Of a stretch of DNA of 64,000 bases, positions 1 through 64,000 are shown one piece after another. Position numbers and translations under genes: made by a program. The DNA is taken from the NCBI RefSeq assembly GCF_003006155.1, contig NZ_CP023559.1, forward strand, positions 3,348,001-3,412,000. The letters run 5' to 3'. Each line of letters opens with the position of its first letter. The stretch's first letter is position 1. The DNA comes from Salinicola tamaricis (GTDB lineage: Bacteria; Pseudomonadota; Gammaproteobacteria; Pseudomonadales; Halomonadaceae). The notes below the pieces were generated by a model. The model ran no database searches. It was not told where the DNA came from and saw only the letters and a list, made by a program, of their open reading frames with translations.

Positions 1-1
1 G

Positions 2-454
2 ATCTATGCCGCCTTCTACGACGACTACGAGACGCTCAAGGCGTTCCTGCACTCCCACAGCTACACCGGCAACCCGCTCGCCTGCGCCGCTGCGCTGGCC
101 ACCCTGGATATCTTCGAGCAGGACGACGTGATAGCCGCCAACCGCCATAAGGCCGCACTGATGGGTCGCCTGGCGGAGCCGCTGCGTGACCACCCGCATG
201 TGGGTGATGTGCGCCAGACCGGCATGGTGCTGGCGATCGAGATGGTCAAGGATAAATCCAGCCTCACCCCCTACGACTTCCGCGAGCGGCGCGGGCTGCG
301 GGTCTTCCGCCACGCCATCTCCCGCGGTGTGATGCTGCGCCCGCTGGGCAACGTCATCTACTGGATGCCGCCCTATGTGATCAGCGACGAAGAGCTGGCG
401 CTCGTCGCCGAGGTCACGCGGGAAGGGCTCGAGATCGCCACTGCCGACGCCTGA
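2..454 (+). CDS. bioA: Adenosylmethionine-8-amino-7-oxononanoate aminotransferase, C-terminal part
   Basis: This is the last 150 codons of a class III PLP aminotransferase, cut by the window start. The segment SHSYTGNPLACAAALATL is the characteristic BioA stretch after the PLP lysine, which lies outside the window. It is followed by the domain end with RQTGMVLAIEMV and VIYWMPPYVI. In the family, BioA moves the amino group of S-adenosylmethionine to KAPA to make DAPA in biotin synthesis in the cytoplasm. No other bio gene follows. A strong hairpin terminator begins 9 bases after the stop, so bioA ends its transcription unit here. The family call is confident; the N-terminal half cannot be judged. 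Confidence 0.9.
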   Translation: MYAAFYDDYETLKAFLHSHSYTGNPLACAAALATLDIFEQDDVIAANRHKAALMGRLAEPLRDHPHVGDVRQTGMVLAIEMVKDKSSLTPYDFRERRGLRVFRHAISRGVMLRPLGNVIYWMPPYVISDEELALVAEVTREGLEIATADA

Positions 455-462
455 CGCCCCCA

Positions 463-493
463 AGCACTCCTCGTGTACCGAGGGGTGCTCTTT
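463..493 (+). terminator. Rho-independent terminator after bioA
   Basis: An 11-bp stem (463-473 with 479-489, one G-T pair) closes a 5-base loop and is followed by a short CTTT run. It starts 9 bases after the bioA stop. Confidence 0.8.
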
Positions 494-1083
494 CTCCATT
501 ACCGCCTCTCCATTACCGCCATTCGCTCGCCAGTTCCCTCTCCAGTACCACCATTCGCCCACGATGCCCGTGCCGATAGATGACCCATGCCGGTGTCGCT
601 ATGGGTACCAAGGCGCGTCCGACAAGGTGATATCGCGCCATCGCGTAGGAAATTAACGTCACGACGCTTGAAAATCGGCTAGCTCCTGCTCGACCAAGGT
701 CGTAGAGGTATTGTCGCGTCCATGCCCGGTCGGTGTCGCTCGCTGCTGCGTGGCTATCCTGGCGTTGTGCTCACAAGGTCATGATAAAACGCCTGTTTTA
801 ATGTGCGTCTCTGCTTATGCAGCGTCAGCCGGGATTTTTGAAAAGCATTTTCACATTACTGGATGGGTCGGGGTCATATGTCATACATGACTACAAAAAC
901 CGCAAAAACCGGCGTTTTTGGGTAAAAGCCTTACCCCCACGCCACCGAAGTACTGATTGTGGTGCTGTGCCCGAGGCTTCCATAGTGACCTTGCCGAACG
1001 ACGCTAGACGCAGCATTGATCGAATTAAAACGCACGTTTTTCGTCGTCACGATTTCGGCAGAGATAGTCACGAAGCCGACGCC
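494..1083. other. Intergenic region between bioA and aceA with short degenerate repeats
   Basis: No convincing gene is seen. The first part holds two adjacent copies of a 14-base unit (ctccattaccgcct, 494-507 and 508-520). A diverged third copy lies near 529-545. The remainder becomes AT-richer toward aceA (about 800-1060) and probably carries the aceA promoter, but I could not fix clear -35/-10 boxes. A 104-codon frame at 817-1131 overlaps the aceA start and has no recognisable content. Confidence 0.5.
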
Positions 1084-1097
1084 CAAAGGAGTACAGC

Positions 1098-2696
1098 ATG
1101 TCTATCTACCAGAGTGACCTCGACGCATTGAAGCGATTGTGTCGCGAGCAGGAAGGACGCTGGGACAATATCAATCCCGAATCGGTTGCGCGTATGCGGG
1201 CGCAGAACCGCTTTCGTACCGGGCTGGATATCGCCCGCTACACCGCCTCGATCATGCGCCGCGACATGCGCGAGTACGACCGTGATCCGTCCCGCTACAC
1301 CCAGTCCCTGGGCTGCTGGCACGGGTTCATCGGTCAGCAGAAAATGATCTCGATCAAGAAGCACCACGGCACCACACAGGGGCGCTACCTCTACCTCTCC
1401 GGGTGGATGATTGCCGCTCTGCGCTCGGAATTCGGTCCCTTGCCGGATCAGTCGATGCATGAAAAGACCGCCGTGCCGGCGCTGATCGAAGAGCTTTACA
1501 CCTTCCTGCGTCAGGCCGATGCGCGGGAACTCACGCACCTTTTCCGTGAACTGGATCAGGCGCGCAAGCAGGGCAACGAGGTCGCCGCTCGGGGTGTGCT
1601 CGAAAAGATCGATAACTTCGAAACCCATGTGGTGCCGATCATTGCCGATATCGATGCCGGCTTCGGCAACGAGGAGGCCACTTACCTGCTGGCCAAGAAG
1701 ATGATCGAAGCCGGTGCCTGCTGCATCCAGCTCGAGAATCAGGTCTCCGACGCCAAGCAGTGCGGCCATCAGGACGGTAAAGTCACCGTGCCGCACGAGG
1801 ACTTCGTCGCCAAGATCAACGCCGTACGCCACGCTTTCCTGGAGCTGGGGGTCGATGAGGGAGTGATCGTCGCGCGGACCGACTCCCTGGGCGCCGGTCT
1901 GACCCAGAAACTGCCGGTGAGCAAGGAGCCGGGCGATCTGGCCCATCAGTACAACAGCTTCCTCTACACCGTGCCGATCTGCAGCGCCGACGATCTCGAC
2001 GAGGGCGATAGCGTGATCAAGCTCGATGGCGACCTGCGCAAGCCGCTGCGGCTGGCCAACGGCCTTTACCGCTTCCGCTCGGACACCGGCGAAGAGCGGG
2101 TCGTGCTGGACTGCATCAACGCGCTGCAGAACGGGGCGGACCTTCTGTGGATCGAGACCGAGAAGCCGCATATCGGCCAGATCGCCGGCATGGTCGACCG
2201 GATCCGCGCGGTGGTGCCGGACGCCAAGCTGGTCTACAACAACTCGCCGTCGTTCAACTGGACGCTCAACTTCCGTCAGCAGGTCTTCGACCGCTGGGAG
2301 AGCGAAGGCCGGGATCTCTCCGCCTACGATCGCGCCCAACTGATGAGCGCCGAGTACGACGACTCCGAGCTGGCGGCGGAAGCGGACCGCTGGGTGCAGA
2401 ACTTCCAGCGCGACGCCTCCCGGGAGGCCGGTGTGTTCCATCATCTGATCACACTGCCGACCTACCACACGGCAGCGCTCTCCACCGATGAACTGGCCCA
2501 GGGCTATTTCGGTGAAGCGGGCATGCTCGCCTACGTGGCCGGGGTGCAGCGCCAGGAGATCCGTCGCGGCATGGCGTCGGTCAAGCATCAGGACATGGCC
2601 GGCTCCAATATCGGCGACGATCACAAGGAGTACTTCTCCGGCGCCGCTGCACTCAAGGCTGGCGGTACGCACAATACCATGAACCAGTTCGGCTGA
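1098..2696 (+). CDS. aceA: Isocitrate lyase (531-aa class)
   Basis: Isocitrate lyase cleaves isocitrate to glyoxylate and succinate, the first step of the glyoxylate shunt used on acetate or fatty acids. The 532-aa product has the signature K220-Q-C222-G-H224 (KQCGH), where the family has the catalytic cysteine. It also has IIADIDAGFGN (Mg2+/substrate loop), CIQLENQVSD and VIVARTDSLGAG. Length and sequence match the Pseudomonas-type 531-aa class, not the shorter E. coli enzyme. The ATG is preceded by a good AAAGGAG ribosome site. The gene is monocistronic, with a terminator just downstream. A long antisense open frame is only a high-GC shadow. Confidence 0.96.
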   Translation: MSIYQSDLDALKRLCREQEGRWDNINPESVARMRAQNRFRTGLDIARYTASIMRRDMREYDRDPSRYTQSLGCWHGFIGQQKMISIKKHHGTTQGRYLYLSGWMIAALRSEFGPLPDQSMHEKTAVPALIEELYTFLRQADARELTHLFRELDQARKQGNEVAARGVLEKIDNFETHVVPIIADIDAGFGNEEATYLLAKKMIEAGACCIQLENQVSDAKQCGHQDGKVTVPHEDFVAKINAVRHAFLELGVDEGVIVARTDSLGAGLTQKLPVSKEPGDLAHQYNSFLYTVPICSADDLDEGDSVIKLDGDLRKPLRLANGLYRFRSDTGEERVVLDCINALQNGADLLWIETEKPHIGQIAGMVDRIRAVVPDAKLVYNNSPSFNWTLNFRQQVFDRWESEGRDLSAYDRAQLMSAEYDDSELAAEADRWVQNFQRDASREAGVFHHLITLPTYHTAALSTDELAQGYFGEAGMLAYVAGVQRQEIRRGMASVKHQDMAGSNIGDDHKEYFSGAAALKAGGTHNTMNQFG

Positions 2697-2739
2697 GACT
2701 GGCTGCCCGCCGCGACACCGCGTGATCCGCGTTTTACCC

Positions 2740-2769
2740 TGGCCCCGGCGATCCCGGGGCTGGTTTTTT
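2740..2769 (+). terminator. Rho-independent terminator after aceA
   Basis: The GCCCCGG stem (2742-2748 with 2754-2760, loop cgatc) is followed by a TTTTTT tract. It lies 45 bases after the aceA stop. Confidence 0.88.
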
Positions 2770-2816
2770 CTCGTCTACCTCCCGCCTTGATGACCGTCGT
2801 GACCCCTGCGCCCGTA

Positions 2817-2864
2817 GACCTGCTATTCATGACCTGCCATTCGTAGACCTGCCATTCGTGACCT
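2817..2864. repeat. Degenerate 14-15 bp tandem repeat, about 3 copies
   Basis: Units gacctgctattcat (2817), gacctgccattcgta (2831) and gacctgccattcgt (2846) run into a partial fourth copy at 2860. They lie between the aceA terminator and the next gene. Confidence 0.75.
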
Positions 2865-3040
2865 ACCGCCCTGGCCACCTGTTTCGTGAAGACGAACGCT
2901 TCAACTTCTTCATACCTGACATGACGGAGGGCCTCCCCCGTGGTAATGGATCTCGAAAATGGTTCCTGATCGCGGCCTTACGGCGCGCTAGATTGCCCCG
3001 AAATGATAGCGGATCGGCGGGGGTAACATGTTCGGTTTCG

Positions 3041-4252
3041 GTGGACCATATCGATGCCGGTGGCGTGGCCGGCTGGTGTGTCGGCAGAGGAACCCAGCCG
3101 CTGCCGGGAAGAGGGCGCTGGGCATCCCGCGTGGTGGTGATCTCGGTCAACGATATCGACCGCTTCAGCGCCTTCTGCCAGGACCCCAGGCCCGACGTGG
3201 TACGCGCCGGGGCCGCGCGTGACCCCCACGTGGGCTTTCGCGCGCCGCTCACGCTGAAGCCGGGCGATCTGGTGCGCGTGCGCTTCGGTCTCGGCGGCCA
3301 CATGCTGCAGAACGGCGTGGCGGTGATCGGCGATGAGCCGCTGCGCGGCCGCGCCAACGACTCGGGCTTCATGCCGCTGACACCCTACGGCGGGCTGGAT
3401 GCCTATCGCCAGCTGCTCGAGCCGCTGCGCACCCGATTCAAGATCGAAGCCTTCCGCCCGCTGTTCGGTCAGACCGGTAAGCTGGCCGCCATGGCGCTGC
3501 AGACGCCCGAAGGGCGCACGGTGGTGCCCATGGGCATGCCTGCGGCACGGGCCCGACGCCAGGACCGTCTCTACCGCGAGCTATTGGCACCCCATCGGAT
3601 CGCTTGTCCGGCGATCTCGCTACGGGTCGATGCTGCGGGCGGCGTCATGCTGTGTGCCGACTATGTCGCCGGCATCACCCTGGACAAGCACGGGCTGACC
3701 GATACGCGAGCCATGCGCACGACCATCGAGTGGGCCAAGCGCCTCAACGATCTGAAACCGACGCCGGCGCTGGTCGCGCAACTGCGTGAGCGCAATCACG
3801 CCGACCGCCTGATCGCGCGTAGCTGGCGCCAGCTGCTGGTGGGGCGGCGTGGCGGCGACCTACGGTTGATCCTGGCCATGCTATGGAGCGCCGGCGGGCT
3901 GCCGCGGGTCTTCTCCCATGGTGATCTGCACCGGGAGAATGTCATCGTCGACGCGGGCAGCGGGCGGCCGCTGCTGATCGACTGGGACAACGCCGGCCTG
4001 CTGCCGCTCGGTGCCGATCTGGCGCGGCTACTACTCGGTGTACCCCCACGTCAGGCCGAAGCTTGGATCGGCGGCTCGCGGCAGCTACGCCTGGGCTGGG
4101 TCATCTTCACATATCTTTCCCTGGCCCTGCGCCAAGCCGACTTCATCGGCAGTGCGGATGCCAGCTACCTGGCTCAGCGCTTCCAGCAGCTTTCCCGCCC
4201 AACGCCAGCGTCCCGGTCTTCGCCGCCCAATGTAAAAAGCGGCTTAATGTAA
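3041..4252 (+). CDS. Aminoglycoside phosphotransferase (APH)/choline kinase-like protein
   Basis: The C-terminal half is a small-molecule kinase of the APH fold. HGDLHRENVIVD (about residue 293) is the catalytic loop and LIDWDNAG (about 313) is the metal-binding DFG equivalent. The N-terminal about 100 residues (VDHIDAGGVAGWCV...) resemble short beta-rich modules attached to carbohydrate-active proteins; this is a weak resemblance. The substrate is unknown. Start choice is a problem: the frame stays open upstream to 2858, but conserved-looking sequence begins near the GTG at 3041. The best ribosome site (GGGGG then ATG at 3028) is in a different frame, so a small indel near the start is possible. 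The stop codon lies inside a 17-bp tandem repeat. An alternative is a sugar or lipid-head-group kinase related to the capsule. Confidence 0.62.
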   Translation: MDHIDAGGVAGWCVGRGTQPLPGRGRWASRVVVISVNDIDRFSAFCQDPRPDVVRAGAARDPHVGFRAPLTLKPGDLVRVRFGLGGHMLQNGVAVIGDEPLRGRANDSGFMPLTPYGGLDAYRQLLEPLRTRFKIEAFRPLFGQTGKLAAMALQTPEGRTVVPMGMPAARARRQDRLYRELLAPHRIACPAISLRVDAAGGVMLCADYVAGITLDKHGLTDTRAMRTTIEWAKRLNDLKPTPALVAQLRERNHADRLIARSWRQLLVGRRGGDLRLILAMLWSAGGLPRVFSHGDLHRENVIVDAGSGRPLLIDWDNAGLLPLGADLARLLLGVPPRQAEAWIGGSRQLRLGWVIFTYLSLALRQADFIGSADASYLAQRFQQLSRPTPASRSSPPNVKSGLM

Positions 4253-4287
4253 GAGGCGGCCTGATGTAATAGGCGGCCTGATGTAAG
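4237..4287. repeat. 17-bp tandem repeat, 3 copies, overlapping a stop codon
   Basis: Units at 4237-4253, 4254-4270 and 4271-4287 share the core (a)GCGGCcTgATGTAA(g). A diverged copy precedes them (4221-4236) and another follows. Each unit carries ATGTAA, and the first supplies the stop of the kinase-like gene. Confidence 0.8.
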
Positions 4288-4622
4288 AAGCAGCCAATCT
4301 CAGGCGCGAGCTGGCTCGTTCAGGGCGAAAAACTACAGCTTGATGGCCCGCATGAGGTTCTCTCGGATCCCTGTAGTGGCTCGTCAATACAAATAACATC
4401 CTCGTAAGCCTATACGGCGCCCCCATCACTCCCTACGGCGTTTATATCAATAAACGTGCCGTTTACAGTTCGGCCTTGGCTTGTCCCGTTCGGGCACATG
4501 ACCTGTTTTTTCGATGACTTTTCTGTGCCCGTTGTATAGGGCGATATCACGACGCCAGCTCATGGTGACGACATCAGACTCCGTGCCAGCATTGTCTCGC
4601 GGTACAACCCAAGGAGAATGAA
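4288..4622. other. Intergenic region with an inverted repeat upstream of the beta-helix gene
   Basis: No gene is seen in this 335-base stretch. An imperfect inverted repeat occupies 4435-4462: acggc + gtttat / ataaac + gccgt, with a 4-base centre and a 2-base bulge. It could be a regulator site or a hairpin in the leader of the next gene, which begins 160 bases later with a clear AAGGAG ribosome site at about 4612. Confidence 0.45.
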
Positions 4623-6131
4623 ATGTCTGACCTGAAAACTGTTATCGATTATGGTGCCGATCCTTCTGGCAAGCAGAACAGCGCTGCTGCGTTTCAGGCG
4701 ATGGCCGACGCTGCTGACGGTGGCACAGTCTTCGTCCCCGATGGCGATTATGTCATCGCCCAGACCGTCGATCTGAAGGGCAAAAGCATGCGAGGCCTGG
4801 CCCGCAACCGCAATGGTGGCGCCTCTCGTTTGCGACCTGCCGGCAACATCGACGGCCCGATGTTCACCAATCAGGGCGCTGTGATCTCTGATCTGCACAT
4901 CTACGGCGGTGGCGAGAAACGTGGTATCACCGCCTTCGCCGCCCGGGGTTATAACGGCCTGTTCCACAATGTGCGTTTTGACCAGATTGGCACGGCCATC
5001 GACATCGAGGAAATCACCGTGCATTTTTCGGTGGTGGACTGTCGTTTCATCATGACCGGTACGGGGCTGCGCTGCCGTGACGTCAACAACGCCGTCTCGA
5101 CGACTACCCGTTTCGTCCGCAATGAGTTCAACAACTGCGGCAATGGTGTCGTATATGATCGCGACCTCAAGGGGCCGTCGTTCATCGACAATATCTTCGA
5201 GTTCATGAGTGGCGATGCAATCGTGGCCGCGCTCATCTACAACGGCACTTTTGTGGGCAACTGGTGGGAGAAGCGCCGCCCGGATGGCACGGAATCCCCA
5301 TTCGGCAATGCCTCTCAAGCCGAGGGGGCTGGCTATCCTTGTGTCCGCACGCTGAAAAGCCAGCAGATGATGCGCTGCTTTGCCTCGAGCAACAGCATGT
5401 CCTACGGCTGGGCAGATGTGTTCGCCACGGACAATCACGCTGGCAAGATGGGCGGTGTGTCTCTCAATGACGGCGATGTCGTGGTGCGCGATAGCACCGG
5501 CCGGGCCATGCGTATCACCGATACCGGTATTTTCCGTGAATGCGCACCCTATGCCGGTCTGGGGCCGTTTGTCATCGATGCCAACCACAACCTGACCGGA
5601 CGCCCGGGCATGACGCTGCGCTCTGGCGGTGGGCCGCTGCGCCTCGAGGACGATGCGGAAAACGGCTTCAGCGGCGCGCTGGTGTTCGACAAGGGCGATA
5701 GCCTGGAAGAACGCTTCACCCTGGCGAAGAACGTGCGTGGCCAGCGCACTGCCGGCCTGACGGGGCTCTCCGATGTGGTCGTGGACGGTGAGACCAAGCA
5801 AGCCATTACCGGCATCCCGCAGCACTTCCTGTGGCGCCAGGATGGGCTCTCCCGCGGTCTCGGGGCGCTGCAATCGCATGACGTCTCCCAGCAAGGTGTC
5901 GTCAAGCTCGTGTTCCCGTACGTGATCGACAACCCTCTCATCCAGGTGTCGGTAGAAGATCGCGGTGTGCGCTTCGACGGCTGGAGCTATGTCGATGGCT
6001 ATATCAACAGCTCGGGGACGCGCCGACAGTGCACTGGCGTCTACCTGCACTTCACGGACCTGGGAGGCAATCCTGTCACGCCCGAGTCTTTCGCGATGCA
6101 GATCCTGACATTGCAGCCCGGTATTGATTGA
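4623..6131 (+). CDS. Right-handed beta-helix (pectate lyase 3-like) protein
   Basis: The 502-aa protein opens with TVIDYGADPSGKQNSAAAFQ and GGTVFVPDGDYVIAQTV. This is the typical start of the pectate-lyase-3/tailspike beta-helix superfamily (DFGAKGDG...D-T-AFQ...V.PPG.Y). Repeated NG.FHNVRFDQIGTAI / FVRNEFNNCGNGVVY rungs follow up to about residue 230. The C-terminal 200 residues are beta-rich and unrecognised. There is no signal peptide and no transmembrane segment. Such proteins bind or cleave polysaccharides. Without a secretion signal this could be a phage-derived spike or a protein exported another way. No phage genes flank it. It has a strong ribosome site, stands alone, and is closed by a perfect terminator. 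Confidence 0.65.
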   Translation: MSDLKTVIDYGADPSGKQNSAAAFQAMADAADGGTVFVPDGDYVIAQTVDLKGKSMRGLARNRNGGASRLRPAGNIDGPMFTNQGAVISDLHIYGGGEKRGITAFAARGYNGLFHNVRFDQIGTAIDIEEITVHFSVVDCRFIMTGTGLRCRDVNNAVSTTTRFVRNEFNNCGNGVVYDRDLKGPSFIDNIFEFMSGDAIVAALIYNGTFVGNWWEKRRPDGTESPFGNASQAEGAGYPCVRTLKSQQMMRCFASSNSMSYGWADVFATDNHAGKMGGVSLNDGDVVVRDSTGRAMRITDTGIFRECAPYAGLGPFVIDANHNLTGRPGMTLRSGGGPLRLEDDAENGFSGALVFDKGDSLEERFTLAKNVRGQRTAGLTGLSDVVVDGETKQAITGIPQHFLWRQDGLSRGLGALQSHDVSQQGVVKLVFPYVIDNPLIQVSVEDRGVRFDGWSYVDGYINSSGTRRQCTGVYLHFTDLGGNPVTPESFAMQILTLQPGID

Positions 6132-6175
6132 ACACCTTCACTGAGAGCAACGTTGACAGGAGGTAAATGAGCATT

Positions 6176-6206
6176 TTGGCCGGAGCGACGCTCCGGCCAA
6201 TTTTTG
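6176..6206 (+). terminator. Rho-independent terminator after the beta-helix gene
   Basis: A perfect 11-bp stem TTGGCCGGAGC / GCTCCGGCCAA (6176-6186 with 6190-6200) has a 3-base loop and then TTTTT. Confidence 0.92.
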
Positions 6207-6310
6207 TTGATCCGGCCTGACCACCCAGCACAGCGAGGCGGGCCGACCTCGACGTTGCTCCAGCTAGCGCTCCCGGGACAGCGCCGGTCCGGCGACAAGA
6301 GGATGGGAAC

Positions 6311-6375
6311 AAGCCATGGAACCTTGCCTTGGAGCTAAGCCTTGGAACCACCTCCTGGAACCAAGCCATAGAACC
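6311..6375. repeat. 13-bp degenerate tandem repeat, 5 copies
   Basis: Consecutive 13-base units aagccatggaacc, ttgccttggagct, aagccttggaacc, acctcctggaacc and aagccatagaacc occupy 6311-6375. The rest of the gap to 6662 holds no gene. The AT-rich part (about 6440-6620) probably contains the promoter of the permease gene. Confidence 0.8.
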
Positions 6376-6662
6376 CGCCATCGCGCGCATCAGCGGTAAA
6401 AGGCGCTAATGGTGAACAACGGAACCTGTCGCGATTCGCGGACAGTCACAAGACAAATCCTGACGTTTTATTCACCGTTCGTAGAGCACTTTACGTAGCG
6501 TTATCACACTTGTGTGCCTAGAATCGCGGTTCGGTCGGTACGTGAAATCGATTCATTGAAATTGGCATAACGTCATAACTCAAAGGCGTTAATCGGGCGA
6601 TGTAGGCGTAAAAGTCACGCCGCGAGTTTCGGCATCGATAACGGTAAGGAGGAAGAGTTGGC

Positions 6663-8428
6663 ATGGGTATCGATGCCTGGTTGAGTATGGCGGCCGTGGT
6701 GGCGGTCCTGGGTACACTGGTCTTCACGCGCATCGCGCCGGACGCCATTCTGGTCGGCGCCATGGCGTTTCTGATCTTCACCGACGTGCTCACGCCGCAG
6801 CAGGCGCTGGCCGGCTTCGCCAATACCGGGGTGATGACCATCGCCGCGCTCTACGTGGTGGCGGCAGCGCTCAAGGAGACCGGGGCGATCAAGTGGATCG
6901 CCAGCCTGCTGCTCGGCCAGCCGAGCACGCTGCGCCGGGCTCAGTGGCGGGTGATGCTGCCGGCATCGGTGCTGAGCGCCTTCATGAACAACACCACCGT
7001 GGTGGCGATGTTCATTCCCGCGATCCAGGACTGGTCCGGCCGCCTGCGCCTGCCGCCCTCCAAACTGCTGCTGCCACTCAGCTATATCTCCATTCTCGGC
7101 GGGACCTGCACCCTGATCGGTACCAGCACCAACCTGGTGGTCGATGGCCTGCTGCAGAGCCGCCACGGCATCTCGCTGGGCATGTTCGAACTCACCTGGG
7201 TGGGCTTGCCAATCCTGATCGTGGGTGGCGGCTTCATCCTGCTGTTCGCCGGCTGGCTGCTGCCCCAGCGCGACGGCACCAGCTCGCAGCTCGACCAGAT
7301 CCGCGAGTACAGCGTCGAGGTCGACGTGAAGCCGGGCGGGCCGCTGGTGGGTCGAAGTATCGCCGAAGCGGGGCTGCGCAACCTGCAGTTCGGCTATCTC
7401 ACCGATATCCAGCGCGGTGACGAGCTGATGGCCGCGGTCCCACCGGAAACCCGGCTACAAGCGGATGACACCCTGATCTTCGTCGGCGCGCCCGAATGCG
7501 CCCGGGAACTGCGCGAGGTGCGCGGCCTGGTCCCCACCAACGGCAATGTGCAGAAGCTGGAGATCGCCCACCATCGACGCTGTCTGGTGGAAGCGGTGAT
7601 CAGCCCCGACTTCACCGCGATCGGCCAGAGCGTGCGTGAATCGCGTTTTCGCTCGCGCTTTCAGGCGGTGATTCTCTCCATCTCCCGCCACGGGCGGCGG
7701 CTGGAGGGCAAGCTGGGTGACGTCGAGTTCCAGGTTGGCGACACCCTGCTGCTGGAGACCGGGCAGCAGTTCGTCGAGCAGTACCGTTACCGCAAGGACT
7801 TCCTGCTGGTCAGCCAGCTTAACGACTCCACGCCGCCCAACTTCCAGAAGGCGCCGCTCTCGCTGGGCATTCTCGGGGTCATGGTGCTGCTCAGCGCCAC
7901 CAACCTGACCTCGATTCTCGAAGCGGCCTTTCTTGCCGCCGGCGCCATGCTGGTGAGCGGCTGCCTGACCATGGGCAAGGCGCGCCGTTATATCGATCTT
8001 TCCGTGCTGATCGTGATCGCCGCCTCGTTCTCCCTGGGTACTGCGATGAGTGAGTCCGGCGCCGCGCAGGCCATCGCCGAGCAGGTAGTGGGGCAGATCC
8101 ACACCCCCTGGCTGGCGCTGCTCTTCGTCTATGTGATGACGGTGCTGTTCACCGAGATGATCACCAACAACGCTGCCGCGCGGTGCTGATGTTTCCCATC
8201 GCCATGGCGGTCTCCGACCAGCTCGGGGTCGACTTCATGCCATTCGTCATCGCCGTCACCATTGCTGCCTCGGCCAGCTTCATGACCGCGCTGGGCTACC
8301 AGACCAATCTGATGGTGATGGGCCCTGGCGGCTACCGCATGCACGACTACCTCAAGCTCGGCGTGCCGCTCAGCCTGATCGTCGGCCTGGTCAGCGTCAC
8401 CTTGATACCGCTGATCTGGCACTTCTAG
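6663..8428 (+). pseudogene. SLC13/DASS-type permease with two TrkA-C domains, one frameshift
   Basis: This is an inner-membrane anion (dicarboxylate or sulfate-like) transporter. N-terminal membrane helices include AFMNNTTVVAMFIPAIQDW and GGTCTLIGTSTNLVVDGLL, the two conserved SLC13 hairpin motifs. Two RCK-C/TrkA-C domains follow at about residues 210-380 (VGRSIAEAGLRNLQFGYLT and IGQSVRESRFRSRFQAVIL). The C-terminal helix set begins with LGILGVMVLLSATNL. The first frame stops at 8187, right after TEMITNNAAA. The missing tail (LMFPIAMAVSDQLG to PLIWHF) continues in another frame at 8183-8428. The shift falls in gccgcgcggtg near 8175-8182 (one base lost or two gained). A ribosome site GTAAGGAGGAAGAG precedes the start. 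The substrate cannot be told from sequence. Confidence 0.85.
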
Positions 8429-8805
8429 CGACGGTGTGAATATCAGCATTTATGGATAGAAGGCATCCCTAGCCTGGTCGCCATCATCTGGGTTTGGTTG
8501 GCCCACCTGCAGGAACGAGCGATGCTCACGAAGGAGGATTTGCCATCACAGATACGAGGAATTCGCCTTCGCGGTAGGCAAATCGGGCCCGGCCCAATAC
8601 AATCGTGTGGCTCAAGGGCCACGGATTCGGCCTACTGAATGTATCAATGTGTTCGAGGGCAGGGATCTTGCCACCGGTTATTTTTTTGGACTGCCCTGAT
8701 GCTTCGGGCCTAATCCATTCCTGCAGACCGATCTCGGCGCACGTATCGGGCATATGCCCGTGCGGCGAGGCTCGGTGTCTTAGTCAATCGGGTTGATCAC
8801 AAAAC
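8429..8805. other. Intergenic region upstream of the first capsule cassette
   Basis: No gene is recognised in these 377 bases. A perfect 14-bp palindrome CGGGCATATGCCCG sits at 8747-8760, 45 bases before the lipoprotein start. It could be an operator for the cassette. No strong ribosome site precedes 8806. Confidence 0.45.
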
Positions 8806-9222
8806 ATGTCTAACGCTTTCCATGGGGTGTCCCGCCGCGTCGGCCGGTTAGGGAAATTCTTCCAGTTGGGGGTCCTCTCTGTCGCCATCGCCGGATGTGC
8901 CACACAGAGCCAGCAGGGCATTCACAACGTGCAGAACATGCGTGGTGGTGCCGCGCTCGGCCCTGAGATATCCACCTTTCTCGATAACGCCACGCCCGGC
9001 AGCATCGCCGCCTTCCCCAAGAGCCCGTGGGGCTCGAACGTCTCAGTGATCGTTCAGGAACGCTACTTCGCTGCCAGCGGCAGGCTCTGCGCGCACCTGG
9101 ATATCGCCCGCGAGAGCGGGGCGGCGCTGCATCAGGCCGAAGTCGCCTGTCTGGTCAAGGATAATGGCTGGTTCTCGCAGCGCCTGGTGACACAAGTGCT
9201 GCCCGCAACCAGCAATCAGTAA
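8806..9222 (+). CDS. Small capsule-cassette lipoprotein (copy 1)
   Basis: The 138-aa protein has an N-terminal hydrophobic segment ending in lipobox A-I-A-G-C31, so it is a likely lipoprotein. The mature part contains SPWGSNVSVIVQERYFAASG and NGWFSQRLVTQVL. A paralogue at 53059 shares SPWG.NV.V..RYFAASG and W..QRLVT.V. Both copies sit directly upstream of a kpsD gene, here 94 bases away. That suggests a partner of the outer-membrane export channel, perhaps at the periplasmic face of the outer membrane. I cannot name the family or assign a biochemical role. Confidence 0.72.
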   Translation: MSNAFHGVSRRVGRLGKFFQLGVLSVAIAGCATQSQQGIHNVQNMRGGAALGPEISTFLDNATPGSIAAFPKSPWGSNVSVIVQERYFAASGRLCAHLDIARESGAALHQAEVACLVKDNGWFSQRLVTQVLPATSNQ

Positions 9223-9316
9223 CAAAATTCCGCTGCAACCGCGCCCAGCGAGCCGAGTATCGTCGACGACGATATAGGCGGCGCGGAAGCCGCACGAACA
9301 CCACAGGAAGTCTTGC

Positions 9317-11080
9317 ATGAAACGTGCAGCATCGTTTTTCCGGGCCGGGTGCCTGGTGGCGGTAGCGTGCCTGAACGCCAACCTGGCGAGCGCGCAATCC
9401 TTCGAATCGGGTAGCGATATCCTCCCGCAGGGCCAGCAGGCCCAATCCATGACCATGCAGCCCCAGGGCGCCAGTGGCCAGCAAGGAGCCAACGGCCAGC
9501 AGGCGGCGCAGGCGGTGGATGACACCCCGCGTGCCAATTGGAACAGCGATCAGTACGGCCCGTTCGACCCCAATCAGGCGCAGATCGACCCCAATATGCT
9601 GCCGCCGTTCGGCGCTAATCTGTTCAGCGGCGGCTTCCGCGGTGTGATGGCCGACGGGCTCAACCCCGCCTATACCATCAAGCCGGGCGACCAGATCAAT
9701 CTGCGCGTCTGGGGCGGGGTAGAGATGCAGCAGGTGCTGACGGTGGACTCCCAGGGTAATGTGTTCCTGCCGGGTATCGGCCCGCTCAACGTTCAGGGCA
9801 CCTCCAACAGCGAGCTCAACAAGCGGGTCACCTCAGCGATCAAGTCCGTCTACCCGGAAAACGTGCAGGTCTATACCAACCTGCAGGGCGTGCAGCCGGT
9901 GGGCGTGTTCGTGACCGGCTACGTCAAGAATCCCGGCCGTTACTCCGGCACCCCCAGCGACTCCATCCTCTACTTCCTCGATCAGGCCGGCGGCATCGAG
10001 CAGGCGCTGGGCAGCTATCGCCAGATCGTGGTCAAGCGTAACGGCCGCGCGATCGAAACGGTCGATCTCTACGACTTCCTGATCAACGGCAACATGCCGC
10101 GCACTCAGTTCCGTGATGGCGATACTGTGGTGGTAGAGCAGCGCGGCCCGGCGGTTGCGGTGGTGGGTGATGTCGAAAAGCCGTTCCGCTACGAGCTGGC
10201 GGGTGAGCAGCTCACCGGCGGTGACGTAACCAACCTCGCGCGCCTGCGTGCCGGTGTTTCTCATGTGCTGCTGCGTGGCAGCCGCCCCAGCGGCCCGATT
10301 GCCCGCTACCTGACGCTGAGCGAATTCCGCGAAGCCAACGTCGAGAAGGGCGATGAAGTGCTTTACAGCGCCGACCAGCGCGCCGAAAGCATCGTTGTGC
10401 AAGTAGAGGGCAGCTACTACGGCCCCTCGCGCTACGTACTACCGCGTGACGCACACCTGGGTGAGTTCCTCAACGCGATCAGCGTGCCCAAGAGCATGAC
10501 CAGCTACAAGGACATCTCGATCCGCCGCGAGAGTGTCAAGGAGCAGCAGAAAGAGTCGCTCAACGAAAGCCTCGACCGGCTCGAGCAGACCTATCTGGGC
10601 TACCCCTCGCGCACCGCCAAAGAGGGCGAGATTCAGGTGCGCCAGGCCGAGCTGATCCAGAAGTTCGTGCAGAAGGCGCGCCAGACCCAGCCCACCGGGC
10701 GCCTGGTCGTGGCCCGCGGCGATAACATCGCCGATGTGCGCCTGCAGGATGGCGACGTGATCACCATCCCCGAGATCTCCGATTCCGTACTGCTGAGCGG
10801 TGAAGTCACCATTCCGCAGGCAATGGTCTTTACCCCCGGCATGAGTGCCAACGATTACATCCAGCAGGCGGGTGGCTTTACCCCGCGCGCAGATGACGAT
10901 CAGGTACTGGTAGTGCACAAGAACGGTGCCGTGGTTCACGCCGGCGATACCAAGATCCGCGCCGGTGACGAGATCATGGTGCTGCCTGCCGCACCGACCA
11001 GCAATATCGAGCTGGCCAGCAGTATTACCCAGATCCTCTATCAAGTGGCCGTGGCGACCAAAGTCGCGCTGGATCTCTAA
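9317..11080 (+). CDS. kpsD: Outer-membrane polysaccharide export protein KpsD (copy 1)
   Basis: This is the OPX channel component of ABC-dependent capsule export. The signal peptide ends near ANLASA|Q (residue 26), and a Gln-rich low-complexity stretch follows. The poly-export domain begins at YTIKPGDQINLRVWGGVE (about residue 120). SLBB-type beta-grasp repeats follow: VGVFVTGYVKNPGRYSG near 195, VQVEGSYYGPSRYVLP near 360, and VLLSGEVTIPQAMVFTPG near 495. The 587 aa fit group 2/3 KpsD (about 560-590). Base composition is high GC like the flanks; the following kpsM is AT-rich, so the two have different histories. It is closely similar to the second copy at 53625. A CAGGAAG ribosome site precedes the ATG. 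Confidence 0.93.
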   Translation: MKRAASFFRAGCLVAVACLNANLASAQSFESGSDILPQGQQAQSMTMQPQGASGQQGANGQQAAQAVDDTPRANWNSDQYGPFDPNQAQIDPNMLPPFGANLFSGGFRGVMADGLNPAYTIKPGDQINLRVWGGVEMQQVLTVDSQGNVFLPGIGPLNVQGTSNSELNKRVTSAIKSVYPENVQVYTNLQGVQPVGVFVTGYVKNPGRYSGTPSDSILYFLDQAGGIEQALGSYRQIVVKRNGRAIETVDLYDFLINGNMPRTQFRDGDTVVVEQRGPAVAVVGDVEKPFRYELAGEQLTGGDVTNLARLRAGVSHVLLRGSRPSGPIARYLTLSEFREANVEKGDEVLYSADQRAESIVVQVEGSYYGPSRYVLPRDAHLGEFLNAISVPKSMTSYKDISIRRESVKEQQKESLNESLDRLEQTYLGYPSRTAKEGEIQVRQAELIQKFVQKARQTQPTGRLVVARGDNIADVRLQDGDVITIPEISDSVLLSGEVTIPQAMVFTPGMSANDYIQQAGGFTPRADDDQVLVVHKNGAVVHAGDTKIRAGDEIMVLPAAPTSNIELASSITQILYQVAVATKVALDL

Positions 11081-11129
11081 CTCTGACTCAGCGGCGGGGC
11101 GGCAACGCCTCGCCGTTTAGGTTTTGGAT

Positions 11130-11939
11130 ATGTTTTCTTTGAATGATGGCACGGGGGCCAGGCACCCGCTGAACGTTACCTGGAGCGTATGGCACGCCAT
11201 GTTCATGCGGGAAATGGTTGCGAGGACCATGTCTGATCGCATGGCTTGGTTCTGGATGGTTTTTGAACCTATCGCAATTATTACCATCATGATTGCCGTA
11301 AGAACTGTAATTTTGGGTCATCACAGGCACATAAGCGGAGCTGATTTTGTCCCCTGGATGGTGGTCGGTATGATGGGCTTTTTTCTTTTCCGGGAAAACA
11401 TGATGCGCTCTATCGGCGCTGTGAATGCAAGCAAAGGTCTGTTTGCGTACAGGCAAATTAAACCAATAGATCCTGTGTTGATAAGATGCTTTGTTGAAGG
11501 AATTGTTAGGACTTTTGTGTTTTTAATCTTCATTAGTGTTGGTTCGTTGTTGAAATTCGATTTGCTTCCTGATTCTCCGCTAGAAGCTACTTTTGATTGG
11601 CTTTCCATATGGGCACTGGGGTGGGGTGTTGGTTTGACATTGTCTGTAATTGCCACATTAGTGGAAGAGGTTGGAAGAGTTGTCCGGCTGATTAGCTTAC
11701 CTTTACTGATAGTGTCGGGTGTCATTTTGCCATTAAATTATCTTCCACATCAGTTGCAGGAAATTGTTTTATTGAATCCAATAGTTCATGGCATTGAATC
11801 AATGAGGGTGTCGTTCTTTGCTAGATATCATACTTTAGGTGGCGTTGATATGACGTATTTGTGGATGTGGTCCGCAGGCCTTTTAGTTCTTGGCATGATT
11901 ATGCATCTTAGATTTTCCTATAGGCTGAAAGCCAAATAA
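11130..11939 (+). CDS. kpsM: Capsule ABC transporter permease KpsM (copy 1)
   Basis: This inner-membrane ABC-2 permease would move lipid-linked polysaccharide to the periplasm. The 269-aa protein opens with FMREMVARTMSDRMAWFWM, the amphipathic stretch typical of KpsM/CtrC. About six membrane helices follow, including VPWMVVGMMGFFLFRENMM and LPLLIVSGVILPLNYLP. I chose the ATG at 11130; an in-frame TTG lies 6 bases upstream. Codon use is distinctly AT-rich, unlike kpsD 50 bases upstream. It aligns end to end with the second copy (55384), sharing GLFAYRQ.KP.D.VL.RCF.EG, but is clearly more divergent than the kpsD pair. Confidence 0.92.
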   Translation: MFSLNDGTGARHPLNVTWSVWHAMFMREMVARTMSDRMAWFWMVFEPIAIITIMIAVRTVILGHHRHISGADFVPWMVVGMMGFFLFRENMMRSIGAVNASKGLFAYRQIKPIDPVLIRCFVEGIVRTFVFLIFISVGSLLKFDLLPDSPLEATFDWLSIWALGWGVGLTLSVIATLVEEVGRVVRLISLPLLIVSGVILPLNYLPHQLQEIVLLNPIVHGIESMRVSFFARYHTLGGVDMTYLWMWSAGLLVLGMIMHLRFSYRLKAK

Positions 11940-11953
11940 AAGCAGAGAATGGC

Positions 11954-12629
11954 ATGATAAACGTTTCGGGGCTTTATAAAAGATATCATAATCATCAAGA
12001 TAGTAGTTGGGTTTTAGAAGACGTCAATTTGTTGTTTCCTAAGAATGTAAGCGTGGGCTTGCTCGGTAGAAATGGAGCTGGGAAGTCAACGTTACTACGA
12101 CTCATTGCAGGGATGGATAGCCCTAGCAGAGGGCGCATAGATAGAAACGCCAAGGTCTCTTGGCCAATCGGGCTTTCGGGTGGTTTTCAGGGCAGTATGA
12201 CTGGGCGGCAAAATGTGAAATTTGTTGCGCGTATGCATGGCGCAGGATCAACAGTAAGCCGAATAATTAAAGAAGTAGAGGATTTTGCTGAAATCGGGGG
12301 AAGCTTTGATGATCCCGTTAAAACATACTCATCTGGCATGAAGTCGAGACTAGCATTTGGTTTGTCTTTAGCGTTTGATTTTGATGTTTATCTGTCGGAT
12401 GAGGCCACTTCAGTAGGCGATAGGCAATTCAAAGAAAAAGCAAAGCAAGCTTTTAGAGAAAGGATTAATAAGTCAAGCCTGATAATGGAGTCTGTCGCAC
12501 AGCGAAGGGATTTTGAAAGACTTGTGCCAAGCTGGAGTAGTGGTTGATAATGGTAAGGCTGAATGGCACGACAGTATCGATGATGCCATTAAGAGATATC
12601 ATGAGCTAGCTCCGACGTCGCGAAAGTAA
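11954..12629 (+). pseudogene. kpsT: Capsule ABC transporter ATPase KpsT (copy 1), frame broken
   Basis: This is the ATPase partner of KpsM. Walker A is GLLGRNGAGKSTLLRL (about residue 37). The ABC signature is in KTYSSGMKSRLAFGLSLAFD and Walker B in FDVYLSDEATSVGD. After LIM the frame runs into SVAQRRDFERL and stops at 12547. Removing four bases (agtc, 12489-12492) restores MVSHSEGILKDLCQAG and a normal KpsT end (...RYHELAPTSRK) with stop at 12627-12629, about 224 aa in all. The H-loop histidine is lost in the broken frame. Unlike most indels here this is a 4-base change. The intact equivalent is at 56216. Confidence 0.88.
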
Positions 12630-12660
12630 AATGCTTAAATGTTTATAATGGTCTTGCCAG

Positions 12661-13752
12661 ATGAAGCTTAAAAAATTGCTGTTGACCCAGGCGCATTGGG
12701 TTGTATGTGCTGCTATCGATATTCTGCGCAACAGTTTACTGGGGCTGGTGGGCAACTGATCGATACGTATCCCATGCTGATGTGTCTTGCAGAGTCCCGA
12801 GATCGCAGCCCAAGTCTAGATTTTAATAGCCTTTTATTGGCGGGAGCACAAATACATCAGATATGCTTTTGCTTAGGGCGTATTTGAGATCCACCGATAT
12901 GCTATCGTATTTAACTAAGCATGCTGGCTTTAGAGAGCACTACTCAAATGCAGTGCTGATTATTTTTCGAGGTTAAGTGACAAAGATGCACCATTGGAAA
13001 AATTACACAGGTACTATTGATAGGGTTTCTGTAGAGTTAGATGATTATGCCGGCTTGCTAACTATTGATGTCGAAGCATTTACCCCTCAGAAAGCTAAGC
13101 ACTAGCTGAGATGCTTATCTCCAAGGCGAAACGCCATATGAACGATATGGGCAGACGCTTAGCAGAGGAACAAGTTAAATTTCTGGACGGTCAAGTTTGA
13201 TGCTGATGAAAATAGATATAACCAAGCTCGGGGGAAAGTCTCGTCAATTATCAAAATAATCATGTTTAGTGTCTCCTAGTGGTACAATTGATAGTGTGAG
13301 TTCTGTAGTGGCTAGTCTCGAAGGCGAGCTGGCAAAGCTCAAAGCACCAGAAAAGTGCGTTGTTAAGTTTCCAAAGCAAGCAGTCTTCGGAAGTAGTTAG
13401 AGTTGACAGTCAGATCCAAGCCGTTGAAAAGCAAATCAAACAAGAGCGAGAAAGGCTGGCAATGGAAGCCGGAGGTGCCCTTAATTCAATTTCTAGTGAG
13501 TATAGAGCTTTAGAGCTTCAGGCAAAATTTGCAGAGGAGGCTTATCAAGGTGCGATGGGAGCATTGGAAAATACCAGGATAGAGGCAGCAAGAAAGTTGA
13601 AGCAATTGTCAATATTACAGTCACCCACCACCCCTGAGTACGCTGAAAAGCCCGATAGAATTTACGACATCACCGTATTCATCATACTTGCTTTATTCTT
13701 CACATTAATCGTCAATATGCTTATTTTGATTGTAAAGGATCATCGCGATTAA
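12661..13752 (+). pseudogene. kpsE: Capsule export inner-membrane protein KpsE (copy 1), several frameshifts
   Basis: KpsE/CtrB-type proteins span the periplasm and link the ABC transporter to KpsD. All parts can be found, in changing frames: an N-terminal helix region followed by WATDRYVSHADV, then NTSDMLLLRAYLRSTDML, then LDDYAGLLTIDVEAFTPQ, then an intact C-terminal 130 codons from 13360. That tail carries a coiled coil (QIQAVEKQIKQERERLAM) and the final helix IILALFFTLIVNMLILIVKDHRD. Each part matches the intact copy at 57188. Most breaks are explained by single missing bases (for example near 12785, 12818 and 12855). As written it cannot make KpsE. AT-rich like kpsM and kpsT before it. 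Confidence 0.85.
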
Positions 13753-13806
13753 GTTCTTCGGGTTCTTCGGGTTCTTCGGGTTCTTCGGGTTCTTCGGGTT
13801 CTTCGG
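13753..13806. repeat. Perfect 9-bp tandem repeat, 6 copies
   Basis: gttcttcgg is repeated six times without error, starting right at the kpsE stop codon. It ends 25 bases before the start of the 1167-aa transferase. The unit length is a multiple of three, so copy-number change would alter spacing, not frame. Confidence 0.95.
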
Positions 13807-13831
13807 ATCATAAGGTGTCTTGGGGGCTAAC

Positions 13832-16800
13832 ATGACGCATGATAAGGAAGTTTTTTTGAATAATGATGTCGCGGAATTTGATTACAATAGGAAAAGATTT
13901 TCTAGACTTAGTCGAAAATTTCGTGGTAGAAGGCGTTTTTCGAAAGAAGAAAAGGCCCTCGAATATCCCTTTGACCTTTTGGATCCTGAGCAAGTTATAG
14001 GAAAGGACTCTGGTTTTGAGGGGCTTTTTTTAGTTGGTAGGAGTTGGGAAACCTCAATAAAGCCAATTTGCGTTTTAATTGGGTGTAATTATTGGAAGCT
14101 GGGTTTCTTGGCTAGCTATTTGAGCGGCTACCGATGTGCATTTTTGCCGAGAAAAAAAACAGGCTTCGATGCTATAAAAATTTTACGCAAGTTAAGAATA
14201 AAGCCTGCAATATATGTTGTGTGGGGGAAGACCGAAAGTCCGATACTTCGTTCTTATTTAAGCTTTCTTAAAGCAGAAGTTTGGCGCACTGAAGATGGCT
14301 TTCTCAGATCTGCCGATCTTGGTGCGTCGCATGCAACACCATACTCTTTGGTTTTCGATAAAAAAGAAATTTACTATGATGCCTCCAAGCAAACAGAGAT
14401 AGAGAGTATCCTACAGAATTTTGATTCAAGTAAAATTCAAAATTTTAACGAAAGGTCTGACTTGGGTCTTTCGTTGATACTTGATTCTAGGCTTTCAAAG
14501 TATAATCTACCCGAGCAAAAAGGTGAGGAAGATAAAAGTTTTGGTAAAAAAGTAGTCGTTCTTGGTCAAGTGGATAATGATGCTTCAATAAAATATGGAA
14601 ACCCAGATGGATGGTCGACGTTCGATTTGATAAAGCTGGCGAGCTACGAAAATCTGGGTTGTGAAGTTTTGTATCGCCCGCATCCTGAAGTATATAAAGG
14701 CTATCAAAAAAGCTCGATAGTATCTGAGAGAATTGAAAGATATGCAAAACTTGTTTCTCCTGAGACTAGTTTAGTAGATACCTTGCAGTCTGCCTCTCGC
14801 GTTTATACGATTTCGTCCTTAAGTGGGTTGGAAGCGCTGATTAGAGGTAAGGAAGTTGTCGTTGTTGGTAGTCCTTTTTACGCAGGGTGGGGGCTGACTG
14901 ATGATAGGTCAATTAATGTCAGAAGGTCTCGTAAGCTCACATTAAGCGAGCTTTTTTATGCCACATATATATCTTATCCAAAGTATTTGACTAACCTGCA
15001 AGATCCCTTTTTAGGCTTTTGGTCTGCTGCGTTCAAGATAAAGTCAGATAAGAAGCTGCTGACTTTTAATACGGTTAAGAAGCAGCTAGCGAACGCGGGA
15101 AAAAATAGCGGAGAGCCCTTTGATTATCTTTTTTATAAAGACTCCTTTGTTTGGCCTCTCGTGCTCAGTAGTTTTTCGGCAGACCAGTCGAGAGAAGAGT
15201 CTAACTTCGTGATCAGCGTGGATCACGGTAGGCAAATGGCTAATGTTAAGGGCGCTGTGTATAGGTCCTCACTGCCATATATTGTTCTTGGTCTTCTTTC
15301 GAGTGATAAGGCTAAAGAGCGCTATTTGAACAGCATTATTCTAAGTAAGCATTTCTCATACCATGAGTCTAATAAGCTTCTTCTAAGCTTACAGAAGAGC
15401 ATGCCTGGCAGGTATCTCGTTAAGCCTTGGTCTTCTCTGGTGCTGTCTTATAGTTCTGAGAATGGCCTTGACCTACCATCTGAAATCTTACCGAGCTCTT
15501 TATCTACAATTAACTCTTCATTCTCCGATCAGGAATTAAAAGAAGCTCCTTCTGACATCGAATTACAGATGGCATATCTTGAATATAAGCTAGAGAATAG
15601 GGAGCTTGATGGGCTGGCTTCTGATGCTGCCGAAATATGTCTGCATTATCAAGATATTTCGCGAGTTTTAAAGCTGTTGATAGTTTATAGCGAGCTAATT
15701 TTTGATTATGCGTCTATGAAGAGCTTTTCCGAGCTGCTCTTTGGTCTTAATCTGCATTACGCGAACAAGCTTTCGGTTTCCACTCTTTTTAAGTCGAATT
15801 ATTCTCAGAATTCTCTTGGCCGAACAGCTGCTCTTGACATACTAGTTGATTATGTAAACCACAAGCCGGATAGTATTGCAAGCGCTCTATCTCATATAGA
15901 TAAGTTTAAAGATGGCTTTCTCGAGGGTGATAAGGATCTATTGATCGGCGTAATAAATGCAAAATGGGCTTATGATTTTAACTTGGTGCAGGCTTATATA
16001 AATCTCGAAAGGTTTGATGAGGCCGAGTATCTTGCACGTCAATGTGCTAAGCGAGCTATAAATGGATTGCATGACACTCAGTTAGTGAAATATACGCAAG
16101 CGCTTAGTTTTAATGGTAAGTTGGAAGAAGCAATAGAGGTGATGGAAGTTAGGTGTAATTCACGCTTAACCCCTATGATCGTAGCCGAGATGATGAGATT
16201 GTATGTCATTGCTGGCAATTATGTTAAGAGCGGTCAGCTGTTGGATAAAGCTACTGCGGCAAATTTGCCTGTCGGCGATATGCATCGAAGAAAGCTTTAT
16301 TTCGGTAAAAAAATGCCCAAAGAGGCTTTTGAAACCTTCTTGGACATAGGTCTTCGCAAAAAAGTTGTTAAGTATTACAAGAGCAAGTATCTAGGCTTGG
16401 ATGAGGTTTTAAATCCGGGAGAAAATCTATTTCTGTTGTCGATATTCGGCCCTGGTGATGAGCTCAGGTTTGCTTCTATATACAATCAATTGATAAGCTT
16501 TCTGGGATCTGAAAGCCTGAGTGTTGCATGCAGCCCTCGTCTCCATTCTTTGTTTTCGAGATCGTTTCCTAAGCTTCATTTTGTCCCTGTCGAGAGGCCT
16601 AGGAGTGCTGATGAAATAAATATTGAGAAATACAGTCGCGTCCCAGGTTCAGATATTGTTGGTGCGGTTGATAATGCGGCGGCTGATGCGATTGACCGCG
16701 CGGATAAGGTTATGTTCGTTACGGACATGCTTCACAAGATACTATCTGGCTATGATAGCTTTAAAGGCGATTCTTATTTAATTCCTGACGCTGAATTGGT

Positions 16801-17335
16801 CAAAAGATTTAGGGAAAAACTCCCCTCTGACAAGTTGGTCGTTGGTATTTCGTGGCGCAGCAGCTTAGCAACTTATTCCAGGAATGAACATTATGTTACG
16901 ATCTTTGAGCTTGCAGATATGCTGCGTATTCCTGGCGTTCAGTTCGTTAATTTTCAATACGATGAGTGTTCTTCGGAGCTTGAGTGGGCGGAAGTGAATT
17001 TCCCTGGAAAGATTATTGATATTGATGATGTTGATCATTACAATGATTTTGAAAGCGTTTCTGCGCTCATGTCATGCATGGATCTTGTTATTTCTCCAGC
17101 CACTACGGTTGCAGAGCTGTCGGGTGCGTTGGGTTGCCGGACTTGGCTATTTTCCAATTCTTCCGAATTGGATTGGAGGAAAAAAGACGATTACGGTACG
17201 GATGTTTGGCATGGCTCAACAAGAATAATCGATGTTGATGAGAAGGGCAATAAGTCAGCTTTGGTGAATCGATTGGTGCAGCTGCTTCGCGCAGAAGTTG
17301 AGAAAACAGAGACAGAGGAAGTTGGAAATGTTTGA
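13832..17335 (+). CDS. Fusion of KpsC-like (GT107-type) Kdo transferase and GT9-like glycosyltransferase; candidate capsule polymerase
   Basis: The 1167-aa protein has three parts. Residues about 60-400 form one KpsC-type module: WRTEDGFLRSADLG, LSKYNLP, VVVLGQVDNDASIKYG, YRPHPEVYKGY, ISSLSGLEALIRGK and GSPFYAGWGLTDDRS, all KpsC hallmarks. Residues about 480-880 are a helical, TPR-like linker (EAEYLARQCAKRAI, GKLEEAIEVMEVR). The last 300 residues look like a GT9/heptosyltransferase-type fold: VVGISWRSSLATYSR, FVNFQYDE, MDLVISPATTVAELSGALG and TWLFS. Two transferase modules joined by a linker is the layout of bifunctional capsule polymerases. ATG 13832 has a GGGGG ribosome site; an in-frame TTG lies 12 bases upstream. 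It overlaps pseB by 8 bases. AT-rich, so probably acquired. The function is inferred from the modules. Confidence 0.8.
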   Translation: MTHDKEVFLNNDVAEFDYNRKRFSRLSRKFRGRRRFSKEEKALEYPFDLLDPEQVIGKDSGFEGLFLVGRSWETSIKPICVLIGCNYWKLGFLASYLSGYRCAFLPRKKTGFDAIKILRKLRIKPAIYVVWGKTESPILRSYLSFLKAEVWRTEDGFLRSADLGASHATPYSLVFDKKEIYYDASKQTEIESILQNFDSSKIQNFNERSDLGLSLILDSRLSKYNLPEQKGEEDKSFGKKVVVLGQVDNDASIKYGNPDGWSTFDLIKLASYENLGCEVLYRPHPEVYKGYQKSSIVSERIERYAKLVSPETSLVDTLQSASRVYTISSLSGLEALIRGKEVVVVGSPFYAGWGLTDDRSINVRRSRKLTLSELFYATYISYPKYLTNLQDPFLGFWSAAFKIKSDKKLLTFNTVKKQLANAGKNSGEPFDYLFYKDSFVWPLVLSSFSADQSREESNFVISVDHGRQMANVKGAVYRSSLPYIVLGLLSSDKAKERYLNSIILSKHFSYHESNKLLLSLQKSMPGRYLVKPWSSLVLSYSSENGLDLPSEILPSSLSTINSSFSDQELKEAPSDIELQMAYLEYKLENRELDGLASDAAEICLHYQDISRVLKLLIVYSELIFDYASMKSFSELLFGLNLHYANKLSVSTLFKSNYSQNSLGRTAALDILVDYVNHKPDSIASALSHIDKFKDGFLEGDKDLLIGVINAKWAYDFNLVQAYINLERFDEAEYLARQCAKRAINGLHDTQLVKYTQALSFNGKLEEAIEVMEVRCNSRLTPMIVAEMMRLYVIAGNYVKSGQLLDKATAANLPVGDMHRRKLYFGKKMPKEAFETFLDIGLRKKVVKYYKSKYLGLDEVLNPGENLFLLSIFGPGDELRFASIYNQLISFLGSESLSVACSPRLHSLFSRSFPKLHFVPVERPRSADEINIEKYSRVPGSDIVGAVDNAAADAIDRADKVMFVTDMLHKILSGYDSFKGDSYLIPDAELVKRFREKLPSDKLVVGISWRSSLATYSRNEHYVTIFELADMLRIPGVQFVNFQYDECSSELEWAEVNFPGKIIDIDDVDHYNDFESVSALMSCMDLVISPATTVAELSGALGCRTWLFSNSSELDWRKKDDYGTDVWHGSTRIIDVDEKGNKSALVNRLVQLLRAEVEKTETEEVGNV

Positions 17336-18326
17336 AGGTTCAACAATTCTTGTGACAGGCGGTACGGGCTCGTTTGGCCATAAATTTGTCCCTATGGTGC
17401 TCGAAAAATATAACCCCCATAAGGTTATTATTTATTCTCGTGACGAGATGAAGCAGTGGGAGATGGCAAAGCTTTTCAAAGACGATAGTCGTGTGCGTTT
17501 CTTTATCGGTGATGTCAGGGACCGCGAGCGGATCTATCGGGCGCTGGATGGTGTGGACTATGTTGTCCATGCGGCCGCTACGAAGATCGTGCCCACGGCT
17601 GAATACAACCCATTCGAGTGCGTCAAAACCAATGTCATGGGCGCCATGAACCTCATTGATGCCTGCATCGATAAGGGCGTCAAGAAGGTGGTTGCGCTCT
17701 CAACCGACAAGGCGAGCAGCCCGGTAAACCTCTACGGCGCAACCAAGCTGACCTCGGACAAGTTGTTTGTCGCAGGCAACTCTTATGCCGGTGGGCACGA
17801 TACTAGTTTCTCCGTAGTCCGCTACGGTAACGTCATGGGCTCCCGCGGTTCGGTTATCCCATTCTTCATGTCTGTCAAAGATAAAGGCATTTTGCCGATT
17901 ACTGATCCGCGTATGACTCGCTTCATGATCTCATTGGAAGAGGGCGTCGAGCTGGTCTGGCACGCTTTTGAGGATATGGAGGGTGGTGAGATCTACGTCA
18001 AGAAGATCCCGTCGATGAAGGTGACCGATCTAGCGCGTGTCGTCGCACCTGATGCCAAGCAAGAAGTGGTTGGTATTCGGCCGGGCGAGAAACTGCACGA
18101 GCAGATGATCGGTGAAGAGGATGCTATCTACACCTACGAGTATCCTGAGCATTATAAGATTCTGCCTGCTATCAACAATTGGGACAAAGACGTCAACCGC
18201 ATCAAGGATGGTGTCAAGGTCAAGGATGACTTCAACTACTCCAGCGACAATAACGCCGAGTGGATGACAGATGCGCAGTTGCAGGCGTGGATTGACCGTA
18301 ACTGGGAAAAGATTGGAGCCATCTAA
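17328..18326 (+). CDS. pseB: UDP-N-acetylglucosamine 4,6-dehydratase (inverting)
   Basis: First enzyme of CMP-pseudaminic acid synthesis. It converts UDP-GlcNAc to the 4-keto-6-deoxy-L-arabino sugar. The 332-aa SDR protein has VTGGTGSFGHKF for NADP binding, the STDKA motif replacing the usual SDR serine site, and Y-x3-K in NLYGATK. The sequence MTRFMISLEEGVELV and IRPGEKLHEQMI are typical of PseB/FlaA1. The ATG at 17328 lies inside the end of the upstream transferase gene, implying translational coupling. pseC starts on its stop codon. Composition is intermediate, richer in GC than the preceding gene. Confidence 0.95.
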   Translation: MFEGSTILVTGGTGSFGHKFVPMVLEKYNPHKVIIYSRDEMKQWEMAKLFKDDSRVRFFIGDVRDRERIYRALDGVDYVVHAAATKIVPTAEYNPFECVKTNVMGAMNLIDACIDKGVKKVVALSTDKASSPVNLYGATKLTSDKLFVAGNSYAGGHDTSFSVVRYGNVMGSRGSVIPFFMSVKDKGILPITDPRMTRFMISLEEGVELVWHAFEDMEGGEIYVKKIPSMKVTDLARVVAPDAKQEVVGIRPGEKLHEQMIGEEDAIYTYEYPEHYKILPAINNWDKDVNRIKDGVKVKDDFNYSSDNNAEWMTDAQLQAWIDRNWEKIGAI

Positions 18327-19483
18327 TGATTCCTTACGGTCGGCAGGAGATCGATCAAACAGATATCGATTCTGTGCTCTCCGTGCTGCAGTCGGACTTT
18401 TTGACGCAGGGGCCACAGGTGCCCCTGTTCGAAAAAAATCTGGCTGAGCATGTGGGAGCTCGACATGCATTGGCGGTCAACAGCGCTACGTCAGCGCTGC
18501 ATATCGCCTGCCTAGCGCTGGGCTTGGGGGAGGGGGATTGGCTCTGGACCAGCCCGGTGACCTTCGTGGCCTCTGCCAATTGCGGCCGTTACTGCGGTGC
18601 ACGTGTCGATTTCGTCGATATCGACCCTAGAACCTACAACCTTTGCCCCAAGGCGCTGGAGGCCAAACTGCTAGAGGCAGAGCGCCAGGGGCGCTTGCCC
18701 AAGGTGCTGGTCGCCGTGCATCTGTGCGGCCAGCCCTGCGAGATGCAGACGATCCATGCGCTGAGTAAGCGCTTTGGCTTTCGGATCATCGAAGATGCTT
18801 CGCATGCGGTGGGTGGCAAATATCAGGAGGAGTTCATCGGCAGCGGTCGCTACAGCGATATCACCGTGTTCAGCTTTCATCCCGTCAAGATCATTACCAC
18901 CGCGGAAGGTGGTATGGCGCTGACCAACGACGATACTCTCGCCGAAAAAATGTCGCTGCTGCGCAGCCACGGCATCACGCGTGATCCAGCTGTCATGACC
19001 CATGAAGCCGACGGGCCCTGGTACTATCAGCAGATCGCGCTGGGCTTCAACTACCGTATGACCGAGCTGCAGGCCGCGCTGGGTGTCTCCCAGGTCGAGC
19101 GGCTTGATCACTATGTGGCTGAGCGGCACCGCCTGGCGGCGCGCTACGACGCTGCGCTGGCCGAGTTGCCGGTGGTGACACCCTGGCAGCATCCGGATAG
19201 CTACTCCGGGCGCCATCTTTATGTCATCCGGCTCGAGCTGGAGCGAATCTCGGCCTCTCATCGCGAGGTGTTCGAAGCACTGCGCTCACGTGGTATCGGT
19301 GTCAATCTGCACTACATACCGGTGCACACTCAGCCCTATTACCGAGCGCTCGGGTTTAGTGACGGAGCCTTCCCTCAGGCAGAGCGCTACTACGCCGAGG
19401 CGATCAGTCTGCCTCTGTTCCCAAGCCTGAGTGAGTCTCAGCAGGACGAGGTGATTCGCGTGCTATCCGAGGTGCTGGTGTGA
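18326..19483 (+). CDS. pseC: UDP-4-amino-4,6-dideoxy-N-acetyl-beta-L-altrosamine transaminase
   Basis: Second step of the pseudaminic acid pathway: PLP-dependent transfer of an amino group from glutamate to C4. The 385-aa DegT/DnrJ/EryC1 family protein opens with IPYGRQEIDQTDIDSV. It has AVNSATSALHIACLALGLG, the PLP aspartate region RIIEDASHAVGG, and the Schiff-base lysine in SFHPVKIITTAEGG. Its ATG shares bases with the pseB stop (TAATG). The frame is intact and GC-rich. Confidence 0.95.
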   Translation: MIPYGRQEIDQTDIDSVLSVLQSDFLTQGPQVPLFEKNLAEHVGARHALAVNSATSALHIACLALGLGEGDWLWTSPVTFVASANCGRYCGARVDFVDIDPRTYNLCPKALEAKLLEAERQGRLPKVLVAVHLCGQPCEMQTIHALSKRFGFRIIEDASHAVGGKYQEEFIGSGRYSDITVFSFHPVKIITTAEGGMALTNDDTLAEKMSLLRSHGITRDPAVMTHEADGPWYYQQIALGFNYRMTELQAALGVSQVERLDHYVAERHRLAARYDAALAELPVVTPWQHPDSYSGRHLYVIRLELERISASHREVFEALRSRGIGVNLHYIPVHTQPYYRALGFSDGAFPQAERYYAEAISLPLFPSLSESQQDEVIRVLSEVLV

Positions 19484-20180
19484 TGCGGCTGGCAGTGATC
19501 CCCGCGCGGGGTGCAAGCGGATTCCGCGCAAGAATAAAAGCCTTCTGCGGTAAACCGATGATCGCCTGGTCCATCCAGGCGGCGCTGGCGAGCCGCTGTT
19601 TCGATCGCGTTATCGTCTCGACCGACGATGACGAGATCGCCGCAGTGGCCAGGGAATGGGGGGCGGAGACACCCTTCACGCGCCCGGCGGCGCTATCGGA
19701 TGATCATACCGGTACGTTACCGGTCATCGCCCACGCCATTACGGAGATTCAACAGGCGGGAGTCTCTCTCGAGGCGGTCTGCTGCCTCTACGCCACGGCC
19801 CCCTTTGCTTCTGCCGACGACCTGATCTCGGGGCTCGATCGCCTCGAGGGAGGGACGTCGACTATGCCTTTTCGGTGACTAGCTACGCCTTCCCGATTCA
19901 GCGGGCGCTACGCATGACGCCCGAAGGGCGGGTGGCCATGTTCGAGCCGGAACGCTTCAACACCCGTTCCCAGGATCTGGAAGAGGCGTGGCACGACGCC
20001 GGTCAGTTCTACTGGGGCCGCCCGGAGGCCTGGCTGGCAGGCCGGCCGCTGTTCTCGGCGCGTGCGGTGCCGGTCAAGCTGCCTCGTCATCGGGTGCAGG
20101 ATATTGATACGCCGGAAGATTGGCAGCGCGCCGAATGGTTGTTCAAGGCTTGGAAGGCTGCATCGGGAGAGAATGTCTGA
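19480..20180 (+). pseudogene. pseF: Pseudaminic acid cytidylyltransferase, frame disrupted
   Basis: Last pathway step, CTP plus Pse to CMP-Pse. The central part is clear (GKPMIAWSIQAAL, VIVSTDDDEIAAVA, SDDHTGTLPVIAHAI). Two defects are visible. The N terminus reads IPARGASGFRARIKAF where the family has ARGGSKRIPRKNIK. A loss of four bases near 19511 and two more near 19533 together keep the frame but erase the CTP-binding motif. Near 19862 one G is missing (GGAGGGACG), and the frame stops at 19878. The remainder (VTSYAFPIQRALRM to QDIDTPEDWQRAEWLF) continues to 20180. Overlaps of 4 bases with pseC and 3 with pseG show one operon. Confidence 0.88.
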
Positions 20181-21289
20181 TGGCGTGTGTGGCTTTTCGC
20201 GTCGATGCCTCGGTGGAGATTGGTACCGGGCACGTCATGCGTTGCCTGACGCTGGCGACGGCGCTGCGTGAGCATCACGCGGTGCGATGCTATTTCTTGT
20301 GTCGCGAACTTCCCGGGCATTTGATCGCACGCATCGAAGCCGAGGGGTTCGAGGTCTTGCGGCTAGCGGCACCCTCGGCAGCAGAGACATCGCACTCGGG
20401 TCAGGATGCAGACGAGACCGCCCATGCGGCCTGGTTGGGCGTCGACTGGTCGCAGGATGCCCGCGAGAGCGCGGACCTGCTCGCGCCACTCGAGCCCGAT
20501 TGGCTGGTGTTGGATCATTATGCCCTGGATGCGCGCTGGGAGGCGGCCGTGCTTCCATCGGGCGTGCGGCTGCTGGTCATCGATGATCTCGCAGACCGTG
20601 AGCACATCGCCGATCTGCTGTTGGATCAGAACCTAGGCAGGTTGGCAGAGGATTACGCGGACCTGGTGCCGGCAAGCTGCCGGCTGATGATTGGCCCGGA
20701 TTACGCGCTGCTGCGCCCGGAGTTTGCCGAGTGGCGTCGGCCGAGTCTGGAAAGGCGCGATAGCCAGCCAGGGCTGTCTCAGTTGCTGATTAGCTTGGGT
20801 GGGGTAGATAAAGACAATGTCACTGCTGAGGTACTGGGGGTTTTGCGCGATGCCGAGCTGCCAGGAGCGTGCCGGATCACGGTAGTGATGGGGGCCACCG
20901 CGCCATGGATCGAGGCGGTGAAGCGTGTAGCGGAAACCCTCGAACAGCCCACCGAGGTCGTTACCAACGTCAGTGATATGGCGCGACGTATGGCTGAGGC
21001 GGATCTGGCGATCGGCGCGGCGGGCAGTACCTCATGGGAGCGTTGCTGTCTGGGCCTGCCGACCCTGATGCTGGTATTGGCCGAAAATCAGCGCGATATC
21101 GCTGCCAATCTCGAATTTCGGGGAGCGTCCATGACTCTTGATCGGGAGGCACTGAAAGATAATATGATCGATGCAATTTCCGAAATTAAAAATATCCAGC
21201 GTCTTTCTAGCCTTAGTGTCTGCGCTCGTGAGCTGACAGGCGGGCTCGGGGCATCTCGAATAGCTCGCGAGTTGACTCAAGCAAGTTGA
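20180..21289 (+). CDS. pseG: UDP-2,4-diacetamido-2,4,6-trideoxy-beta-L-altropyranose hydrolase
   Basis: PseG removes UDP from the diacetamido sugar so that PseI can condense it with phosphoenolpyruvate. The 369-aa GT-B-like protein begins FRVDASVEIGTGHVMRCLTL, where the family has its catalytic histidine (G-x-G-H). It continues with WLVLDHYALDARWE, LLVIDDLADR, DLLLDQN, LISLGGVDKDN and GAAGSTSWERCCLGLPTL (UDP-binding end). The ATG at 20180 overlaps the pseF stop; longer upstream extensions of the frame lie inside pseF. Frame intact. Confidence 0.94.
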   Translation: MACVAFRVDASVEIGTGHVMRCLTLATALREHHAVRCYFLCRELPGHLIARIEAEGFEVLRLAAPSAAETSHSGQDADETAHAAWLGVDWSQDARESADLLAPLEPDWLVLDHYALDARWEAAVLPSGVRLLVIDDLADREHIADLLLDQNLGRLAEDYADLVPASCRLMIGPDYALLRPEFAEWRRPSLERRDSQPGLSQLLISLGGVDKDNVTAEVLGVLRDAELPGACRITVVMGATAPWIEAVKRVAETLEQPTEVVTNVSDMARRMAEADLAIGAAGSTSWERCCLGLPTLMLVLAENQRDIAANLEFRGASMTLDREALKDNMIDAISEIKNIQRLSSLSVCARELTGGLGASRIARELTQAS

Positions 21290-21298
21290 GGAACATCA

Positions 21299-21809
21299 AT
21301 GCTTACAAAGATCCGACCTATCCGGCGTGAGGATCTTTCTTCCGTCCTATCTTGGCGTAATCATCCAGATGTGCGTCAGTACATGTATACGCAGCAGGAA
21401 ATCGCCTGGGAAGAGCATCTCGCTTGGTTCGAAAGCGTTTGTGCTAGAGATAATTCGTATGTGATGATTTTTGAGAATGATGGCATTCCTTCTGGCGTGC
21501 TCAATATTAATATTGTTTCTAAAAGTGATAAAAGGGCCGAGTGGGGGTTCTACCTTTCTCCTATGGCTGCTAAGGGCAGTGGTTCCCTTCTGGGGAGTCA
21601 AGCATGTGAGTTTGTTTGAGTCTTTAGGTTTACATAAGCTCTGCGGAGAGGTGCTGGCATATAATCACCGGTCGATAAAATTTCACGAGCGGTTGGGCTT
21701 CAAGCAAGAAGCAATATTGCGTGAGCATCACTGCGATGGAAGTCGTTACCATGATGTCATTGGCTTCGGTCTACTGGCTGCTGAATGGAAGGTGCAGAGG
21801 AGAACTTAA
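21299..21809 (+). pseudogene. pseH: UDP-4-amino-4,6-dideoxy-beta-L-AltNAc N-acetyltransferase, one frameshift
   Basis: PseH is a GNAT-fold acetyltransferase for the amino group added by PseC. The first frame (IRPIRREDLSSVLSWRNHPD, EWGFYLSP, then KGSGSLLGSQACEF) stops at 21619. The continuation SLGLHKLCGEVLAYNHRSIK and FHERLGFKQEAILREHHCDG lies in another frame to 21809. The junction is gagtttgtttgag near 21608-21616 (two bases lost or one gained). Corrected length is about 169 aa, normal for PseH. Base composition falls from here on. Confidence 0.87.
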
Positions 21810-21812
21810 GTA

Positions 21813-22863
21813 ATGCAGACTCCCTTTATTGAAATAGCAGGTCGGCGCATCAGTGTGGATGATCCGCCCTATATTATTGCTGAGTTGTCAGCCAACCATA
21901 ATGGCAACATAGAGAATGCATTTCGTATCCTCGACGAAGCCAAAAAAGCAGGCGCTGACGCTGTCAAGCTCCAAACTTATCGCCCGGACACCATACTCTC
22001 GATAGTGATAATGAAGAGTTTATCATCAAGGGTGGCTTATGGGACGGACGCAAGCTATATGAGCTTTATGAAGAAGCTCATATGCCATGGGATTGGCACA
22101 AGCCTCTGTTCGAGCGCGCGCGGGAGCTAGGCATCACAATTTTTAGCTCTCCTTTCGATGCCACTGCGGTCGATTTATTAGAAGAGCTTGGAGCCCCGGC
22201 ATACAAGATCGCCTCGTTCGAAGCTATCGATATTCCACTGATCGAGTATGTGGCGAGCAAAGGCAAGCCGATGATTATCTCCACCGGCATGGCTGATGCG
22301 GAGGAAATTCAGGAGGCGATAGAGGCTGCTCAAGGAGCCGGTTGCATACAACTGGCCATACTGCATTGTGTCAGCGGTTATCCGGCGCCTGCAGAGGACT
22401 ATAATCTTCGCACTATATCGACATGATTGAGCGCTTTGGTGTGGTTACCGGGATCTCAGATCACACGATCGATAACACCACAGCGGTAACCAGTATTGCA
22501 CTAGGTGCGAGTATTGTTGAGAAGCATGTCACATTGGACCGTAATGGTGGTGGGCCAGACGATAGCTTTTCTCTGGAACCTACCGAGCTAAAGGCGCTTT
22601 GTCGCGATACAAAAACCGCTTGGAAAGCGATGGGTAGAGTCGACTATGGTCGCAAATCGAGCGAGCAGGGCAATGTTCAGTTTCGGCGATCTCTGTATTT
22701 TGTTAAAGCATTGAAGTCCGGCGATCTTATTACCGAGGATGCAGTTCGTAGCGTAAGGCCTGGTTATGGAATGGCACCAAAGCATCTTAAGTCTATTTTG
22801 GGGAAAAGGGTTAGAGATGATGTTGCTGCCAATTCACCAGTAGTCGATTCCTTGATTGATTGA
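21813..22863 (+). pseudogene. pseI: Pseudaminic acid synthase, two single-base deletions
   Basis: NeuB-family enzyme joining 6-deoxy-AltdiNAc and PEP. Segments: IAELSANHNGNIENAFRILD and [15 protein letters not shown]; then [39 protein letters not shown] and [11 protein letters not shown]; then ISDHTIDNTTAVTSIALGA, VEKHVTLDR and the SAF-like C terminus. The frame breaks near 22000 (ATACTCTC for an expected ATAACTCTC) and near 22413 (TCGAC for TCGGAC). With both bases restored the product is about 350 aa, the normal length. It starts 4 bases after pseH and is the last gene of the pse operon. Confidence 0.9.
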
Positions 22864-23050
22864 TCGTGGCCGGGGCGATGGAGGTTGCTCCGGCTATAAC
22901 GTCTTTAAGTTGTGTTTGTGATCTTCGGATTTCCCAATCCTGCTTTCTTTTGGATATGTCTGTGATGTAGGTTTGCTGTTGATGGCTTAGGTGCTGGATA
23001 TGTCGTTGCAATAAAGATGATTATTGTCAAATAAGGTTAAAGGTTTCGTG

Positions 23051-24021
23051 ATGTCCACTCGTGTTTCGTTCGGTGATGGTGAGCCGATGACAGCTCGTTC
23101 TCTTGAACTCGCTAAAGGTGTTTTTGAGGACCAGTCACGTGCACTGAGCCATATCGGGCACTCTCTCAGCGATGGGTTTCTGGATGCCGTAGAGCTAATT
23201 TATACCTGCACCGGCAAGGTGATAATTTCCGGTATGGGAAAGTCGGGAATCATTGGTCGCAAGATCGCTGCAACGCTGGCTTCTACTGGCAGCCCTAGCT
23301 TCTTTGTTCATCCTGGCGAGGCGTATCATGGCGACCTGGGAATGATCGGCGGTGACGACTTGGTCATTCTGATCTCCTACAGTGGCGAAACTGATGAAGT
23401 AATCAAACTATTGCCCTATCTGCGTCATATTCAGGCGCGCAGCGTAGCGATTACTGGCAACCCGGCATCCACATTGGCTACCAGTGCGGATGTGCATCTG
23501 GATGTTTCCGTCGAACGAGAAGCTTGCCCGAACAACTTGGCGCCTACCACATCGACCACGGCCACCTTGGTTATGGGGGATGCGCTGGCCGTGGCATTGA
23601 TGAGCCGCCGCGCGTTCATGCCGGTCGATTTTGCGCGCTTCCACCCAGGTGGGTCACTCGGACGCAAGCTATTGACTAAGGCCAGTGACGTGATGCACCA
23701 GGTGCCGTCTCTAGCGCGAACGTCACCGTTCGCTGAGGTGGTGCATGAGATCAGCGAAGGCGAGCAGGAATTACCTGCGTTATAGATTGCCGGGAAACTG
23801 ATCGGCGTAGTCACGGATGGTGATCTGCGGCGTGCCATTGAAAAGAGGGGCAAACCGAGGATCTGACCGCCAATGACATCATGGGCACCATGCCTGTGGC
23901 CGTTTCCGCCGATGCTAACCTCTTCGACTGCGAACATCTGATGCGTGGGCGTAAGTTGACCTCTTTGATCGTGGCCGAAGAAGGTTATCCCATTGGTGTG
24001 GTAAAGAGCTTTGACGCTTAA
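23051..24021 (+). pseudogene. kpsF: Arabinose-5-phosphate isomerase (KpsF/KdsD type), nonsense codon and frameshift
   Basis: This enzyme converts ribulose-5-P to arabinose-5-P, the first committed step to CMP-Kdo. The SIS domain is complete: GKVIISGMGKSGIIGRKIAA, STGSPSFFVHPGEAYHGDLG, ISYSGETDEV, NLAPTTSTTATLVMGDALAV and FARFHPGGSLGRKLL. An in-frame TAG at 23783-23785 interrupts the start of the CBS pair. The frame then resumes IAGKLIGVVTDGDLRRAIEK and is lost again near 23862 (one C missing in aaaccgagg). It continues as ANDIMGTMPVAVSADANLFD to a stop at 24021. ATG 23051 fits the family start. The gene ties the cluster to a Kdo-containing glycan. Confidence 0.88.
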
Positions 24022-24369
24022 TTTCTCCTAGCCATCGTGTGGCTTTTACCAATTTTCTATAACTATTGGCTTGTGGTGAGCTATATTTTAGAAGCTTATA
24101 ATTGATGGTTGGAGATGTTGGGGCCTTAATTTCCTTGCGTTCTAAGCTGCCATTACCGAATGTGTCTGAAGGCTACAATGCCTATAGGTTGCTATGATTT
24201 TTCTTGACGGTATTGCCAAATTCAAAGTTCTGCCATGTCTTTCATTCAGATAGCTTTCAAAGCTTTGTAAATAGCGTCAGTTATTCCTAGATGATGAGTG
24301 CGGCTAAGAAAATAGCATCCGATGAACCTTGGGATACGTCGAGCCGCTACTTCCGCCGTCTCAGTCTAA
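24022..24369. other. AT-rich intergenic region between kpsF and the IS
   Basis: About 350 bases without a recognisable gene, promoter or hairpin. Confidence 0.5.
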
Positions 24370-25543
24370 GAGGGTTTTTACAAAAACAATAGTTGCTTGA
24401 GAACGTGGAAGCTTACGACTCAAGGTGAGCTCCCTTGTCGAAAGGGGGGCGCCTCAGGAAATTTGGCGAAGTGAAAAAAGATCCTCTCCGCCAGTTGGTT
24501 GCGTAAAATTCGCTATCCACACTGAGCGAACTGACGGAGGCTTTTTGCCAGCAAACGGGCCTCTTCTTCCATCACATGACCGTCCGCAGGCGCCTAGAGG
24601 AGATGGGTTTTCAGCGTCAGCGGGCAACACCTCCTTCGCGCCAAAGCGAGCCAGAGCGGCGTTATGGCTACCAACCTGACCATCGTCGCCAACCCCCGGA
24701 ACAGCGCTACCCTAGCTCGCTGACCGATGAGGAATGGTGCATCGTGGCAGTAAGCCCTGCGCGGTACGCCGCCTCGCTACTCTCGGCGTCTGTTGGTCGA
24801 TACGTGCCGTTATATGTCCGCAGTGGCTATTCGTGGCGCATGGCTGCCTCGGGATTTCCCGCGCTGATAGAACGTTTATCGGTTATTCCGTCGCTGTAGC
24901 CAACAGAGCAAATTCGAACAGATGCATGACCGATTACGCGCAATGGCGGGCACGTGAAGGGTGTGACCCGATGACCAGCGCTGTTGTTCTGGATGCTCAA
25001 TTGACGCGAAGTTCACCGCAGGGTGGGCCAAGTGGCTACGATGCGGGGAAGAAGATCAAGGGTCGCAAGCGCCATGTGTTGGTCGATATTCTGGGACTGG
25101 TGCTCGCTGTGAACGTGACTGTCGCTAGTGGTCAGGACCGTGAATGGGCTCACCCGGTCATGGCCAACGGACTGGACAAGTACGCCGGATTATACACGGT
25201 GTTCGTGGATGCCCGCTATGCCGGGAGCTTCGCCCAGATGATCCACCAACAGAATGGCGTGACGGTCAAAGTCGTGCGCTACCCTGCTAATGCCAACGTC
25301 GGCCGCTGGTGTCTCCCGGATCAGGACGACCTCTTTACGCGCCAGCCAGATGCCTAGGGCTTCCTGGTGCTGCCGAAGCGCTGGGTGGCTGAACGCACCC
25401 ATGCGTGGATCGAAAAGGCACGTCGGCTGGTGATGAACCATGACCGACGTGTTGAGATATCGGAGGCGTGGGTCTGGTTGGCAGCGGGGCGTCATTTGCT
25501 CAACTGATTGACCCTCGGAGCCTAATGATTTGTAAACATTCTC
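24370..25543 (+). mobile_element. IS5-like insertion sequence, degenerate
   Basis: A broken transposase gene is flanked by imperfect terminal inverted repeats. The left end is GAGGGTTTTTACAAA (24370-24384). The right end TTTGTAAACATTCTC (25529-25543) is its reverse complement at 12 of 15 positions. TAA-like bases lie outside both ends, but a target duplication is not certain. The element, about 1.17 kb, separates kpsF from the KpsC-family genes. Confidence 0.68.
24470..25507 (+). pseudogene. IS5-family (DDE) transposase remnant
   Basis: Translation in shifting frames gives an N-terminal helix-turn-helix region (LTEAFCQQTGLFFHHM, TVRRRLEEMGFQRQRA), then RYPSSLTDEEW, and then the IS5-type core. 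The core includes GGPSGYDAGKKIKGRKRHVL followed by VDILGLVLAVNV and TVFVDARYAGSFAQM. A stop at 25355-25357 precedes the conserved C-terminal VLPKRWVAERTHAWIEKARR and ends at 25507. A stop in the N-terminal region (near 24506) and frame changes between 24730 and 24960 show it is inactive. The exact IS name cannot be given. Confidence 0.75.
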
Positions 25544-25675
25544 TTAACAACACCATGATTTTTGAATGAAATTGAGTGCGGTTTCTTAAGGATTTTACCT
25601 TGCTTTCGATGCGCGGTTATTAGGTGTTGCAGAGAGTAAATCTAAGGCTGGTTGTTAGTAATTTGGATGATTAGA

Positions 25676-26828
25676 ATGAGTAGGTTGACCAAGCTGTTTA
25701 AGCATCCTGTTAAGTTTTTCAAGGATGCCGCAAAAAAGAAGAGAGAGTTGGCAAGGCTGGCGAAAATCAAAGCTCCTGTTTTTGCTTTCAGAATTCACCA
25801 CTGGAAACGCTCTACGATAGAAGCATGGCTGCCCGATAAAACTCTCATCTACGTGCCGTTCAAGACTAAAAGCGTTGACCTTAAGAAAAAGTGGTTGCCT
25901 CTCATCGAAAAAACTGCTGGGGCGGAAATTCTAGTTTGGGGGATGAACCTGCCTCCCGAGATCAGCCATACCACAAAGCCTATCCGGTTTGTTGAGGACG
26001 GTTTTATTAGGTCCATAGGGCTTGGTTCTAAGCATGTCCCCCCGCTTTCATTGAACTTTGACTATAAGACAGCATATTTTGATGCTCGCAAAGAATCTGA
26101 CTTGGAATACTTGCTCTCCACGTACGATTTTTCTAGCGATCCTAATCTTATTGAGCGGGCTCGCAAAAATATCGTAGACATCGTCTCTCACGGATTGAGT
26201 AAGTATAACAGCGCCAGACGGATTGATACGCGAAAGATATATCCTGCTAAAAAAGACCGGAAGAGAATTTTGGTTGTGGGGCAGGTAGAAGACGATGCAT
26301 CAATTATTTATGGTTGTGATGTTCGTTGGACTAATAATGATGTTGTAAAGCTTGCGGTCTTTGAAAACCCTGACGCCGAGGTTCATTATAAGCCACATCC
26401 TGATGTTTTTGCACGGTAAAAGAAAAGAAAGGCAATCTCTAACCTTGAGGAAGTGCAAGGGCTTTGTTACGTTATAACGGAGAATATAGCCCTTGCAATG
26501 TGCTTGAAACTATAGACCACGTCTATACGATCACTTCCCAGGTCGGCATTGAAGCGTTGATAAGAAAGATAAGAGTGACGACTATCGGTGCCCGTTCTAT
26601 GCCGGCTGGGGGCTTACTGACGATAGGCAGGAAAACACTCGACGTAAACGTAAGCTGACCATCGAGGAACTTTTTGCAGGCGCCTATATTCTCTATCCGG
26701 AGTATTTCGATCCCATCTATAAGAAGCCAGCAACAATCGAAAGCACAATTGCTGCTATCAGGCAGTTGCTGGAAAAAAGAATCGGAAATAGAGGTGGAGC
26801 GTTATGCCGGCGCTGTCTCGATAAATAG
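25676..26828 (+). pseudogene. KpsC-family single-module capsule transferase, frame broken after about 245 codons
   Basis: The intact part shows KpsC hallmarks: ILVWGMNLPPEI, IRFVEDGFIRSIGLGSKHVP, AYFDARKESDLEYLL, LSKYNSARR, ILVVGQVEDDASIIYG and VHYKPHPDVFAR. The frame stops at 26417-26419. Beyond it the rest of the module can be read in other frames: TIDHVYTITSQVGIEALI, then AGWGLT, and ELFAGAYILYPEYFDPIYKK to a stop near 26828. At least two or three indels are needed (near 26418 and 26585-26600). Only one GT module is present, unlike standard two-module KpsC (here on the minus strand at 47-49 kb). AT-rich. It may encode a Kdo-type transferase of the repeat unit. Confidence 0.78.
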
Positions 26829-27020
26829 AGAGAGTGATCAGTCTGCTGCTGGCTCAGGATGATTCAGCTCCATATAGAATTCCTGATTGGTACAAGCCAG
26901 GCATTGGTTCTGAGTTGAATCAGGCTGCAAAGATGGAAAGCCTGTCTACTTTTATATCCCTTGGGGATGTGACGGTCTGATTCGATCATTGGTAGTATCC
27001 GGTGTCATGAGTACGAAGTC

Positions 27021-29135
27021 TTGCCTGTGGAGTTTTTTCCGATTGCTGGCAATGATAAAGAAAAAGCAATTGATTTTATCGACGCCAACCCCGTTTTGTA
27101 TAGAAAAATGGTTGTCGGGAGTTTGACGCCTTTTTGCAATAATGTTGCTGGCATTATTTTTGCATCTGATTGTGCGCCGCCTATGAGGATTATATCCCAC
27201 GTTTGCCGCGAATTAGACATCCCTAGAATCTTGATTCCCTATGAATCTGCTCCTTTAGATGACGGTGTATATTACAGGGATGCTCGAACGTTGGTTTCAT
27301 TCCCATCTGCGGATGTCGTTCTAGGATGGGATGATCGCCAGAAAGAAGTCTTTACCAAACGCGGGTATCCTGAGGCTCAATTCCTCAGTGTGGGTAGTCT
27401 CTCATTGGATGAATATGTTAACTATGATGCAAGGTTATCCCGGCAGCAGTTTTCCAGGCTGTTTGGATTGGAGCCCGAGAAAAAGATAATTTTGCTCGTC
27501 ATCCAGTCATTGATGCTGTCATCAAGGACAGGTGCAGCATTTGCTGCTCAGAAAGATGCAGTTCTTGATATGGTGGAGCTATCTCGACTATTGGGAATGC
27601 AGCTGCTGATTAGGCTGCCACGCTTCGCAGATAACGTGATGGACTCCGATATGCTAGCGGTGTTGAACGACGCTGATCATGTGGCTACCGATGATTCCAC
27701 TTTCTGTATGGTGTCTTTTGAAGAAGCGGTGTTTCACTCGGACTTTGTCTCGTCAATTGGTGGAGGCGGGGTAGCAGAAGCCAAACTAATGGGTAAGGCG
27801 ACGCTTTCCCTGGAATACTTTGACTTCACTAGAAACTGGGCATCGGTAGATACAGCTGTGGTTCGCAATAGAAGTGAGCTGGCTGAGTCTCTTGATAAAT
27901 TTTTGTCGTATGAAAGTCTTTGTGAAGTCGAAGAGGTTGGCAATTCTACAGCTCTACTAACTCCTGATTGTGCAGATGGGTTGGCCTCATCAAGGATACA
28001 GGCTTTGTTGAAAGAAAACGCCTTTGGCGGCGACCTTTGGGCGAAGCCAAGGGGTCCCTTCGAATTGATGTTGAAAAAGCAGGCTATAGATGTCGTCGCC
28101 ATACCTTCTAGCAAAGCTGTGCTGGAGAGTGTTCAGGTTTACGTGAAAGATATGCTTGTTGCAAATTCCCTAATCAGCTCCAAGGGTGATATAAACACCA
28201 TTGCTGATCTTGTTGCCGTAGACGTGTTCGTGCAGTGGGGGATTTCAGATAGCAAAAGTAAGAAGCATCAAAGGTCTATTGCCAAGCAATTGGGTAGAAA
28301 AGTAGTTTATATAGAAGACGGGTTTATCAGATCCTCATCGATTGGTCTTTCTGGCGAGGCCGGCTTGTCTCTTGTGATTGATGATCTGACTGCTCACTAT
28401 GATGCTGTTAGGCCATCGAGGATGGAGCTCATTCTACAGCACGGGCCGGTCATTGATGATGCTGGTAAGCAACGTGCCAGTGATGCTATTGAGCTTATAA
28501 AAAACACACGGATATCCAAGTATAACCACGCGCCGGACGTTGAAGTTTCCATTGGGAGTCCTAGTCGTCGTAAGATTTTGGTTGTTGATCAGCGATATGG
28601 AGACCAATCTGTAGTGTCCGGTCTGGGGAGCGTTCAAGTTTTCAGGCAAATGCTTGAAGATGCTGTCGCAGATAATCCCGACGCCGATATTCTTGTGAAA
28701 AGACATCCTGATGCCATTGGGGGAAGTAAATCAAGCTACTACAGTGACGAAAACATCAGTGCTGAGATGTGCGCTGATAATATCTATTTGATAGACTTCG
28801 ATGTTAACCCATTCAGGCTCTTGGAGCTGGCTTCTGATGTGTACGTCGTTACATCAGGTATGGGGTTTGAAGCATTGATGGCAGGTAAGACTGTTCACTG
28901 TTATGGCGTTCCTTTTTACTCTGGCTGGGGACTGACGAAAGATCGAGTATCCCTCGATCGACGCTCACGCGTCAGATCGCTAGAAGAGATATTCTATGTC
29001 TCTTATATTCAGCTTTCTCGTTATTATAGCCCCGTTCTCGGTCGCGCCTGTGAGCTTGAAGACATCTTGGACTATTTCTCACTCGTGGGGCGCCAATGTG
29101 CCTTTTCAGAAAAATGCACTTCGCTATATGCGTGA
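27021..29135 (+). CDS. Two-module capsule transferase with C-terminal KpsC-like domain; 5' end uncertain
   Basis: The open frame of 704 codons begins at a TTG and has no good start or ribosome site. Coding-like sequence in other frames reaches back to about 26870 (KPVYFYIPWGCDGLIRS), so the true N terminus is probably further upstream behind small indels. The first half (VCRELDIPRILIPYES, GYPEAQFLSVGSLSLDEY, KKIILLVIQSLMLSS, SSIGGGGVAEAKLMGKATLS) looks like a GT-B enzyme of unknown class. The second half is a KpsC-type module: VVYIEDGFIRSSSIGLS, SKYNHAPDV, ILVVDQRYGDQSV, ILVKRHPDA, VTSGMGFEALMAGKTVHCYG and VPFYSGWGLTKDR. It is AT-rich and ends the low-GC island. Probably a second bifunctional capsule transferase. 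Confidence 0.72.
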   Translation: MPVEFFPIAGNDKEKAIDFIDANPVLYRKMVVGSLTPFCNNVAGIIFASDCAPPMRIISHVCRELDIPRILIPYESAPLDDGVYYRDARTLVSFPSADVVLGWDDRQKEVFTKRGYPEAQFLSVGSLSLDEYVNYDARLSRQQFSRLFGLEPEKKIILLVIQSLMLSSRTGAAFAAQKDAVLDMVELSRLLGMQLLIRLPRFADNVMDSDMLAVLNDADHVATDDSTFCMVSFEEAVFHSDFVSSIGGGGVAEAKLMGKATLSLEYFDFTRNWASVDTAVVRNRSELAESLDKFLSYESLCEVEEVGNSTALLTPDCADGLASSRIQALLKENAFGGDLWAKPRGPFELMLKKQAIDVVAIPSSKAVLESVQVYVKDMLVANSLISSKGDINTIADLVAVDVFVQWGISDSKSKKHQRSIAKQLGRKVVYIEDGFIRSSSIGLSGEAGLSLVIDDLTAHYDAVRPSRMELILQHGPVIDDAGKQRASDAIELIKNTRISKYNHAPDVEVSIGSPSRRKILVVDQRYGDQSVVSGLGSVQVFRQMLEDAVADNPDADILVKRHPDAIGGSKSSYYSDENISAEMCADNIYLIDFDVNPFRLLELASDVYVVTSGMGFEALMAGKTVHCYGVPFYSGWGLTKDRVSLDRRSRVRSLEEIFYVSYIQLSRYYSPVLGRACELEDILDYFSLVGRQCAFSEKCTSLYA

Positions 29136-29274
29136 CACTGCATATGTTTTTGGCGATGCGTTGACGCAGATGTGCCGTTTTATAAGCTGTCTCGGTAAGG
29201 ACTTGTTTGTCCTTCGGTTTGAATGATTTGGATAATATGGCTGGCTTTATCAGTTGCCACTGAGGGTTGATAGT

Positions 29275-30291
29275 ATGAAATCCTGGACTCGGTATCCGAT
29301 CTGGCTCGGTGAGTTGTTCACCGGCGCCAAGTCGTTCAAGGGCAATCCGGTGCTCGGCAGCGAGCGGCTCAACCGCTGGGGCTTGCACGCGGCCAGGGTG
29401 TGGCTGGCTTACTGGATCTCGCGCCTGCGCATGGCGATGTTCGCGCCCGGCGTGCCCAAGGCGGATCGGATCGCGTTCCAGCGCCAGGGCTATGTACTCA
29501 AGGAGAACTACCTGCCGCCGGCGCAGTTCGAGTCGCTGGTGGCAGCGGTGCGCGCCTACGAGGGCGAAATCCGCGAGTGCTGCCAGGGCGATACCGACAC
29601 CCACCGTATCCTGCTGGCGCCGGAGGTGGTCGCGCAGTTGCCGGAGGTGAAAGCGGTACTGGAAGACCCGGCCTTGAAGCGGCTATTCCGCTACTGCGCA
29701 GGGCACGCGCGCCTGCCGATCTGCCATATCGAGAACGTGCACAATGGAGATCGCCCCGAGAAGCACAAGCGCGACCCGCAGAAGAACCTGCACGTGGATA
29801 CCTTCCAGCCGACCATGAAGTTCTGGCTCTACCTGGAAGATGTCACCGACCACAATGGGCCTTTCGTGTTCGTGCCGGGTTCGAACCGGCCGCACCGGGA
29901 GCGGCTGAAGTGGGAGTATGAGATGAGCGTGCGTGCGCGCCAACACGCGGATAGCTACACCGCGCGCGGTTCGTTCCGGGTCAGTGCCGAAGAGGCGCAG
30001 CGCCTGGGCCATGGCGGCCCGCAGGCGTTCCGGGTCAAGGGCAATACGCTGCTGATCGCCAATACCTTTGGCGTTCATGCGCGGGGTGAGGCCGAACCCG
30101 GCAGCTCGCGCCTGGCATTGTGGGGCATGAGCCGAACCAATCCCTTCGTACCGCTGCCTGGGCTGGGGTTCGGCTACTTCAATCGGCTGCAGTATCGCGT
30201 GCTCCAGCGCATGCGCCTGAAAGAGGATGCCCGGGCCGCAGCCAAGGGGGGGCGCTCTTCGTGGCATGTGATTCCGCGCAAGCGTATTTGA
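29275..30291 (+). CDS. Phytanoyl-CoA dioxygenase (PhyH)-family protein
   Basis: A likely Fe(II)/2-oxoglutarate oxygenase of 338 aa. The metal triad is readable: H173-x-D175 in LHVDTFQPTMKFWLYLEDV and the distal H268 in NTFGVHARGEA. GPFVFVPGSNRPHRER is the usual PhyH segment between them. ATG 29275 follows GAGGG; an in-frame TTG lies 21 bases upstream. GC content jumps back to the high level at this gene, marking the right edge of the AT-rich island. Enzymes of this family hydroxylate lipids, amino acids or sugars. A capsule or lipid-anchor modification is plausible here, but the substrate is unknown. Confidence 0.8.
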   Translation: MKSWTRYPIWLGELFTGAKSFKGNPVLGSERLNRWGLHAARVWLAYWISRLRMAMFAPGVPKADRIAFQRQGYVLKENYLPPAQFESLVAAVRAYEGEIRECCQGDTDTHRILLAPEVVAQLPEVKAVLEDPALKRLFRYCAGHARLPICHIENVHNGDRPEKHKRDPQKNLHVDTFQPTMKFWLYLEDVTDHNGPFVFVPGSNRPHRERLKWEYEMSVRARQHADSYTARGSFRVSAEEAQRLGHGGPQAFRVKGNTLLIANTFGVHARGEAEPGSSRLALWGMSRTNPFVPLPGLGFGYFNRLQYRVLQRMRLKEDARAAAKGGRSSWHVIPRKRI

Positions 30292-30351
30292 GGTTTTGCT
30301 CGCCCGCCGTTGGGGTGGGGCAGCAGTAAAGATCATCGGCAGAGCGTCGAG

Positions 30352-30398
30352 AGAGCCTTTCACGACCGGGGAAACCCGGCACCGGAAAGGCTCTTTTT
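30352..30398 (+). terminator. Strong terminator after the PhyH-family gene
   Basis: The 10-bp outer stem AGAGCCTTTC / GAAAGGCTCT (30352-30361 with 30385-30394) encloses a second hairpin CCGGG-GAAA-CCCGG. TTTT follows. Confidence 0.9.
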
Positions 30399-30625
30399 CG
30401 TTCGGCGTTCCGATTGTTCGCGAGCAAAGCTCGCCCCTCAACGGCTCATCCGCACGGGCATACATTCCACTCCAATTGCATACAAATCTAGCTTGCATGT
30501 AAATTCTTCCGTATTGAGTGGTTTTTGTATGGATGCTATCATTTTGGTGTCTACGGGGCTCGGGTAGTGTCCGATACGACTCTTCCCGGTTTGAGCGATG
30601 GCGAGATGAAAGCGAGGAGCGAGTT
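30399..30625. promoter_or_regulatory. Intergenic region with short REP-like hairpin upstream of the membrane protein gene
   Basis: GCGAGC-AAA-GCTCGC at 30420-30434 is a 6-bp hairpin. A related hairpin GAGC-GAA-GCTC lies at 34377-34387, so these may be dispersed REP-like units. The AT-rich stretch 30470-30530 may hold the promoter for 30626, but no boxes are certain. Confidence 0.4.
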
Positions 30626-31198
30626 ATGATCCAGACAATACTGGTGCTGGCGGTGATCTTTATCGGGGTGGCATTCGCCGTCTATCAGGTTTACGACATT
30701 TACTACGCGCAGAACGTCGGCGATGACGAAGCGTTGGCGGTGCGTGAAGAGGCGAGCCGTACTTCCGCGGCAGAGAGCGCGTTTGCGGCGCTGCGCGGGG
30801 TCTTTCCCGAGCGGTTGGTGAGCGCGGCACAGCGTGACGAGACGCTGTCACGCAACCCCGAGCCGCTGCTGCGCCGGCGCAAGAGCATCGTGCTGGAGCA
30901 GGGGGTGAAGATTCGCTATCTGTCGCTGTGGACCGGCCGTCCGGTGGCCCATGACTGGCGCAAGGCCCTGTTGATCGTGGTGCTGGTCGACTGCCTGATC
31001 GCCATGTTTCTGGGCGGCCTGAGCCTTTATACCGTTGCCTACGAAGTGCCCGGCGCTACCTTTGCCTGGATGAACGATCCGGTGGTGATCCTGGTGCTAC
31101 TGGTGCTGGTGATCCTGTTGACCCACGCGGTGGCCAAGCTGGATCTCTACCTGCACGATCTCTATCGCATTGGCCGTCTCAACCGGTATCTCGCCTGA
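30626..31198 (+). CDS. Unknown inner-membrane protein
   Basis: A 190-aa protein with three predicted membrane helices: residues about 4-22 (ILVLAVIFIGVAFAVYQVY), 113-137 (LLIVVLVDCLIAMFLGG and on) and 147-168 (PVVILVLLVLVILLTHAV). A soluble, Arg-rich stretch of about 85 residues lies between the first two. ATG 30626 has a GAGGAG ribosome site. Its stop TGA overlaps the start of the MocR regulator (TGATG), so the two are co-transcribed. I do not recognise the family. Confidence 0.7.
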   Translation: MIQTILVLAVIFIGVAFAVYQVYDIYYAQNVGDDEALAVREEASRTSAAESAFAALRGVFPERLVSAAQRDETLSRNPEPLLRRRKSIVLEQGVKIRYLSLWTGRPVAHDWRKALLIVVLVDCLIAMFLGGLSLYTVAYEVPGATFAWMNDPVVILVLLVLVILLTHAVAKLDLYLHDLYRIGRLNRYLA

Positions 31199-32616
31199 TG
31201 CCGGTCTGGGCCGAGGACGCCATGCCGTGGCTGCCGCGACTCTCGCTGGCGACGCGACCGCTCTATCGCGCCATTGCCGATGCGATTGCCGAGGATATCG
31301 CCAGCGGCCGCCTGGCGCCGAACCAGCAGTTGCCGACCCAGCGCCATCGCCGAGCATCTGGGGATCAACTTCACCACCGTGACCCGTGCCTATAACGAGG
31401 CGCGGGAGCGTGGCCTGATCGAAGCTCGGGTGGGCAGTGGCAGCTACGTGCGTGGTGAGCCGCGGCCCCCCAAGATGACTACGCCGCTGCCTCCGCCGGA
31501 AGTTCGGCGCGGTGCGGACATGAGCATGAACCTGCCGCCGGAACCGGCGGACACTGCTCTGGCAGCGCAGATGCAGGCTGGTCTGGCGGCCCTGCAGCCG
31601 CGCCTGCCCGAGCTGCTGCGCTACCAGGAGTTCGGCGGCTCGATACGTGACCGCGAGGCCGGCGCGAACTGGCTATCGCGACACTGGCCGGAAGTGCCCG
31701 TTACCAGGCTGCAGGTCTGCTCCGGCGCCCAGAGCGCGCTGCTCTCCATTCTGACGCTGTTGAAGGCGACCGAGCCGGATGCCGTGGTGTGCTGTGCCGC
31801 GCTCACCTATCCCGGTCTACGCGCCGTGGCCGGGCAGCTGGGTATCCGACTGGTCGGATTGCCGGTCGACGAGGCGGGGATCGACCCCGAAGCTTTCGCT
31901 GCGGCCTGTGCACGCTATTCGCCACGCGCGCTTTATTGCAATCCGACGCTGCACAACCCCACCACCTATACGATGCCGCCTGCCCGGCGCGAGGCGATCG
32001 CCGAGGTGGCGCGGCATTACCAGGTGCCGATCATCGAGGACGACGCTTACGCCGCGCTACCGCGCCAGCCGGTGGCACCGTTGGCAAGCTATGCGCCGGA
32101 GCTGACCTACTATATGCCGGGCTGGCCAAGTGTCTGGGCGCGGGCCTGCGGCTGGCCTATGTGGTGGCGCCGGGGCAGGCCGAGTCACGGCGCCTGGCCG
32201 GCGCCCTGCGCGCGACCACGGTGATGGCGTCACCCGTGAGTGCGGCGCTGGCCACCGAGTGGATCGAGAGTGGCGTCGGCGCGCGCTGGCTGGAGGCGAT
32301 ACGCAACGAAACGCGTGCCCGCTACGCGCTGGTCGGCGAGTGGCTACCCCAAGGCAGCTTCCGCGGGCAACCGGACGCCTTCCATATCTGGATACCCCTG
32401 GCATCGCACTGGAGCCGCGCGGCCTTTGCTCATCGTCTGGGCAGCTTCGATATCAGCGTTGTGCCGAGTGATGCCTTCACCGTCTCCGGGCAGGCCCCGG
32501 AAGCGGTGCGTGTCTGCCTGGGTGGCACCATCAGCCGCGAGTCGCTGGCGGTGGCACTGGGTGATATTGCCCAGACACTGCAGAGCCGCCCGGATCAGCA
32601 TATCGGGGTGATATGA
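31198..32616 (+). pseudogene. MocR/GntR-family regulator with aminotransferase-like domain, two frameshifts
   Basis: The N-terminal winged helix of GntR type (RPLYRAIADAIAEDIASGRL then APNQQLPTQR) is joined to an aminotransferase class I fold (VCSGAQSALLSILTLLKA, ALYCNPTLHNPTTYTMPPAR, IIEDDAYAALPRQP, and the PLP-lysine region LAKCLGAGLRLAYV). MocR proteins use PLP or an amino compound as effector. Frame 1 is lost near 31343 (cagcgccatcgcc, where CGC GAC ATC GCC is expected). A second loss is near 32125 (ccgggctggcc, one C short). Corrected length is about 473 aa. It overlaps the preceding membrane gene. The target genes are unknown. Confidence 0.85.
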
Positions 32617-32696
32617 CACCCCGATCTCGCTAGCGCTGTGCGTTTCAGACGCACTCAGTAATTTCTCGTACTTTCCCCTGTAGTCACTTCAAGCAC

Positions 32697-34198
32697 CTAG
32701 AGGCGATAGGCCAGGGTCGCTTGCAGCTTGCGATAGCGGGTGTCGCTGCTGCCGACCACGGCGACGCCGGCAAAGTCGACGTTCCAGCGCTGCCCCAGCT
32801 CATGCGAGAGTCCCAACTTCAACTGCTCGCGGCTGGGGTCGTCCTCTTCGATGAGGTTGACCCGGCTGTCCACGTGGGCGGTGATGTTGTGATAGTGCAG
32901 GGCGCTGGCGTAGAGCTGTCCGTGGGGTAGATCGTAGCCCAGCTTGAACCCGCCGAAGAGCTCGCCGAGCTCGACCCCGTAATCGCTCTGGGTGCCCAGA
33001 TAGCGCCCCTGCAGCTTGTCGTTGAGATAGGCGCCGCCGGCGGTCACCCCGATCTGCCCCGGGCCAGACGCGGCAGATAATAGGTCGTCGAGCCACGCGC
33101 GCCCCAGCGCTCGCCGTCGAGATTGACGTCGCCGTCCAGATAGCGGTTGCGACTGCGGCCATCCAGCGACTGATAGAGTCCGACCGCATCGAACACCCAG
33201 CGGCCATCGTCGACGGCCACAGCGGCGTAGGGGGCGATCACGTCGCCGCCCAGATCGGCACGCGCGACCTGGTTGCGGGTAGTGATATCGACCGAGCTGT
33301 GCCCGGCAGCGAGCCCCAGTAGCCAGCCGTTGCGTTTCCAGTCGACGCCAACGAACGCGGCCTTGCCGTCGCCGTCATAGGCGGTGGTGTTGGCACGCCC
33401 CTCCAGGTCGCTCGCTTCGCTCGCCACCCAAACGTTGAAGCCATGCCCGGCGGCGAATCGCTGCCCCTGGCTTGGCGCGGGCGTGCGGCCGGGTTGCATG
33501 GCGCTGTCGATCTGACTGGAGAGAATGCCGAAGTTCTGCGCCATCGCCTGCTTCTGGGCGCCGCGTAGCGCCATGTCGGTATCCAGCATCCCCAGGCGGG
33601 CGGCGAGTTGCAGCAGGCGTTTTGACGAGAGGGCTTTGAGCGACTGGCCATCGACCAGTGGATTGCCGTTGGCGTCCAGCAGGGTGATCGGCGTCGACCC
33701 CTTGAAATCGTCCAGCGTCTGGCCCTCGGGGAGAACCAGCGTGACCGGCTGACCGTTGAGGGTGGCGGATAGACGGTTGGCGCTGGCGAGCGAATCGGGC
33801 GCCCCCTCCCAGCTCAAGGTCAGTGGCCGTGAGTCGACCACGCTGGAGATCGAGTAGACCGCCGCTTGATCGCCCTTGTCGTACCCGGTCTCGATGCTTG
33901 CGGCGGTGGTGGAAAAGTCGACCGTGTTGCCGTCGACGTCCAGTGTCACGCGGTCGCCCTTGATCAGGTCGGCTAGCGAGGTCTGGCCATCGGGTGAGCT
34001 GATGGTGAACTCGCGGCCGTTGTTCAACTTCAGGCTGGCCCGGGTGTCGTTCTTCGAGATGTCACCCTGAGTCTGCGCATCGGGCAGCGCCTGGCCGAGT
34101 TGAATCAGCTCGGCCAGGCCGAAGCCGGCGGCGGCCACGGTGGGGCAGACAGTAAGCGCGCTCAGGCCGAGCACGGCCGCCTTGAGGTCGATCCGCAT
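32697..34198 (-). pseudogene. Autotransporter-type outer-membrane beta-barrel protein, one frameshift
   Basis: The protein begins with a signal peptide ending near TVAAA. About 200 residues of passenger-like sequence follow (repetitive LTLSWEGAPD, VTLVLPEGQTLDD). The last about 260 residues form an autotransporter barrel: GHGFNVWVASEASDLEGRA, AFVGVDWKRNGWLLGLAAGH, LGGDVIAPYAAVAVDDGRWV and, in the second frame, VTAGGAYLNDKLQGRYLGTQ to LQATLAYRL. The frame breaks near 33060 (one C missing in gcccgggg, coding strand). The small passenger suggests a surface protein, not a large adhesin. It is convergent with the MocR gene and the last stretch before the minus-strand lipid operon. Confidence 0.78.
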
Positions 34199-34499
34199 AG
34201 ATTGTGTTCTCTGCTGGTGTCTATGAGTTTTGTCATCGGCAAATAGCGGTGAAAGTTCAGACTACCGGGTGATAAATAAAATAAAAATCTAATATGTGTG
34301 TTTGAAACGATGGCAGGGGGATCGGGTCTTCATGCGGCAAGGTGGCTGTGGCGAGACGCAGGGATGCTTCGTCCAGGAGCGAAGCTCGCGCCTACAGGTG
34401 GTCTGTTCTGGCAGATGGCGGCGCGTGACGCACCGTTAGAGTAGCGACCGCGGCAGGGCGCCGCGGTCATAGGTCGGAGCTGGTTTATTTGGAACCGGC

Positions 34500-35836
34500 T
34501 TACTTGGAACTGGCTTGCTCGGTGCGGGCCTGCCACTCGGCCTGCAGGGCGTCCAGGGTGCGGTCGATCTGTTCGCGAGTGTGCTCGCAGTTGAGGAAGA
34601 AGCGTAGACGGGCGCTCTTTTCTGGCACCGCTGGATGGAGGATCGGCTGCACGTTGATGTCGTGCTTGAGCAGAGCATCCGAGAGGCCGGCAGCGAGCAC
34701 CGAGCTGCCGACGATGATCGGCACCACGGCGACGCCGATGCTGTCGCCGATATCAAAACCGCGCGCCTTGGCCTGCTCGAGGAAGTAGCCCGAGATGGTA
34801 TGCAGATCGCGCAGGCGCTGCGGCTCCTCTTTCATCACCGCGAGCGCGGCGAGCGAGGGCGCAGCGACCTGGGCCGGCATGCCCACGCTGTAGAGAAAGC
34901 CGGGCGCGAAGTAGCGCAGCATCTCGACCAGTTCGCGACAGCCGGCGATATAGCCACCGCAGCCGGACATCGTCTTGGAAAGCGTGCCCATCCAGATATC
35001 CACATCAGTGGATGCGACCTGGCAGTGCTCGCGCAGCCCCAGGCCGGTGTCGCCCATTACCGCGAAGGAGTGCGCTTCGTCGACCATCAGCCACGCCTGG
35101 TGGCGCTGCTTGATCTCGACGAAGCGCTTCAGATCGGGGGCGTCCCCATCCATGCTGTAGAGCCCTTCGATCACCACCAGCACGCGCTCGAATTGCCCAC
35201 GATGGCGGGCCAGCAGGGCTTCCAGCGCCGCCGGGTCGTTGTGGGCGAAACTCATCCGCCGCGCGCCGGAGAGCTGGGCGCCCACCAGGGTGCTGTTGTG
35301 GATGTACTCGTCGTGCAGCACCAGATCCTTGGGCCCGAGCAGGTAGCCCAGGGTCGAGACGTTGGTGGCGTGGCCACTGACGAACACCACCGCATCCTCG
35401 ACCTCGTAGGTCTCGGCGATGGCGTGCTCCAACTCATGATGGATGGGGCGCTCGCCGGAGACCGGGCGACTCGCCGAGACCGAGCTGCCGTAGCGCTTTA
35501 GCGCCTCGATGCCGGCCTGGATCACCTTGGGGTGGTGGGCCAGCCCAAGTAGTTGTAGCTGGCGAAGTTGATGCACTCTCGCCCGCCGATGGTGGTGGTG
35601 GCCCCGGCGGTCCCTTCGTGGACCTTGAAGAAGGGGTCGGGAATACCCAGCCGCTGGCCTCCCTCGCGCATCAGCTTCAACTGTTGATAGCCGGGGTGGC
35701 GGTCGAAACGGGTAAAGCGTTCGTCCACCCCGGTGCCAGCGGCGCGCGAGCTGGGTGCGTCACCCGTCGGGCGCTGCTGGCGTCGCTGGCGGGCCTGGTC
35801 GAGCAGGCGCTGCTTGAGCGTATCGGACTGACTCAC
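34500..35836 (-). pseudogene. Alpha-oxoamine synthase (RkpG-like), one frameshift
   Basis: A PLP enzyme of the AONS/KBL/serine palmitoyltransferase family, which joins an acyl thioester to an amino acid with loss of CO2. Motifs: INFASYNYLG, then SVSASRPVSGERPIHHELE, FVSGHATNVSTLGYL, VIEGLYSMDGDAP, LMVDEAHSFAVMGDTG and the PLP-lysine region GTLSKTMSGCGGYIAG. An extra N-terminal stretch of about 60 residues precedes the core. The frame breaks near 35548 because one C is missing (GGGCTGGCCC, where GGC CTG GCC is expected). Corrected length is about 445 aa. Its start overlaps the PKS stop by 4 bases, so it likely releases the PKS product. Similar to the rhizobial rkp-1 gene rkpG. Confidence 0.85.
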
Positions 35837-38800
35837 GGTGTGCTCTCTCCGGGGGCTTGCCCATCCTGCAGCTCGCTGACCCCGTGACGGGCCGCGAGAC
35901 TGCTGATCGATTCCTCTTCACTCTCGCTGTCGCTGCCTTCGCCGCGCAGCTTGTGCATCAGATAGTCGCACAGCTTGGCCAGGGTACCGGCCTCGCTGAG
36001 TACCATCACCGGAACCTGAATGCCCAGGCGTGACTCCAGCGCGGTGACCAGCTCGACCCCCATCAGCGAATCGAAGCCCATGTCGTAGACCGACTTGTGG
36101 ATGTCGATCTTCTCTTCATCGATCAACAGAATCTTGGCGAGTTCCTTGCTGAGGACACCGATCAGGGTGTCGTAGAGCGCTTCCGGCTCCAGACTGGCGA
36201 GCAGCTGCTGCAGGTCGTCGTCGCCTTCGCTGCCGCTGTCGTCGCTGGCGCTGCGCGCGATCTCGCGATAGCGCGGCGTCTCCGCCGTGGGCAGGAAGCG
36301 TGCCAGCGCGCGCCACTCCAGTTCGAGCACGCCGAGCGCGGGGACATCGGCGACCAGCATGCGTTCGAGCACGTCTAGGGCGTCACGCGAGGTGAGCGCT
36401 TCGCCGCCCAGGCGCTCCTGCAGGCTGTCGCGGGTCTGGGTATGCCGCGCCAGGAAGCCGACATCCTCGATCGCGCCCCAGCGCACCACGGTGGCGGGGC
36501 GGCCCTGGGCGCGTCGCTGTGCGCCAAACGCTTCCAGCCAGTGGTTGGCGGCCACGTAGCTGGCCTGGCCGGGGTTACCGAACAGCGTGGTCGCGGAGGA
36601 GTAGACCACGAAGAAGTCGAGCGGGTCATCGGCGGTCAGCGCATCCAGATGGCGCGCGCCGTCGAGCTTGGGTGCCATCGCCCGGCGCACCCGTTCGGCG
36701 TCGAGATTGCGGATCAGGCCATCGTCGATCACCGTGGCGGCGTGCACGATGCCCTTGATCGGACCCAGGGCATCGCGGGCCGTGTCGAGCACAGCGCCCA
36801 GGGCCTCGGCGTCGGTCACGTCGCAGGCTTCGGCGCGCACACTCACGCCCGCGGCCTGCAGGCGTGCCACGCCGGCTTGGGCCTCTTCGGTGGTGGCGCC
36901 GCGGCGTCCCAGCAGCAGCAGCTTGCGGGCGCCCTTGGCGGCCAGCCACTCGGCGGTGGCGAGGCCGAAACCGCCCAGCCCGCCGGTGACCACGTAGGTC
37001 GCGGCGGCATCCAGGTTGAGCGTGAGATCCTCGCCGGGCGTCGGGGCAATCTGCGGCGGACGCTCGTAGGTGACCACCACCTTGCCGATCTGGCGTGCCT
37101 GCTGCATGTAGCGGAAGGCCTCGACCACCCGATCGCTGCCGAAGGCGGTGTAGGGCAGCGGTGCCAGCGTGCCGTCGGCGAACAGCGCCATCATCTCGCC
37201 GAACAGCTCGCCAGTCAGGCGCGGTAGCTCGCGCATCAGCTGGTCGGAGTCGACCCCGAAGTAGCTCAGGTTGTTGCGGAACGGACGCAGCCCGACCTTG
37301 GTGTTCTCGTAGAAGTCGCGCTTACCCAGTTCGATGAAGCGGCCGAACGGATTGAGCACGCGCAGGTTCTGGTTGATCGCCTCGCCGGCCAGCGAGTTGA
37401 GCACCACGTCGACTCCGCGGCCATCACCGCCGTTGTCTACCGAGAGATCGTGCAGAATCTCTTCGGCGAAAGTCAGGCTGCGCGAATCGTAGAGCCGCTC
37501 CACGCCCATCAGGCGCAGGAAGTCGCGCTTTTCCGCCGAGCCGACCGTGGCGTAGATCTCGGCGCCCAGCCAGCGGCCGATCTGGATCGCGGCCAGGCCG
37601 ACGCCGCCGGCGGCACCGTGGATCAGCAGGCGCTCGCCCGGCTGCAGGCGGGCCAGGTGTTTGAGCGAGTAGTAGACGGTGAAGAAGGTCGTGGGGATGG
37701 TCGCCGCGGCGGCATAGCCGATCTCCGCCGGAATCGCGGCAACGGCGTTGGCATCGGCGATCAGGCGGTCGCTGAAGCTCGCCGGGCCGAAACCGACCAC
37801 GGCATCGCCGGGTTTGAGCGGGCTGTCGGCATCGCCGACCCGCACCACCTCGCCGGCGAACTCCAGCCCCAGGGTGGGGCCGGCGAAACCGTTCTCGATC
37901 GCCTCGTCCGAGAGCAGGCCGAGGGCATACATCACGTCGCGGAAGTTGAGCCCGGTGGCCTTGACCGCCACCTCGACCTGACCTGACTGGGGCGCGGCCA
38001 GCGTATGCGGCTGCCAGCGCAGATGGCGCAGTTGGCCGGGCAGTTCGAAACCCAGGCTGACCGCGTGGCCGGCGCCGATCTCGCGCTGCTCGGCTTCGTT
38101 GACACTGCCCGGCGCGGGCTCGAGCCCGAGACGCGGCACCCAGCGCGCGCCCTCGGCATCGAGTACGACCTCGCTCTCGGCATCCGGCATCTCCAGCTCG
38201 AACAGCAGGGCGTCCAGCAGCGCCTCGTTAGTCGCTGCATTGGCCGGCAGGTCGAGCAGCCGCACCTGGCGGCTACCGGCCTCGTTCTGCAATGAGCGGC
38301 CGAAGCCCCACAAGGCCGCGTCTTCGGGCGGCGTGGATCGATCTGCCGCATCTTCGGGCGGCATGAACCGACCAGCCGCGTCTTCGGGCGGCATGAACCG
38401 ATCGGGCGGTGTGGCGCTCAGGGTATCCATCGCGCCCAGGGTGGGGCCGACGCCCTGGGTAATCAGCCACAGTGACGCCTCGCTGCCACTGGCTTCGAGA
38501 CTCTGCAGCCACTGCATGGCGAGCACGCAGCGGGTCTCGGCGTCGCTGCCGAGGCCGCGCAGGTCGACCACCTGGGTCGCGGCGACCTCGGCGAGCAGCG
38601 CCGCCGGCTCGCCATCGTCGCGCCGCGAGACCGTCTCTTCGAGGGCTTGCAGGCGCGCTTCCAGCGCGTTGGCGAGGGGCTGCGAGGTGGCGTCGGCCAG
38701 GATCAGCCAGTGTGCCGGCGCGGGCTCGGCACGCTCGTCGCTATTATCGCCCGGCGTGGCGCTGGACAGCGGCGGTTGGGCGGTCAACAGCACCAGCCCA

Positions 38801-41800
38801 CCGTGGTCGCTCTCCAGGGCATGCTCGGCGATTCCGCGGTAGCCCAGCATGTCGAGCTGTTCGCGGACCTCGGTGAGCGCCGCGGGCAGGGCGTCGTCCT
38901 CCAGGGCCAGCGACAGAAAATGACGCCAGTCGTTGTCATCCTGGGCCAGCAGTGCGATCTGCGCGTCGTCCGCGAGCTGCTGCGGCAGCGCGCGCAGCAG
39001 GGCGGCGGTCTCTTCGCGCGTGCCGTCCAGGGTGATCAGCGCTACCGTTGCCCCGATATCGGCAAGGGCCGCGTCGCTGGCGATCAGTTCGACACGCGCA
39101 TCCTGCTCGGCCAGCGCCTCGGCTTCCTGGCGCGCACTGTCGCGCAGCGGCAGGAAGCGGAACGCCGCGCGGTCACCGGGGATGCCCTGCAGCAGGCGCT
39201 CGCCCAGCTGTGGCCGCGATGCCGCTGCCTCGAGCACGATCAGCCGCTGCTGCGGTGGCAGTAGCTGCAGCGAGAGCTGGTACTGCGCCTGCCAGGTGTC
39301 GGCCAGCGCGAACCAGCCGCGCTCACCCACGCTGGCCTGGATCAGCCGGGTCATGCGTGCGCTGTCCAGCCCCAGGCTTTCGGCGTCGAGCTGGCCGTCG
39401 AGCCACTCGGCCAGGTGCAGGCCGAGCCGGCCGACGCTGTGGGTCAGAGCGGCGTAGTCGGGGTAGTCGCGGATCAGCAGGTTCCAGATCGTGGCGGCAT
39501 CGATCTCCTCCGCCTCGCGCAGCTGCCAGCCGGCATCGGTCTGACTGACCACGCCACTGGCCATGGCAAGCTCGATCACCCGCTGGCGGCGCTGGCGCAG
39601 ATCGGCCGGGCCGCTGTCGAAGCGCGCCTGCGGCAGTTGGCCATCGGCATCGGCATGCGGGCGCAGGGCCTGATCGAGGAAGGTCGCGACCAAGGTGTCG
39701 AGCAGCGGCGCGACCTCGTCGGCGTAGCGGCCGCCGGTCACTTCGCGGTAGCGCGCCTGCAACTCGCTCAGGGCGAGCTCCGCGCTGGCATCATCCAGCG
39801 GTAGGCTGGCGGCTTCCCGCGGTGCCGGGACCAGGCGGTGGTCGAGATAGCTCAACCGGTGCTGGGGGGCATGGCGCAGGCGTGCGGCCTTGAACCGCGC
39901 GCCCTCGACCACGGCGATGGCCTGGCCGTCGGCGGCGTAGAGCGCCACCTCGGCGCACAGCGAGTGGGGTGCCCGGCTGGTGAGGCGGACCTCCATCCAC
40001 GCCGGCGGTGCGGCGTCGAGGCGTAGCTGCAGCCGCTCCAGGCGTACTGGTACGAAGGCCATGCCGCCGGCGGCGGCGAGTTCGTCGGCCAGCAGCGGGA
40101 TGAACAGCTGGAAGGCGCTGTCGAGAATCCCCGGCGCGAGCAGGCAGTCGCGCTGCCCCTCGGCGATCGCCGGCGGCAGGTCGATGCGGCCCAGGGCGCG
40201 GTCATCCTCGAGCCAGATGGCGTCGATGGCCTGGAAGCCGGGGCCGTAGTCGAGCCCGACATGGGCCGCCATCGCCAGGTGGCGCTCGCGGCTGATGTCC
40301 GGGGTACGCTGGGGCAGGCCGGTTCCGCGCCGGCTCAGCAGCAGGCCGCGGGTCTGGGCGGCGATACGCGCGCGGGCGTTGAGGGTCCAGGCATCGTCGC
40401 TGGCCGGCTCGCGGGTCTGCATGGTGAGGCTGCCATCGGCTTCCTGCAGCTCGAGCAGCAGCTTCTTGCCGTGGCTGGCGTCGAGCAGCAGCGGGCTCAG
40501 GATCTCGAGCGCCTCGATATCGAGCAGTGGGCTGGCTTTCCAGGCGCTGGCGGCGGCCAGCGCCAGCTCGGCGAAGCCAGCACCCGGGAACACGGTGGCA
40601 TCGCCGACGCGGTGGTCGACCAGCCACGGCAGGCGCCGGCTATCGAGCTGACTCTCCCAGGCCCAGCCTTGGCGGGCGAGACGGTAGCCGAGCAGTGGGT
40701 GTTCGTAGTGACGTGCCATCAGCCCCTGGGTATCGCCGGTGGGGCTGACCCAGTAGCGCTCGCGTTGCCAGGGGTAGTGGGGCAGGTCGACGAAGCGGCC
40801 GACCACCGGGAACCAGTGGCGCGGTGACACGCTGCCGCTGGCGAGCAGCCCGGCAAGGCTGGCTTCGACGGCGCTGAGTCCATCGTCGCCGCGGGCCAAC
40901 GTACCGAGCAGCGCAGCCTGGCTGAGCGTCGGCGGCGAGGGCGTCGCTGAGGTAGCGGCGCAGGATCGGCTGCGCGCCGATCTCGACGAAGGTGCGCGCG
41001 CCGGCGGCGATCAGGGCGTCGATGGCGGGGGCGAACTGCACCGGCTCGCGGATATTGCGCCACCAGTAGTCGGCGCCCAGCTCGCGGCCGGGTAGGCGTG
41101 TGCCGGAGACGGTGGAGTAGAACGGCAGCTCGCCGTCATTGGGTGTCAGGTGTCCAAGGGCATCGATCAGCGGGGGCGCGAATCGGGTCCATCGCCGGGC
41201 TGTGGAAGGCGTAGTCCAGCGGCAGTCGCTTGGCGAAGATGCGCTCGGCGGTGAGCGCGCTCTCCAGGCGCGTCAGCGCCCAGGCCGGGCCGGCCAGGGT
41301 CACGCCCTTGGCGCTGTTGACCCCGGCGATCACGATCTCGGCGTACTCGGGCGCGTCGAGCCAGCCCTGCATCGCCTCTGCGCCCAGGCCCACGGCGCTC
41401 ATCTCGCCGCTGCCGCGGGTGCGGCCCTGGCCGGCGCTGCGATGGAAGATCACGCTGACCGCGGTCTCCAGCGTCAGCGCGCGGCCCAGGCCCAGGCGGC
41501 GGCGACTTCACCCACGCTATGCCCGGTGACTGCCGCCGGGCGTACGCCCTCGGCGGCCAGCAGCCGGGTCAGTCCCACCTGCAGCGCGAACAGCGCCGGC
41601 TGGGCGATCTCGGTGCGCGCCAGGCGATCCTCACCTGAACTCTCGCGGGCCTGATTGATGCCTTCGAGCTCCTCGCGCAGGGAGAAGTCCGGCATGGCGC
41701 TGGAATAGCGCATCCACTTCGTCGATGGCGGGCGGCGAATACCGCCGACTCCGCCATAGGGTCTGCCCCATGCGCTCCCATTGACAGCCGTTGCCGGTAT

Positions 41801-43387
41801 AACACGAATACCGGGCCGTGGGCCGTCGTCGACACGCTCGGCGCTGGCGCTGCCGGGGACGCTCTCGCCCGCGGCCAGGGCGTCCAGGCGAGTGATTGCG
41901 TCTCCCGCGCTGGTGCTGAATAGCACCGCGGCGTGGGGGTGAGCCTCGCGGCGGAAAGCCAGGCTATAGGCGGTGTCGTAGAAGGCTTCAGGGTGGCTGG
42001 CCAGCGTGGCGCTCAGGCGGCTGGCGAATTCGCGTAGCGCTTCCGGGCTGCGCGCACTGAGGCACAGCGGTAGCTGGCGGTCGGCATCAGCGGCCGCGGG
42101 CTGCGCCATCGCCGGTGCCGACTGCAGCAGCACATGGGCGTTGGCGCCACCGAAGCCGAACGAGTTGACGCCGATGGTCAGCGTGCCCTCGGCTTTGAGG
42201 CGGCGGGGTTTGTCGACGATCTCCAGATTCCAGCCGTCGAGATCGATGCGCGGGTTGACCTGGCGGATACCGATGGTCGCCGGAACTTCGCGCTCGCGCA
42301 GGGCGTAGATCGCCTTGGCCAGGCCGGCGACCCCCGAGGCGGTCTCCAGGTGGCCGAGGTTCGACTTGACCGAGCCGATGGGCAGCGGCTGACGTCGCTG
42401 CTGGCCGATCGCCGCACCGATGGCGCGGGTCTCTAGCGGGTCGCCGACCGCGGTGCCGGTGCCGTGGGCTTCGAGGTAGTCGATATCGTCCGGGGTGAGG
42501 CCGGCACGCGCCAGGGTCTGACGCATCAGCGCCACCTGGGCGTCGGCGTTGGGCACGGTCAGGCCCTTCTTGTAGCCGTCGGTATTGACCCCGCTGCCGG
42601 CGACCACGGCGAGAATGCGATCGCCGTCGGCCACTGCCTTGTCATAATCCTTGAGCAGGAAGACGCCGCCGCCCTCGGAGCGCACGTAGCCATCGCCGTT
42701 GGCGTCGAACACCTGGCAGCGTCCGGTGGGCGAGAGCATGCTCGCCTTGGAGAAGATGATGAAGCCGAACGGATGCAGATGCAGGCTGATCCCGCCGGCC
42801 AGGGCGAGCTCGGTCTCACCGCTGCGAATCGACTGGCACGCCTGGTGGAAGGCCACCAACGACGACGAGCACGCGGTATCCATCGACATGCTCGGCCCGT
42901 GGAGGTCGAACAGGTAGGAGATGCGGTTGGAGGCGATGCTCGAGGTGTTGCCGGTGGCGGTCGAGGTATCGATCGCCGACATGTCGTCGGCCATGCGATA
43001 GGAGTAGTCGAGACTGGCCACGCCCATGAACACCCCGCACTGACTGCCACGCAGGCGCTGCGGGGGAATGCCGGCGTCCTCCATCGCTTCCCAGGTCATC
43101 TCCAGCAGCAGGCGCTGCTGCGGATCCATCTGTGCCGCCTCGCGCGGGGAGATGCCGAAGAACGCCGCATCGAAGCCGGAAATGTCGCCCAGGCTACCGG
43201 CGGCAAAGGTATAGCTGGTGCCGGGATGGTGCTTGTCAGGGTGGCGATAGACCTCATGGTCCCAGCGGTCCGCGGCAACCGTGGTGACCAGGTCTTCGCC
43301 GCTCTTGAGCGCTTGCCAGAAACGTTCTGAAGTCGGGGCGCTCGGGAAACGATGAGCCGCGCCGATGATGGCAACGCGTTGGGTCAT
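35833..43387 (-). pseudogene. Type I polyketide/fatty acid synthase (RkpA-like), KS-AT-DH-(psi)-ER-KR-ACP, frame broken in AT
   Basis: About 2500 aa in total. KS: C173 in DTACSSSLVAFH, then EAHGTGTAVGDPLETRAIGA and SVKSNLGHLETASG. AT: GHSVGEVAAAW, interrupted. DH: hot-dog fold with LVDHRVGDATVFPGAGFAE. A linker with no clear motif follows; it may be a pseudo-MT plus structural KR. ER: GLNFRDVMYALGLL, LLIHGAAGGVGLAAIQIGRW. KR: YVVTGGLGGFGLATAEWLA, then YSSATTLFGNPGQASYVAAN. ACP: DMGFDSLMGVEL with the phosphopantetheine serine. There is no thioesterase. Frames change near 40910, 41170 and 41490, and several times between 41700 and 41840. From 40899 to 35833 it is one open frame of 1688 codons. 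With full reduction it should make a saturated chain handed to the overlapping oxoamine synthase. Confidence 0.87.
38315..38404 (-). repeat. 30-bp in-frame tandem repeat inside the PKS gene, 3 copies
   Basis: Three 30-base units (38315-38344, 38345-38374, 38375-38404) encode a repeated decapeptide of the form (D/G)RFMPPEDAA. They sit in the linker just before ALWGFGRSLQ, at the boundary of the structural region preceding ER. Differences between units are a few bases. Confidence 0.93.
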
Positions 43388-43618
43388 TGGGACTCCTTTC
43401 TCCGTAGCCTGGGGCTACGCCTTGCTATTGTTGCGTCATCGCCGGGGTGCCGTGTGCACTATCGTGGTGTTCGCGATAGGCGAAGACAGCATCCCGTTGG
43501 GGCATCCACGTCCTTGGCGCAGCGCTGCGCCCGTGTGGCGTCGAGATCGCTCGATACGTTCACTGCCTGTGCACGTGATCAGGCATCTTGCCGCCATGAT
43601 TGCCCGTCGATTGCCTGC
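43388..43618. other. Gap inside the minus-strand lipid operon with a perfect palindrome
   Basis: These 231 bases separate the LtaS-like gene from the PKS gene, the only large gap in this operon. A perfect 16-bp palindrome GGCGCAGCGCTGCGCC lies at 43516-43531. It has no T run, so it is more likely a regulator site or attenuating hairpin than a terminator. A GGAG ribosome site precedes the PKS start. Confidence 0.45.
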
Positions 43619-45148
43619 TTATTGCGCTCGATGATGGGTCTGATAAATCGTGGTGCCCAGCTTATCCGCTGACAGTGTCTGGCGCACCTTATCGCTTGGC
43701 TCGGCGTCGCTCTGCCAGATGAAATAGTTCGTCAAACCATCCGGTTCGCCGTGGTCGGCATAGACGCCCGGCATGATCGGTACGTGGTCGCCGTAGAACG
43801 CCAGCATGCCGGGCCTGTCAGCCGTCGTCAGCAGCGCCTTGAGGCGCGCGAGCATCTTGTCGCCGTTGTGCAGGTGGCGCAGATAAACGGCGAGATCGCC
43901 ATGGCCTTCGGGCAGCTCGCCCTCGAGCCAGTCGGCGGCGACGCGGGCATCTGGCGTCTCCAGATGCAGCGGGCCATGATTCTCCATGCTGATCACGAAC
44001 ACGAACAGCGGCTGCGTCGGGCCTGTGGCGAGCATCTCGCGCACCTTCGCCGCGAGGGCCAGGTCGCCAGTGTACTGGCCGTCGCGATCGCTCTCGTCGA
44101 AAGCGCGGATATCGATGAAGTCATCGAAGCCGAGCTGCGGATAGACTCGGTCGCGCAGATAGAAGCTGGCCGGGTAGGGGTGCACGCAGACCGTACGATA
44201 GCCCAGCGCCTTGAGCGCACCGGCGAGGTTGCGTACCGGCATCCGCGCCAGTTGATGGTAGGGGTTGAAGCGATGGCCGCCGAGGGCTTCCGGGGTCAAA
44301 CCGGTAAGCACCGCGCACTCGGTGCGCACGGTGTTGGCGCCCCAGGCGGGCACCTCGAGACGGCCTGCCGCCAGTGCCTGCTCACTCAGAGTATCGAACT
44401 CGCGCAGAATCTCCGGGCGAATGCCGGGGTACCAGCTGCGCGGATCGAAGAACGACTCGCTCTGCACCAGTACCAGGTGCGGTAGGGTGTTGCTGGCCGG
44501 CGGTGTCGCCGGTTGGGGGAAGGCCGCGGCGTTGCCGCCCGCTGCCAGCGGCTGGCGCAGTAACCTGCCGTAGGCCCACAGATAGGGATAAATGCCTAGT
44601 TCGACCAGGTCGTGGTTGGGCTCCAGGTTGCAGGCTGGCATGCGTGGCAGCGCCAGCCACAGGGCGATCACGCTGGCGGCACTCAATGCCAGGGTGACGA
44701 ACAGGCTCCAGGGCGCGTCGGGGCGGGCGAACAGCGAGGGTTCGAGCCAGAACCCGGCGGCGATGGCCAGGGCGCCGGCACTGCTGGCGGCGATGGTCAA
44801 ACCGATACCGAAGAAGGGGATATAGAGGCGCGGGTGCTTGACCGCATCGACGAAGTACTCGAAGTCCTGGCACAGGAAGGGCTCGCGTAGCGACGCCGAT
44901 TTGGTGTTGTTGACCTGGACGATCACCATCTGCAGCGAGCCGGCGATCACCACTGCGAACCACGGGCGCTGCACGATCAGCAGCCACAGCGTGAAGTGCA
45001 GCAGGGTAGTGGCCGCGTGCACGCCGATCACCGCAGCCGAACGACGCCATAGCGGGCGCGGGCGTGGCACGAGCAGCAGCTCGAACAGCGACGTGAGCAG
45101 CAGTGTGATCAGCGCAGCGCCAAGGGTTTGAGCGATACCGGCACTCAT
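43619..45148 (-). CDS. LTA synthase/sulfatase-family membrane enzyme (RkpI-like candidate)
   Basis: The 509-aa protein has about five N-terminal membrane helices (AALITLLLTSLFELLLV, AATTLLHFTLWLLIVQRPW, AIAAGFWL, LFVTLALSAASVIALWLAL). A periplasmic alkaline-phosphatase/sulfatase-fold domain follows: LVLVQSESFFD with metal ligands, WGANTVRTECAVLTGL around the likely nucleophile threonine, FVFVISMENHGPLH and AFYGDHVPIMPG. Related proteins transfer glycerol-phosphate or phosphoethanolamine from lipids. The start ATG at 45148 overlaps the SDR stop (ATGA); upstream in-frame codons lie inside the SDR gene. Its place in the operon suggests head-group or anchor modification of the capsule lipid. Confidence 0.8.
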   Translation of the reverse strand: MSAGIAQTLGAALITLLLTSLFELLLVPRPRPLWRRSAAVIGVHAATTLLHFTLWLLIVQRPWFAVVIAGSLQMVIVQVNNTKSASLREPFLCQDFEYFVDAVKHPRLYIPFFGIGLTIAASSAGALAIAAGFWLEPSLFARPDAPWSLFVTLALSAASVIALWLALPRMPACNLEPNHDLVELGIYPYLWAYGRLLRQPLAAGGNAAAFPQPATPPASNTLPHLVLVQSESFFDPRSWYPGIRPEILREFDTLSEQALAAGRLEVPAWGANTVRTECAVLTGLTPEALGGHRFNPYHQLARMPVRNLAGALKALGYRTVCVHPYPASFYLRDRVYPQLGFDDFIDIRAFDESDRDGQYTGDLALAAKVREMLATGPTQPLFVFVISMENHGPLHLETPDARVAADWLEGELPEGHGDLAVYLRHLHNGDKMLARLKALLTTADRPGMLAFYGDHVPIMPGVYADHGEPDGLTNYFIWQSDAEPSDKVRQTLSADKLGTTIYQTHHRAQ

Positions 45149-45924
45149 GACTTCGAGCCCTCGGCGTAGTCGAGCCACTTGAGCAGGCGCTGGGAGACCG
45201 CCGCCGGCAGTACCGCCAGCCACCAGCAGCCGAAGTCGAGCGGGAAGGGAAAGCTGACGCGGGCGCGGTTGCGCGCAACGCCCGTGGCGATGCGCCGGGC
45301 GGCCCGCTCCGGCTGCCACAGGAACGGCTTGGGTCCGGGCATGTCATGGCACATCTGCGAGCTGACGTAGCCTGGCATGATCACGCTGACGCCGACGCCA
45401 TAGGGCGCCAGCCAGCCGCGCAGAGCCTCTCCATAGGCCTTCACGCCGGCTTTGCTGGCGCTGTAGCTGGGCGTCACCGGCAGCCCGTGGTAGGCGGCCA
45501 GCGAGCTCATGAAGACCAGTTGGCCACGCCCCGCGGCGCGCATGCGCTTGCCCAGAAAGTTGCCCATCGCCATGGGTACGCGCAGGTTGATCGCGAGCAG
45601 GCGGCTGGCGTCGTCCCAGGCTTCGCCCTGATTGTCGGTGCCGATATCGATGTTCATGCCGGCGTTGACGATGACCAGGTCGGGCGGCGTCGGCGCGCAT
45701 AGCGATTCGAGCCAGGCGAACAGGGCGTCGTCGTCCTCGAGGTCGACGCGGCTGGTCTCGACCTCGGCCCCTAGCCGTCGGCAGGCGCCGGCGACTTCGT
45801 CGAGCATGTCGCTGCGCCGCCCGTGGAGTACCAGCCGGCAGCCCTTGGCATGCGCTTCGGCGTAGTGCTTGGCCAGGGCGGCGCCAATGGCACCGGTGGC
45901 TCCGGTGATGACGATACGTCTCAT
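45145..45924 (-). CDS. Short-chain dehydrogenase/reductase (RkpH-like)
   Basis: A classical SDR of 259 aa: IVITGATGAIGAALAKHYAE for NAD(P) binding, VIVNAGMN, a catalytic serine in FMSSLAAYHG and Y-x3-K in YSASKAG. The C terminus has a hydrophobic stretch (FGCWWLAVLPAAVSQRLL) that may attach it to the membrane. It overlaps kpsS and the LtaS-like gene by 4 bases each. In sphingoid base synthesis an SDR reduces the 3-keto group made by the oxoamine synthase; the same job is plausible here. The rhizobial rkp-1 region has an SDR, rkpH, in the equivalent context. Confidence 0.88.
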   Translation of the reverse strand: MRRIVITGATGAIGAALAKHYAEAHAKGCRLVLHGRRSDMLDEVAGACRRLGAEVETSRVDLEDDDALFAWLESLCAPTPPDLVIVNAGMNIDIGTDNQGEAWDDASRLLAINLRVPMAMGNFLGKRMRAAGRGQLVFMSSLAAYHGLPVTPSYSASKAGVKAYGEALRGWLAPYGVGVSVIMPGYVSSQMCHDMPGPKPFLWQPERAARRIATGVARNRARVSFPFPLDFGCWWLAVLPAAVSQRLLKWLDYAEGSKS

Positions 45925-47170
45925 GAAGCAATCTCGTCCTTGAGTTGTTGCAGCGGCGAGCGGTCACGTTCCATGACCTGCAGGGCATGCCCGGCCGCCA
46001 GCTCGATACCCGGGCGGCAGTAGAACCCACCGTTGATCTGTACCGTCTGCGCCACGGTGCGGCGATAGGCTCGAAACAGTGCCGCATCCGGCTGCGGCCT
46101 ATTCTGCCAGAAATCGTCCAGCTTGCCCTGGTGAGTGAGTCCGGGCATGTCGTAGATCGGCGAGGCCAGGGTATGGGTGGGGCAGCCGAAGCCGAGCGAG
46201 ACGTTGCCGGCAGTACTGTTGACGGTGACCAATCCACTGGCACGCTTGAGCAGCGCCTCCAGATTGCCGCCTTCGAGATAGACCAGGCGTCCCGCCAGAT
46301 CGTACTCCTTCATCAGCACCTTGATCAGCCGGGCGTAGTGGGCCAGGCCCATGTCCAGCGGGTGGTTCTTGATCACCAGGCGGGCATCGGCGGGGGCATG
46401 ATAGGCGAACGAGGCCGCCACCTTGCCGATCACCTCCTGCATGTTCTTGAAGTCGGAGTGATAGCGAATCTGGGCGTCGCTCTTGAGCTGCAGCGGCAGC
46501 AGAAAGAACGGATGGTCTTCGCTCAGCAGCGTGTGCATGCGCTCGTCGTCGCGCCGCGTCAGATAGGGCATGCGCGCCTTGCGCAGCAGAAACCCGGCAT
46601 ACTCCACCGGTGCGGTGACCAGCGCGTGATTGCGGTAGTGCGGATGCAGAAACGGGTTGGCCACTCCCGCCAGGTGATAAAGCACGTCGTGGCGAGCGCG
46701 GGTGCTGAACTGATTGGGAAACGGGCTGGGCTTGCCGGCGCTGGGCAGCCGTCTGCCCGCCTCGCGGTACCACTCCGGGTCCCGTGGCAGTAGCGAGAGT
46801 GAGCGTTGACGCCTTCGCGCTCCAGGGTGACCCAGTAGGGGCGAAAGTAGCCCTCTTCGAACACGTGATTGCGGATACCGCGTTCACGCGCGGCGAGAAT
46901 CGCGCGGCGATGCACCGGGCGGCGATCGCCGAACACCACCTGATCGGTCACCGCGTGGCGCTCCCAGATCCGCGCCAGATAGGCGGGAATCCGTTCGGCG
47001 TGGCCGCGATAGGCGTAGGTGTTGCCGTGGTGCCAGTAGAGACTGTCGCCGACGGTGAAGTTGACCTTGATCACACGATGCCCTGCCGCAAGCAGCTGCT
47101 CGCCAAGCCGGTCGAAAAACGGCGAGCAGACACCTTGCAACAGCAGGAAACACTTGCGGGACGTCGTCAA
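45921..47170 (-). pseudogene. kpsS: Capsule beta-Kdo transferase KpsS, one frameshift
   Basis: KpsS adds the first beta-Kdo to the lipid anchor of ABC-exported capsules. N-terminal part: KCFLLLQGVCSPFFDRLGEQ, VNFTVGDSLYW, VFGDRRPVHRRA and FEEGYFRPYWVTLEREGV. C-terminal part: FFLLPLQLKSDAQIRYHSDF, VIKNHPLDMGL and LVTVNSTAGNVSLGFGCPTH. The frame is lost near 46795 (gctcactctcgctactg), between EREGVNAHS and LPRDPEWYREAG. Corrected length is about 416 aa, normal for KpsS. It overlaps the SDR gene by 4 bases and follows kpsC by 1 base, so all are one operon. High GC, native composition. Confidence 0.92.
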
Positions 47171-47171
47171 C

Positions 47172-49250
47172 TCATTGCCTTTTGGAGAACAGGTTGCGGT
47201 AGAGACGATAGGCGCGGGTGCGCAGGGAGAGCCCCCGGCGCGCGTTGCGCTGCTGGCGCATCAGCTCGATGGCGGTGTCGGCATTACAGTAGTCGCCGCT
47301 CTGTGGGTCGACATAGGTCGGATAGAGCAGCAGTGCCCCGGCGATCAGCGCATCGAGGCTCAGGCGGCGCGTGCGCCGGGGGCTGTGCAGGCGGTCGTGG
47401 GTCAGCCCCCAGCCAGCGCGTAGAACGGTAGCCCGTAGGTGTGCACCGCGACGCCGCGCATCAGCCCTTCGAAGCCGGTCAGCGAGCACATGGTATGAAT
47501 CTCGTCGGCCAGGTCGATGAGATCGATGATGTCGCAGTCGATCAGCTCGAGGTCGAACAGGTCCTGGGCCTGGCGGTCGATCAGCCCGACCCGTGCCCCC
47601 GAGGTCACGTCCGGATGCGGCTTGTAGATGATGAAGGCATCTGGGCGGCGCTCGCGCACGGCCGCCAGCAGCTGCTGGTTGGTCTTGATCTCCGGCGAGC
47701 CCTGGGCGATCGACGCATCGGTCTCGACCTGGCCCGGCACCAGGACGATCGGCCGCGTACCGATCTCCTCGCGCGGCAGCGCCGGCAGGTTGCGCCCGGC
47801 GACGTTGTACTTCGACAGCTTGAGATCGATCAGCCGCTGGCGCAGGCGCGCCGCCCGCGCCAGCAGGGCGGCATCGAAGGGGGTGTGCTCGAGCAACTGC
47901 TCGAGATCGCTGGTGTGATTGGCGTCGTAGTAGAGGCCGCGGGCGTCGAAGGCGAGCGACAGTGGCCGAGTCAGGTCGACTCCGAGCCCCACCGAGCGCA
48001 CGAAGCCATCCTCCATGCGCCACAGGCGTACGCCATGCGCCTGGCACAGCGTCTTGATCTCCGGGGTGAGTTTCTGCCCCCACACCACCAGGCTGTCGCA
48101 GGTCGCGAGCTGTGCCGCCAGCGGTGTCTTCTCGTGGCTGAACTGCACCGTGGCTGCCGGGCCAGGAAATCTCTGACGAAGCCGCGCTTCCAGTTGGAGA
48201 AGCCTAGTGCCAGCCAGCGACCCGCCAAGCGGTCGCGCTGGCGCTTCTGGTCGGCGAGCAGGTCGAGGGTCTCCTCCAGCGTCGAAGGCGTAGCCGTGTA
48301 GGGGTTGGCGTAGCGGCAGTAGCGTAGATAGGCCGCTGCGAACAGCTCTTCCAGCGAGCGCTGTCGCTGCCGTCGCGGGCACGCCTGGGCGTCCCGGGTG
48401 AGTCCCCAACCGGCGTAGAAGGGGACACCAAAACAGTGCACTGGCTTGCCGGCCATCAGCGCTTCGAACCCGAGCTGGCTGGTGACCACGTAGACCGCCT
48501 TCACTGCGTCCATCAGCGCCCACGGGTTGATGTCCTCGCCCATCAGGCGACAGCGCGGCTGCGTCGCTGCCGCGGTGAGATAGCCGCGCTTGCGCCCGGC
48601 GATCACGTCGGGATGGGTCTTGATCAGAATCTCTGCCTCGGGATGATCGGCCAGTGCCTGCTCGAGCATCCGCGTGAAGGCGTCCGCATCGGCCATGCCA
48701 TGAGTGATCGAAGCGTCGTCGCGGGTCTGATCCACCACCAGCACGCGCGGGCGCTCGGCCGGGGCAGCGGGCGATCCGGGGCATGGTTGTACTTGGACAG
48801 GCGCAGCTCGCGCAGACGCTGCATGGCGCGCGCCGCGCGGTCGAGTTCGGCGGCGTCGAACTCGGCGTGGTTGAGCCAGCGCTCGAGATCGGAGGGCCGT
48901 GTGGCGTCGTAATAGATGCCGCTGAAATCGACCACCAGGCTGTGCGGCTGGGCGTGGTCGACTCCCAGCCCCAGCGAGCGCAGGAAACCATCCTCGATCG
49001 CCACGTAGGGCAGGTCACGTCGGGCGGCGAGGTGGCGTGCCCGAGCTGCGGTGGGCTTGAGCCCCCAGCCGACGACCGCATCCAGCGGGCGCCGGCTGTA
49101 CGGTCCGACATGTTTGAGCTGCGGATACTCCGGCAGCAGACATCCCACGACGCGCCAGCGCGCCAGCCCGCGTGAGAGATAGCCGGCCACGCGGCCGCCC
49201 GCAGCTCCGGGCAGTGAAGAAGACGACGAGACTGTCGGATCGTTGTTCAT
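47172..49250 (-). pseudogene. kpsC: Two-module capsule Kdo transferase KpsC, three frameshifts
   Basis: KpsC extends the beta-Kdo linker with alternating linkages using two transferase modules. Both are present. N module: YVAIEDGFLRSLGLGVDHAQ, LSKYNHAPDR, LVVDQTRDDASITHG, ILIKTHPDV and VPFYAGWGLTRD. C module: LWRMEDGFVRSVGLGVDLTR, LSKYNVAGR, VLVPGQVETDASIAQGSPE, IIYKPHPDV and GWGLTHDR. Breaks: near 48775 (between DRPLPR and RVLVVDQ), near 48172 (one G missing in ttcctggcccgg, coding strand) and near 47410 (inside YAGWGL). Corrected length is about 690 aa. The start is taken as 49250 (MNNDPTVSS); no good ribosome site is seen, so it is approximate. First gene of the minus-strand operon. Confidence 0.9.
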
Positions 49251-50093
49251 ATTGCGAGAAAAAGGCCAGACCGTCATCGAAATGGATCGCCACGCTACGC
49301 AACTTCCCTGCATTAGGCAATCGCCGGCGGCGTACGGGAGAGTGCGCGCAGTGTAGCGCATCGGGGGTCGGATTTGGGGCGTTTTCAACCGCTGTCTGGC
49401 GATGGCGAAAGAGATTGAGTCAGGCGTTTCATTGTGTATCGATTAACGCGCTAATCGAAGGCGCAAATGTAATCAAGGTTTTCTCATGGAAAAGACGAGT
49501 CATGCCTGTATGAGAACTCTCATGTATTGACGCGTCGCATTCTCCGTTTTCTTTCATGGTCGTTTCGGTGTCGATGTCTGGCTTTCTCATGAAACGCAGA
49601 GGATGGCGTCCATTCACTGCCGAAACAGGCGCGTTGTGGGTAAGCCAATAGTCCTCGTGGCCGCCTCTGTTTTTTCCATTAAACCCTTTTGAAACAGTGT
49701 CTTGAGGCGGTTTAGAAAACTCAGTGTCCTCAATGAATTGTTGATCGACAGATTCAGAAATTCATGTCGTCGATCAATAATGTCAATTTACAAAAAGAAA
49801 CATTGACGTTTTTTGACGTTTGACTCGCCGTGGGGTTTCACCGAAAAAGAGCGCAAGTTAGCCCGTTCAAGAGCGCTGGCGATATCACTGATTATCGTCT
49901 CGTTCGCGGTCGTGTAGCGAAACGTCAACAGGGTTCGGCCGGCGCCGGAGTGGCCCGTGATTACAGGAATTGACATGTCTGCGTCTGCCAGCATCAGCGG
50001 TGTACATGACTTCGAGACCCAAGGCATCCCCGCAGGGGCCAGTTCAGGCCACTTTGCCGCTGCGCCGCGGCGGCGTCGATCGGAGTCACGTGC
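49251..50093. promoter_or_regulatory. Long divergent regulatory region between kpsC and cysD
   Basis: About 840 bases without a recognisable gene separate the minus-strand lipid operon from the plus-strand cys genes. The middle (49380-49870) is clearly AT-richer than either flank. An inverted repeat with 13-base arms (ATTGTTGATCGAC 49737-49749, partner 49769-49781, one mismatch, 19-base centre) and nearby direct repeats of TTGACGT (about 49803-49824) look like regulator-binding sites. Promoters for both directions are expected here, but I cannot fix them. Confidence 0.55.
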
Positions 50094-51011
50094 ATGAGCG
50101 TGCCGGGGACGCTGGGCCAGACGCACCTGAGGCAGCTCGAGGCGGAGTCGATGTACATCATCCGCGAAGTCGTGGCCGAGTTTCGCCGCCCGGTCATGCT
50201 CTACTCCATCGGCAAGGACTCCTCGGTGATGCTGCATCTGGCGCGCAAGGCGTTCTATCCGGGCTCGCCGCCGTTTCCGCTACTGCACGTCAATACCACC
50301 TGGAAGTTCAAGGAGATGATCGCCTTTCGCGATCGCGTCCTGGCCCAGGTCGGCATGCCGCTGATCGAGCATATCAATGAAGAGGGGCGAGCCGCCGGCA
50401 TCAACCCCTTCGACCACGGCAGCGCCAGATACACCGACATCATGAAGACCCAGGCGCTCAAGCAGGCGCTGGATACCCACGGCTTCGATGCCGCCTTCGG
50501 CGGCGCGCGGCGCGACGAGGAAGCTTCCCGCGCCAAGGAGCGGGTCTACTCCTTTCGTGACAGGCACCACCGCTGGGATCCCAGAAACCAGCGCCCGGAA
50601 CTATGGAATCTCTACAACGGCAGGATCGGGCCGGGCGAGTCGATCCGCGTATTCCCACTCTCCAACTGGACCGAGCTGGACATCTGGCAATACATCCACC
50701 TCGAGTCGATTCCCATCGTGCCGCTCTATTACGCCGCACCGCGTCCGGTGGTGGTACGCGACGGCCGGCTGATCATGGTCGATGACGAGCGCCTACCGCT
50801 GGCCCCCGGCGAGCTCCCCGAGGAGCGCTGGGTGCGCTTCCGCACCCTCGGCTGCTATCCGCTCACCGGCGCGGTGGCGTCCCACGCCGCGACGCTGCCC
50901 GCGATCATTCGAGAGATGTTGCTGACCCGCACCAGCGAACGCTTCGGGCGTGCCATCGACCACGATCAGGCGGGGTCGATGGAGAAGAAAAAACGCGAAG
51001 GGTACTTCTGA
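50094..51011 (+). CDS. cysD: Sulfate adenylyltransferase subunit 2
   Basis: The catalytic subunit of ATP sulfurylase, forming APS from sulfate and ATP. The PP-loop is [19 protein letters not shown] (S38 to S44). Further hallmarks are [40 protein letters not shown] and [20 protein letters not shown]. At 305 aa it is the normal length. GGAG lies 8 bases before the ATG. Followed after 73 bases by cysNC. Sitting between capsule genes, it resembles nodPQ-type extra copies that supply PAPS for glycan sulfation. Confidence 0.94.
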
Positions 51012-51084
51012 GGCGGCGACGTAGGAATCGAACCAGAACCAGCGGCCGGCGCCCGGGCGCCGCAGGCCATCGAGAGGGAACACC

Positions 51085-52986
51085 GTGTCACACGCGTCAG
51101 CCATGATCACCGACAACATCGAGGCCTACCTGAGAGTGCACGAGCACAAGGGAATCCTGCGCTTCATCACTTGCGGCAGCGTCGACGATGGCAAGTCGAC
51201 CCTGATCGGGCGGCTGCTGCACGACGCCAGAATGATTTTCGAGGATCAGCTGGCGGCGGTGGCGCGGGACTCCAAGCGCTGTGGCACCACCGGTGAGCGC
51301 ATGGATCTGGCGCTGCTGGTCGACGGCCTGCAAGCGGAACGCGAGCAAGGCATCACCATCGATGTCGCCTACCGTTTCTTCTCCACCGACAAGCGCAAGT
51401 TCATCATCGCCGATACCCCGGGGCACGAGCAGTACACCCGCAACATGGTCACCGGCGCCTCTACCGCAGACCTGGCGGTAATCCTGATCGATGCGCGCCT
51501 CGGGGTTAAGGCGCAGACCCGCCGGCACAGCTATCTGTGCGACCTGCTTCGCCACCTGGTGGTGGCGGTCAACAAGATGGACCTGGTCGGCTATTCGCGC
51601 GAGCGCTTCGAGGAGATCGTCGCGGCGTACCGCCATTTCGCCACGCGGCTGACGGCCACCGACATCCGCTTCGTGCCGCTGTCCGCGCTGGAGGGTGACA
51701 ACGTCGTCGACCCCAGCGAGCGCATGCCGTGGTATCAGCTCGGTGGCCAGCGCGGGCCGGCGTTGCTGCCGCTGCTCGAGCAGATCGATATCACCACCCC
51801 GGCGCCGTTCGAGGCGCTGCGCTTTCCTGTGCAGTACGTCAATCGTCCTAACCCTCACTTCCGTGGCTACTGCGGCACCCTGGCCGCCGGCACCCTGCGT
51901 CCGGGGGATGCGGTGCGGGTGTTGCCCTCGCGGCAGCGAGCCAGGGTGGCGCGCTTGGTTACCAACGATGGTGATCTCGAGATCGCCTATCCGGGCCAGT
52001 CGATCACCGTGACCCTCGACGCCGAGGTCGACGTCTCGCGCGGAGACATGCTGGTGGCGGAAGCGTCGGAGCTGACGCCGTGCAGCGCCTTCAGCGCGGA
52101 TCTGGTGTGGCTGCACGAGACGCCGCTGGCGCTGGGCCACGAGTACGAGCTCAAGGCGGCGACCCGTAACGTCTGCGCGCGGGTGGTGAGACTGCTGCAT
52201 CAGGTCGATGTCGACACCCTGGCGCACATGCCTACGCAGCGGCTCGCCCTCAACGGGATCGCGCGCTGCCAGATCGAGGTGGATCAGCCGCTGGTGCTGG
52301 ACAGCTATCAGCGCTCCCCGGGCACCGGCGCTTTCGTGCTGATCGATCGCTTCAACCATCTGACCGTCGCCGCCGGCATGGTCATCGACACCCTGAGCGC
52401 GGCCAATTTGGTGTGGCACGACATGGCGGTGACTCAGCGTCGCCGCGCCGAGCGCCACCGCCAGAAGCCCTGCGTGGTGTGGTTCACCGGCTCTCCGGCG
52501 CCGGCAATCGGCGTCGCTGATGCGCTCGAGCGCCAGCTCTTCGGCATGGGGCACAGCACCTATCTGCTCGATGGCGACAACCTGCGCCACGGACTGTGCA
52601 GCGATCTGGGCTTCGGCGACCGCGAGCGCCAGGAAAACATGCGCCGGGTCGGCGAGGTGGCTCGGCTGATGGTCGACGCCGGCATGATCGTGCTGGTCGC
52701 ACTGATCTCCCCCTTCCGCCAGGAGCGCCAGCGGGTGCGCGAGCGCATGGCGCCGGACGAGTTCATCGAAGTGTTCGTCAATACCCCGCTGGCGGTGTGC
52801 GAGCGACGTGACCCCAAGGGGCTCTACCGTCGTGCCCGGGCGGGGGAAATCGCCCAGTTCACCGGTATCAGCTCGCCCTATGAAGCGCCCCAGCAGCCCG
52901 AGATCGAGATCGATACCTCGCACAACGACCTGACGCTGACGGTCGCCGGGCTGATCGCCGCGCTGCGGCACGAGGGCGTCATTTGA
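51085..52986 (+). CDS. cysNC: Bifunctional sulfate adenylyltransferase subunit 1/adenylylsulfate kinase
   Basis: CysN is the GTPase activating CysD; CysC phosphorylates APS to PAPS. CysN part: G1 [15 protein letters not shown] (from residue 31), [22 protein letters not shown]. CysC part (from about 465): [52 protein letters not shown]. The CysC P-loop is abnormal: [15 protein letters not shown], where the family has TGLSGAGKS..A.ALE. Reading the DNA, three single-base losses within about 25 bases (52492-52515) would turn the normal motif into this one and restore frame. As written the kinase should be dead. GTG start with GAGAGGG ribosome site. Length 633 aa, normal. Confidence 0.92.
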
Positions 52987-53058
52987 ACCGCCATTCGGAG
53001 TGATCCCGCTGGCCGGGCGGCCGGCGGGCCAGGCAGGACAAGCAGGAGGATAACCCGC

Positions 53059-53496
53059 ATGCAGCACACAGAACGCGTACGCAGACCCCAGACGCGAGCC
53101 CGCAGCCAGGCGCGAGCTCGCAGAGACAAGTCGGTGTGGCTGGCAGCCACCCTGGTGCTGGCCGCCGGCCTGGCCGGATGTGCCGCACCGGGCGGCCAGC
53201 TCGGCGCCGCCGACACCCTGGCGATGGCGGATGCCACGCCGGCAGGGCCGGCCCTGAGCGCCTTTCTCGAGCGCGCGCCGGATGGCGCCGTGACCACGCT
53301 GGCGGCATCGCCCTGGGGCGGCAACGTCACCGTCTACGCCCGCGAGCGCTACTTCGCCGCCAGCGGCCATGAGTGCCTGCGGCTCGATGTGAGCCGCGGG
53401 GCGGTGCCGGCGGCACTGGGTAGCGGCGAGGTGGCCTGTCGGGTCGCCGCCCGCGGCTGGTACACCCAGCGGCTGGTGACCGAGGTGGTGCGCTAG
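53059..53496 (+). CDS. Small capsule-cassette lipoprotein (copy 2)
   Basis: The 145-aa protein has an Arg-rich N terminus, a hydrophobic segment and lipobox G-L-A-G-C41. The mature domain has SPWGGNVTVYARERYFAASG and GWYTQRLVTEVV, matching the protein at 8806. Like that copy it directly precedes kpsD (129 bases). Good ribosome site AGGAGG. Probably an accessory of the export channel; no known family name can be given. Confidence 0.72.
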   Translation: MQHTERVRRPQTRARSQARARRDKSVWLAATLVLAAGLAGCAAPGGQLGAADTLAMADATPAGPALSAFLERAPDGAVTTLAASPWGGNVTVYARERYFAASGHECLRLDVSRGAVPAALGSGEVACRVAARGWYTQRLVTEVVR

Positions 53497-53624
53497 CCAG
53501 CGCCGCCGCCGCAGCGAGCCGCCGCCACCGGCCGCGGTCACGCTGCGCGGCCAATAACCGAGCCGCAGCCGGGCGCCTTGAGCCCCCGCGCCGGCCGACA
53601 ACGAGTCTAGGGCAGGAACACAAC

Positions 53625-55356
53625 ATGAAGCGCGCAGCATGGATTTCCCGGGCAATGTGCCTGGTGGGGTAGCGTGGCTGAACGCCGGCGCGGTCCACGC
53701 GCAGTCGATCGGCGTCGATAGCAGCTCGCTGCTCGGCAGCGATGCCGAGGCGCAGCCGCTGACCGCGGATTCGAGCGCGGCCGGGGTCGAGACGATTCCA
53801 CGGGCCGACTGGGACAGCGGCACCTATGGGCCGGTCGATCCGCGCACCCAGGCGCCGGTCGATCCGGAGTCGCTGCCGCCGTTCGGCGCCAACCTGTTCA
53901 CCGGGGGCTTCCGCGGCACCATGGCCGATGGCCTCAACCCGGCTTACCTGATCAAGCCGGGCGACCAGATCACCATTCGGGTGTGGGGCGGGGTGGAGCT
54001 CGACCGGGTGCTGGTGGTGGACGCCCAGGGCAACATCTTCCTGCCGCGGATCGGGCCGCTGCAGGTCCAGGGCATCTCCAATGCCCAGCTCAACGCCAAG
54101 GTGCGCGGCGCGATCCAGTCGGTCTACCCCGAGAACGTCAGCGTCTACACCAATCTGCAGGGCGTGCAGCCGGTCGGCGTGTTCGTGACCGGCTACGTCA
54201 ATAGCCCCGGCCGCTACTCGGGCACCCCTAACGACTCGGTGCTCTACTTTCTCGACCAGGCCGGCGGCATCGACCAGGCGCTGGGCAGCTATCGCCGGGT
54301 GCTGATCAAGCGCGGCGGCCGGGTGATCGGCGTGGTCGACCTGTATGACTTCCTGCTCGATGGCGAGATCGTGCGGCCGCAGTTCCGCGACGGCGACACC
54401 CTGGTGGTGGAGGCGCGCGGCCCGGCGATCAGCGTGGTCGGGGACGTGCAGAAGGACTATCGCTACGAGCTGGTGGGCGACAGCCTGACCGGACAGGACG
54501 TGCTCGACCTGGCACGGCTCAAGGCCGGTGTCTCGCACGTGCTGCTGCGTGGCAGCCGGCCCGAAGGTCCGCTGTCGCGCTACCTGCCGCTGGCCGCCTT
54601 CCGCGCTGCCGAGGTTCGGCGCGGTGATGAGGTGCTGTTCAGCGCCGATCAGCGCGACGAGACCATCGTGGTGCAGGTCGAAGGCAGCTACTACGGCCCC
54701 TCGCGCTATGCGCTGCCGCGCAACGCCAAGCTGGGCGAGCTGCTCAACGCGATCAGCGTGCCCCGTGACATGACCAGCTATCGCGATGTCTCGATCCGGC
54801 GAATCAGCGTCGCCCGCCAGCAGGCGGCGTCACTCAAGGAGAGCTTGCGCCGGCTCGAGACCACCTATCTCGGTTACCCCTCGCGGACCGCCAAGGAGGG
54901 CGAGATCCAGGTGCGCCAGGCGGAGCTGATCGAGCGCTTCGTGCAGAAGGCGGCCCAGGTCAAGCCCAACGGCCGGCTGGTGGTGGCGCGTGACAGCGGG
55001 GTCGCCGATATCCGCCTGCAGGATGGCGATATCGTCACCATCCCCGAGAGTACCGATTCGGTGCTGCTCAGCGGCGAGGTGGTGATTCCACAGGCGCTGG
55101 TGTTCACCCCGGGGATGAACGCCGACGACTACTACTCCGCCTGGCCGGTGGCTTCACCCCGCGTGCCGACGAGGACCAGGTGCTGGTGGTACATCGCAAC
55201 GGTGCGGTGATGCATGCCGGCCAGACCCGCATGCGTGCCGGTGACGAGATCATCGTGCTGCCCGCCGCACCGACCAGCAATATCGAACTGGCGGCGAGTA
55301 TCACTCAGATCCTCTATCAGGTTGCGGTAGCGACCAAAGTGGCGCTCGACCTATGA
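53625..55356 (+). pseudogene. kpsD: Outer-membrane polysaccharide export protein KpsD (copy 2), two frameshifts
   Basis: The sequence parallels KpsD copy 1: MKRAAWISRAMCLVG opens the signal peptide, then the frame breaks near 53677 (gtggggtagcg, at least one base missing) and resumes with WLNAGAVHAQS. The body is intact: YLIKPGDQITIRVWGGVELD, VGVFVTGYVNSPGRYSG, VQVEGSYYGPSRYALP, VLLSGEVVIPQALVFTPG. A second break near 55132 (DDYYS / RLAGGFTPR) precedes the C terminus ITQILYQVAVATKVALDL. Corrected length is about 577 aa. High GC throughout, and very close to copy 1. Confidence 0.9.
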
Positions 55357-55383
55357 GCGCCGCAGCGAGAGGAGGGCGCGCGC

Positions 55384-56199
55384 ATGGCTGACTCGATGCT
55401 TCCGATCGCCGGCGCGCGTTCGCGCGGTGCCTGGCGGGTGGCCCGCAGCGTGTGGTTCGCGATGTTCATGCGCGAGGCGATCTCGCGCACCATGGCCGAC
55501 CGCATGGGCTGGTTCTGGATGATCTTCGAACCGCTGGCGATCATCGGCGTGATGGTCTCGATCCGCGGACTGTTCATGTCGGGCAGCGAGATCTCCGGCG
55601 CCGACCACGTGCCGTGGATGATCGTCGGGCTGATGGGCTTCGGACTGTTCCGCGAGAACATGATGCGTGCGCTGGGGGCGATCGACGCCAACAAGGGGCT
55701 GTTCGCCTACCGCCAGGTCAAGCCAGTCGATACCGTGCTGGTGCGCTGCTTCCTGGAGGGCATGCTCAAGTCCTTCCTGTTTCTGATGTTCATGCTGATC
55801 GGTGATCTGCTCCAGTTCGAGCTGATGCCGGACCACCCCCTCGGTGTGCTGCTCGACTGGCTGTCGCTGTGGGCGCTGGGGTGGGGCGCGGGGCTGACGG
55901 TCTCGGTGCTCGGCGATCTGGTGCCGGAGTTCGGCCGCGTGGTGCGCATCCTCAACCTGCCGCTGCTGCTGCTCTCGGGCGTGATCCTGCCGGTGATGTA
56001 CATGCCTTACCCCTACCGCGACTACCTGCTGTGGAATCCGCTGGTGCACGGCCTGGAGAGCATGCGGGTCGCGTTCTTTCCCGGCTATCACACCCTCAAC
56101 GATATCGACATGACCTACCTCTGGTTCTGGGCGCTGTCGCTGCTGGCGCTGGGCCTGCTGCTGCACATCCGTTTCGCCGCCAGGTTGAAAGCGCACTAG
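55384..56199 (+). CDS. kpsM: Capsule ABC transporter permease KpsM (copy 2)
   Basis: A 271-aa ABC-2 permease with FMREAISRTMADRMGWFWM near the start and about six helices, including VPWMIVGLMGFGLFRENMM and LPLLLLSGVILPVMYMPYP. It pairs with the KpsT 16 bases downstream to export the finished glycolipid. Intact and high GC, unlike the AT-rich copy at 11130 with which it aligns over its whole length. Both share GLFAYRQ and the end FRLK/RLKAK-like basic tail. Confidence 0.94.
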   Translation: MADSMLPIAGARSRGAWRVARSVWFAMFMREAISRTMADRMGWFWMIFEPLAIIGVMVSIRGLFMSGSEISGADHVPWMIVGLMGFGLFRENMMRALGAIDANKGLFAYRQVKPVDTVLVRCFLEGMLKSFLFLMFMLIGDLLQFELMPDHPLGVLLDWLSLWALGWGAGLTVSVLGDLVPEFGRVVRILNLPLLLLSGVILPVMYMPYPYRDYLLWNPLVHGLESMRVAFFPGYHTLNDIDMTYLWFWALSLLALGLLLHIRFAARLKAH

Positions 56200-56215
56200 C
56201 GCGGAGGAGCGAGCC

Positions 56216-57191
56216 ATGATCGATATCCGTCATCTCTACAAGCGCTATCACAACCACCACGGAGCCAGTGGGTGCTCGAGGACTCAATCTGAGCATCCCT
56301 GCCGGGGTCAGCGTCGGCCTGCTGGGGCGCAACGGTGCCGGCAAGTCTACCCTGCTGCGGCTGATCGGCGGCATGGATACCCCGGATCGCGGCGAGATCG
56401 TGCGCGCCAGCCGGGTCTCCTGGCCGATCGGCCTGGCCGGCGGCTTCCAGGGCTCGATGACCGGGCGCCAGAACGTCAAGTTCGTCGCCCGGATCCACGG
56501 CGCCAACGACGAGATCGAGGAGATCATCGCGGCGGTGGAGAGCTTCGCCGACATCGGCCGCGCCTTCGACGAGCCGATCAAGACCTACTCATCGGGGATG
56601 CGCTCGCGGCTCGCCTTCGGGCTGTCGTTGGCCTTCGACTTCGATGTCTACCTCTCCGACGAGGCCACGGCGGTGGGCGACCGCCACTTCAAGCAGAAGG
56701 CGAGCGAGGCGTTCAAGGCGCGCATCGGCCGCGCCAGCCTGATCATGGTCTCCCACGGCGAGGGCGTGCTGCGCGAGTTCTGCCAGGCCGGGATTCTGCT
56801 CGACCGCGGCCGCGCGTTCTGGTTCGACGAGATAGAGGCTGCCATCGAGGCCTATCACAGTGCCGGTGACGGCTACGCACCGCCGCGGCCGGCCGCGCCC
56901 CGCAATCTGGAGGAGGCCAAGCGGGCGTTGGCCGAGGCCAATGCGCGCTTCGACGCCGCCCGGGAAGCCCTCGATGCCGCCGGCGACAGCGCCGCGGAAA
57001 CGGCAGCAATCCCCGAGGAGACCCTGCGCTGGCGCCTCGACGACGCTCGTGAACGGGTCCACGAAGCGCGTCGCCAGGTGCAGCAGTTCACCGCCCGCAA
57101 GGGGCGCAAAGGTGGCCCTCGGGGCCAGGAAAGGCCCACGGCCAACAACACGTCCCCCGACAAGACCTCAGCAAAGGCGAAACGGTCATGA
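56216..57191 (+). pseudogene. kpsT: Capsule ABC transporter ATPase KpsT (copy 2) with C-terminal extension, N-terminal frameshift
   Basis: MIDIRHLYKRYHNHHGAS begins at 56216. Indels near 56265-56287 shift the frame, and the rest is open from a GTG at 56268. Motifs: GLLGRNGAGKSTLLRL (Walker A), KTYSSGMRSRLAFGLSLAFD (signature), FDVYLSDEATAVGDRHF (Walker B) and LIMVSHGEGVLREF (H-loop). After the usual KpsT end (near residue 220) about 100 extra residues follow: an Ala/Glu/Arg-rich coiled coil (LEEAKRALAEANARFDAARE) and a basic, low-complexity tail. Copy 1 lacks this. The stop overlaps kpsE by 4 bases. If translation starts at the GTG, only the first strands are missing. Confidence 0.88.
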
Positions 57192-58285
57192 AGAAGCCGC
57201 TCTCTGTACGCAACTACCTGCACTGGATCTTGTGCTTCGTGGCGATCGCCGGGGTCTCGGCCTACTGGGCGCTATGGGCCAGCGACCGCTATGTCTCCCA
57301 CGCCAACGTGGTGCTCGAGAGCCCGCAGATCGCCGCCCCCACACTCAGCTTCAGCTCGCTGCTCAGTGGCAGCGGCGCCGCCAATACCGCCGACATGCTG
57401 CTGCTGCGTGACTACCTGCGCTCGGTGGACATGCTCAAGCTGCTGATCACCCAGGCCGACTTCCGCCAGCACTACGCCAACGCCGGCGCCGACTTCTTCA
57501 GCGCCCTGGACGATGAGAATGCGCCGCTGGAGGCGCTCCACGACTACTACCTCAAGCGGGTCTCGGTGGAGCTCGACGACTATGCCGGCGTGCTGCGCAT
57601 CGACGTCGAGGCGTTCACCCCGCAGGAGGCGCACCGTATCGCCGAGCTGCTGCTGGAAGATGGCGAGCGCCACATGAACGAGATGGGGCAGCGCCTGGCC
57701 CAGGAGCAGGTCAAGTTCCTGGAAAAGCAGGTGACCGTGCTCGAGAAGCAGTTCCAGCAGACCCGCAACGACCTGCTCGACTACCAGAACGTCAACGGCC
57801 TGGTCTCGCCCACCGGTACCGTAGAGAGCCTGGAGTCGGTGGTATCGGGGCTGGAGGGGCAACTGGCCATTGCCAAGGCGCGCAAGCGGGCGCTGGCCAG
57901 CTATCAGAGCACGCGCTCGCCGGAGATGGTGCGCATCGAGAGCGAGATATCAGCGCTCGACAATCAGATCGTGCAGGAGCGCGAGCGCCTGGCGCGCCAG
58001 TCCGGCAATGCCCTCAACCGTATCTCCTCTGAGTACCAGACCCTGCTGCTCAAGGCGCAGTTCGCCCAGGACAGCTACTCCGGCGCGCTGGCGGCGCTGG
58101 AGAACACGCGCATCGAAGCGGCACGCAAGCTCAAGCAGGTCTCGGTGCTGCAGGAGCCGACCCTGCCGGAGTACCCCGAACAGCCCGAGCGGCTCTACAA
58201 CTCGGTGGTGTTCGCGGTGATCGCCCTGTTCCTCACTTTGATTCTCAACATGCTGATTCTGATCGTGAAAGACCATCGCGACTGA
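57188..58285 (+). CDS. kpsE: Capsule export inner-membrane/periplasmic protein KpsE (copy 2)
   Basis: A 365-aa PCP-type adaptor. Helix 1 is at residues 10-30 (YLHWILCFVAIAGVSAYWAL). The periplasmic part is largely coiled coil (LEKQVTVLEKQFQQTRNDLL, EISALDNQIVQERERLAR). The last helix is VVFAVIALFLTLILNMLILI, followed by VKDHRD, identical in its end to copy 1. Closely packed after kpsT, last gene of the kpsDMTE cassette. The frame is intact, so this is the only complete KpsE in the window. Confidence 0.93.
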   Translation: MKKPLSVRNYLHWILCFVAIAGVSAYWALWASDRYVSHANVVLESPQIAAPTLSFSSLLSGSGAANTADMLLLRDYLRSVDMLKLLITQADFRQHYANAGADFFSALDDENAPLEALHDYYLKRVSVELDDYAGVLRIDVEAFTPQEAHRIAELLLEDGERHMNEMGQRLAQEQVKFLEKQVTVLEKQFQQTRNDLLDYQNVNGLVSPTGTVESLESVVSGLEGQLAIAKARKRALASYQSTRSPEMVRIESEISALDNQIVQERERLARQSGNALNRISSEYQTLLLKAQFAQDSYSGALAALENTRIEAARKLKQVSVLQEPTLPEYPEQPERLYNSVVFAVIALFLTLILNMLILIVKDHRD

Positions 58286-58405
58286 TGCCTTGTGCGCTCC
58301 CGGCGGGTTCCGCCGGCGGGCGTCACGCACCCCCAGGCACCTGAACGGCACCCACAGACAGCGCCTATCGCCACAGACGGCGCCCATGAGAACGAGAACA
58401 CGACC

Positions 58406-59509
58406 ATGAACGAATCCATCGATACGACCTCTGCCAAGACATTTCTGGTCACCGGCGGCGCCGGCTTCATCGGCTCCGCGGTGATCCGCGAGCTGATCCG
58501 CGAGACCCCGCACCGCGTGGTCAACGTCGACAAGCTGACCTATGCCGGCAACCCGGAGTCGCTGGCGCCGATCGATGACAGCGAGCGCTACGAGTTCCGG
58601 CTCGGCGATATCTGCGATGCCAAGGTGATGACGCGGCTGTTCCGCGAGCTGGCCCCGGACGTGGTCATGCACCTGGCCGCGGAGAGCCATGTCGACCGCT
58701 CCATCGATGGCCCCGCGGCGTTCATCGAGACCAATGTGGTGGGCACCTACACGCTGCTGGAGACGGCGCGCCAGTACTGGAAGGAGCTCAAGACGCGCGA
58801 TCCGGCCAAGGCGGCGGCGTTCCGCTTTCACCATATCTCCACCGATGAGGTCTACGGCGATCTCCACGGCGTCGACGATCTGTTCACCGAGCGCACCCCT
58901 TACGCACCGAGTTCACCCTATTCGGCCAGCAAGGCGAGCTCCGACCACCTGGTGCGGGCATGGCAGCGCACCTTCGACCTGCCCACGCTGGTCACCAATT
59001 GCTCCAACAACTACGGGCCCTATCACTTCCCCGAGAAGCTGATCCCGCTGACCATCCTCAACGCCCTCGCCGGACGCCCGCTGCCGGTCTATGGCGATGG
59101 CCTGCAGGTGCGCGACTGGCTCTACGTCGAGGACCACGCGCGGGCGCTGATCCAGGTCGCGACCGAAGGCGCGGTGGGCGAGACCTACAACATCGGTGGG
59201 CACAACGAGAAGACCAACATCGAGGTGGTGCGCACGATCTGCGCGCTGCTCGAGGAGCTGGCACCGATCAAGCCGGCGGGGGTGACGCACTACGCGGATC
59301 TGATCACCTTCGTCAGCGATCGCCCCGGGCATGACCAGCGCTACGCCATCGATGCCAGCAAGATCCAGCGTGAGCTGGGCTGGCAGCCGCGCGAAACCTT
59401 CGACAGTGGGCTGCGCAAGACGGTGCGCTGGTTCCTCGACAACGAGGTCTGGTGGCGGCGGGTCCAGAACGGCAGCTATCAGGGCGAACGCCTGGGGGAG
59501 ACCGCATGA
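58406..59509 (+). CDS. rmlB: dTDP-glucose 4,6-dehydratase
   Basis: Second step of dTDP-L-rhamnose synthesis. Extended SDR of 367 aa: [45 protein letters not shown] (catalytic T-D-E) and YSASKAS (Y-x3-K). [18 protein letters not shown] and [20 protein letters not shown] are typical of RmlB. ATG 58406 is chosen; the open frame upstream lies in the kpsE-rmlB spacer. Overlaps rmlD by 4 bases (ATGA). Confidence 0.96.
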
Positions 59510-60388
59510 CACTGCTGATTCTGGGGGGCAGCGGCCAGGTCGGTTTCGAGTTGCGCCGGCAGTTGGCCCCGCTGGGCGAGATCGTCGCCCCGAGCCGGGC
59601 CGAGCTCGATCTGATGAGCGCGGCCAAGGTCGCCGCGGCCCTCGATACCCTGAGGCCGACGGTGATCGTCAACGCCGCCGCCTGGACTGCGGTCGACGCC
59701 GCCGAAAAAGAGCGAGCCGCGGCGCAGCGGCTCAATGCCGAGCTGCCGGCGCAGCTGGCGGACTTCGCCGCGGGCGGTGGCTGCGAACTGCTGCACTACA
59801 GCTCCGACTACGTCTATCCCGGCAGCGGCGAGGCTCCCTGGCAGGAGACCAGCGCCACCGGCCCGCTCGGCCACTACGGCGCGACCAAACTGGCCGGCGA
59901 CGAGGCGCTGCTGACCACCGCACCGGAGGCGCTGATCCTGCGCACCAGTTGGGTCTATGCCGCCCGTGGGCGCAATTTCCTCGACACCATGCTGCGTTGG
60001 GCGCCGAGCGCGAACGGCTCGGCGTGGTCGCCGACCAGATCGGTGCGCCGACCCCGGCGCGGCTGATCGCCACGCTGTCGCTGCTGGCGCTGCGGGCGCG
60101 CCTGGCCGGGCAACTCCCGGGCGGGGTCTACCACCTGGCTACCCGCGGCGAGACCAGTTGGCACGGTTTCGCCTGCGAGATCTTCGCCCAGGCCCGTGCC
60201 CGCGGCGTGCCCCTGGCGCTGGCCGACGACCAGGCGGTGGGTGCCATCGCCACCGCCGACTACCGACGCCAGCCCGGCGTCCGCTCAATTCGCGCCTGGC
60301 GCTCGACAAGCTGGAGCGCGCGCTCGGTGTGCGTCTGCCGGACTGGCGCACGCAGCTGGCGCTGACGCTCGACGAGCGCCTGGGCTGA
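59506..60388 (+). pseudogene. rmlD: dTDP-4-dehydrorhamnose reductase, two single-base deletions
   Basis: Last step of dTDP-L-rhamnose synthesis. The first frame has LLILGGSGQVGFELRRQL, VIVNAAAWTAVDAAEKE, HYSSDYVYPGSGEAPWQE, YGATKLAGDEALL and ILRTSWVYAARGRNFLDTML, then is lost near 60007 (ctgcgttgggc). The continuation GVVADQIGAPTPARLIATLS and YHLATRGETSWHGFACEIF is in a second frame, lost again near 60267 (gactaccgacgcc). It ends LALTLDERLG at 60388. Corrected length is about 295 aa, the normal size. Confidence 0.92.
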
Positions 60389-60503
60389 GGCGACGCGCGT
60401 TTCCTTCCGCTCTTTTCGATGCCGCTGACCCCGGCGTCACGCTGGCACCGGCGTCACGGTGCGATCCAACGATTCGTCGGCCATACCGACAGGGAGTTCT
60501 ACC

Positions 60504-61397
60504 ATGGCACGCAAGGGCATCATTCTCGCCGGCGGTTCCGGCACGCGGCTGCACCCGATCACGCAGGGTATCTCCAAGCAGCTGCTGCCGGTCTATGACA
60601 AGCCGATGATCTACTACCCGATCTCGGTGCTGATGCTGGCCGGCATCCGCGACATCCTGATCATCTCGACCCCGGACGACCTGCCCCAGTACCGCAACTT
60701 GCTGGGTGACGGCGAGCAGTTCGGGGTGCGCTTCGACTACGCCGTGCAGCCCTCGCCGGACGGTCTGGCGCAGGCATTCCTGATCGGCGAGACCTTCATC
60801 GGCGACGACCCGGTGTGTCTGGTGCTCGGCGACAACCTGTTCCACGGTCAGCACTTCTCGGATCAGTTGAAGCGCGCCTCGGCGCGGGAGCGCGGTGCCA
60901 CCGTGTTCGGCTATCTGGTCAAGGACCCGGAGCGCTTCGGCGTGGTCGAGTTCGATGCCGACGGCCGGGCGCTATCGATCGAGGAGAAGCCGATCCGGCC
61001 GCGCTCGCCCTACGCGGTGACCGGTCTCTACTTCTACGACAACGACATCGTCGAGATCGCCAAGAGCGTCAAGCCCTCGGCCCGCGGCGAACTCGAGATC
61101 ACCTGCGTCAACAACGCCTATCTCGAGCGCGGCGATCTACAGGTCGAACGTCTCGGCCGCGGCTTCGCCTGGCTGGATACCGGCACCCACGACAGCCTGC
61201 TCGAAGCGGGGCAGTACGTGCAGACCATCGAACACCGTCAGGGGCTGAAGGTGGCCTGCCTCGAAGAGATCGCCTGGAACCAGGGCTGGATCGACGAGCG
61301 CCAGCTGGCGGCGCGCGCCGAGGCGTTGAAGAAGACCGGCTATGGCCAGTATCTGATGCAGCGTTTGCAGGACGCACAGCCGGGTTCGGTGGCTTAG
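60504..61397 (+). CDS. rmlA: Glucose-1-phosphate thymidylyltransferase
   Basis: First enzyme of the dTDP-rhamnose branch. The 297-aa protein begins [17 protein letters not shown] and has [50 protein letters not shown] and [20 protein letters not shown] 60504 has AGGGAG 8 bases upstream. It follows rmlD after 115 bases and precedes rmlC after 141. Confidence 0.96.
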
Positions 61398-61538
61398 CTG
61401 CCAGGTCCGCTCCCGACAACCGAAAGCCGAGTTCGGCGCCCCAGGACCCGAGAGCCGATCGCGGGGCCTACGCCGGAGCGTCGTTCACCGATCGCCATCC
61501 ATCGATGGCCATCCATATAGAAGAGGGGAGTGCGCACC

Positions 61539-62084
61539 ATGATCTACGAGCGCCTGGCGATTCCCGATGTCGTGCTGATGACGCCGCAGGTATTCGGCGA
61601 CTCACGCGGCTTCTTTCTCGAATCCTTCCGCCATAGCGAGTTCGTGACCCACTGCGGCGACTACCGCTTCGTGCAGGACAACCACAGCTGCTCGGGCCGC
61701 GGCATCCTGCGCGGCCTGCACTATCAGCTCGAGCATCCCCAGGGCAAGCTGGTCCGCGTCACCCGCGGCGAGGTGTTCGATGTCGCGGTGGATCTACGCC
61801 GCAGCTCGCCCACCTTCGGGCGCTGGGTCGGGGCGCTGCTGAGCGCCGACAACAAGCAGCAGCTATGGGTGCCGCCGGGCTTCGCCCACGGCTTCTACGT
61901 CACCACCGAGGTGGCGGAGTTCCAGTACAAGTGTACCGACTACTACGCCCCCGGCGACGAGTATGGCCTGGCCTGGAACGATCCGGCGCTGGCCATCGAC
62001 TGGCCGCTGGTGGAGGCCGCGCCGGTGCTCTCGGCCAAGGATGCCGAGGCCAGCTCGCTCGCCGAAGCGCCCACCTTCGCCTGA
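61539..62084 (+). CDS. rmlC: dTDP-4-dehydrorhamnose 3,5-epimerase
   Basis: A cupin-fold epimerase of 181 aa. The catalytic region is RGILRGLHYQLEHPQGKLVR, followed by VFDVAVDLRRSSPTFGRWVG and PPGFAHGFYVTTEVAEFQYK, then YAPGDEYGLAWNDPALAIDW. ATG 61539 is preferred over an in-frame GTG 9 bases upstream because GAGGGGAG lies at a suitable distance. Completes the rmlBDAC set. Confidence 0.96.
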   Translation: MIYERLAIPDVVLMTPQVFGDSRGFFLESFRHSEFVTHCGDYRFVQDNHSCSGRGILRGLHYQLEHPQGKLVRVTRGEVFDVAVDLRRSSPTFGRWVGALLSADNKQQLWVPPGFAHGFYVTTEVAEFQYKCTDYYAPGDEYGLAWNDPALAIDWPLVEAAPVLSAKDAEASSLAEAPTFA

Positions 62085-62236
62085 TCTGTCGGGCCCATGT
62101 CGCCTCTATGCCCTCACAACATGCCCTCACCACGCCGCCCATCACGCGGACCGCTACGTTGCGGTTGGTGGGCCTGTTGGCAGGGAGGCGCTTTCCCGAG
62201 GCTCCTGCACGACCGCCTGGTCTGGGCATCTTTGCT

Positions 62237-62298
62237 GAACGTCTTTCCTGAACGCCTTTCCTGAACGTCTTTCTTGAACGTCTCTGCTGACCGTCTTA
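62237..62298. repeat. 13-bp tandem repeat, almost 5 copies
   Basis: Units gaacgtctttcct, gaacgcctttcct, gaacgtctttctt and gaacgtctctgct, then a partial gaccgtctta, fill 62237-62298. They lie in the 246-base rmlC-ugd spacer, 33 bases before the ugd start. Confidence 0.88.
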
Positions 62299-62330
62299 CC
62301 CGCGCCTTGCGCACTTTTCCAAGAGGATGC

Positions 62331-63683
62331 ATGTCGATGAAAATTACCGTATTCGGCACCGGCTACGTTGGCCTGGTGACCGGCGCCTGTCTCGCCGACG
62401 TGGGCCACAGCGTGGTCTGTGTGGATATCGACGAAGACAAGATCGCGCGCCTGCGCCGCGGCGAGATCCCGATTTACGAGCCCGGGCTGGAGTCGATGGT
62501 GCTGCGCAATGTCGAAGCCGAGCGGCTCGCCTTCACCACCGATGCCGCCGAGGCGGTGCGCCACGGGGTGTTGCAGTTCATCGCCGTGGGCACGCCGCCG
62601 GATGAGGATGGCAGCGCCGACCTGCAGTACGTGCTGGCGGTGGCTGCGACCATTGGCCACCACATGGAGGAGTACAAGGTGGTGGTCGACAAGTCGACCG
62701 TACCGGTGGGTACCGCCGACCGCGTACAGGCGCGTATCAGCGGCGTGCTCGCCGAACGCGGCGTCGATCTGGCGTTCGACGTCTGCTCCAATCCGGAGTT
62801 TTTGAAAGAGGGCTCGGCGCTGGAGGACTTCACCCGCGGCGCGCGGATCGTGGTCGGGTCGGCTTCGCCCCGGGTCGACGAGCTGATGCGCGAGTGCTAC
62901 GCCCCCTATAACCGCAACCACGAGAAGATGATGTTCATGAGCGTGCGCGCGGCGGAGCTGACCAAGTACGCCGCCAACGCCATGCTGGCGACCAAGATCA
63001 GCTTCATGAACGAGATCGCCAATCTGGCCGAGCGCCTGGGGGCGGATATCGAGGACGTGCGCCGCGGCATCGGCTCCGACCCGCGCATCGGCTATCACTT
63101 CATCTATCCCGGCTGCGGCTATGGGGGCTCCTGCTTCCCCAAGGACGTGCAGGCGCTGTCGCGCACTGCGGCCAAGGTGGGCTACAACGCCGAGCTGCTG
63201 GAGGCGGTGGAGGCGGTCAACCGACGCCAGAAGACGACCCTGCTCGACAAGCTCTCCGCAGCGTTCGGTGGCGACTTGCAGGGCAAGACCATCGCCCTTT
63301 GGGGGCTTGCCTTCAAGCCGGAAACCGATGATATGCGTGATGCGCCCAGCCGCACGCTGATGGCGTCGCTGTGGGCGGCCGGGGCGGTGGTGCAGGCCTA
63401 CGATCCGGAAGCGATGCGCGAGTGCCGGCGGATCTACGGCGAGCGCGATGACCTGGTCCTGGTTGCCGATCGGGTGCAGGCGGTCAGGAAGGCCGATGCG
63501 CTGGTAATCTGCACCGAGTGGAAGGAGTTCCGCACCCTGGACGCGGCCTGGATTCGCGATCAGCTGCGCCATCCGGTGGTGGTCGATGGCCGCAACCTCT
63601 ACGACCCGGAGGTCATGCGTGCCGCGGGTATCGACTACTACGCGGTCGGGCGGGGCAAGACGCTCGCCGAGGTGACGGCATGA
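62331..63683 (+). CDS. ugd: UDP-glucose 6-dehydrogenase
   Basis: Oxidises UDP-glucose to UDP-glucuronate, a common capsule precursor. Rossmann start [20 protein letters not shown], then [18 protein letters not shown] and [16 protein letters not shown]. The catalytic cysteine C268 is in [16 protein letters not shown]. The C-terminal domain has [18 protein letters not shown]. 450 aa, normal length. ATG 62331 (MSMKI) has AAGAGGA close upstream; ATG 62337 is the other option. A terminator follows immediately, ending the locus. Confidence 0.96.
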
Positions 63684-63685
63684 GC

Positions 63686-63710
63686 GGGGCCCGCGTCGGC
63701 GGGCCCCTTT
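63686..63710 (+). terminator. Terminator after ugd
   Basis: A 9-bp stem GGGGCCCGC / GCGGGCCCC (63686-63694 with 63699-63707) with loop gtcg is followed by TTT. It begins 3 bases after the ugd stop. Confidence 0.82.
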
Positions 63711-64000
63711 GGCTCTGCACGAAAACTACCTGCGCCGGCAATACGGCGTCTTCTCATCTGACGAGTGTGAGTTCGCCTGATCCACACTTCGCGGATATCG
63801 ATGAGTAAAACCATCTTCTACTCGAACGGGGGCGAGATTATTCTGGAAGCCATGAAATAGCACCTCTCCTTGATGGCGGAAATGCCACTTGGGTGAATGA
63901 CGAGAACAAGCGATTATCGGTTGCCGATCGAACATTCAGAATGCCATGGCCTGTTGCTGTGGGAATGCATGGCATCGGATAGGCGTCATCCCTGAGTGAA
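63711..64000. other. Region after the locus, no gene recognised
   Basis: This less GC-rich stretch of 290 bases has only short open frames without recognisable content. It may be the beginning of another intergenic region cut by the window end. Confidence 0.4.

What the first reader, a model, noticed from the sequence alone, without database searches (positions are those of the whole stretch)
34500..49250. rkp-1-like lipid operon fused to kpsC/kpsS: a possible polyketide-derived capsule anchor
Seen: one minus-strand operon with overlapping or adjacent genes, kpsC, kpsS, SDR, LtaS-like membrane enzyme, a 231-base gap, PKS and alpha-oxoamine synthase. Known: classical group 2/3 capsules use a lyso-phosphatidylglycerol anchor built on by KpsS/KpsC. 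Sinorhizobium rkp-1 has a PKS/FAS (rkpA), an oxoamine synthase-like gene (rkpG), an SDR (rkpH), a membrane protein (rkpI) and a KpsC-like gene (rkpJ), all needed for K antigen. Inference: this bacterium makes a fully reduced chain, condenses it with an amino acid to a 3-keto-amino lipid, reduces it (SDR), adds a head group (LtaS-like) and uses it as the Kdo acceptor. Such an anchor would replace or supplement phosphatidylglycerol.
Basis: partly seen in the sequence, partly recalled or inferred. Interest (0 to 1): 0.88.

Follow-up and report, generated by a model that had tools for sequence, protein, structure and literature searches.

The report
Capsule operon with dedicated lipid-anchor genes
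A salt-loving bacterium carries the known rhizobial/Burkholderia-type gene set that probably builds a special lipid on which its capsule sugar is grown, and the capsule-starting enzyme seems to come in a version that travels with that gene set, so the unknown lipid can now be looked for directly.

Summary
The six-gene minus-strand operon is real: kpsC, kpsS, SDR, LtaS/GacH-like transferase, PKS, alpha-oxoamine synthase (AONS), in a Salinicola genome. Four of the six genes are broken in frame here; 21 of 22 examined relatives have them intact, and other window genes are split too, so sequencing error is likelier than decay. It is an rkp-1/wcb-type module: counterparts of all five S. meliloti rkp-1 proteins are present (AONS-RkpG 52%; SDR-RkpH only 26%), and the PKS groups with RkpA, apart from nine other PKSs. 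RkpJ is KpsS-type, so kpsS belongs to rkp-1. Cobetia's matching layout was published in 2025 as lipid biosynthesis of unknown chemistry: a new member of a known kind. New here: in 151 Halomonadaceae genomes AONS, KpsS and transferase occur in the same 51; and a 76-row KpsS tree over alpha-, beta- and gammaproteobacteria splits by presence of the lipid genes (2 changes, 23 by shuffling), E. coli KpsS falling with the lipid-less group. The transferase's nearest solved relative, GacH, moves glycerol phosphate, suggesting a sphingoid look-alike of lyso-phosphatidylglycerol as Kdo acceptor. That chemistry is inferred. Against exclusivity: two genomes carry RkpA-type PKS/AONS without KpsS.

The parts
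47175..49388 (-). kpsC, predicted dual beta-Kdo transferase; four frame pieces in this assembly (exact start not settled)
   Evidence: Capsule_synth PF05159 in pieces; 87-97% identity by piece to the single 737-aa frame of L040
45921..47170 (-). kpsS-type gene, predicted first beta-Kdo transferase; two frame pieces
   Evidence: PF05159; NCBIfam KpsS NF050054 153 and 96 bits for the pieces, 264 for the intact relative, all below the curated 600; C-terminal piece 37% to RkpJ
45145..45924 (-). SDR (rkpH/wcbP position), predicted 3-keto reductase
   Evidence: adh_short E 9.5e-30; 26% to RkpH
43619..45148 (-). LtaS/GacH-type membrane enzyme, predicted glycerol-phosphate transferase (rkpI/wcbQ position)
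   Evidence: Sulfatase PF00884; best solved relative GacH, E 3.7e-31; 37% to RkpI over 257 residues of the catalytic part
43388..43618 (-). 231-base gap with GAAAGGAG just before the PKS ATG; a promoter here is possible but was not shown
   Evidence: sequence; promoter scan of the region no better than shuffles
35833..43387 (-). PKS, RkpA/WcbR type, KS-AT-DH-(degenerate MT)-ER-KR-ACP; four frame pieces
   Evidence: Pfam on three pieces, motifs in intact relatives, KS tree with the window's own KS, 40-41% to RkpA over KS and ER-KR-ACP parts
34500..35836 (-). alpha-oxoamine synthase (rkpG/wcbT position); GTG start overlaps the PKS stop; two frame pieces
   Evidence: 52% to RkpG; profile nearest to serine palmitoyltransferase structures, E 2.5e-95
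50094..52986 (+). cysD and cysNC: sulfate activation next to the operon
   Evidence: PF01507; GTP_EFTU and APS_kinase
53639..58282 (+). capsule exporter: KpsD-like (split here), KpsM-like, KpsT-like and, by position only, KpsE
   Evidence: Poly_export, ABC2_membrane, ABC_tran; no Pfam hit for 57053-58282

Best explanation
This is an rkp-1/wcb-type module that makes the lipid on which an ABC-exported capsule is started. Proposed route: the single-module reducing PKS builds a saturated chain; AONS joins it to an amino acid with loss of CO2, giving a 2-amino-3-ketone like 3-ketosphinganine; the SDR reduces the ketone; the GacH/LtaS-type transferase moves glycerol phosphate from phosphatidylglycerol onto the amino alcohol, giving a sphingoid look-alike of lyso-phosphatidylglycerol; the matching KpsS puts the first Kdo on that glycerol and KpsC extends it; KpsMTED exports. 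Shown: families, order, conservation, co-occurrence, KpsS split. Inferred: every chemical step, the amino acid, the head group, the acceptor role. I put about 0.85 on 'rkp-1/wcb-type capsule lipid module', 0.6 on 'its product is the KpsS acceptor' and 0.3 on the exact chemistry.
For: Matches to all five S. meliloti rkp-1 proteins, found in rkpA-G-H-I-J order in L253. PKS beside AONS in 78 of 80 named loci. KS tree: RkpA/WcbR clade of 40 rows, 99% SH-aLRT. In the intact relative L040 the KS, AT, ER, KR and ACP motifs are present, AT motif GHSVG/YAFHS; the MT motif is degenerate. The genome has its own BioF elsewhere (456 bits, over cut-off). AONS profile best PDB match is serine palmitoyltransferase. 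Transferase: GacH E 3.7e-31 ahead of LtaS 2e-9, with E, T, H and DH positions invariant. AONS, KpsS and transferase in the same 51 of 151 family genomes. Phylum: KpsS in 14 of 18 AONS-positive (E<=1e-130) against 44 of 380 other genomes, p 9e-10; with all 24 at E<=1e-90 it is 15 of 24 against 43 of 374, p 2e-8. KpsS tree: 2 label changes against 23.0 shuffled; 26 of 28 AONS-negative rows, E. coli included, on one side (87/80). Published: rkp-1 products taken to make 'a specific lipid carrier' (PMC4881576, passage).
Against: No chemistry seen. G162 and G469 have RkpA-clade PKS and AONS but no KpsS at E<=1e-50; G162 has no Capsule_synth match, G469 one weak match on another contig. So the lipid can exist without KpsS. 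G467 and G316 also lack KpsS, but their KS domains fall outside the RkpA clade. In the family the genes are one operon, so co-loss is one event. The KpsS search profile came from lipid-linked KpsS, which favours the split, and the 1e-130 cut was set after seeing the list. One KpsS column only separates the groups. By NCBIfam the AONS scores best with bioF, not SPT, and meets no cut-off. The DH histidine pattern as I wrote it matched in 15 of 47 PKS rows and not in L040. RkpH is only 26% like the SDR. LtaS/GacH domains are normally outside (recalled) while KpsS works at the inner face.
Confidence: 0.6

Rival explanations
1. KpsS uses ordinary (lyso-)PG here too; the PKS/AONS lipid is a separate envelope lipid needed for export or for holding the capsule in the outer membrane.
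For: (lyso-)PG is the known KpsS acceptor in E. coli (PMC10148158, PMC7694667, passages). G162 and G469 have the lipid genes without KpsS.
Against: Same 51 of 151 family genomes for AONS, KpsS and transferase and a KpsS tree that follows the lipid genes across classes; none of the 151 has KpsS (E<=1e-50) without them.
Confidence: 0.22
2. The PKS, AONS and SDR make the anchor, but the LtaS-like enzyme decorates the polysaccharide with phosphoglycerol in the periplasm.
For: Suggested for Cobetia, whose capsule carries phosphoglycerol on mannose (PMC11766843, passages). GacH acts on a polysaccharide (recalled).
Against: It stays with the lipid genes in distant bacteria, e.g. S. meliloti RkpI, and follows AONS 51 for 51 in the family.
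Confidence: 0.25
3. A secondary-metabolite PKS cluster that happens to lie beside capsule genes.
For: Fused PKS-AONS proteins occur on Planktothrix and Streptomyces plasmids with no capsule transferase in the stretch shown.
Against: Those fall outside the RkpA/WcbR clade; 22 of 22 examined family regions keep the six-gene order.
Confidence: 0.03
4. The operon is decaying and non-functional in this strain.
For: 8 frame breaks in four of six genes, denser than in the 17 matched genes outside, of which 4 are clearly split.
Against: Those outside breaks and the low completeness point to assembly errors; the genes are whole in 21 of 22 relatives examined.
Confidence: 0.1

Closest known systems
Sinorhizobium meliloti rkp-1 (rkpA-G-H-I-J)
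   Same: All five proteins have counterparts; PKS and AONS adjacent
   Different: Here kpsC sits in the same operon, and SDR, transferase and kpsS lie upstream of the PKS instead of downstream; the SDR is only 26% identical
Cobetia marina KMM 1449 kpsSC + wcbPQRT (PMC11766843)
   Same: Described with kpsSC, wcbPQRT, kpsETMD and PAPS genes in one region, and already read as lipid biosynthesis (passages and one section)
   Different: From the text I saw, no substantive difference; I did not compare its sequence. The passages give no lipid chemistry and do not treat KpsS type
Burkholderia/Paraburkholderia wcb-type clusters
   Same: Transferase, PKS and AONS in the same order
   Different: An extra stretch of roughly 0.8-0.9 kb between PKS and AONS (wcbS by recall); KpsS not seen within the held flanks, which reach only part of the region
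E. coli group 2/3 capsule (KpsS, KpsC on (lyso-)PG)
   Same: KpsS and KpsC families and ABC export
   Different: No Escherichia record among the 18 plasmid-collection records with this AONS (E<=1e-60); its KpsS lies in the lipid-less part of the tree
Salmonella Typhi Vi capsule anchor
   Same: An ABC-exported capsule on a lipid other than PG, so non-PG anchors are already known (PMC12220298, passage)
   Different: Vi lacks the poly-Kdo linker and uses an acylated N-acetylhexosamine
GacH phosphoglycerol transferase (5u9z, 5wcx, 6dgm)
   Same: Catalytic domain and aligned motifs
   Different: Acceptor unknown here; membrane parts not compared

Membership tests
rkp-1/wcb capsule lipid module | RkpA/WcbR-type single-module PKS | tested here: met
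   KS tree clade 99% SH-aLRT, window's own KS included; domains and motifs
rkp-1/wcb capsule lipid module | RkpG/WcbT-type AONS beside the PKS | tested here: met
   52% to RkpG; GTGA overlap; AONS tree, 44-row clade at 94% SH-aLRT with the intact relatives
rkp-1/wcb capsule lipid module | RkpH/WcbP-type SDR | tested here: inconclusive
   SDR present in the operon, only 26% to RkpH
rkp-1/wcb capsule lipid module | RkpI/WcbQ membrane transferase | tested here: met
   37% to RkpI over 257 residues; both Sulfatase PF00884
rkp-1/wcb capsule lipid module | Required for capsule production | not testable with these tools
   Reported for rhizobia (PMC4881576, passages)
KpsS/KpsC capsule (group 2/3 type) | Capsule_synth (PF05159) Kdo-transferase-type proteins and ABC exporter | tested here: met
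KpsS/KpsC capsule (group 2/3 type) | Curated NCBIfam KpsS equivalog over cut-off | tested here: not met
   264 bits for the intact relative against 600; I therefore call it KpsS-type by PF05159, profile and tree, not the curated equivalog
KpsS/KpsC capsule (group 2/3 type) | Kdo linker on (lyso-)PG | not testable with these tools
   KpsS of the relatives belongs to the other tree group than E. coli KpsS
Serine palmitoyltransferase | Curated SPT models over cut-off | tested here: not met
   Intact relative 274, 274 and 202 bits against 500, 640 and 670; SPT rows lie apart in the AONS tree
BioF (8-amino-7-oxononanoate synthase) | Curated bioF model over cut-off | tested here: not met
   334 bits against 426; the genome has another gene over the cut-off
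Lipoteichoic acid synthase | Curated LtaS model over cut-off | tested here: not met
   29 bits (window) and 31 bits (relative) against 970

The most novel reading that the evidence does not exclude
Proteobacterial Kdo-primed capsules come in two anchor chemistries, each with its own KpsS lineage: the E. coli type on lyso-PG, and a widespread second type on a PKS-made, sphingoid-like phosphoglycerol lipid with a carbon-bonded, alkali-stable chain.
Probability: 0.3. Interest if true: 0.82.

Novelty: new member of a known kind. Interest (0 to 1): 0.55.

Why it matters
What lipid carries rkp/wcb-type capsules has been open since the 1990s (recalled), and the passages I read treat (lyso-)PG as the rule, with Vi as the exception. 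If KpsS comes in two lineages matched to two anchors, capsule attachment, outer-membrane retention and the search for KpsS inhibitors would differ between large groups of bacteria, including nitrogen-fixing symbionts. The claim can be tested with one mutant and one mass spectrum in a halophile.

Tried and rejected
Secondary-metabolite reading disfavoured. BioF or Kbl role for AONS: the genome has another gene over the bioF cut-off, but family scores do not separate SPT, BioF and Kbl; NCBIfam puts bioF first, the PDB profile search puts SPT first. A search for KpsS residues marking the two groups gave one column only. Loop charges of the transferase: in 17 of 17 rows the first loop carries 2-5 K/R and at most one acid; the third carries 2-5 K/R but also 4-5 acids. 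By the positive-inside rule this leans to a cytoplasmic catalytic domain if there are five helices, but the one control (L268, printed) was judged by eye and helices 2 and 3 may be a hairpin, so it is only a lead. Promoter and terminator scan no better than shuffles. Rfam gave no match at gathering score. No paper was found in the held library that determines or proposes a PKS/AONS-derived capsule anchor (searches, judged from listings and opened passages); the 1997 rkpGHIJ paper is not held, and papers were seen as listings, abstracts, passages or one section, none in full.

Motif patterns were crude: of 47 PKS rows they matched in 45 (ACP), 44 (KS HGTGT, AT serine, KR S-Y), 43 (KS cysteine), 41 (KS second His), 39 (AT specificity), 37 (DH D), 36 (ER), 32 (KR cofactor) and 15 (DH His). 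In one search the N-terminal KpsS piece of the window was translated in the wrong frame (3 stops, shown as X) and gave no hit; the C-terminal piece carries the KpsS result. The kpsC pieces gave no hit in S. meliloti L253. L041-L043 held the wrong side or too little and were refetched. For the KpsS tree I fetched 27 KpsS from 26 of the 44 lipid-less genomes that had one, picked by hand down the list; G215 was labelled lipid-less although it has a distant AONS match (9.8e-112) with no PKS in the fetched region. One search counts rest on 10-kb flanks, so absence of KpsS or KpsC there means little. L209 gave no KS row. The nine outside KS domains there are from plasmid PKS/NRPS-type genes whose products I do not know; L278 has no annotation.
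Full report
What is there. The window lies in a 4.28-Mb, one-contig genome, 93.25% complete. Its genus (g1) is read as Salinicola because contigs of congeners match, by length, records named S. acroporae, S. salarius and S. aestuarinus; the family is read as Halomonadaceae. On the minus strand, 49.4 to 34.5 kb, run kpsC, a kpsS-type gene, an SDR, an LtaS/GacH-type membrane enzyme, a 231-base gap, a PKS of about 2,500 residues and an alpha-oxoamine synthase. The PKS stop and AONS start overlap by GTGA. Next to it on the plus strand are cysD, cysNC and an ABC capsule exporter, as described for the sulfated-capsule locus of Cobetia marina (PMC11766843, passages and one section).

Frame breaks. 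kpsC, kpsS, PKS and AONS are split into 4, 2, 4 and 2 pieces in this assembly. Of the 51 family genomes that carry the AONS (window included), I fetched the whole region of 22 others: all 22 have the six genes in the same order, and in 21 each gene is one open frame. In L060 the PKS, transferase and kpsS are in pieces. Outside the operon, of 17 genes of the relative G101 that could be matched to the window, 4 are split here, 2 are doubtful at their starts and 11 are whole. I read the breaks as sequencing error, without proof; they are denser in the operon.

Membership. Against the S. meliloti rkp-1 region (L253) the window gives AONS-RkpG 52%, PKS-RkpA 40-41% (KS and C-terminal parts; 25-33% in DH-MT and AT parts), transferase-RkpI 37%, KpsS-RkpJ 37% and SDR-RkpH 26% identity. 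RkpI is an unannotated ORF in that record, with the Sulfatase domain. RkpJ scores 382 bits with my KpsS profile and has no KpsC match, so a kpsS-type gene is part of rkp-1 and kpsC is what is added here. In the KS tree the window's own KS falls in a 40-row clade with S. meliloti RkpA, Nitrosomonas and Burkholderia (99% SH-aLRT); nine other plasmid PKS/NRPS-type KS domains and the rows L101, L102, L103, L107, L254 and L256 lie outside. In 80 named loci with an AONS relative, 78 have the PKS on the same strand beside it; of the two misses, L186 holds 0.8 kb upstream and L203 holds 6.4 kb without a PKS hit above threshold.

Distribution. In 151 family genomes, 61 have an AONS match at E<=1e-60; 10 of these have only a 37-39% match of another kind, leaving 51 (63-100% identity). 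KpsS at E<=1e-50 is in 51 and the transferase in 51; comparing the printed handles, they are the same 51. This is one operon, so it amounts to few events. Across 398 phylum genomes, 18 have AONS at E<=1e-130 (a cut set after seeing the list) and KpsS is in 14 of these, against 44 of the other 380 (Fisher p 9e-10). With all 24 at E<=1e-90 it is 15 of 24 against 43 of 374 (p 2e-8). In G242 the KpsS and AONS lie on different large contigs. Of the four among the 18 without KpsS, G467 and G316 have a KS outside the RkpA clade and G162 and G469 one inside it. G162, G467 and G316 have no Capsule_synth match, G469 one weak match on another contig. So the lipid module can exist without KpsS.

KpsS comes in two kinds. 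A careful tree of 76 KpsS (48 from genomes with the AONS, including 7 second copies in Salinicola; 28 from genomes without, including E. coli) needs 2 changes of the label, against a shuffled mean of 23.0; 26 of 28 AONS-less rows form one side (bootstrap 87, SH-aLRT 80; 100/93 without L213), and the other two come from one family. E. coli KpsS, whose acceptor is (lyso-)PG (PMC7694667, PMC10148158, passages), lies among the 26. In families f38 and f51, which hold both states, the KpsS rows go with the state and not with the family. The intact Salinicola-type KpsS scores 264 bits on NCBI's curated KpsS model, under its cut-off of 600, which fits a divergent type but also means it is not that curated equivalog. 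Limits: the search profile was made from lipid-linked KpsS, near-copies inflate the shuffle test, 26 of 44 lipid-less genomes were sampled, and one alignment column separates the groups.

Chemistry, inferred. In the intact relative L040 the KS, AT, ER, KR and ACP motifs are found by pattern; the DH aspartate motif is found and the DH histidine only by eye. The AT motif GHSVG/YAFHS points to malonyl units (recalled rule), and the methyltransferase region lacks its cofactor motif, so a plain saturated chain is expected. AONS keeps the S-K, D and H positions; its profile is nearest to serine palmitoyltransferase structures, closely followed by BioF/Kbl-type chains, while NCBIfam ranks bioF first and no curated cut-off is met. 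The transferase profile is far nearer to GacH, named a phosphoglycerol transferase, than to LtaS, with the active-site positions invariant. If it puts glycerol phosphate on the reduced amino alcohol, the result copies the part of lyso-PG that KpsS reads. Topology is unsolved: such domains usually face outwards (recalled), and my loop-charge count is only a lead.

Known or new. The module is known as rkp-1 ('a specific lipid carrier', PMC4881576, passages) and as wcb; PMC3908369 (passages) ties wcbR and rkpA together, and PMC11766843 already describes kpsSC with wcbPQRT in Cobetia as lipid biosynthesis. Halomonas piscis wcbQ and wcbR are also in print (PMC10752968, passages). So the locus is a new member of a known kind. 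What I did not find in the held library is the lipid's structure, or the observation that KpsS divides with the lipid genes.

Noticed in passing
L060 (G145), about 9,100-11,800: The PKS is interrupted by a stretch of about 2.7 kb, and the transferase and kpsS are in pieces: possibly a natural loss of the module.
   Followed up: no
L255, Pseudomonas sp. TMW 2.1634 plasmid pL21564-1: A mobilizable plasmid carries the PKS-AONS pair, two kpsC-type genes, a kpsS-type gene, SDR, LTA synthase-like gene and Kdo synthesis genes, and a phytanoyl-CoA dioxygenase beside AONS.
   Followed up: partly
window 29236-30288: A phytanoyl-CoA dioxygenase-family gene in the window's capsule region; the Pseudomonas plasmid has one next to its AONS.
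   Followed up: no
window 13814-17332 and 26973-29132: Two further Capsule_synth proteins (1173- and 720-aa frames); more matches lie outside the window. 13 of the 17 listed Salinicola congeners show a second KpsS match.
   Followed up: partly
L122, L193, L207, L210: Loci of Stappiaceae and an unnamed alphaproteobacterium-like genome (G409) carry two KpsS genes side by side that fall in two neighbouring clades of the KpsS tree.
   Followed up: no
   Followed up: partly
window 32700-34261: A gene downstream of AONS without a Pfam match for its 384-aa piece; one 521-aa frame in the relative (L270 498-2060), split here.
   Followed up: no
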